From positions 1-29,408 of IMG/VR virus record IMGVR_UViG_3300042887_001701: DNA of 29,408 nucleotides. The stretch is one strand, 5' to 3'. Positions 1 to 29,408 of the stretch are shown piece after piece; positions within the stretch are counted from its first letter, which is position 1; the number at the start of each line of letters is the position of its first letter. Under the pieces are notes generated by a model. It saw nothing but the letters and a program-made list of their open reading frames with translations. It ran no database searches and was not told the DNA's origin. This DNA comes from a virus. A program made the translations under genes and the position numbers.

Positions 1-530
1 TTCCGCTTGTACCAGATGATCCACCCGTACCACTTGTGCCGCTTGAACCGTTGGCTCCACTGGTTCCGCTTGATCCACCTGTACCGCTTGTGCCGCTTGA
101 TCCGTTGGCTCCGCTGGTTCCGCTTGAACCACCAGTTCCGCTTGTACCAGATGATCCGCCAGTACCACTTGTACCAGACGATCCGTTTGCACCGCTTGTG
201 CCGCTCGAACCACCTGTGCCGCTTGAACCGTTGGCTCCACTGGTTCCACTTGAACCACCAGTTCCGCTTGTACCAGATGATCCACCCGTACCACTTGTGC
301 CGCTTGAACCGTTGGCTCCGCTGGTTCCGCTTGAACCACCAGTTCCACTCGTACCAGATGATCCACTAGATCCTGTTGTTCCGCTTGATCCACTTGATCC
401 AGATGTGCCAGTTGAACCGGATGAGCCACTTGTTCCACTTGAACCGGATGTACCACTTGACCCAGCCGTACCTGTCGTACCACTTGTACCGGAACTGCCA
501 CTTGAACCAGATGTTCCACTATAACTAAAA
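1..530 (-). repeat. Second collagen-like Gly-X-Y tract, imperfect nucleotide repeats
   Basis: On the minus strand this stretch encodes roughly 59 Gly-X-Y triplets up to the window edge, with many GAN, GGS and GTG variants. The bases from 1 to about 58 recur almost exactly from 262 onward, and shorter blocks recur near 136. This points to expansion by unequal exchange or slippage. It continues beyond the left edge. Confidence 0.85.
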
Positions 531-2332
531 GCATAACTAGCAGTTAAAGCGTATGAAGACGATATACTATTTAAAGACCAACTAGAGGTTCCGTATAAAG
601 ATGCGGTCAATCCTCCATTAATACTCACGCTTCCAGTAATAATAATAGACGCGGAAGCAAATAATGATCCTGTAAATTCTATAACATCCGCGTTTGTTGA
701 TAGTATTGTTTGTCCATTTTCACCAACTAAGCTAGTAGAACCAGAAACAACCAACGATCCACTTATAACAACACTTCCTGTAGTATACTGAACAGAACTT
801 GTTATAGTTTGTACGTATAAATTTGTTACAAGTATTGATGATGCGGTTACTTGACCAAAAGTTACATTATTTGCGTTAGTAAATGCGACCCCTCCGCCGT
901 TACTAAGTTGGAATGAGCTTGTGACCATGTTTTCTGGGGTGTATCCAGATGTACCGCTAGATCCGGATGTTCCACTAGTACCAGAAGTTCCACTGGTACC
1001 GCTTGTGCCACTGGTACCCGATGATCCACTTGTTCCAGTTGTACCACTTGAACCCGACGTTCCACTTGAACCCGACGTTCCACTTGAACCCGACGTTCCA
1101 CTTGAACCGGATGTACCACTAGTTCCACTTGTTCCAGAAGTACCGCTTGACCCAGATGTACCATCTGTTCCGCTGGTACCAGATGTACCATCCGTCCCAC
1201 TCGTCCCACTTGAACCCGACGTTCCACTTGAACCGGATGTACCACTAGTTCCACTTGTTCCAGAAGTACCGCTTGACCCAGATGTACCATCTGTTCCGCT
1301 GGTACCAGATGTACCATCCGTCCCACTCGTCCCACTTGAACCAGACGTTCCGCTTGAACCCGACGTTCCACTTGAACCGGATGTACCGTCCGTTCCACTT
1401 GTACCGCTTGTACCTGAAGTACCACTTGACCCCGATGTACCATCTGTTCCGCTTGTTCCTGCCGTGCCGCTTGAACCGGACGTACCACTAGTTCCACTAG
1501 TACCACTGGTTCCGCTATAACTTAATGCATACGACGCAGTTATTGCCCAACTAGAAGTTCCGTAAAGAGAACCTGTTATGCCAGCAGTGACATCCAAACT
1601 GCCAGTCACCGATAACTTTTTATATACACTTACACCGCCGTTTTCTATTTTTAATCTATAATCATATGAATCGCTGCTAACAGTAAAAACATGCCCGCCA
1701 ACAAGGGTATCGTCTGCATCATAATATACACCATTAGCATTTCTATCGCCTATGGTCAAATATCTGTTATTGGCTCCGTCAAACCATTTTAATGTTGGTT
1801 TTCCAGCATTACCTTGAAACTTAACAGAACCACCATCTACACTCGTAAGATTTATAGCATGTGGATTATCTGTAACTATATCAAACTCTTTCGTATAATC
1901 ACTTGTTATGGCTGATGCGGTAACTGTATTGAATGTAACATTACTGCCAGAATTGAATGCAAAATAAGTACCGGCATTTGTCAATTGAAGACTACTAGAA
2001 ATATATCCACCAGATAATGCATATGATGAAGTTAATGCATATGCCGAGCTAATTGCGTTTTCTGCCCAAGATGATGTTCCAGAAGCAATTCCTATAAGGT
2101 ATGAGGCAGTTGCTGCATAAGAAGATGATATTGCATTATAAGCCCAACTGGCTGTTCCAGCAGCCAATCCATCCAAATATGAAGCCGTCAAAGCATATGA
2201 TGCAGTAACTGCTACACTGGAAGTTAGATATGCAAAACTACCTGTGATTTTTCCATGAATAGTTAATCCACCAGATACTTCCGCGTCGCCATTTACGAAT
2301 AATCCATTTTGTACTATCAGGTGGTTGTCCAT
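1..2332 (-). CDS. Collagen-like tail fibre / adhesin protein, 3' end outside window
   Basis: The reading frame starts at ATG 2332 and stays open to the left edge, giving at least 777 residues. The N-terminal ~270 residues have no collagen repeat. They carry motifs of the type GTSSWAxNAISSSYALTASY, seen in tandem near residues 35-115 and again near 260 and 590. Such Ala/Ser/Tyr motifs are common in marine phage fibres. Two tracts with Gly at every third residue follow (about residues 271-462 and 602 to the edge). They are built of GTS, GSS, GTD, GAN and GGS triplets, with a ~140-residue non-collagen spacer between them. Gly-X-Y tracts in phage proteins generally form trimeric fibre rods. It is the last gene of the neck operon and starts 12 bases after the tandem stop of the gp15-like gene. 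It is very rich in Ser and Thr, so it is a plausible O-glycosylation target. Fibre identity is inferred from composition and context. Confidence 0.85.
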   Translation of the reverse strand, partial: MDNHLIVQNGLFVNGDAEVSGGLTIHGKITGSFAYLTSSVAVTASYALTASYLDGLAAGTASWAYNAISSSYAATASYLIGIASGTSSWAENAISSAYALTSSYALSGGYISSSLQLTNAGTYFAFNSGSNVTFNTVTASAITSDYTKEFDIVTDNPHAINLTSVDGGSVKFQGNAGKPTLKWFDGANNRYLTIGDRNANGVYYDADDTLVGGHVFTVSSDSYDYRLKIENGGVSVYKKLSVTGSLDVTAGITGSLYGTSSWAITASYALSYSGTSGTSGTSGTSGSSGTAGTSGTDGTSGSSGTSGTSGTSGTDGTSGSSGTSGSSGTSGSSGTSGTDGTSGTSGTDGTSGSSGTSGTSGTSGTSGSSGTSGSSGTSGTDGTSGTSGTDGTSGSSGTSGTSGTSGTSGSSGTSGSSGTSGSSGTSGSSGTTGTSGSSGTSGTSGTSGTSGTSGTSGSSGTSGYTPENMVTSSFQLSNGGGVAFTNANNVTFGQVTASSILVTNLYVQTITSSVQYTTGSVVISGSLVVSGSTSLVGENGQTILSTNADVIEFTGSLFASASIIITGSVSINGGLTASLYGTSSWSLNSISSSYALTASYAFSYSGTSGSSGSSGTSGTTGTAGSSGTSGSSGTSGSSGSTGTSGSSGSSGTTGSSGSSGTSGTGGSSGTSGANGSSGTSGTGGSSGTSGTGGSSGTSGANGSSGTGGSSGTSGANGSSGTSGTGGSSGTSGTGGSSGTSGANGSSGTSGTGGSSGTSGANGSSGTSGTGGSSGTSG
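947..1518 (-). repeat. First collagen-like Gly-X-Y tract
   Basis: About 64 Gly-X-Y triplets (mainly GTS, GSS and GTD) are encoded on the minus strand without interruption. The tract starts after a Tyr-Ser junction and ends where the sequence changes to GYTPENM, the start of the spacer domain. Confidence 0.85.
1080..1342 (-). repeat. Tandem 126-bp direct repeat inside collagen tract
   Basis: The bases from about 1080 to 1216 are repeated without difference from about 1206 to 1342, an offset of 126 bases. The unit encodes 42 residues, or 14 Gly-X-Y triplets. Identity at synonymous positions means the duplication is recent, unlike the diverged repeats elsewhere in the gene. Confidence 0.8.
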
Positions 2333-2344
2333 AGATATTATTTA

Positions 2345-3772
2345 TTATACCATCATACGTATCATCTTTAGCGTCCAAGTACCAGATAGAGGTGTTGCCA
2401 CCAAACTTACGGAACCGGACACAACGTTTGACACAGACATATGAACTGGAACACTTCCAATCTGATTGGTTTCAGTGTTGTTAAATTTTACAGCATAGTT
2501 GTTCCAATTTGCAACAACTTCTGTGGTCTTAAAGTTTAGATTACCATCATTTACAGAAACAAGCCATCTTGCGGCATTACCGGCTTCAATTGGAATTGTA
2601 TCTATGGCAACAGAACCTGAATCTGGATTTACTCCGGTGATTATGTTTGTGGCAAAAGATCCTGTTGTTCCGCCTCCAACGATACTGATAGTATTAAATG
2701 TACCCTGAACGCCACCCAGATTCACATAACTTGCAGTACCCGCGTAATTTGCATAGTTTGCATTACCAGCATTAATTGCGTAATTTGCGTTTTGGACTAT
2801 ACCACCGAATTGAGGTCTTTGTGGAGAAATATCGGGTGCAAATGTGACTGCTCCAACTTTTGCAAGTTCTTCCGCTTTCTTTGTAAGCTCTGTTGCACTG
2901 AGATCTTTTAAGTCAATAGTAGATTCATTTACACCAAATACAACTTTGCGAATAGTAAATGCCTTTTCTACAGTAGATTTATAATTTTCAAATTTTTCTG
3001 GTAATAGATACGCATAGCACATTAGTGTAAATGTTGCCTTTACTGCTCTATCTTGCCCCGCATCAACCATGGTTTCAAAATTATAATCACTGATGCTGGT
3101 TCTAAACTTGTATCTATTTTTGTCGCCCCAATAATCTTCCGTAGAAAAATTTACTGCTTCTACTATTTCGTTGCATTGCTCGACGAGGTTTGTCCAGATA
3201 ATAAATTCATAATTTACAATAACGTGGTCAGGCATAGCCACAGAATACATTTCTTGGCGTTTGCTAAATCCAGTCATTATAGAAAACTTATCGTACTTAT
3301 TTTTCTCACTGAACTTCTTCATTACTGGATATTGAAGATAGCGATTTAGTGTAGTAAGATTATCGTTTCTTTGTACAGTGCTGCGGCGAAATGCTATTGC
3401 TGGACATTGCATCTTTCCATTTTTATCACGCAATGCTCCATCTTGCCTGATTGCTTTCCATCTTTCTGGAGACGCATAGTTGATAGGAACTTTTACCTGT
3501 CTTCCTGCGTCTACTATGGTAGGACTTATGACAGTATCCATATAACTCAATATCGTAGAGTCTATATCAATAAGTTTTACGCTGAAATCTTTTCTATCAT
3601 CATTATCTCTACGTAGGTTATATGCTCTGTTTTGATTTGCTTCTGGACCAAACACAGGAGGACCAACAATAGATACTGCTTCTTTTTTCATGTCAGACAT
3701 CTCTGGACCGCTATTTACATTATTTGGCGGTCTATTGATTATTGGTTTTGGAATGTTGCCGCGCCAGGCCAT
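2345..3772 (-). CDS. gp15-like tail terminator / sheath stabiliser with fibre-like C-terminal extension
   Basis: The protein has 475 residues. The first ~300 resemble T4 gp15, the tail-completion protein that caps the sheath and tube and joins tail to neck. Shared features, compared from memory, are the VKVPINYASPERW stretch (93-105), the PAIAFRR segment (124-130), a 'PDHVIVNYEFIIWTN' strand, and a final strand ending in CYAYLLP. T4 gp15 is about 270 residues. Here a ~175-residue tail is added, with NANYA/NYAGTASY repeats (about 325-352) and a beta-rich end. These resemble the neighbouring fibre rather than gp15. The gene follows the gp14-like gene by 6 bases and ends in tandem stops just before the fibre. 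The gp15 assignment is fairly likely; the role of the extension is unknown. Confidence 0.65.
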   Translation of the reverse strand: MAWRGNIPKPIINRPPNNVNSGPEMSDMKKEAVSIVGPPVFGPEANQNRAYNLRRDNDDRKDFSVKLIDIDSTILSYMDTVISPTIVDAGRQVKVPINYASPERWKAIRQDGALRDKNGKMQCPAIAFRRSTVQRNDNLTTLNRYLQYPVMKKFSEKNKYDKFSIMTGFSKRQEMYSVAMPDHVIVNYEFIIWTNLVEQCNEIVEAVNFSTEDYWGDKNRYKFRTSISDYNFETMVDAGQDRAVKATFTLMCYAYLLPEKFENYKSTVEKAFTIRKVVFGVNESTIDLKDLSATELTKKAEELAKVGAVTFAPDISPQRPQFGGIVQNANYAINAGNANYANYAGTASYVNLGGVQGTFNTISIVGGGTTGSFATNIITGVNPDSGSVAIDTIPIEAGNAARWLVSVNDGNLNFKTTEVVANWNNYAVKFNNTETNQIGSVPVHMSVSNVVSGSVSLVATPLSGTWTLKMIRMMV

Positions 3773-3778
3773 AAATTA

Positions 3779-4252
3779 TTAATCGTTCCTTTCAAGTACA
3801 TTCAATGATGTAATCTTTGTATAATGTCCGTTGCATATTATGCTATGACTTTTGTCTGGTTGTCCGCCGAGCAACTGCTCTTGAACAACATTATCTATTT
3901 CATAATAACGATCATTGAACAATACAATGTCTCCAATTTCTGGATAAAAGTTTACTTGCTTTAGCATCTTTTCACGCATCTTGAAAATATAATCTTGGTT
4001 TCTACTTGGACCAAAATCATCATATTCAGCAGTCATATCTGCACGTTCAACAAGTGAAGATATTTGTATTGCTGGCATATACCATTTTCCAGTTTCGGCG
4101 GCAGTTTCGCCATATATGTTGGTTTTTGTTTCGGTTGGAGAAATCTTGAATACTTGAATAAGAACTTCAACAATGTCTCCCATCAATTCTGCATTTAGTG
4201 AATTGACTAGATTTAGATCTCTTTGTGAAAAATATCTTCCTCGTAGTCCCAT
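3779..4252 (-). CDS. gp14-like neck protein
   Basis: The product has 157 residues, shorter than T4 gp14 (256). The segment at 104-122 (PEIGDIVLFNDRYYEIDNV) resembles the T4 gp14 region EGDLIYFPMDNSLFEI and sits in a similar beta-rich context. Gp14 works with gp13 to close the filled head and form the neck that accepts the tail. The position between a gp13-like and a gp15-like gene, with gaps of 4 and 6 bases, supports the call. The assignment rests on one remembered motif plus gene order, so it is moderate. Confidence 0.55.
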   Translation of the reverse strand: MGLRGRYFSQRDLNLVNSLNAELMGDIVEVLIQVFKISPTETKTNIYGETAAETGKWYMPAIQISSLVERADMTAEYDDFGPSRNQDYIFKMREKMLKQVNFYPEIGDIVLFNDRYYEIDNVVQEQLLGGQPDKSHSIICNGHYTKITSLNVLERND

Positions 4253-4256
4253 AGTT

Positions 4257-5480
4257 TTACCCTATATAAATTCCGAGAGGAACTTTTTGTAGAGTTTCTT
4301 GCAGGCGAGCGGCTTCTTCTGCTCTCATTTCCATTTGAGCCTTTCTACCGGTTGCCTCCAAGTTTTCTCTGAGTTGAGTGACAAGATCTGTTTTTTCCGC
4401 AGTTGCTTCTGAGCGAAGTTCTGCGCCGTCGAGTGTTACTTCAGCACCAGGAATAGGTATGCTACTATACTTTTGGCGTATTGCTCCAAGAACTTCCTTG
4501 CATAATGCCAAGAAGTATTTGCGTATCCATTGTCTACCTACACTGTTGATGCTGCCATATGGTATGACATTATATGGTACATTGCTATAATCTCCGATCA
4601 CAGGAGAAGATACAGCAGAACCAGAAGCGTTGTAATAAGAACCCGAGCCGCTAATACCTTGAGCATCTCTTTCATTTTTTACTAAGTATTGGAAATACAT
4701 TCTGAAATCGTAAGTTGGAATAGGAAACAGTTTCAGTTTGTTGTTTATTATTTCAAAGCTCCAAGCAGATTTACGCACGAGGTCATTGAACTCAATGGCT
4801 TGCATACGCAGCAAATCCTCAAATATAGGAGTCATCAAAAATTGTGTAGCGGGAGAATATCCAGCAAATCCCATTTCATTCAGCACGTTGCTATAACTCA
4901 TACCAGTCATGCTGAATGGATCATAGATACGTGCAGCAGCAGGACTCATTTCGTGAAATATTCTTCGTATTTCTATGCGATTAAAACTTTCACTAACATC
5001 TCCCCACAAAGCCTGTAAATCATACGTTTGTGTTCCCTGCTTGGCGTCGATATATCCTTTTTTCCAATCAACATTTCCGCCAACACCAAACTCAGTTCCA
5101 TATCCTTCAGCAATCTTTATCATGTTTGGCAATCCACTGCCAACTACATTTGTTTGTGTAATATTTGTACTGGTTGATGAACCTTGAAGCACACCAATAT
5201 TATTACGAATATTAAACTGATTTACTTGAGCACTATATTCATATACTGCTTCTTCAAAGCACGCATAAAAATTCAAGTCAATCATTTCTATGTCTGTGAT
5301 CGGATAGCCCAATCTTGTTGCTGCCCATTTTGCTGCTGCTGGCGCGTCTACTTGAAAAATAGGATCTGCTTCAAAAAAACCAAATGGAGTAAGTCCGCTG
5401 CCAGAAGTTATAGCGGAACCAGAGCCTGGCCAACGAACTCTATCCTGATCAATAGTATAATTTATGCTTGTGTCTGCCAT
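4257..5480 (-). CDS. gp13-like neck (head completion) protein
   Basis: Starting at ATG 5480 the product is 407 residues and begins MADTSINYTID. The early region GYPITDIEMIDLNFYACFEE and the late segment WIRKYFLALCKEVLGAIRQK, followed by a YSSIPIPGAEVTLDG stretch (about 317-352), match the pattern I recall for gp13-type neck proteins of marine T4-like phages. An acidic, helical C-terminus follows. Gp13 binds the portal after packaging. A GTG seven codons upstream (5501) is in frame, but it lies directly on a strong GGAGG and would add only MLIYLYN, so ATG 5480 is preferred. The gene leads a minus-strand set of four: gp13-, gp14-, gp15-like and fibre. Confidence 0.6.
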   Translation of the reverse strand: MADTSINYTIDQDRVRWPGSGSAITSGSGLTPFGFFEADPIFQVDAPAAAKWAATRLGYPITDIEMIDLNFYACFEEAVYEYSAQVNQFNIRNNIGVLQGSSTSTNITQTNVVGSGLPNMIKIAEGYGTEFGVGGNVDWKKGYIDAKQGTQTYDLQALWGDVSESFNRIEIRRIFHEMSPAAARIYDPFSMTGMSYSNVLNEMGFAGYSPATQFLMTPIFEDLLRMQAIEFNDLVRKSAWSFEIINNKLKLFPIPTYDFRMYFQYLVKNERDAQGISGSGSYYNASGSAVSSPVIGDYSNVPYNVIPYGSINSVGRQWIRKYFLALCKEVLGAIRQKYSSIPIPGAEVTLDGAELRSEATAEKTDLVTQLRENLEATGRKAQMEMRAEEAARLQETLQKVPLGIYIG

Positions 5481-5484
5481 ATTA

Positions 5485-5492
5485 TATAAATA
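5485..5492 (+). promoter_or_regulatory. Possible T4-type late promoter TATAAATA (plus)
   Basis: An exact TATAAATA, the T4 late promoter -10 element, lies on the plus strand 78 bases before the lysozyme start. A near match (TATAAATT, 5519-5526) lies closer. The region is A/T-rich, so chance occurrence is possible. The same bases read on the minus strand belong to a recurring TATATTTATA motif. Confidence 0.35.
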
Positions 5493-5558
5493 TATCAACA
5501 CCTCCTAAATGAGATAGGTATAAATTATAATATTAGAATAGATACGCCAAGTGCTATA

Positions 5559-5566
5559 TATTTATA
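5559..5566 (-). promoter_or_regulatory. Possible T4-type late promoter TATAAATA (minus)
   Basis: The minus strand reads TATAAATA here. It would start a transcript about 70 bases ahead of the gp13-like gene. It mirrors the plus-strand site at 5485, so each divergent operon would have its promoter next to the other's start codon. Unproven. Confidence 0.35.
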
Positions 5567-5570
5567 TAGT

Positions 5571-6230
5571 ATGATAAAACTGAAAGATATACTGGTTAAG
5601 AACAAAATAATCCGCGAAGATATTGGCGATGTACAACCAGGTGATGTAAAGTTTGTAGTACCGCCCGCTCAAATATCATATGCTAAAGCGGCGGGAGATG
5701 GAGCAGGTAAACCATATACAAGACCAGATGTTGATTTTTCAGGAACAGGCGATGAAGGATTGCTGATTACAAAGGCGATGAATATAATAAAGCCGTTTGA
5801 AAATAGCGTAAATAATCCAAAAGGTGGGTTTGATAAAAAGTCAAAAAAATGGTTTCCACACAAAAGCTTGGAAGGCGGCTCAGATACTATAGCATATGGG
5901 CATAAGTTATTACCCGGTGAAGATTTTAGCAAAGGACTAACAGACAGTGAAGCAGAACGCCTGTTGGAAAAAGATATACGCGAAAAAATAAAACTCGCCA
6001 AGTCCAAGATGTCAAATTTTGATGGTATGCCGTTGACCATAAAACTGGCTATAATCAACGCATTATTTAGAGGAGATATGGGACCAAAAACAATGAGGTT
6101 ATTATCTCAAAACAAGTTTGGTGATGCAGCAAAGGAATATCTCAATCACGCCGAATATAGATCGACCAAAAACATTGGTGTAAAAAAACGAATGCAATGG
6201 AACTATAATGTGATGAAATCTGCGGCATAA
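5571..6230 (+). CDS. GH24-type phage lysozyme with N-terminal extension
   Basis: The product has 219 residues. From about residue 60 it resembles T4-type lysozymes, which cleave the MurNAc-GlcNAc bond of peptidoglycan. E77 in KPFENS is the candidate catalytic Glu, and the SDTIAYGHKL stretch (104-113) matches the family's Thr-x-Gly-x-Gly-His region. LTDSEAERLL (123-132) matches the conserved helix after it. The Glu-to-Thr spacing (29) is longer than in T4 lysozyme (15), so an insertion lies between them. Residues 1-60 are extra. They start MIKLKDILVKNKIIREDIG, like the leaders of the head-region proteins on the other strand, and contain no obvious signal peptide. It could be the lysis endolysin or a virion-packaged lysozyme. 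It is first in the only plus-strand operon. Confidence 0.75.
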   Translation: MIKLKDILVKNKIIREDIGDVQPGDVKFVVPPAQISYAKAAGDGAGKPYTRPDVDFSGTGDEGLLITKAMNIIKPFENSVNNPKGGFDKKSKKWFPHKSLEGGSDTIAYGHKLLPGEDFSKGLTDSEAERLLEKDIREKIKLAKSKMSNFDGMPLTIKLAIINALFRGDMGPKTMRLLSQNKFGDAAKEYLNHAEYRSTKNIGVKKRMQWNYNVMKSAA

Positions 6231-6234
6231 AACT

Positions 6235-6441
6235 ATGAAATTATTATCACTATTATTATTGCCATTACTATTGCTATCTGGCTGTGCAACAACCGGAGGT
6301 CATGTTGTTAGCAGACCGGAATATCCGCCAACAAGAGTAATTGTTGTTCAACCAGAATATTATACTCCAATGTATATACATATGCGTAGCGATTTTTGGT
6401 ATGTTGGTAAACACCATTACCATCATCGCTATAGACGATAA
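6235..6441 (+). CDS. Small lipoprotein, possible lysis accessory (outer-membrane spanin candidate)
   Basis: The product has 68 residues: a short Lys start, a Leu-rich hydrophobic segment, and a clear lipobox LLSGC (Cys at about residue 17). The mature part is only ~50 residues, Pro- and Tyr-containing, and ends in a His/Tyr/Arg-rich tail (HHYHHRYRR). It starts 4 bases after the lysozyme stop and is closed by a terminator, so the two are co-expressed. Small phage lipoproteins next to a lysozyme are often outer-membrane spanins, but no inner-membrane partner is visible and the sequence is not recognised. Lipoprotein status is solid; function is a guess. Confidence 0.65.
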   Translation: MKLLSLLLLPLLLLSGCATTGGHVVSRPEYPPTRVIVVQPEYYTPMYIHMRSDFWYVGKHHYHHRYRR

Positions 6442-6446
6442 AAATT

Positions 6447-6472
6447 AACCCCACAATAAAGTGGGGTTTTTT
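6447..6472 (+). terminator. Rho-independent terminator of lysozyme operon
   Basis: The perfect 8-bp stem AACCCCAC/GTGGGGTT has a six-base AATAAA loop and is followed by a run of T on the plus strand, six bases after the lipoprotein stop. Confidence 0.85.
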
Positions 6473-6507
6473 ATTGATTTAATATTACCATAGAATTCGT
6501 ATATGGT

Positions 6508-6534
6508 AAAAAAAAACCGGTCTTTCGACCGGTT
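6508..6534 (-). terminator. Rho-independent terminator after major capsid gene
   Basis: On the minus strand the 8-bp stem AACCGGTC/GACCGGTT encloses a GAAA tetraloop and is followed by a T run (A run at 6508-6514 on the plus strand). It lies 31 bases beyond the capsid stop codon. GAAA loops make very stable hairpins, which suits a strongly transcribed gene. Confidence 0.85.
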
Positions 6535-6565
6535 CTTTGTAGTTTTCCCTCTAAGAGGCGAAGTA

Positions 6566-8185
6566 TTAAACTTCGTTGAGGTTGCCGATGACGATCTTGC
6601 CGTAAAATTCGGGCCTGATCATCTTCTTGGCATAACGTGTCATCACGCCACGGCGTGGTGTGAAGTTCACTGGGTCGTACACCAATGGTGTCTGAATCAG
6701 TGGGATGTATGGAGCGTATACAGCACCGGTTTCTAGGAAGTTGCTTCCACGGAAACCAACCAACATAACGTTGTCGGTCATGTATGGGTTCTTGTAAACG
6801 GTCCAACGGTTGCTTAGAGCGCCAACCTTGGCAACACCCATTGCGAACTTGGCTTGATCGCCGTCCGTGTTGGTTGTGAAGCCAGGGATGCTTTCGATGA
6901 TGGTAGCAACGTCTGGGCTGCAAACTAGGAAGTTTGCACCACCACGCAGGGTCAACTGGTGGATCTTGTTGCTGACCTTCTGGATCTTGTTACCCAATGT
7001 CTGGAACCAGGTGCTCTTGACATAAGCAGTGCGGTTAGCAGCTGTGTCAGCGAACAATCCGGTTGTAGCATTGTATTCCTGACCGATACGAGCGGACCAG
7101 AATTCAGTTGTTACTGCTGGAGCATTGACGAGCAACATATCGAGGATTTCGAGGTCGATTTCCATCGAAACGTATTCGCTCAATAGAGCAGTAAGTTCTG
7201 CTTCTGCGTCGATTGAGTGATATGCGTTCAAGTCCTGAGCCAATTCTGGGGTCCAGACGGCCTTTAGCTTACGGGTCTTGGCAACGATAGCTTCAGACTT
7301 TAGCTCTAGGTTTACTTCTGGAATACCAACGTCGGCATATAGACCTGAAGTGCCAGCGCCAGCGGAAGCTGCGGTGTCTTCGAAGTCGCCACGGCTGCTG
7401 TCGGCTGGCTGCTTGTGATAAGCAACAGACGCATTGCCGCTGACTGCTGAACCCGAAACGTAGAAGATTACGTTGTTGCCAGAAACGGTTGTGAATGCTG
7501 GATAGAAATCAACGATTCCGGAGCCAGAGACGGTGAAAGCACGAGCGCCATTGGCGTCGAAGTTTGTTCCGCTCAAGGAAACGGTTACCGACTGAATCTT
7601 TCCTGCGCTTAAGGAAGCGCTGAGGTCGGTGTTGAAGTTGATGTCTTCCCAAGTTGGGCCGTTTGCGGTGCTATTAGAACCGGTGGTCATTGCTGGGGTA
7701 GCTGTCTGGTCATTGATGGTATAACCAAAGCGACCTTGGCCATATAGACCGTTGGTTGCGCTGTCGGTTGAACCTAGCTTGGTGCCCGTACCACCGAATA
7801 GCGAGTTACCGCTGAATGCTGGCTTACCAGCCTGATCGCTACCATACTTGAAGTCTAGATAGAATACTAGACCGGATGGCAGGTTCATTGGCTGAACGCT
7901 GACGAATTCCTTAGCAGCAATTTCAGCGAACACACGACGAACCAATGGTAGAGCAACGCCTGCCCATTGTTCGGAGTTCGATGAAGTTCCTGTACGGGTA
8001 GCTTCGTCGATTAGTTGTTTAGCCTGATTTTCCAGAAGAATGGACATGTGTGACTTTTCCATGTCGCTCTTGATGCCTTCTAGAAGACCAGTCTTTTCCC
8101 ACTTGGATACGAGTCCACGGGTTTCGGACATGAGCTTAACCATTGGATTGGTTGTCTCAGTTAGTAGTGATTTGATATCTGACAT
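6566..8185 (-). CDS. 23: Major capsid protein (gp23-like)
   Basis: The product has 539 residues, close to T4 gp23 (521). The stretch WAGVALPLVRRVFAEIAAKE and the following VSVQPMNLPSGLVFYLDFKYG segment (about 75-115) are the conserved start of the mature gp23 fold. A 'FTPRRGVMTRYAKKMIRPEF' stretch ends the protein. The N-terminal 61 residues look like the T4 propeptide, which prohead protease removes after (L/I)-x-E. Here LIDE|A (59-62) is the likely cut. A Ser/Thr/Gly-rich beta region (about 145-275) may be the insertion domain. The start follows a good AAAGGA ribosome site. The gene sits after the scaffold gene and ends at a strong terminator. Confidence 0.95.
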   Translation of the reverse strand: MSDIKSLLTETTNPMVKLMSETRGLVSKWEKTGLLEGIKSDMEKSHMSILLENQAKQLIDEATRTGTSSNSEQWAGVALPLVRRVFAEIAAKEFVSVQPMNLPSGLVFYLDFKYGSDQAGKPAFSGNSLFGGTGTKLGSTDSATNGLYGQGRFGYTINDQTATPAMTTGSNSTANGPTWEDINFNTDLSASLSAGKIQSVTVSLSGTNFDANGARAFTVSGSGIVDFYPAFTTVSGNNVIFYVSGSAVSGNASVAYHKQPADSSRGDFEDTAASAGAGTSGLYADVGIPEVNLELKSEAIVAKTRKLKAVWTPELAQDLNAYHSIDAEAELTALLSEYVSMEIDLEILDMLLVNAPAVTTEFWSARIGQEYNATTGLFADTAANRTAYVKSTWFQTLGNKIQKVSNKIHQLTLRGGANFLVCSPDVATIIESIPGFTTNTDGDQAKFAMGVAKVGALSNRWTVYKNPYMTDNVMLVGFRGSNFLETGAVYAPYIPLIQTPLVYDPVNFTPRRGVMTRYAKKMIRPEFYGKIVIGNLNEV

Positions 8186-8216
8186 AATTTTCCTTTATTA
8201 AGGTTTGATTGTTGAT

Positions 8217-9545
8217 TTATGAACGAATACCTGCGAGCTTCTTGAAGCGGTTTGCCATTTCGGCACCTTCCGAGATAACTGCTGGTTTTGTTGGTTTGGT
8301 TGATGCAACCGGTTTGCTGGCTAGACCTTCGGTGATAGTCTTGACGGTTGTTGACACCTTCTTTGCAGCAGGAACAACTTCCTTCTTGGCACCGAAACTA
8401 AACGATTCGGCCAATGTTGCGTAAACGAGCTTGGCTTCACGAACAGACTTCGTGAGGTCAAACGATTCGATTACCTTTAGTTTCTGCTCGTTGTTCAAGT
8501 TAGCTTGTTTGAACAATTTGTTCGTATATAGCAACTTGGCATTGAGCAGGTTTACTTCATTGATGCGGTCCCGTAGATAAACAACTGCGCTACGGTATTC
8601 TTCATTTTCCTTCTTCAACGAAAGATTTTCTTTAATGATTGACTCGTTGGCTTCTTCCTTCTCGTCATCATGTTTTTCAGCTTTTTCAGCTTTTTCTTTT
8701 TGGTACTTGGCAAGACCAGGAGGAAGTTTACCTTCATTTGCTTCTTCTTTTTCTTCTTCCTTTTCGTCTTCGTCTTCACCTTCGGACAGAAGTTCGTCGA
8801 GATTGATCTCTTCGTCTTCTCCGTGACCAGCAGCAGCTTCCATTGGAGCGGACATTTCTTCCATTCCAACTTCATTTACGCTGGTTTCTAGTTCCTTTAG
8901 AATTTCTTCTAGGGATTCGTCGCTGATTTCTTCACCTTCTTCCAAAGCAACTTGGTCATTATCTGGACCTTGTGGGTCATTTGTCTTGTGACCGGCGGTT
9001 GTCTTGGTATAGTCGCCAGAAGCCTTTTCTGTTCCTTTTGTAGCAGGAAGAGAACCTTTGGTTGATAGGCTGGTGCCTTTAACAACCATGTTCTTGCCTG
9101 GATCTTCAGTCTTGTGACCTTTTGTGGTCTTCTTATAATCACCAGAAGCCTTGTCGCCTTCTTGGATGTTTGATGTAGCAAGAGTTGGATCGAGTTCAGC
9201 ACCGATTGTACCACGGATTGCTTCTTCGTCCATTTCTTCTTCAGTCATTTCGGCTTCTGGAGCAGGAGCGGCTTCTGGTGCTGGTGCAGCTTCTGGGGCT
9301 GGAGCAGCGGCCATCATAGCAGCATCTTGTGCAGCGTCGGCGTGAACTTCTGGGGCAGGAGCGGCTGGTGTTTCATCGGCTACTGGGAGTGCTTCTTCAC
9401 CGGCAACTTCTTGCTTTAGCTTTTCAGCTAACATGCTTTGAATTTTTGGTGTGAATGCTTCTTCCAAAGCAGCCTTGGCATTGGCGAGGGCGGTAGCACG
9501 TACAGCCTTAGCGTCTGCGATAGCTTGTTTTAGTAGATCTGACAT
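8217..9545 (-). CDS. 22: Prohead scaffold / core protein (gp22-like)
   Basis: The product has 442 residues and is extremely acidic, Ala- and Pro-rich, with low complexity in its middle. A helical N-terminus (MSDLLKQAIADAKAV) leads to AAPAPE repeats (81-97). Two copies of ASGDYxKTTxGHKTxDP follow (133-149 and 175-191), then an Asp/Glu/Lys-rich block. The C-terminal coiled region (about 303-385) contains LLNAKLLYTNKLFKQANLN, a pattern I associate with gp22-type scaffolds of marine phages. Scaffold forms the inner core of the prohead and is degraded during maturation. Its place directly before the capsid gene fits the T4 order 21-22-23. Confidence 0.85.
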   Translation of the reverse strand: MSDLLKQAIADAKAVRATALANAKAALEEAFTPKIQSMLAEKLKQEVAGEEALPVADETPAAPAPEVHADAAQDAAMMAAAPAPEAAPAPEAAPAPEAEMTEEEMDEEAIRGTIGAELDPTLATSNIQEGDKASGDYKKTTKGHKTEDPGKNMVVKGTSLSTKGSLPATKGTEKASGDYTKTTAGHKTNDPQGPDNDQVALEEGEEISDESLEEILKELETSVNEVGMEEMSAPMEAAAGHGEDEEINLDELLSEGEDEDEKEEEKEEANEGKLPPGLAKYQKEKAEKAEKHDDEKEEANESIIKENLSLKKENEEYRSAVVYLRDRINEVNLLNAKLLYTNKLFKQANLNNEQKLKVIESFDLTKSVREAKLVYATLAESFSFGAKKEVVPAAKKVSTTVKTITEGLASKPVASTKPTKPAVISEGAEMANRFKKLAGIRS

Positions 9546-9689
9546 AATAGTTTTATCTTTATTGTTGATGAAACTATTAAGAGTTTCAAAATGGTTGATT
9601 TTAGCTTCGCATCAAAGAATGACGCATTTTATAATAAATAAATATATACGTATTTACAAAAAATATAAAATATTTTGACTTTTTATATT
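9546..9689. other. 144-base A/T-rich leader ahead of scaffold gene
   Basis: There is no gene here. On the minus strand it carries ACGTATATATTTAT (around 9642-9655), shared with the leader at 10888-10902, and a run of A/T. This is likely the promoter region for the scaffold-capsid pair, but no confident -35/-10 pair can be assigned. Confidence 0.4.
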
Positions 9690-10139
9690 TTATTCTGGCT
9701 TCTTGATCTTTGATACTGCTGGTCCCGCACCTTCGTTAAGATCTCTAATTTCAAAATAACGACTTAGTACGTGGCCACCATCTTCATACAATGCTTCCAT
9801 ACGTTGCTGCATTGTGTGTGCTTCTTTAGCAAGTTTGTTGAACTCTTCTGACACTCTGCGAAGTTGTTTCATGTTTTCAGAAACTGTCTTTTTATCAAAC
9901 CAGTCTTCTGTTTCTGTCATTGTGAATTTTTCAGCCGCTTCTGTAATCTTTGCTAGTGTATGAGCAATTTCCATTAGATTATATTCGCGACGAAGCTGAC
10001 CACCATATTCATTATATTTGCCAATTGCTTCAAGTGCCATCTTCTTTTCTTCAACAGACCAAGCAGCTTCTTGATGAACATTACCATCCATCTTGGTTTC
10101 AATTCCTTCGATCAAATTTCTTAGTTTTAGTACATTCAT
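9690..10139 (-). CDS. Unrecognised helical head-region protein, 149 aa
   Basis: No family is recognised. The protein is predicted to be almost wholly helical with heptad-like patterning (residues ~30-120, rich in Glu, Lys, Met and Leu), so a coiled coil is likely. It starts MNVLKLRNLIEGIETK, which resembles the short amphipathic leaders of neighbouring proteins; IEG is a weak match to the prohead protease site. It lies between the protease-region gene and the scaffold gene, 12 bases after the preceding stop. A role as a minor prohead core component is inferred from position only. Confidence 0.6.
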   Translation of the reverse strand: MNVLKLRNLIEGIETKMDGNVHQEAAWSVEEKKMALEAIGKYNEYGGQLRREYNLMEIAHTLAKITEAAEKFTMTETEDWFDKKTVSENMKQLRRVSEEFNKLAKEAHTMQQRMEALYEDGGHVLSRYFEIRDLNEGAGPAVSKIKKPE

Positions 10140-10151
10140 AATTTTAATATT

Positions 10152-10883
10152 TTAAGCGGCTGGTTCTTCTGCTGGTGCTTCTGGCTGTTTTGTTGCCAGA
10201 GTTTTCATGCTAGAAATTAATTCTGGCATACCCGGTATAGTCATATATGTAACAACATCTTCGGAAAATTCATCCATATCTTCCGGAGTTTGTACTTTTA
10301 GTTTATCAACCATTTCTGCGGCAAGTGCGTCGATTGTGTTTGACTTAAATGCGTGATCAATAATTTTTCCAAGTAAAAATTGAGTTCCACTGGAAGAAGA
10401 AAGTTTTACATATTTATTTTTTTTAATTTCTTTTTCCGCCTCTTCTTTTTCGGCTTTGGCTTTTTCTAGCTCCGCCTTTGCTTTGGCAGCATCTGCCTTT
10501 GCTTGTTCTGCTTCGTCTCCTCCAGCGTCTTCTGCACCGGCGTCGGCTCCACCCGCGTCATCTTTGGGACCGGCTTTAGGCGAAGCGTCTGCTTTATCGG
10601 TTGGGTTTGCTCCTGCCGCTGGCGCTGGTTTAGCCGCACTAGTATCTTTTGGGGTTTCATCTGCTCCTCCTAACGGTGGCAAATCTCCACCAGTTTCGTC
10701 TGCTGCTGGTTCTTCTGCTGGCGCGTCTTTTTTCTTTTCGTCTTGTTCTTTTTTGACGCCCTTCTTTTTTCTTGCTTCGTATATAGTTTCCCAACTCAAA
10801 TCACTTAATCTATTCTTGTTGGCGTTATTTGATATTTCAGACAATATCTGTTTGAGATATGGATTGGTAATTTTACTATTCAT
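10152..10883 (-). CDS. Unrecognised acidic Ala/Pro-rich head-region protein, 243 aa
   Basis: No family is recognised. It starts MNSKITNPYLKQILSEI, close to the shared leader pattern. A basic stretch (ARKKKGVKKEQDEKKK) follows, then a long low-complexity Ala/Asp/Glu/Pro/Gly region (about 50-150), and then a compact helical C-terminal domain (about 155-235). Low-complexity acidic proteins beside gp21 and gp22 genes often belong to the prohead core. The position between protease and scaffold supports that. It may be an internal or scaffold accessory protein; there is no direct evidence. Confidence 0.6.
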   Translation of the reverse strand: MNSKITNPYLKQILSEISNNANKNRLSDLSWETIYEARKKKGVKKEQDEKKKDAPAEEPAADETGGDLPPLGGADETPKDTSAAKPAPAAGANPTDKADASPKAGPKDDAGGADAGAEDAGGDEAEQAKADAAKAKAELEKAKAEKEEAEKEIKKNKYVKLSSSSGTQFLLGKIIDHAFKSNTIDALAAEMVDKLKVQTPEDMDEFSEDVVTYMTIPGMPELISSMKTLATKQPEAPAEEPAA

Positions 10884-10887
10884 ATAT

Positions 10888-10902
10888 TATAAATATATAC
10901 GT
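10888..10902 (-). promoter_or_regulatory. A/T motif GTATATATTTATA upstream of 243-aa gene
   Basis: On the minus strand ACGTATATATTTATA lies 5-20 bases before ATG 10883. The same core occurs in the leaders at about 5485, 9650, 14070 and 16040, and on the plus strand before the lysozyme (5555-5566). It always reads the same way relative to the next gene. It could be a promoter -10 region or a translation-promoting leader. Confidence 0.35.
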
Positions 10903-10914
10903 ATTGTTATAAAA

Positions 10915-11544
10915 TTACCTTACTTCGGATAGAATATCTCGGATGATATTTTCTATCTTTAGATATTTGTTGATGTCATTTGCTCCGACTGAAGCAATGA
11001 CTTGACTGCGATTTACACCTTCATTGATCGAACCTGGCGACATATAAGCACCGCGAGTTGATGGTGAACTTACAAGGTCAAAGCAAAGTAGCTCAAAGTC
11101 ATCTTGAACTTCTACGGTGTTTTCATTCATTTGACGAACACTGCCAAGACCACGGCTGCTGATGCCAAGACGCACATTGTTCTTGATAAGTTCACGAGCA
11201 ATATTACCAGATGGTGTTGTCAATAGTTCAATCTTACCAACAACAGTATCGCCTTCCCAATGGCATTCTACAACATTATGGGATACGTTCTTTAGATTGA
11301 TGATGGAACTATCTGGATGGTCAAGTTCGCCAAGAGCGCGGCGTTCGCCGATAACTTGTTTATACTTTTCTATTTCGCGAGCAAGCACTTCTTTTGGATA
11401 TACGCGACCGTTGTGATTCTTTTCGCCTGCTTTTTGGAGTGGTCCAGACAATACAAGAGGTGCGTTTGGATTTGAACGTGCTTCGTTGAGCATCTGCGGA
11501 GAGATGTCAAATGGTATAAAATCTACTAGTAGTTGCTTGCTCAT
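10915..11544 (-). CDS. 21: Prohead maturation protease (gp21-like)
   Basis: The product has 209 residues, matching T4 gp21 (212). ELDHP (73-77) holds the catalytic His, and GISSRG (127-132) holds the catalytic Ser of the herpesvirus-assemblin-like prohead protease family. The N-terminal PLQKAGEKNHNGRVYPKEVL region (35-54) is also typical. The enzyme is built into the prohead core and cuts capsid, scaffold and internal proteins after (L/I)-x-E motifs before DNA packaging. A good AAGGA ribosome site precedes ATG 11544, overlapping the end of the upstream gene. Its likely substrates in this window are the capsid protein (site at residue 61) and the small proteins with xLIRE leaders. Confidence 0.93.
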   Translation of the reverse strand: MSKQLLVDFIPFDISPQMLNEARSNPNAPLVLSGPLQKAGEKNHNGRVYPKEVLAREIEKYKQVIGERRALGELDHPDSSIINLKNVSHNVVECHWEGDTVVGKIELLTTPSGNIARELIKNNVRLGISSRGLGSVRQMNENTVEVQDDFELLCFDLVSSPSTRGAYMSPGSINEGVNRSQVIASVGANDINKYLKIENIIRDILSEVR

Positions 11545-11547
11545 ATT

Positions 11548-12087
11548 TTATCCTTGTGGAAGTATATTCTTAGCAACAGGCGAACCTGCTGAAGTTGGCT
11601 TCATTGGTACAATGCCGCCGACATTTCTTAGTCCAGACTGTTGTGTAGAAGATGATGTGGCTGGATTTACTTGTATCTGAGAATCGTCCAGATAATAATC
11701 AGACTGAGATGCATTGCCTTCTTTACCAGAAAATACAACATAATACCTGTCTTTCATATAACGAACCTGAATATCAGTCACAGTTATTGTATAATCTTTT
11801 TCAATCTGACCGACACTGCCTTTTGAGGCATTGGCAGTAACAGTCTTTTTCAAGAACTGTTTCTTTAGTTCTTCAACAAACTTCTTTACAATAGTTTCTT
11901 CGCTTTTTTCAAGATTTAGCTTGAAGTTCCTGAATGATTGGGAAATGTCCACAACATTGCCACTTTGTGCTGGCGGAGGAGTAGTAGCAGTAGGGGCACG
12001 GCCAGGCGACATACCGCCAGCAGCAGATGGGTTATTGCCCCAACTATCTTCTTTTAATACTTGTTTTGCTATGTTGGTTAGGTTCAT
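11548..12087 (-). CDS. Unrecognised head-region protein, 179 aa
   Basis: No family is recognised. ATG 12087 gives MNLTNIAKQVLKEDSWG. A longer in-frame version from 12120 would overlap the upstream gene by 32 bases and is less likely. The leader IAKQVLKED resembles the AKQLIRE leader of the gene just upstream. A Pro/Thr-rich linker (about 25-45) follows, then a helical stretch, then a beta-rich domain (about 100-150, with VTDIQVRYMKDRYYVVFSG). The gene lies between two small leader-bearing genes and the protease, the site of genes 67/68 in T4. It is a possible internal or core protein. Confidence 0.65.
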   Translation of the reverse strand: MNLTNIAKQVLKEDSWGNNPSAAGGMSPGRAPTATTPPPAQSGNVVDISQSFRNFKLNLEKSEETIVKKFVEELKKQFLKKTVTANASKGSVGQIEKDYTITVTDIQVRYMKDRYYVVFSGKEGNASQSDYYLDDSQIQVNPATSSSTQQSGLRNVGGIVPMKPTSAGSPVAKNILPQG

Positions 12088-12088
12088 A

Positions 12089-12586
12089 TTATTTTCCCAT
12101 TCTGTTGATTCTTTTGGCAATCTCTTTTAGACGGTTATGTATTTCCTTCATGTCTGGTTGAGTTCTTGCCCATAGATTTTCATTGGTATATCCGCATTCT
12201 GTCTTTAAGCGTTCGCAAATGTTTATAAGATATTCAACTTCACCAAGCATTTTCTTGGCTTGATTGATGCCATATGAAATCTTGGCGTGATTTTTCATCA
12301 TATCACTTTCCTTGAAGTTACGATAGCGACTGCGAGCTTCCATTATATTCAAATCACGACGTACTGTCGGCAGGCTTTCATTTTCTGATTCGCCTATTGT
12401 AGTATCATCTGTATCTTCTTTACCAACAACTTTGCCGCCAGGCATACTTTTTTCTGCCGATTTCTTTTTGCTCTTTTTACCACGAAATGCTGCTGGGGTC
12501 ATATATCCCGCAACAGCACCAGTGCCTGTCATTTCTTCAATGACTTCTTCAACAAGTTCGCGGATTAGTTGTTTGGCGTCTTTCAT
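12089..12586 (-). CDS. Unrecognised small protein with xKQLIRE leader, 165 aa
   Basis: It starts MKDAKQLIRELVEEVIEEM, an amphipathic leader almost the same as those of the two genes upstream. A Gly/Lys/Ser-rich hinge (about 35-60) and a long helical, coiled-coil-like C-terminal half (80-165) follow. The ATG overlaps the preceding stop by one base (TAATG), so translation is coupled. No family is recognised. The I-R-E in the leader matches the consensus cut by T4-type prohead proteases. It is a plausible head internal protein. Confidence 0.7.
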   Translation of the reverse strand: MKDAKQLIRELVEEVIEEMTGTGAVAGYMTPAAFRGKKSKKKSAEKSMPGGKVVGKEDTDDTTIGESENESLPTVRRDLNIMEARSRYRNFKESDMMKNHAKISYGINQAKKMLGEVEYLINICERLKTECGYTNENLWARTQPDMKEIHNRLKEIAKRINRMGK

Positions 12587-12855
12587 TATACGTCGCCTTG
12601 AATGGCTTTTTGAGCGATCCAGTCGCCTGCCATACTGTTCAGTTGGTCAAGTTCTTTGTCATTCAACTCAACGCCATTTGTAAATGTTGCTGAAGAAATG
12701 TGTGCATCAGAATAATCACCGGCACGAACGCCGTCGATCTGAATGCTTTGTACATCAACTTGTTTGCCATTGACTACAAAGTTTTCGGTGGCTTGTTGTC
12801 CCATTACTTCTTCAATAGTTTCTCTGATCAGTTGTTTTAGTTGTTTGCGTGTCAT
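12586..12855 (-). CDS. Unrecognised small protein with LKQLIRE leader, 89 aa
   Basis: It starts MTRKQLKQLIRETIEEVMG. The ribosome site and first codons are nearly base-identical to those of the 99-aa gene 300 bases upstream. The rest differs: residues ~24-60 look beta-rich (VVNGKQVDVQSIQIDG) and the end is helical. No family is recognised. This suggests one leader placed on different bodies. Confidence 0.7.
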   Translation of the reverse strand: MTRKQLKQLIRETIEEVMGQQATENFVVNGKQVDVQSIQIDGVRAGDYSDAHISSATFTNGVELNDKELDQLNSMAGDWIAQKAIQGDV

Positions 12856-12868
12856 ATTATTCCTTTTA

Positions 12869-13168
12869 TTATTTTACATTAACTTTTTGAGCGACATATA
12901 CTTCATTGAAATCTACGCCATATTCATATGCATTTACACCGTCGCTGGTATGTACAGTTTGTTCGCCATCTTCATTTTCTTGCATGAAAAAACCGTCCTC
13001 TGACACCGCAACCATTTCTGCTTGATATTCAGTTTTGATGAATACTACAGTTTTTCCACTCTTGACCAATCTGTTTAGTTGATTGAATGTATATGCAGGA
13101 CCGGCGGCTTCGGATTGAATGCCTTCGATGGCTTCTCTGATAAGTTGTTTGAGTTCCTTGCGTGTCAT
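12869..13168 (-). CDS. Unrecognised small protein with LKQLIRE leader, 99 aa
   Basis: It starts MTRKELKQLIREAIEGIQSE. The KQLIREA core matches the capsid protein's predicted cleavage region KQLIDEA in six of seven residues. After the leader comes a small, mostly beta domain (about 25-95) with acidic loops. A strong AAAAAGGA ribosome site lies 5 bases before the ATG. The gene follows the 291-aa gene by 11 bases. No family is recognised. A packaged internal protein is inferred from the leader and from its place between portal and protease. Confidence 0.7.
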   Translation of the reverse strand: MTRKELKQLIREAIEGIQSEAAGPAYTFNQLNRLVKSGKTVVFIKTEYQAEMVAVSEDGFFMQENEDGEQTVHTSDGVNAYEYGVDFNEVYVAQKVNVK

Positions 13169-13179
13169 ATTATTCCTTT

Positions 13180-14055
13180 TTATTTGATATTTTTGAGTTC
13201 TTTGATAAGTTCATAACTCAACATCAGAGCCATGATTTGATTTTCCTTTACTAGAGTTCCTTTGGTAATCTTATCAAGTTGATTGAGCGTTTCATCAATC
13301 TTGATTTTTACAACTTCATTATTCACCACACTCTTTAGTTCGCTGATTTGCTTTCTAACTTCAGGAACTTCGGTATTGATATATTGGCGAAGAGAATTGG
13401 TATTGCTGATGTTGTTGATATACTCGCGAATAAGAATCTTTTGCTTTTCATCCAATCCTTTGTATTTTTCATTGAATGAATCAACCAGCAACTTATAAGC
13501 AAGCAAACGAACATCTTCATTTTGCTGTTGATATACCTTGACCAGGTCTTTCTTTTCTTCTTCGGATATTACTCTTGTAGGCGTCTTGGAAGCAACAATG
13601 CTTTCAACAATACAACTTCTTGCCTTGAACATTTCACGAGGGTCGCTTTCAACTTCATTTACAGTATCTTCAAAAACCTTGTATATACTAGCAAGCAACT
13701 TGTAGTTTGATATACTACCCTTTAGAAAATCATCAAGTGGATAATGTTGCTTGATTTCTTTGATAAGTTCATACTTCTGTAAGTTTAATGAACGCTCATT
13801 CAACTTCTTTCGGGTACGCAATACAGTATCTAATAATCTATCAGCAGAAACTTGGTCTTTTGTTTTTTCTTCAAGTATTACTCTATACAACGCATTCTCT
13901 CTTCCTAATTCTGTATTTTCCGAAAAATACTTACGTAGCATATTGTTCGCTTTTGAGTCATCTTTTCCATTTAGTATATCGGCGGTGACTTGACGAACAA
14001 GTAGTTCAAATAATATACCCGCATTTTTATACTTGGAGTGTTTCAGCTTCTTCAT
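13180..14055 (-). CDS. Conserved-looking helical protein after portal, 291 aa
   Basis: No named family is recognised. The protein is highly charged and predicted all-helical. It has KYKNAGILFELLVRQVTADI near the N-terminus and regular Leu/Glu/Lys patterns throughout. There is no signal peptide, transmembrane segment or catalytic motif. It sits directly after the portal gene and before the small leader-bearing genes. No Shine-Dalgarno is visible before ATG 14055, and the leader is A/T only. It could be a portal or prohead initiation partner, but that is positional inference. Confidence 0.7.
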   Translation of the reverse strand: MKKLKHSKYKNAGILFELLVRQVTADILNGKDDSKANNMLRKYFSENTELGRENALYRVILEEKTKDQVSADRLLDTVLRTRKKLNERSLNLQKYELIKEIKQHYPLDDFLKGSISNYKLLASIYKVFEDTVNEVESDPREMFKARSCIVESIVASKTPTRVISEEEKKDLVKVYQQQNEDVRLLAYKLLVDSFNEKYKGLDEKQKILIREYINNISNTNSLRQYINTEVPEVRKQISELKSVVNNEVVKIKIDETLNQLDKITKGTLVKENQIMALMLSYELIKELKNIK

Positions 14056-14065
14056 ATATTTTTAT

Positions 14066-14073
14066 TATTTATA
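14066..14073 (-). promoter_or_regulatory. Possible T4-type late promoter TATAAATA
   Basis: An exact minus-strand TATAAATA lies 11-18 bases before the 291-aa gene's start. The transcript would have only a few leader bases. The site overlaps its own inverse (TATTTATAAATA), so orientation is ambiguous. Confidence 0.3.
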
Positions 14074-14104
14074 AATATGTTATTGTGTGATAAAAACTCC
14101 ATTT

Positions 14105-16012
14105 TTACTGCTGTTTGTCTTCTTCTATCAGGTTTGATTCATCTAATATAGATTTTTTTTCAGTTATAACCTGTTTGTGCTTATTATTATATCTTGCTTT
14201 TAGGGCAGTTTTTATACTCTTCAAATCTTCGTCCATTGATAATGCCCCGCCTCTATATATATGGCGGGTAGAACGCTCCGTGTTTGACTTTTCTTTATTT
14301 TCCTTGTTGCCAAGGGGGTCTTCACCAAAGTTCTTGGTATGAGATGATGTATATTTTTCCTTGTTTCCTGTTTGGTCTCTATTGCCACGTTCGCGATCTT
14401 TGCGTGTTTCTTCTTCGAGTGGAGGCAAGCCGCCTTCGTCGCCACCTCCTCCGCCGCCTGCTTCTTCGCCTCCGCCACCGAGATCTCCAAGCCCTCCACC
14501 AGTATCACCCCCACCGCCAAGGTCTTCTGGCCCTTTATCACTCATCTTTTGATTACTTGTGGCGGGATCGTTTCCTTCAGACGTAATCTGTTCCATACGC
14601 CACGCTTGCTTTTTGTCTTTGATTACGTCTGCTTGAACGTCTTCAACTTCATCTTCGGACAAGTTGAATACTTGATTATATATCCACTTCTTGCTGAACA
14701 TATTGCTTTCAATCATATCCGAAGCAAGGCTTATCTTGTTAGACCATATTTCCAACTTTTCTTGTTCAAAGATGGTGCTTGGATTGCTTAGTTCAAGTTC
14801 AAAATCAACGAGTGTAGCGTCCTGATAACCCTGCACATACAAATGAACTACGGCAATCTTTGTTAGTTCAGACACGATGATACGCTGTATTCTACCGATT
14901 GTTCTGCTAAATCTAACATCTTCGGCGGCAAGAGTTGCTTTACCAGACAATCCTTCTTCATATCCAAGAAATGCCTTTGGAATCTTGAGTGCCGCCATCA
15001 TCTTATTACGAATATATTCCAAATCATCGATGCCTGTGAAATCCATACCAGGCAATGTATCTATGTTTGTGCCACTGTCGCTACCACGAACAGGTAGATA
15101 AAAATCTTCAACCATATTATTCAAGTTGAAGCGTAGGTTATAATCACCAGTACGTTCGTCGATATATGGAACCTTCTTTACTTGGCTGATGATCTTCTGC
15201 ATTGCTGTATCAATGTCGGCGGGAGGAATATTTCCTACATCAACCTTGAATATACGCTTTTCTGGAGCACGCATGATGCGATGAATAAGCATTGCGTCTT
15301 CCATCAAACTTAGTTGCTTCCATACACGACGTGCTGGTTCAATCATCGACTTACCATATGGCAAAAAGTTGCTGTCGCTCAATAAACGAAAATGTGCGAT
15401 CTCAAAGTTTTCATATTCCATACCACCGCCCATACCATCGTGCTGATACTTTACATAGTTGATATTCTGCGGGTCGCTGCCTTCTATACGAGTGATTTCG
15501 TATGGGCTGATTGGATGAACAAGAAACACACCATATTCCGGCGATATTTCCATACGTAGGAAAAAGTCGCCATACTTACACATATTGCGTGTCCAACTCC
15601 ACATATTGAACTCGACATTCAAGATGTCATAGAAAAGATTTTCCAATATCTTTTTTACGTTTTCATTTTTGCTGCGGATGGTCAATACTCTACCAAACTC
15701 GCTTGGCACAAGACATTCATCGCTATATATGTCCAACGCACTTGCGATAATAGGATCCATATCCATAACGTCATAATCTCTAAACAACTCAAGACGGCTT
15801 GCTTGATAAGCCATACTCATGTCACGATTATGCAAGTTGAATGTGCTGCTGCGTAGACGATTGAAACGGTCTCTTAGGCTATTTCTGTCTGTAGCATATT
15901 GTATTTCATCTGTGTCAACAATCTTTAGTTTTTTGCCGCCCACATTACGAACGATAACGTCCGTAGAAAACATTTTCTTTAGTCTGCTAAATAAGTCTTT
16001 TGTTTCTGCCAT
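14105..16012 (-). CDS. 20: Portal protein (gp20-like)
   Basis: The product has 635 residues, longer than T4 gp20 (524). The N-terminal two-thirds matches the portal pattern: DMDPIIASALDIYSDEC (85-101), then MWSWTRNMCKYGDFFLRMEI (137-156). Later come LPGMDFTGIDDLEYIRNKM and the KIPKAFLGYEEGLSGK stretch, the conserved stem-and-wing region. The portal forms the dodecameric DNA-entry ring and binds terminase and neck. The C-terminal extension has a Gly-rich linker (about 494-527, seen as GGGG blocks), then a charged, Lys/Glu/Asn-rich tail. That tail is the odd part and may face the head interior. The gene starts 63 bases after the terminase stop. Confidence 0.92.
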   Translation of the reverse strand: MAETKDLFSRLKKMFSTDVIVRNVGGKKLKIVDTDEIQYATDRNSLRDRFNRLRSSTFNLHNRDMSMAYQASRLELFRDYDVMDMDPIIASALDIYSDECLVPSEFGRVLTIRSKNENVKKILENLFYDILNVEFNMWSWTRNMCKYGDFFLRMEISPEYGVFLVHPISPYEITRIEGSDPQNINYVKYQHDGMGGGMEYENFEIAHFRLLSDSNFLPYGKSMIEPARRVWKQLSLMEDAMLIHRIMRAPEKRIFKVDVGNIPPADIDTAMQKIISQVKKVPYIDERTGDYNLRFNLNNMVEDFYLPVRGSDSGTNIDTLPGMDFTGIDDLEYIRNKMMAALKIPKAFLGYEEGLSGKATLAAEDVRFSRTIGRIQRIIVSELTKIAVVHLYVQGYQDATLVDFELELSNPSTIFEQEKLEIWSNKISLASDMIESNMFSKKWIYNQVFNLSEDEVEDVQADVIKDKKQAWRMEQITSEGNDPATSNQKMSDKGPEDLGGGGDTGGGLGDLGGGGEEAGGGGGGDEGGLPPLEEETRKDRERGNRDQTGNKEKYTSSHTKNFGEDPLGNKENKEKSNTERSTRHIYRGGALSMDEDLKSIKTALKARYNNKHKQVITEKKSILDESNLIEEDKQQ

Positions 16013-16075
16013 AGTGTGTATATATATGAGCGCCTAAAGTATAAATATATACCTATAGTATTTTTATAAAATATA
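16013..16075 (-). promoter_or_regulatory. Terminase-portal intergenic A/T leader
   Basis: On the minus strand this leader carries GGTATATATTTATA (about 16036-16049), the same core motif as other leaders in the window, and TATATATA just before the portal ATG. It is probably a promoter or leader for the portal gene; no Shine-Dalgarno is seen. Confidence 0.35.
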
Positions 16076-17725
16076 TTATCGTAGCAGCCAAGTTAGGTCT
16101 TCTGGTTTGGCACCATGCATGCCAGGTCCACCAACGTGCATTTGCCACGGGTTGTTATATACGCCAAATGGATTTACTCCTTTATCACCATTTAGCGTCT
16201 TCATATTGTTTATCATTTGTTGTGGCGACGCTACTCCTATTCTGTCTATTATTGTGCGTGTAACACTATCTGCTTCTTTTCTAAGCCGCAATGCTACATC
16301 TCTTATCCATAAAGATATACCCATTGCCATAACAAGGTCATCATTATATCCATCCATTGCTTCTGCTTTGGCAGATACTGCTCCGCTTTTCCATATAAAA
16401 ACTTGTAGTTCTTCTATAAGTCGCTTGCTGTGTATAATAACTTCTTTGTTTCTGAAATAACTTTCTAGTTTTGATATTAGCAGCGGGCGAGATTTGTGTG
16501 ATGTAGTAAAGCCGGGTGTCATTTTACGTTCTTCTCTATTCAACTTGTTGGTCATTTGATTTTCTACATCAACATATTGTAGGTCGGCGGAACTATAGAA
16601 AAGATTTGGATAGTTGGCATCAAGCACTTCTTGTATTACTGCCCAGCCAACATTGGCATTTTCCACAACAAGCAATGCATTATTATATTCTGTTGCCATT
16701 GTCATTAGTGCTCGTGCATATTCCTTGGTTGGCAACTTACCTTTATATTCAGCAACCTGTTCCATTGTTTCTATATCAAGTATTTGAGCGGCACTATAGT
16801 CGCTGGCATCGCCACGAGCAACGTCGGCAGACACCATATATGATTTACCTGCTTCTGGATACTTGAATATCCAATAACCTTTGTCTATTCCGCGTTTTTC
16901 CAACGGCTCACATACATGCGTTTTTTCATACCATTGTAGCGTTGGAATATCTATGACGGTATTGCCAGATGTGCTAAACTCACAATCACATTCTTGAGCC
17001 GCGCCTCTTTCACCGGACAGTTTTGTTTGCTCATCTCTCCATTTTTGGTCTCGTTCTGGATGTAGATGCCAAGGCAAACTGATGCGGTTCATGTTGTTCT
17101 GACCTGCTTCAGATTCTGTCCACATCTTATGGAACCAGTTGCCTACGCCGTTTGGTGTAGATAGTATGATTGCTTTACCACCAGTTGATAATGTATATTG
17201 AGCAGACAGCCATATTTCTTCAATATTGTCAATGAACGCCGCTTCGTCAACCACCAGCAATGACAACGCACTTGAACGACCAGATGTGCCCGCACTGCTC
17301 GCCGCCTTGATTTCGGAACCGTTTCTTAGTTTCAATGACAATCTATTGTCTTCTACGGCAGGCACTTTTAGCCAACTTGGCAGATTATCATTGGCGAATC
17401 TAACTTTTGTAACAATCGCCTTGGATGTTTCTTGTGTAATACTCAAACACAAAATCTGCTTGTCTGTATGAAATGTCATGAGCCAAATCGCATAACCAGA
17501 TACAAGAGTTGTAATACCCATCTGGCGACTCTTCAATATGATATTCTGGTCGTGTTTTACGAAGTCTTCCAATGCTTCATCCTGAAACGGATATGTAAGA
17601 AATGGCAATGTGCCGCGTGTAGGATGTTGTATCTTTACATACTTCTTCATGAAATACACAGGGTCTTTTAGACACTTGGCGTATTCCAACTTTATAACAT
17701 CTTTTAGATTTTGCGTTGCTGCCAT
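16076..17725 (-). CDS. 17: Terminase large subunit (gp17-like)
   Basis: The product has 549 residues (T4 gp17 has 610). The ATPase half has a deviant Walker A, LKSRQMGITT (64-73), where the usual GKT lysine is Ile. K65 at the start of the motif may replace it, as in some other terminases. Walker B is LSLLVVDEAAFID (154-166), with E161 the likely catalytic Glu, and the coupling motif is LSTPNG (188-193). The nuclease half has an RNase H-like triad: D301 (VSADVARGD), E355 (VVENANVG) and D463 (GYNDDLVMA). The enzyme pumps DNA through the portal and cuts concatemers at headful. No small terminase gene is recognisable beside it. It starts three bases after the upstream gene. Confidence 0.95.
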   Translation of the reverse strand: MAATQNLKDVIKLEYAKCLKDPVYFMKKYVKIQHPTRGTLPFLTYPFQDEALEDFVKHDQNIILKSRQMGITTLVSGYAIWLMTFHTDKQILCLSITQETSKAIVTKVRFANDNLPSWLKVPAVEDNRLSLKLRNGSEIKAASSAGTSGRSSALSLLVVDEAAFIDNIEEIWLSAQYTLSTGGKAIILSTPNGVGNWFHKMWTESEAGQNNMNRISLPWHLHPERDQKWRDEQTKLSGERGAAQECDCEFSTSGNTVIDIPTLQWYEKTHVCEPLEKRGIDKGYWIFKYPEAGKSYMVSADVARGDASDYSAAQILDIETMEQVAEYKGKLPTKEYARALMTMATEYNNALLVVENANVGWAVIQEVLDANYPNLFYSSADLQYVDVENQMTNKLNREERKMTPGFTTSHKSRPLLISKLESYFRNKEVIIHSKRLIEELQVFIWKSGAVSAKAEAMDGYNDDLVMAMGISLWIRDVALRLRKEADSVTRTIIDRIGVASPQQMINNMKTLNGDKGVNPFGVYNNPWQMHVGGPGMHGAKPEDLTWLLR

Positions 17726-17728
17726 ATT

Positions 17729-18100
17729 TTAGATATGTTTGTATCTGTTGTATAATGGCGAAGTATGATTGATATACACAATGTCTGGTATTTGATCATC
17801 AACATATTTACGAAACATTTTGGCAGAAATATCCAATACTTTACCTTCGTGCTCTAGCCAATCGTGCGGCACTTCATATTCATCATCATAGTGTGTAATA
17901 AACTTGCCCGCATATGGACCATCTAGCAAAAACAAGCCTTCAACTTTTCTGCTTTTTATACCATACTTGGACAGTTCTTTACACAGTTCATTTGTCATAG
18001 GAGCACAATATCCTTGTGGATTGCTTGGATATTTGCCCTGTATTCTCATACATAAAGCAGATATAAGGTCATTTTGTGATATAGCACCGGCTAAGTCCAT
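17729..18100 (-). CDS. Transglutaminase/cysteine-peptidase-like small protein
   Basis: The product has 123 residues. It shows the Cys-His-Asp pattern of transglutaminase-like folds: C32 at the start of a helix (GYCAPMTNEL), H79 in PHDWLEHEGK, and D90 in KVLDISAK. The HDWLE...LDIS spacing is characteristic of this fold. No exact family is recognised. It could crosslink, cut or deamidate a protein, or be an inactive relative. It lies between the glycan island and terminase with a gap of only 3 bases to the latter, so it is probably expressed with terminase. In T4-like order this is near the place of the small terminase, which it does not resemble. Confidence 0.6.
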   Translation of the reverse strand: MDLAGAISQNDLISALCMRIQGKYPSNPQGYCAPMTNELCKELSKYGIKSRKVEGLFLLDGPYAGKFITHYDDEYEVPHDWLEHEGKVLDISAKMFRKYVDDQIPDIVYINHTSPLYNRYKHI

Positions 18101-18127
18101 ATCTAATATATATAAATCAATCTGGAT

Positions 18128-20920
18128 TTATCTATTATCTATATAAAATAGAAACTCCGAATAACGTAGCATTTCTGCGTCATTATCTATGCACCATTTT
18201 ATATCAACCAAATCTACGCTAAGAATTTCATACTTCTTGAATCTGGATAAAACTCTTCTGAAACTATTTAGTTTTTCAAGTTTATCGGGACCATGAAAAT
18301 GCCATTCACCGGCAATTTTTCTTACATTTTTAACGATCCAATCCATATTCTTTTCAGAAAATACGGAATATTCACCACCCTCACAGTCTATTTTCAAGAA
18401 ATCTATCTTTGATAATTTGGATACGCTTAGTATTTGATCAAAAGTAAACAGATCCATATCTTCCGTTATTCCATCATAACTCAATCCATTTTTAATTTTT
18501 TCTGCTACTGCTCCCACTCCACAATTCAATACCATCGAGTTCAGTGATTTTACGTTTTTTATTAGCGTCGGAACTCTTACTTTACTCGGTTCTACTGCAA
18601 CAACCTTTGACGGTTTGCGATGTTTGATAGAATATATGAATGCTCCAACGTGAGCCCCAATATCGAGCACAACATCGTTCTCTTCAACATTAAAAAATTT
18701 TTCATATATTTGCGTATTTCCGCCGAAAAATTCATTAAACATTGTGGTACGGCTATGTTCTGACTGAATTCCCCATTCAAACTCACGCGAAGAGTCGCTA
18801 TCAATAATTTTATTTATAACATTGATAACATCTTGAGGATATATCTTCTTAGTGCACTCAAAATCCTTGTTTCTTGGGCACCATTTCCAATCTCCCTTAT
18901 CAAATGTGCAATTATTGTCATTCCAGCAACCGTGGCATACATTTTTATTTATTATTCTGTATGGCGTGTTGAACTCTGCAAACTCTTCGCTAAATCCGCT
19001 TATCAATATAGTCCGCTGTCTTGCTGCCCAAGAAAGCCAACTTAGTCCAGAACCTAATCCAATGAAAAACTCTGCACCGGCTATTTGAGACAATCTTTCT
19101 TCCAACGAAAATTTTCCAGTTTTATCTACAACGCCATATGGCATATAGTTCATATATTTTCCATTACCATAACTTGAATGTAAATCTATGCACCATACTT
19201 CATACCCTTTTGATTTTATATATTCTACGACCGTTTTCCAACCATCCGGATTATTCCAATATTTAGCCTGTGCCGTACTTTGTGTTCCTATACAAACATA
19301 CTTTGATACCGACTTATTTGGAGTTATTTTAAATGTTGGGGGTATTTCAACTTCTGGCAATCCAAGGATACTTTGGGCAATAACCGCCAAAGACATTTTA
19401 CGAGGATTTTCTCGCACATTTCCTTCCCAATTATTTTGGTCAAAATACCCTATGGTATATGTGGCATAATACCCATCGTTGTTATCGTTTAATCTTGAAA
19501 AATTGATATTAGAATAGTTTTTTCTGAATAGCTCCAGAACCTCGTCGTGATATACCACGCAAGTAAGTTTGCAATTATGTTTTTTCTGGAACGTATCAAC
19601 TGCACCAATATACGCCATTAAGTCTCCGAGACTTGAGGTTTCTAATACTACTTTGACCGGTTTATTTGTCATATCCAATATATGAGTATCAACCAAAGTT
19701 TCCCAATTTTCGCTGACAATTTCATATACCTCAACTTTCCAGTTTCCATAATATTTTTTACTGGTGCAAGCCCACATATTGTTATTCAATATGGATTCAT
19801 ATACCACATTTCCTGTATCCAAATCTATGAATTTTGCTCTATACTTTTTATTTACTGGACCAAGTATTTCAACCTTTGGTCCAGATGGAAACGATACATT
19901 TATTTTATTCTTTGCTTCTTTATGAGTTTTCTCGCACAATTCATAATTTAAAATTATTTTATTCGCAAAAATACGTTCTCTATATTCGCTATACAAACCG
20001 ACCAACTCGTGTACTCTATTTCTATATGAATTTGATCTTGCGTTGAATAATGCATCTGCTCTAAATTTATCATAGTTTTCGTCAACATTCTTTATTGCGG
20101 CGATTGCCTCGTCCAAATCTCGTTTGCATACTGCCATACCTTTGTATGTACTTTCTTCAAACGTACCTATGACTGGCAAACCACTCGCCATAGCCTCAAG
20201 TAATGTGAGATTAGGATGGCCAGCTTCAAGTTCTGAAAAATGAAGAAATGCATCATTTTCATTATACAAGTGCGTCAGCCACTTTTCATCAAGGTCATAC
20301 AACTTGGTAAGACCAGTATAGTTGTTTAGTTCCGGTTCAAGTGTCTTAAAGAAATTGTCATTGTTTCTTGGTCCTGCAATGGTAATTGGCAAGCCGAGGG
20401 TCTTTGCTGCCTGTATTGCAATCTTGAATCCTTTTCTATCTATACTTTGGTCATATGCATATCCGTTGTTCGCTACACAAAGTAACTTCAAGTTTTTGTG
20501 TCTTTGACGCTTATTGAATGTAAAGATATCTGTATTTACAGCGTGGCTAAAGTATCTAAGTTTCTTGCTACCAAAGTATGGTACAAGATATTTACACGGA
20601 GAAAGTGAAAACACGCTGTTCTCAATCGCCTTTAGGTTTTCTTTAAATAGTTGCGAATCTTTGCCATACAAATATGCGTGATGATCGTGAATGGTAAAAA
20701 TATAAGGTACACCACGTTCGTGTAGCAAGTTTGCTAAATTTGCTACGTGTACATGTACTACACAACTATCATCATATTTGACTTCATCGGTATATTTGAT
20801 TTCGCTGCGAAGACCAATATTCAGCATTTCTTGATGATAGTCCCATATGATTTTTTCAATTGCTCCCCAACCGTTTGGTGGAATTGGAAGAATACCAGGA
20901 TTGATGTTTATGATTTTCAT
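18128..20920 (-). CDS. Tri-domain GT4 - TibC-like O-heptosyltransferase - FkbM methyltransferase
   Basis: ATG 20920 (930 residues) is preferred over 20956 because MKIININPGI is a typical GT4 start. Residues 1-320 are a GT-B, GT4-type glycosyltransferase (PPNGWGAIEK, E232, LLEAMASGLPV 240-250). Residues 340-420 form a beta linker. Residues 422-705 resemble autotransporter O-heptosyltransferases of the TibC/Aah type: VVLETSSLGDL (424-433), QSTAQAKYWNNPDGW (547-561) and GLGSGLSWLSWA (621-632). They include a cysteine finger with C662, C665, C681 and C689 (C671 extra), set around GDWKWCP. Those enzymes transfer heptose to Ser of secreted adhesins, and their finger binds iron. Residues 715-930 are an FkbM-type methyltransferase (VLDIGAHVGA 751-760; KIDCEGGEYS 843-852). 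The gene is last in the glycan island. Domain calls are strong; substrate is inferred. Confidence 0.85.
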   Translation of the reverse strand: MKIININPGILPIPPNGWGAIEKIIWDYHQEMLNIGLRSEIKYTDEVKYDDSCVVHVHVANLANLLHERGVPYIFTIHDHHAYLYGKDSQLFKENLKAIENSVFSLSPCKYLVPYFGSKKLRYFSHAVNTDIFTFNKRQRHKNLKLLCVANNGYAYDQSIDRKGFKIAIQAAKTLGLPITIAGPRNNDNFFKTLEPELNNYTGLTKLYDLDEKWLTHLYNENDAFLHFSELEAGHPNLTLLEAMASGLPVIGTFEESTYKGMAVCKRDLDEAIAAIKNVDENYDKFRADALFNARSNSYRNRVHELVGLYSEYRERIFANKIILNYELCEKTHKEAKNKINVSFPSGPKVEILGPVNKKYRAKFIDLDTGNVVYESILNNNMWACTSKKYYGNWKVEVYEIVSENWETLVDTHILDMTNKPVKVVLETSSLGDLMAYIGAVDTFQKKHNCKLTCVVYHDEVLELFRKNYSNINFSRLNDNNDGYYATYTIGYFDQNNWEGNVRENPRKMSLAVIAQSILGLPEVEIPPTFKITPNKSVSKYVCIGTQSTAQAKYWNNPDGWKTVVEYIKSKGYEVWCIDLHSSYGNGKYMNYMPYGVVDKTGKFSLEERLSQIAGAEFFIGLGSGLSWLSWAARQRTILISGFSEEFAEFNTPYRIINKNVCHGCWNDNNCTFDKGDWKWCPRNKDFECTKKIYPQDVINVINKIIDSDSSREFEWGIQSEHSRTTMFNEFFGGNTQIYEKFFNVEENDVVLDIGAHVGAFIYSIKHRKPSKVVAVEPSKVRVPTLIKNVKSLNSMVLNCGVGAVAEKIKNGLSYDGITEDMDLFTFDQILSVSKLSKIDFLKIDCEGGEYSVFSEKNMDWIVKNVRKIAGEWHFHGPDKLEKLNSFRRVLSRFKKYEILSVDLVDIKWCIDNDAEMLRYSEFLFYIDNR

Positions 20921-20925
20921 AGCAT

Positions 20926-22689
20926 TTATCTTTTTAAATTTACATATGATATGCAATCTGAGGCATATTCTGTATATAATAATTTTTCATTCTCGTACAC
21001 GGACATTGATTTTGTGTCACCCGGCACTTCGTTCCACATCCACCCGCCCGCGCCACTTGTTTCATGATGTATGTAAAACTCTTCACCATTGTTTTTTAAT
21101 AGTTTTATTTTTCTATTTGTTTTAACTGAGTGATATGAATATGTCAACAAAATGTATGTGTTTCCGCGTTTATATAAATTAGTTTCTTTATTATATTCAT
21201 TTACATAATATAATTTTGTAGTACATTTTCCGTATTTTGAATCAAAGCTGCTAACCGAAGTTTCGGTGTTCCAATGGGTATCACACAAGTCCACATACAT
21301 GTTTTTTTCTCCAAGTTTTGTGATAAACTCGCTATCCCCATTTCGTTTAAGATTATCGTAAACAAAAACTTCCACTATTCTGAATTCTTTGTTGTTATGA
21401 TATTTTTTGAGATATTCAACATAATCTTGCTCACACGATATTCTTGGCACCTTTGACAGAAATGAATCTATTTCGCAGTAAAAATAATGAAAAGATATAT
21501 CCGGTTGACTATCTTCTTCGTTATAATAAAATAATCCTTTCTTGTTTTCGCTCGCACACATCTCTGGAACATTTTTAATATATTCACGAGACTTTTTGCC
21601 GAACAAATCATCAACCTCAAACCGCTGAAAATGTGTATAGCCTTGAGCTTTTGCGTATATCAATGCATTAAATAAATTAACTAATACAGATAATCCGTGT
21701 TTTTGAAGTACCGGAACTATATCGTGCATTTCAAACCAATCGTTAAATACTTTCCAAAAATCAACCAAGTTTGCTCCTTGTTCATATTTTTCACTGAATA
21801 GCTGATTGCGATGGTCGTATAAATAAAACTTCACCTTGCTTAGTATTTCCTTGTCTACGGAAGTATTTGACACCAGTAACACATCATGCCCATCTTCTTT
21901 CATCCAATCAAGTGCGTCGGATAGTTTTTTTCTTATAGCATCGTTATATACAAAACTGTCTACAATCGTAATAACTTTATGTTGAAAGATGGAATATCTT
22001 TTCGTCAACTCTTTCTGTATTATGCGTTTATTATCAAGCTTTTGATCGTTTGTTGTCATTGAGAACATTCCGCCCTCGTGAATACGATATAATCCAACAC
22101 AATATTTTGTATCGCAATACCCCCGCCCGTGTTTCAATATCTCAAAGTTAAATACCCAGTCGGGATATGGTATTCCAGAAAATATGCTTTCGGGTATGTT
22201 AGCTTTTCTGAAAACTCTGCCAAAAGAAACATAGTTTTCTATTAACATATCACTCAGTTGAAAATCCGGCTTTGCACTTACAACCCAGTAATTTTCTGGT
22301 GTTATTTTGTCATTCTCCATGTACTTGCAACCCGATGAATATACTGCATATGTTGGATTTTCATCCAAGAACTTTACTGCACGCTGAAAATGTTCATTAT
22401 CTATGAAATAATCATCGCCGTCAATGTGTGCGACATATTTTCCAGATACATCGTTCATCAGCAATAGTAGATTTTTTATTGCACCTACATTGGTGGATGA
22501 ATCGAGTATTTTAACATTTGGATTGGATCCGTATGTCTCGCATAACATTTCATATGTACCATCGTTCGTACCATCATCTCTGATGAGAACTTCAAATGAA
22601 AAGTCCATCTTCTGAGAAAGCACGCTATCAACGCACTGTTTGATATAGTCTTTAAACTTATATGATGCTATTATTACTGATAGTTTCAT
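20926..22689 (-). CDS. GT2 glycosyltransferase with additional C-terminal domains
   Basis: The product has 587 residues. The N-terminal ~230 residues are a GT-A, GT2-type glycosyltransferase: MKLSVIIASYKFKDYI start, RDDGTNDGT (37-45), and the metal-binding HIDGDDYF (88-95). The middle (about 250-430) has LLVSNTSVDKEIL and a DLF-containing stretch and may be a second glycosyltransferase-like domain, not recognised. The C-terminal ~120 residues are beta-rich and Tyr-rich (GGWMWNEVPGDT), like a carbohydrate-binding module. Its ATG overlaps the previous stop by four bases, and the next gene starts just after its stop. It adds a sugar to the glycan built by this island; donor and acceptor are unknown. 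Confidence 0.8.
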   Translation of the reverse strand: MKLSVIIASYKFKDYIKQCVDSVLSQKMDFSFEVLIRDDGTNDGTYEMLCETYGSNPNVKILDSSTNVGAIKNLLLLMNDVSGKYVAHIDGDDYFIDNEHFQRAVKFLDENPTYAVYSSGCKYMENDKITPENYWVVSAKPDFQLSDMLIENYVSFGRVFRKANIPESIFSGIPYPDWVFNFEILKHGRGYCDTKYCVGLYRIHEGGMFSMTTNDQKLDNKRIIQKELTKRYSIFQHKVITIVDSFVYNDAIRKKLSDALDWMKEDGHDVLLVSNTSVDKEILSKVKFYLYDHRNQLFSEKYEQGANLVDFWKVFNDWFEMHDIVPVLQKHGLSVLVNLFNALIYAKAQGYTHFQRFEVDDLFGKKSREYIKNVPEMCASENKKGLFYYNEEDSQPDISFHYFYCEIDSFLSKVPRISCEQDYVEYLKKYHNNKEFRIVEVFVYDNLKRNGDSEFITKLGEKNMYVDLCDTHWNTETSVSSFDSKYGKCTTKLYYVNEYNKETNLYKRGNTYILLTYSYHSVKTNRKIKLLKNNGEEFYIHHETSGAGGWMWNEVPGDTKSMSVYENEKLLYTEYASDCISYVNLKR

Positions 22690-23483
22690 CTTGCAGAGTT
22701 ATTAATTTTATATGCACTTAATTCTGGATTTTGACCGGTATGCAGAGATGTAAAATGCTTGCACATCATGCTTTTAAAACCAGCATCTTTCCATCGTATG
22801 GCAAATTCCAATTCTACGCTCATTTTTTCGCGGTCATATGTAGTAGAAAATTCACCAACAGACAGAAGTTTCTTGGCGTCGTGGACACCGGGTCTTAGTG
22901 AAAAATATGGCCAATTTATATAATACATCCACCAATCTGGGCTGGTATGCATAGCCATAACATCGTCCATAAACAGCAAATCGTTTATCGGGCGGTCATC
23001 AAAATACACAGTTTCCCAAAAATCTCCTATAATTTTCTTCGGCTCCATACCCTTTGGAAAATGCTTCCAACTTTGACAATATCCAATATATGCATACTCT
23101 GGATTGTTTTGCATTATGTTTATTGGCTCGCCAATCGTAAACATATTATAAAACTGATGATCGTCCTCAAGATGAAATATATAATCCGCCTTAGAAGAAA
23201 TAATACACTCTCTCCATATATTCAGCATTCTTGAATGTCTATAATTGTCTGGAAAAGTATCACGTTCAACAAACCTGAATATGATGGGCTTTGTTATATA
23301 CTTTGAATATGTATCTAATGCCATCTTACGGTCAACATCCGCCGAAGAATCGTCCAAATAATAAATTTCGTCTATAACGTTTTTATCTGTGCAAAAAATT
23401 CCAAAGCTTTTAATGGCAGAAAACAGCAACTTTGGTCTTCTACAAGCGGTCGTAGTTAGTATGACTTTTTTCCCGTTATACAT
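22686..23483 (-). CDS. GT-A-type glycosyltransferase-like protein, 265 aa
   Basis: VILTTTACRRPKLLFSAIKS (8-27), DDSS (44-47) and FHLEDDHQF (103-111) match the nucleotide-binding and metal-binding parts of a GT-A fold, with EDD in place of DxD. The end (EFAIRWKDAGFKSM) is typical of such enzymes. The exact family is unsure. It lies three bases after the 436-aa gene and overlaps the GT2 gene by four bases, which implies coupled translation in the same pathway. Probably a sugar transferase. Confidence 0.7.
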   Translation of the reverse strand: MYNGKKVILTTTACRRPKLLFSAIKSFGIFCTDKNVIDEIYYLDDSSADVDRKMALDTYSKYITKPIIFRFVERDTFPDNYRHSRMLNIWRECIISSKADYIFHLEDDHQFYNMFTIGEPINIMQNNPEYAYIGYCQSWKHFPKGMEPKKIIGDFWETVYFDDRPINDLLFMDDVMAMHTSPDWWMYYINWPYFSLRPGVHDAKKLLSVGEFSTTYDREKMSVELEFAIRWKDAGFKSMMCKHFTSLHTGQNPELSAYKINNSAR

Positions 23484-23486
23484 AGT

Positions 23487-24797
23487 TTATGTTATTTTTC
23501 TATATACACTTGGGTCAAAGTAATGGTTGTACCATTCTGTTACATTTTCACTATAGTAGCTTGCCCATCTGTGCGAAGATTTTCCAATCCACATTTCCGC
23601 TTCCGTTCTGTTTATTTCTGGCGACGATACAATCAAAGAAAGATTTGGAAGTGTATTGATATATTTTGCACTGGCCCACCAGAAATTTCCGGAATAGTAG
23701 TTCTTAAACACATAGTTCAAGAACGCAAAATACTCAACATATAATGCCCCGCATACATCGTGGGTATCAGTAATCAAATTTTTTACAGATTTTTTCCACA
23801 ATTCTATATTGAAGTATTCCAGGCATCGTCTCCAAGAATGTAGATTAATGTCTTCGGATGGTCTGGAAGTACTCTTGGAATGATAATAAAGAACTACAGC
23901 ATTGGGAACTATCTGGCAATACGTTTGCAGGTGTATTAATGTGGGGTATTCAAACACATTTTTTTCGTATCTTACAATTTCTATTTTTACATCAACATCT
24001 ACGTGTTCGACCATCTTCGTAAACTCATAATATGATTCATCTGTGTCCGAAAATACTCCATATAATATCTTGTCTGCTCGTGAATACAACCCGCTCGTGA
24101 ATAATAACTCCAGTTGTTCGTTTACAACATCTTTCCAATGATTTCTAAGATAGTTATGCGAAAAAACGGCCACTGGAGAATTTTTTAGCAGCCCGATTCC
24201 TCCCCAACTGCCATATGGACTATTTTTTACTATTTGGTGAAATAAATTGTCTGTCCTATATGCGTTGCTTCTTTCGGTGCATACAAATTCCTTATGCTCT
24301 GCATATGTGTCTTTGATTTCTCCCCAAAATTTATCAACGCCAAAGTTGGACATCGGGTTATGTAAAATATCGTGAAATCCCAAATGCCCCGTGGGAGACA
24401 ACAACTGCTTATATTTGAGATAATCATTTTTTACACCATCATACGAATGGTCACCATCTATGAATATAAAATCAAACTTTATTCCGATACGTTTTAGCCT
24501 TTCCAGCGTATCGTTTGACGTTGAATCACCTATAATATAGCTATAATTCGGATGCTTTGACTTTATTTTATCAAAGTTTTCGTCGTGCTTTATGTCAAGT
24601 GTGATGACATTTTCAAACAAATTGCACAACCCAGCAACAAATCCACCACAATTTGATCCAATTTCCAACGCATACCGTCTGTTAGGCATCTCTGCCAAGG
24701 TATCCATTAGCATCTTAAATTCTTCTGGCTTTTGCTCAATATTGTATTGAAGACATTCTTCCCATATAACATTGAAGTTGTAAATTGAGCTTTTCAT
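23487..24797 (-). CDS. SAM methyltransferase fused to glycosyltransferase-associated domain
   Basis: The product has 436 residues. The N-terminal ~190 residues form a class I methyltransferase: ALEIGSNCGGF (43-53) binds SAM, LDIKHDE follows the second strand, and FIDGDHSYDGV (112-122) matches the Methyltransf_24-type metal/acceptor motif. Residues ~205-436 are a separate domain, with VVLYYHSKSTSRP, HSWRRCLEYFNIELWK and SGNFWWASAKYINTLP. I associate this pattern with polysaccharide-cluster proteins of unknown activity. It overlaps its neighbour by four bases. It may methylate a sugar hydroxyl or amine and add a residue. Confidence 0.75.
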   Translation of the reverse strand: MKSSIYNFNVIWEECLQYNIEQKPEEFKMLMDTLAEMPNRRYALEIGSNCGGFVAGLCNLFENVITLDIKHDENFDKIKSKHPNYSYIIGDSTSNDTLERLKRIGIKFDFIFIDGDHSYDGVKNDYLKYKQLLSPTGHLGFHDILHNPMSNFGVDKFWGEIKDTYAEHKEFVCTERSNAYRTDNLFHQIVKNSPYGSWGGIGLLKNSPVAVFSHNYLRNHWKDVVNEQLELLFTSGLYSRADKILYGVFSDTDESYYEFTKMVEHVDVDVKIEIVRYEKNVFEYPTLIHLQTYCQIVPNAVVLYYHSKSTSRPSEDINLHSWRRCLEYFNIELWKKSVKNLITDTHDVCGALYVEYFAFLNYVFKNYYSGNFWWASAKYINTLPNLSLIVSSPEINRTEAEMWIGKSSHRWASYYSENVTEWYNHYFDPSVYRKIT

Positions 24798-25345
24798 GCC
24801 AAATTTATATTTTTTCTCTTCTTGATGAACTTTGCCGGTGCACCGCCTATTATATCAAACGGTTCTGTATTATGTTTCACCAACGAGTGCGAGCCAACGG
24901 AAGTTGCATATTCAAGAACTACGCCGGGTAATATGACGGTATTACAACCAACCAATGCGTGTTTCTTTATGGTTATGCCACCGGTTTTTACTTTCTTGAA
25001 CTCCTCTGCTATTACAGAATTTGCCATATATCCGTCAGTATAATCATCATTTGCGGTGTATAATGTGCAGCGTCCAGAAGTGCAAGTACAGTCTTCCAGA
25101 ACTATGTCATCGGAATTTCCGTAAAAATAACATCCCGCAGATATGTGTATATTATTTCCTATAGTTATTTTATGATTCTTTCCTGCAATTATGACACATT
25201 GAGTATCTATACGAACATTATTTCCGATGGTTATATTCTGAGGGTTGTGGAATATTACATCATTTGCAATAAAGACGGAATCACCAAACTTGATTCCGGC
25301 ACTTGTTAGTTCTTCCGCCGAATAATTTTTAAAAGTTCTAATCAT
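24794..25345 (-). CDS. Left-handed beta-helix acetyltransferase
   Basis: The product has 183 residues with many hexapeptide repeats: ITIGNN, VRIDTQ, KITIGNN, IHISAG and ITIKKH. It ends with VVLEYATSVGSHSLV and IIGGAPAKFIKKR, typical of sugar O- or N-acetyltransferases of the maltose/galactoside acetyltransferase superfamily. These enzymes use acetyl-CoA and act as trimers. A small cysteine-rich turn (CTCTSGRC, about 92) interrupts the helix. It overlaps the aminotransferase-like gene by four bases, so acetylation of the amine made by that enzyme is a reasonable inference. O-acetylation is equally possible. Confidence 0.85.
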   Translation of the reverse strand: MIRTFKNYSAEELTSAGIKFGDSVFIANDVIFHNPQNITIGNNVRIDTQCVIIAGKNHKITIGNNIHISAGCYFYGNSDDIVLEDCTCTSGRCTLYTANDDYTDGYMANSVIAEEFKKVKTGGITIKKHALVGCNTVILPGVVLEYATSVGSHSLVKHNTEPFDIIGGAPAKFIKKRKNINLA

Positions 25346-25971
25346 TGCTTATATATTTCAAACTTTGACAAATCTGGGTATGGGAGTTCTAAATCTTCAT
25401 TGGATTTTGGTGTACCATCCATATTATAAAACTGAGACATCAGTAACAAACCTCTGGCGGCAAGCTCTGGCATCATATAAAAATTCCAACCAAGCATATC
25501 AAAGTTATCATCGTGATACGAACATTCTCTACGTCCGCTATATCTAGCACGCTTAAACCAATGATATGCTTGCAAATCGTCGGTTAATATCGCACCACCC
25601 TTGCTCAATTTAAAATGCTTATACGGTCCCGTAAACGATATGCACATAAACGAGCCCGGTATATACATATTGGCAGTAAATCTTAGTGCACTGTCCCAAG
25701 TACGTGTAGGCTTGAGTTGATATGCACCTTTGATTGTTTTTCCGGAAACTGGCTCAAATTTCACCTTTCCGCCAGCGTGTATAATTTCACACGGTACACT
25801 GGGGTATGTTCTGGATGGTATCGTAATAGTTTTTCCCTTTATATTCTCGTAATATAATGCCAGAAAAATAGCATTACTTGCATTGTCTAAGGTAACTGCG
25901 TGAGGTGCTCCGGTGTATTTTGCCAACTTTTCCTCAAATTCTTCGGTGACTTTGTATACTCCTTGTGCCAT
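25342..25971 (-). CDS. DegT/StrS-type sugar aminotransferase-like protein, short
   Basis: The product has 209 residues, against about 370 for the family. It shows TLDNASNAIFLAL (28-40), TIPSRTYPSVPCEIIHAG (50-67) and SFTGPYKHFKLSKGG (112-126). K118 is the candidate PLP lysine, and GGAILTDD follows. The family moves an amino group from Glu to keto-sugar nucleotides. The C-terminal domain is missing, but the gene has its own stop, is coupled to the acetyltransferase by a four-base overlap, and shows no decay, so it may be a natural short form. If active it would make an amino sugar for the acetyltransferase next to it. The PLP-site assignment is one residue off the usual spacing, so activity is uncertain. 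Confidence 0.65.
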   Translation of the reverse strand: MAQGVYKVTEEFEEKLAKYTGAPHAVTLDNASNAIFLALYYENIKGKTITIPSRTYPSVPCEIIHAGGKVKFEPVSGKTIKGAYQLKPTRTWDSALRFTANMYIPGSFMCISFTGPYKHFKLSKGGAILTDDLQAYHWFKRARYSGRRECSYHDDNFDMLGWNFYMMPELAARGLLLMSQFYNMDGTPKSNEDLELPYPDLSKFEIYKQ

Positions 25972-25974
25972 AAT

Positions 25975-27906
25975 TTACTTTTTTGTTGCAAATATAAATC
26001 CGCCTCTTGAATGCTGTTCATCTAGAATGTAATCATATCCCGCACCTCTTAGTAGCGAAGTTATGGTTTTTACATCCTTGAAATCTCTACCACCAAATCC
26101 GATATGATATTCTATCAATAGATTATCTATTCTATCCAAGTCACTTTTATCCATAGATTCAAATAAATCATATTCTCCGGTTTCAATATCAACTTTCATT
26201 AGATTTATTCTGTCTATGTTGTATTCTCGTAGAAATGTTCTAAATGATATTGCTGGAACTTTATAAGAAGAATTCAAGTCTTCATACTTTTGTGCAGAAG
26301 ATATTGTTGAATTATTTCCATCAACAAAAAACTCAAGTTCGCCATCTTTATTCGTCAACGCTTTTTCAACCAAAATGATTTCATCTTGTGCATATGTGTC
26401 CTTTAATATTGTTAATGCCTGTATATTTGGTTCAATGGCGTATATTTTTCCGCAAGTAGATGCGTGCTTTATATATTCTATCCATATACCAATATTAGCA
26501 CCAACATCCACGATTGTATCAAACTTTTTTCCACCGATATATTTCTCATACACCTTATGAATAAAAAATTCCATATAGTTGTTATATGACGGGGATGTAT
26601 GATTTTTAGTTTTTAATAATGGCTTTTCTACGCTAATAGGGCGTATTCTAAAATCGGTGGAATATATAATTTCATTATTGCTATATACTTCAACGGTCAT
26701 TCCACCAAAAAGCACATCTGTTTCAAAATCTCTGAACTGCTTTGGTACGGGAATTATCCAATAGTTTATATTTGGCTGTAAAACTTCGTGTTCAGACGCA
26801 TATAATACCGTTCTGGAATCTATATCTTTTACAGATATTATGGCATTTGGTATAGGATATTTTGACACATAATCTATCTTGTTGGCAGAACGATCATATG
26901 ATATTTTAATGTCTTCTTCTTTTTTTGGCGTTTCTATCATTGGTTGGTCGGGATTGATTTGTAAAGTTTGTAGTATCTTCTTAGAATTTTCCGTGAGGCT
27001 GTCAAAATTGAGATACTGTATATTTTCATATTTGTCATACATACCAAGATACACGGGCAAGTTGTATATCAACGATGGTATGTTATATGATATTGCTTCA
27101 CGTATTACAAGTGGACTGGTTTCTTTATCATTATTTGTACCGCGAGAAGTAAATAGAAATAGATCTGCTGCCTGATAAAAGTTGTGTACATCCTTGCGTT
27201 CATTCCACCAAGTACAATTTAGTGGAAAATCTTTCATCAATGGCTCCCAATAAAACTTGAAATTGTCTGCTTGATTTCCGATAAAATGAAACTGAATAGG
27301 ATAATTGCGAAGTTGCTTGGCATATTCTATTATTTCCGCTTGATTTTTTCTTGGCGTAAATAACCCAACGTTTATAACGTGCTTCTTGTTCGGATCTAAT
27401 CCAAGCACCTTTAGTGCTTCTTCACGCGGCTTTCTTGGGTTTATTACTATTGGATACTCGCATACATCCATAGGTACATCCAAAGATTTAAGAGTTTCCA
27501 TTTGATATTTGCTTACAAACAATATCTTATCTGGAAACATTGTTTTACTTTGTGGATTAAAACTGCTGTCGTGAGAAGTTTCTATCAGTTTGTATTTTCT
27601 ATCCTTTGAATACAATTCAATGGCAAGATTACCATCCATAAAATATTCCGGCATTTCTTCAAGATGTACAACTTCTGGATTTATCTTGTTTATAATATCC
27701 ATTACTTCCATCTTGTTCTCGCCCAACTCAAAGAATTTATCCTTTAGTATTTCCTTGATCTGATTTCTCTGTACAGTAAATCCACCGTGGTTCGAATATT
27801 CTACGCAATATACTTCGTGCTCTTTTACCAATACTTGTATCTTCTTAAGCAAGTATTGAGGACAACCGCCAGTTGATAGATGCGGAGCAATATATAAAAT
27901 CTTCAT
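25975..27906 (-). CDS. GT4 glycosyltransferase - FkbM methyltransferase fusion
   Basis: The product has 643 residues. The N-terminal ~325 residues are a GT4-type GT-B glycosyltransferase: MKILYIAPHLSTGGCPQYLL start, NVGLFTPRKNQAEII (179-193), FHFIGNQ (207-213) and SPLVIREAISYNIPSLIYN (264-282). A beta-rich linker (about 330-425) follows. Residues 430-643 are an FkbM-type methyltransferase: VDVGANIGIW (466-475), AIEPN (490-494) and MKVDIETGEYD (570-580). FkbM enzymes O-methylate sugars. The design repeats that of the 930-aa protein minus the middle domain. It is the first gene of the glycan island and starts 30 bases after the upstream gene, without an obvious Shine-Dalgarno. Confidence 0.85.
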   Translation of the reverse strand: MKILYIAPHLSTGGCPQYLLKKIQVLVKEHEVYCVEYSNHGGFTVQRNQIKEILKDKFFELGENKMEVMDIINKINPEVVHLEEMPEYFMDGNLAIELYSKDRKYKLIETSHDSSFNPQSKTMFPDKILFVSKYQMETLKSLDVPMDVCEYPIVINPRKPREEALKVLGLDPNKKHVINVGLFTPRKNQAEIIEYAKQLRNYPIQFHFIGNQADNFKFYWEPLMKDFPLNCTWWNERKDVHNFYQAADLFLFTSRGTNNDKETSPLVIREAISYNIPSLIYNLPVYLGMYDKYENIQYLNFDSLTENSKKILQTLQINPDQPMIETPKKEEDIKISYDRSANKIDYVSKYPIPNAIISVKDIDSRTVLYASEHEVLQPNINYWIIPVPKQFRDFETDVLFGGMTVEVYSNNEIIYSTDFRIRPISVEKPLLKTKNHTSPSYNNYMEFFIHKVYEKYIGGKKFDTIVDVGANIGIWIEYIKHASTCGKIYAIEPNIQALTILKDTYAQDEIILVEKALTNKDGELEFFVDGNNSTISSAQKYEDLNSSYKVPAISFRTFLREYNIDRINLMKVDIETGEYDLFESMDKSDLDRIDNLLIEYHIGFGGRDFKDVKTITSLLRGAGYDYILDEQHSRGGFIFATKK

Positions 27907-27936
27907 AATCTTATATTAAAAGATTTGCTTCCCACG

Positions 27937-28578
27937 TCAATCTTTTTTATTTAGTACTTTATCAATTTCCGTATTTACTTTCTTTAGCTCTTTTTCTGCG
28001 GCTTTTATTTTCTTTAAACAAGTAACCCAGTCTTTTTGTATATTCTTTTTTAGTTCGCCTCTTGCTTCGTTGCTCCATTCTTCTACCATACCTGTTTGAT
28101 TTGCCCAAGTAAGTGTTTTTGAATCGTCACTTTCCAAATAGTCCTTACTTTCACGCAGCTTTTGTTTTATATCAGCCAAATATGATAGCTCGTTTTCTAT
28201 TAGCTTTTTGGTTTCGTATAACCTAAACTGACCCTTGATTCTCAGATCCGTTTCTTCTTTAGCGACGCAATCGAGACACTTTTTTGTACGATTATACATC
28301 TTGCGGTCTTGCTTTGTGCCCCATCGTATTTCTCTGTTGCAACAAGAGCATTTGTCATTCATCTCTTCGCGCACAATGTCCATTATGCGAGTAACTGCCC
28401 GTGGACCACTTGCTGTTTGTATCCACTGTTTGCCACTTGCGTCGGTCCAAGTTTCGCCTTCTTTGCGTATGATATACTTGTCTGCGTCTCCTGTATATCC
28501 TACTTGTAGGAACGGACGTTCGCCCGCCACATAACCTTTAATGATATCAATATTACTTTTGCCTTGTGCTCTCTTCAT
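27937..28578 (-). CDS. Unrecognised zinc-ribbon and coiled-coil protein, 213 aa
   Basis: C77-x2-C80 and C101-x2-C104 form a likely four-Cys zinc site (NDKCSCCNREIRWG and KKCLDC). It is followed by a long charged helical region (105-210) predicted as coiled coil, ending in EKELKKVNTEIDKVLNKK. The N-terminal ~65 residues look beta-rich. No family is recognised. It may bind nucleic acid or form a structural rod. It lies ahead of the glycan island and after the edge gene, with a hairpin in its leader. Confidence 0.65.
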   Translation of the reverse strand: MKRAQGKSNIDIIKGYVAGERPFLQVGYTGDADKYIIRKEGETWTDASGKQWIQTASGPRAVTRIMDIVREEMNDKCSCCNREIRWGTKQDRKMYNRTKKCLDCVAKEETDLRIKGQFRLYETKKLIENELSYLADIKQKLRESKDYLESDDSKTLTWANQTGMVEEWSNEARGELKKNIQKDWVTCLKKIKAAEKELKKVNTEIDKVLNKKD

Positions 28579-28582
28579 AGTG

Positions 28583-28602
28583 TATAACCTTTGTTGGTTA
28601 TA
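28583..28602 (-). promoter_or_regulatory. Inverted repeat containing the ribosome site of the zinc-ribbon gene
   Basis: TATAACC and GGTTATA (7 bp, 6-base loop) lie 4 bases before ATG 28578. The AAAGG of the likely ribosome site spans the loop and right arm, so the hairpin could mask it. It is A/T-rich, so stability is modest. Confidence 0.35.
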
Positions 28603-28642
28603 TATATGAAGTAAAGTTCGTTATTAATACGCACTAAACTTT

Positions 28643-29408
28643 TTATATTGATATTCCAAGTATTTCTTTAGAGGCGTTACGAATTGCATCCACATCTTCT
28701 GGTTTTAAATTTTCCTTGGATAGTATTTCGGAAAATCTTGACATGGCCAGATTTATGGTGTTTTTGTCCATATATTTTTTAGCTAAATTGAGCAATCCTC
28801 TAAAGCTTCTGAAAGATGCTTTTTCTTCTGCACTAGGAGCCTTCTTGAATAGTATCTTGAATATTTCGGACACATCAATGATGCGGTCTTCTGGCTTTGT
28901 TTCTTTGGCTTCTACGAACTTGTATGCATCAACCATTTTACCGTTATACGGCATGGTTTTGACAAACTCGTATGCCTTACGAATACCTGTTCCGCCCCCA
29001 CCCGTATTCAGCGTATAAGCCGAAGGAACGCTATGCTGCGCAGCCTTGGTTACTTCCTTATCGGTAAGTTCCTTAACTGTGCCAGCCATTACCTTTTTAT
29101 ATCCTCCCGGAGTAAGTACTACCGCGTTTGGCAACACCGTTGCTGCTCTTGCCAAGGAACGTAGCATTAATGCACCTGCCAATCCTTTGATACCAACAAC
29201 CAAATCTTCCCACGGCGAATCTTTACTGAATTTTATCCACTCTGATGGCTTTTCGTAACCCTGCGGATCGATGAACATATCATCGCCTTCAAAGTCAACC
29301 TGAACAACTTGGTTTGTTGGAGTATAATACCACAAGGTCACCATTTGGTCTGGAATAGATTGGCCTTTTGGATTTCCAACATAATGAAATGCGTTTGTGA
29401 CTTTATTT
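28643..29408 (-). CDS. Unrecognised protein, 5' end outside window
   Basis: The minus-strand frame is open through the right edge, so the ATG at 29344 need not be the start. At least 255 residues are visible. A beta-rich N-terminal part (VTLWYYTPTNQVVQVDFEGDD) is followed by an Ala/Leu helix (GLAGALMLRSLARAATVLPN), a Gly-rich loop (NTGGGGTG) and a helical, charged C-terminus. No catalytic motif or family is recognised. It sits upstream of the zinc-ribbon gene, 64 bases away. Confidence 0.6.
   Translation of the reverse strand, partial: NKVTNAFHYVGNPKGQSIPDQMVTLWYYTPTNQVVQVDFEGDDMFIDPQGYEKPSEWIKFSKDSPWEDLVVGIKGLAGALMLRSLARAATVLPNAVVLTPGGYKKVMAGTVKELTDKEVTKAAQHSVPSAYTLNTGGGGTGIRKAYEFVKTMPYNGKMVDAYKFVEAKETKPEDRIIDVSEIFKILFKKAPSAEEKASFRSFRGLLNLAKKYMDKNTINLAMSRFSEILSKENLKPEDVDAIRNASKEILGISI

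Follow-up and report, generated by a model that had tools for sequence, protein, structure and literature searches.

The window, by which we mean the whole stretch of DNA analyzed, is a 29.4-kb virus record that encodes a T4-type terminase, a gp20 portal, and a gp23 capsid protein, all on the same strand as a 930-residue protein in which a GT4-type glycosyltransferase, a TibC-like heptosyltransferase (BAHT), and an FkbM-type methyltransferase are joined in one chain (Table 1). The T4-like phage setting that had been read from the sequence is therefore well founded. The reading frame starts at the ATG at position 20920, and this M1 is invariant among relatives. The fusion of the central domain to GT4 and FkbM partners, likewise part of the original prediction, is real: the FkbM domain is matched by its own models, and although the GT4 domain of the window protein scores slightly under the Pfam cut-off for PF13692 (26.6 bits against 27), orthologous GT4 domains (45–76% identity) score clearly with PF00534 (39–52 bits). 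PHROGs, which is without a model for the TibC-like domain, matches only the GT4 and methyltransferase pieces of the protein.

All six cassette genes upstream of the 930-residue gene share its direction, and the set is what would be expected of a cassette that assembles a short, methyl-capped glycan containing an acetamido sugar, although the sequence of reactions is conjectural. One of their products, of 265 residues, has a GT-A-like appearance by eye and is possibly a glycosyltransferase. Searches of the window with Rfam, for tRNAs, and with defence-system models returned no matches.

The first bases of the window hold a further frame, which is missing from the list of open reading frames because it runs off the window end. 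It encodes a collagen-like protein (Pfam Collagen, 139.4 bits against a cut-off of 27.2) whose PHROGs matches are to tail fiber protein. At least 120 Gly-X-Y triplets were counted, in which about 89% of the X and Y positions are Ser or Thr (133 Ser and 81 Thr in ~240 positions); Ser-rich, non-collagen TASYA segments also occur within the fiber. Some 16 kb, occupied by head and packaging genes, lie between this fiber and the enzyme gene.

Table 1 Features of the window, with the basis of each assignment
Feature	Position	Strand	Basis
Collagen-like tail fiber, 777 aa read, incomplete at window edge; proposed acceptor	2..2332	-	Translation, Pfam Collagen, PHROGs
Fiber Gly-Ser/Thr-Ser/Thr block 2, residues 606–776, at least 57 triplets (open-ended), 63 Ser, 32 Thr	5..517	-	
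Fiber Gly-Ser/Thr-Ser/Thr block 1, residues 274–462, 63 triplets, 70 Ser, 49 Thr	947..1513	-	
T4-type major capsid protein gp23	6566..8185	-	PF07068, 265 bits
T4-type portal gp20	14105..16012	-	PF07230, 229 bits
T4-type large terminase, downstream of sugar cassette	16076..17725	-	PF03237, 50.3 bits
GT4 – TibC-like heptosyltransferase (BAHT) – FkbM methyltransferase, 930 aa	18128..20920	-	Profile and phmmer searches
FkbM-type methyltransferase domain, residues 753–891	18248..18664	-	PF05050, 44.8 bits; TIGR01444, 49.8 bits
TibC/Aah-like O-heptosyltransferase domain, residues 333–708, with TibC N-terminal region	18797..19924	-	TIGR04414, TibC match, model
Predicted iron-finger motif C662-x2-C665...C681...C689	18854..18937	-	Alignment; invariant in 73/73; ligands per PMC4358343
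Predicted catalytic Asp433 (= TibC D110) in SSLGDL	19622..19624	-	Alignment; D in 73/73
GT4-type glycosyltransferase domain, residues 1–330	19931..20920	-	PF13692; PF00534 in orthologues
GT2-type glycosyltransferase, adjoining upstream gene	20926..22689	-	PF00535, 79.5 bits
265-aa protein without family match	22686..23483	-	No profile match
Methyltransferase (Methyltransf_24/CmcI-like), C-terminal extension	23487..24797	-	PF13578, 48.6 bits
Left-handed beta-helix sugar acetyltransferase	24794..25345	-	Hexapep; WcaF-like, 54.5 bits, under cut-off
Short DegT/DnrJ/EryC1-type aminotransferase	25342..25971	-	PF01041, 57.4 bits
Second GT4 – FkbM methyltransferase fusion	25975..27906	-	PF00534, 51.9 bits; PF05050, 65.3 bits

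Family membership and predicted active site of the central domain

When the central domain is compared with curated families, its assignment becomes clear. The NCBIfam model TIGR04414 (hepto_Aah_TibC) matches residues 333–705 over profile positions 5–374 of 374 with 347.8 bits, against a curated equivalog cut-off of 200, whereas models for LPS heptosyltransferases (GT9, WaaC/WaaF type) stay under their cut-offs, the best being heptsyl_trn_I with 18.7 bits against 185.3. A phmmer search of the PDB retrieved TibC (4rap) with E=1e-77 over residues 347–708. The original prediction had proposed an Aah/TibC-like O-heptosyltransferase in this protein, to be told apart from general GT9 enzymes by such a comparison, and the identity it gave holds, as do its signature blocks (SSLGDL, STAQAKYWNNPDGW, GSGLSWLSWA, SGFSEEF, and GDWKWCP), all of which are found in the ORF. 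The extent it gave, residues 422–705 (window positions 18800–19660), needs correction at the start, since a TibC-type N-terminal region (residues ~333–420) belongs to the domain, which thus begins at ~333.

The residues on which TibC depends can be traced in the alignment. The D110A mutant of TibC is inactive, and its ADP-heptose contacts are T226, K230, R286, and W305 (PMC4358343); the window equivalents of D110 and these four residues are D433, T549, K553, R609, and W628, with the D110A mutant entry (PDB 4rb4) reading A where the window has the predicted catalytic Asp. Similarly, the four cysteines around GDWKWCP (C662, C665, C681, and C689), for which iron binding had been suggested, align with the iron ligands C339, C342, C358, and C370 of TibC, whose iron finger is reported to be necessary both to form the dodecamer and to recognize TibA (PMC4358343); iron binding by the phage enzyme is thus a prediction from the alignment. 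The thumb tip differs: the hydrophobic F265/V266 pair that joins TibC dimers into the dodecamer (PMC4358343) is replaced by K588/Y589, in a column that is variable and often gapped across the family. In an alignment of 73 homologues (22 from bacterial genomes and 51 from viral contigs, the window included), the positions of Asp110, Trp305, and the four Cys (TibC numbering) are invariant (73/73), and 72 sequences have Lys230. Such conservation across deep divergence implies that the function of the TibC-like domain has been maintained.

An AlphaFold2 model of residues 331–708, built from the same 73-homologue alignment, has a mean pLDDT of 96.4, and in a Foldseek search TibC chains rank top (TM ~0.90 for 4rap), followed by the ADP-heptose LPS heptosyltransferases WaaC and HepII at TM ~0.5. 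As modeled, the domain has the TibC-type fold, with an N-terminal beta domain and a GT-B catalytic domain carrying thumb and finger insertions; the thumb corresponds in position to model strands 253–256 and 259–262. The structural comparison with TibC that had been suggested therefore agrees with the profile result, the cysteines being matched by alignment and the donor contacts kept. We consider it nearly certain, from these profile and model comparisons, that the middle domain genuinely belongs to the TibC/Aah family of enzymes, within a phage branch; the family is assigned by computation, and catalysis is predicted.

Of the 22 bacterial sequences, 21 have Arg at the adenine contact R286, but only 11 of the 51 phage sequences do, the window included, which makes ADP-heptose a fair guess here and an uncertain one for most relatives. 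Judging from this residue, ADP-heptose is most likely the donor in the window phage, and it would be supplied by the host, as an ADP-heptose synthase domain (rfaE domain II) scores above cut-off in merely one of 48 long enzyme-bearing records. We therefore rejected a phage-encoded supply; weaker rfaE domain II matches were discounted as not diagnostic because the same search was positive in 11 of 14 control genomes.

Peptides derived from the window located 35 loci in 84,980 bacterial and archaeal genomes, mostly in Acetobacteraceae, Burkholderiaceae, and Lentisphaerota, where the enzymes mostly stand alone at ~400 residues. No Ser/Thr collagen repeat was found near these bacterial loci, save for one metagenome-assembled contig (L549) whose sequence clusters with phages. 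The bacterial sequences group with TibC in a single clade of the tree (100/100), which also includes one viral contig (L021); the remaining phage sequences fall outside this clade, split between the seven-member group of the window and a larger set. Because the tree is read without a root and its sequences were gathered with a phage query, we make no claim that the bacterial enzymes derive from phages.

Co-occurrence of the enzyme with Ser/Thr-rich collagen-like fibers

The (Gly-Ser/Thr-Ser/Thr)n blocks of the window fiber recur in phages that carry the enzyme. A nucleotide pattern encoding (G-[ST]-[ST])3 is matched exactly in 28 of 50 enzyme-carrying viral records, and the reversed pattern in none of the 50. 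When 50 viral contigs of at least 15 kb were picked solely by five successive G-[ST]-[ST] triplets, TIGR04414 was found in 17, but in none of two control sets, 45 contigs chosen with a random 14-mer and 49 chosen with a Gly-Pro-X repeat pattern (Fisher p = 4e-6 and 2e-6, respectively). The size of this effect is to be read with care, as habitat was not matched in the controls and G+C-rich non-collagen sequence is also picked up by the Gly-Pro-X pattern. A looser form of the repeat pattern was likewise absent from the 45 random contigs.

The two genes also tend to lie close together. Of 35 non-redundant phage loci with sufficient flanking sequence, 21 have a Ser/Thr-rich Gly-X-Y ORF near the enzyme gene, at a distance of no more than 1 kb in 13 cases. 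Among the 17 repeat-selected contigs with TIGR04414, 10 carry such an ORF within a stretch of ~10 kb on each side, and an eleventh, a 15-kb contig (L568), has both genes ~13 kb apart. For records of at least 100 kb, the fiber ORF is at most 10 kb from the enzyme in 12 of 22, against ~4 expected at random (P ~1e-4), a value that serves as just a rough guide because we chose the 35-kb target per record on which it is based and hand-picked the 22 records from the above sets.

The layout differs in the window's own T4-like lineage, where the enzyme lies by the terminase gene and the fiber is ~16 to 30 kb off, past the head genes. In this lineage the strict repeat is present in 6 of 29 records with the enzyme and 0 of 16 without it (p = 0.058), and the looser repeat in 14 of 29 and 1 of 16 (p = 0.004), the enzyme-less records being shorter. 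With the comparison limited to records of at least 25 kb, which leaves only four enzyme-less ones, co-occurrence is not significant (p = 0.13), and a strict association inside this lineage is accordingly not upheld.

Two independent cases come from outside the data that prompted the pairing idea. In the 735-kb metagenomic phage LR756501, 3.6 kb separate the enzyme gene from a Ser/Thr-rich Gly-X-Y ORF, and the cultured Microcystis phage Mel-JY01 encodes a 1226-residue homologue (TIGR04414, 317 bits) within ~3 kb of an open (Gly-Thr-Ser)n frame that extends from record position 2 to at least 2300. The deposited Mel-JY01 annotation places a gene on the opposite strand over this frame. This pairing across many phages suggests that these phages sugar-coat their own fibers, although fiber and sugar genes might cluster merely because both occupy variable host-recognition regions.

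A classical autotransporter-type acceptor for the phage enzymes was rejected, as the strand-loop-strand (SLS) acceptor repeat TIGR04415 is in 0 of 50 related phage records; the window fiber fits collagen models and not TIGR04415. The enzyme would thus need to have come to recognize a collagen-like chain in place of a beta-helix, and the fiber is for us a candidate acceptor. The suggestion that the domain acts in protein glycosylation accordingly gains from its family identity and from the recurrent pairing with Ser/Thr-rich fibers, and loses the adhesin-like target that it had assumed.

Candidate roles in phage infection

The reading we favor, and regard as reasonably probable, is that the phage-branch TibC enzyme initiates O-glycosylation on the collagen-like fiber of the phage itself and that the cassette extends the glycan. 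During infection, the TibC-like domain would take an activated host sugar, most likely ADP-heptose in this phage, and place it as the first sugar on Ser or Thr of the (Gly-Ser/Thr-Ser/Thr)n tail fiber. The fused GT4 domain and the neighboring GT2 and GT4 enzymes could then lengthen the glycan, with its sugars modified by the aminotransferase and acetyltransferase and its capping left to the FkbM and CmcI-like methyltransferases. The outcome would be a virion bearing a glycoprotein fiber, with the possible benefit that a flexible, Ser-rich fiber is stiffened or shielded, or that contact between host and particle is altered. Acceptor, sugar, order of steps, and benefit are all inferred here.

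Phage sugar cassettes are usually taken as host-surface modifiers, and those of pelagimyophages (PMC7029224) and jumbo cyanophages (PMC7824862) have been published as such. On that precedent, the cassette would remodel the surface polysaccharide of the infected cell (O antigen or capsule), for example against superinfection, with the TibC-like domain recruited and the fiber link coincidental. Polysaccharide loci typically contain GT2, aminotransferase, acetyltransferase, and methyltransferase genes such as these, but the domain resembles TibC, an enzyme that modifies proteins, far more than it resembles LPS heptosyltransferases (348 vs 19 bits; TM 0.90 vs ~0.5), it retains the iron finger on which oligomer assembly and substrate recognition depend in TibC (PMC4358343), and the enzyme occurs with Ser/Thr-rich collagen fibers and in neither control set. 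This account is weakened by the family identity and the fiber pairing, and we consider it unlikely. A different protein target (the capsid, TASYA-rich fibers, or an autotransporter or other protein of the host surface) seems to us less likely still. The known substrates of the family are autotransporters of the same cell (PMC4358343), mycobacteriophage capsid and tail tube proteins are glycosylated according to a passage of PMC12619734, and the TASYA segments of the window fiber are rich in Ser; against this, the autotransporter acceptor repeat is missing from the 50 related records, and the co-occurrence is specific to (G-[ST]-[ST])n proteins. It is very improbable that the TibC-like part is a decaying or decorative domain, a structural passenger whose catalysis has been lost, as a multi-domain fusion with an altered thumb tip might suggest, given that every homologue retains the catalytic Asp, Trp305, and the four Cys, and all but one retain Lys230.

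Fiber glycosylation as we propose it is directly testable in Mel-JY01, which is cultured and has a known host (Microcystis). If it is true, glycosylated fiber surfaces would affect host recognition and particle stability, and the TibC family would gain a second class of substrate, collagen-like chains. A wider and more tentative proposal, which we would put at somewhat below even, is that O-glycosylation by TibC-type enzymes acting with Ser/Thr-rich collagen-like fibers is widespread in T4-like phages, cyanophages, and jumbo phages (up to 735 kb), that in most of them the donor has moved away from ADP-heptose, with loss of the Arg286 adenine contact, and that the bacterial autotransporter-modifying enzymes are one branch of a family more diverse in phages. 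If phage fibers are indeed the target of these enzymes, many aquatic and jumbo phages bear glycoprotein fibers whose surface is unpredictable from protein sequence alone.

The enzyme family is known; its setting and architecture are new, as is its probable class of acceptor. The likeness to TibC/Aah (PDB 4rap, 4rb4) covers the sequence and fold of the whole domain, its N-terminal region, the catalytic Asp, the donor contacts, and the four Cys, whereas the window enzyme is fused to GT4 and FkbM domains, resides in a T4-like phage, falls outside the bacterial clade, has Lys-Tyr and not Phe-Val at the thumb tip, and has as its likely partner a collagen-like fiber in place of an SLS-repeat autotransporter. 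A parallel exists in Mimivirus L230, a collagen lysyl hydroxylase/glucosyltransferase that glucosylates hydroxylysine (PMC9614988): it too is a multi-domain enzyme with which a virus modifies its own collagen-like proteins, and the phage system, if true, would be its bacterial-virus counterpart, although L230 is an unrelated enzyme acting on hydroxylysine, not Ser/Thr, in a eukaryotic virus. Mycobacteriophages offer a second likeness in the glycosylation of virion proteins, with targets (as PMC12619734 describes them in citing Freeman 2023) at the C-termini of capsid and tail tube proteins, unlike the fiber proposed here; this comparison concerns the described targets. In the open-licence literature we found no papers linking phages with O-heptosyltransferases or treating Mel-JY01, and none on the function or collagen-fiber link of A0A6J5SVC1 and A0A7S9XE01, two viral proteins whose predicted structures (BFVD) match the domain. 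Phage proteins of TibC type are thus already in databases: A0A6J5SVC1, of 924 residues from an uncultured Caudovirales phage, is named ‘Glycosyltransferase Aah/TibC’ in UniProt and matches with TM 0.89, and A0A7S9XE01, of 985 residues from Virus NIOZ-UU157, with TM 0.84.

The adenine-contact position

In the alignment of 73 TibC-like homologues, the arginine that contacts the adenine of ADP-heptose in TibC, R286, corresponds to R609 of the window's protein. Arginine occupies this position in 21 of the 22 bacterial sequences versus 11 of the 51 phage sequences, where it is mostly replaced by threonine, valine or leucine. Judged from these aligned residues, the loss of the arginine in phages hints that their enzymes may use a different sugar donor.

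Probably mis-assigned contigs, and tandem genes

Two contigs are filed in disagreement with the grouping of their enzymes, and both are likely mis-assigned: L021 is filed as viral, yet its enzyme clusters with TibC, and L549 is a MAG contig filed as bacterial, yet its enzyme clusters with the phage sequences. A Ser/Thr collagen ORF lies close to the enzyme gene on L549. Some phages carry two tandem TibC-like genes (contigs L016, L017, L019 from 10842, L559 and L564); one copy of each pair is short (~295-300 aa) and lacks the N-terminal region.

Gene calls in Mel-JY01 and the window

On the plus strand, region 1-2600 of the Microcystis phage Mel-JY01 record contains a long frame with collagen-like (Gly-Thr-Ser)n sequence, which is already open where the record begins. 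The gene annotated opposite this frame was probably called on the wrong strand, and the collagen-like gene perhaps continues across the start of the record.

Positions of the genes discussed
Feature	Record	Position	Strand	Remark
Hypothetical gene	Mel-JY01 (PP395634.1)	739-2298	minus	deposited annotation; opposite collagen-like frame
219-aa protein	window	within 5571-6441	plus	T4-type lysozyme-like by eye
68-aa lipoprotein	window	within 5571-6441	plus	
DegT-type aminotransferase, 209 aa	window	25342-25971	minus	

The two plus-strand genes of the window are surrounded by structural genes on the minus strand. The candidate lysozyme, which had no match in Pfam or NCBIfam (threshold 0.001), and the lipoprotein are perhaps a lysis pair. 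The aminotransferase is slightly over half as long as its family profile (length 360) and may be a reduced or truncated form.
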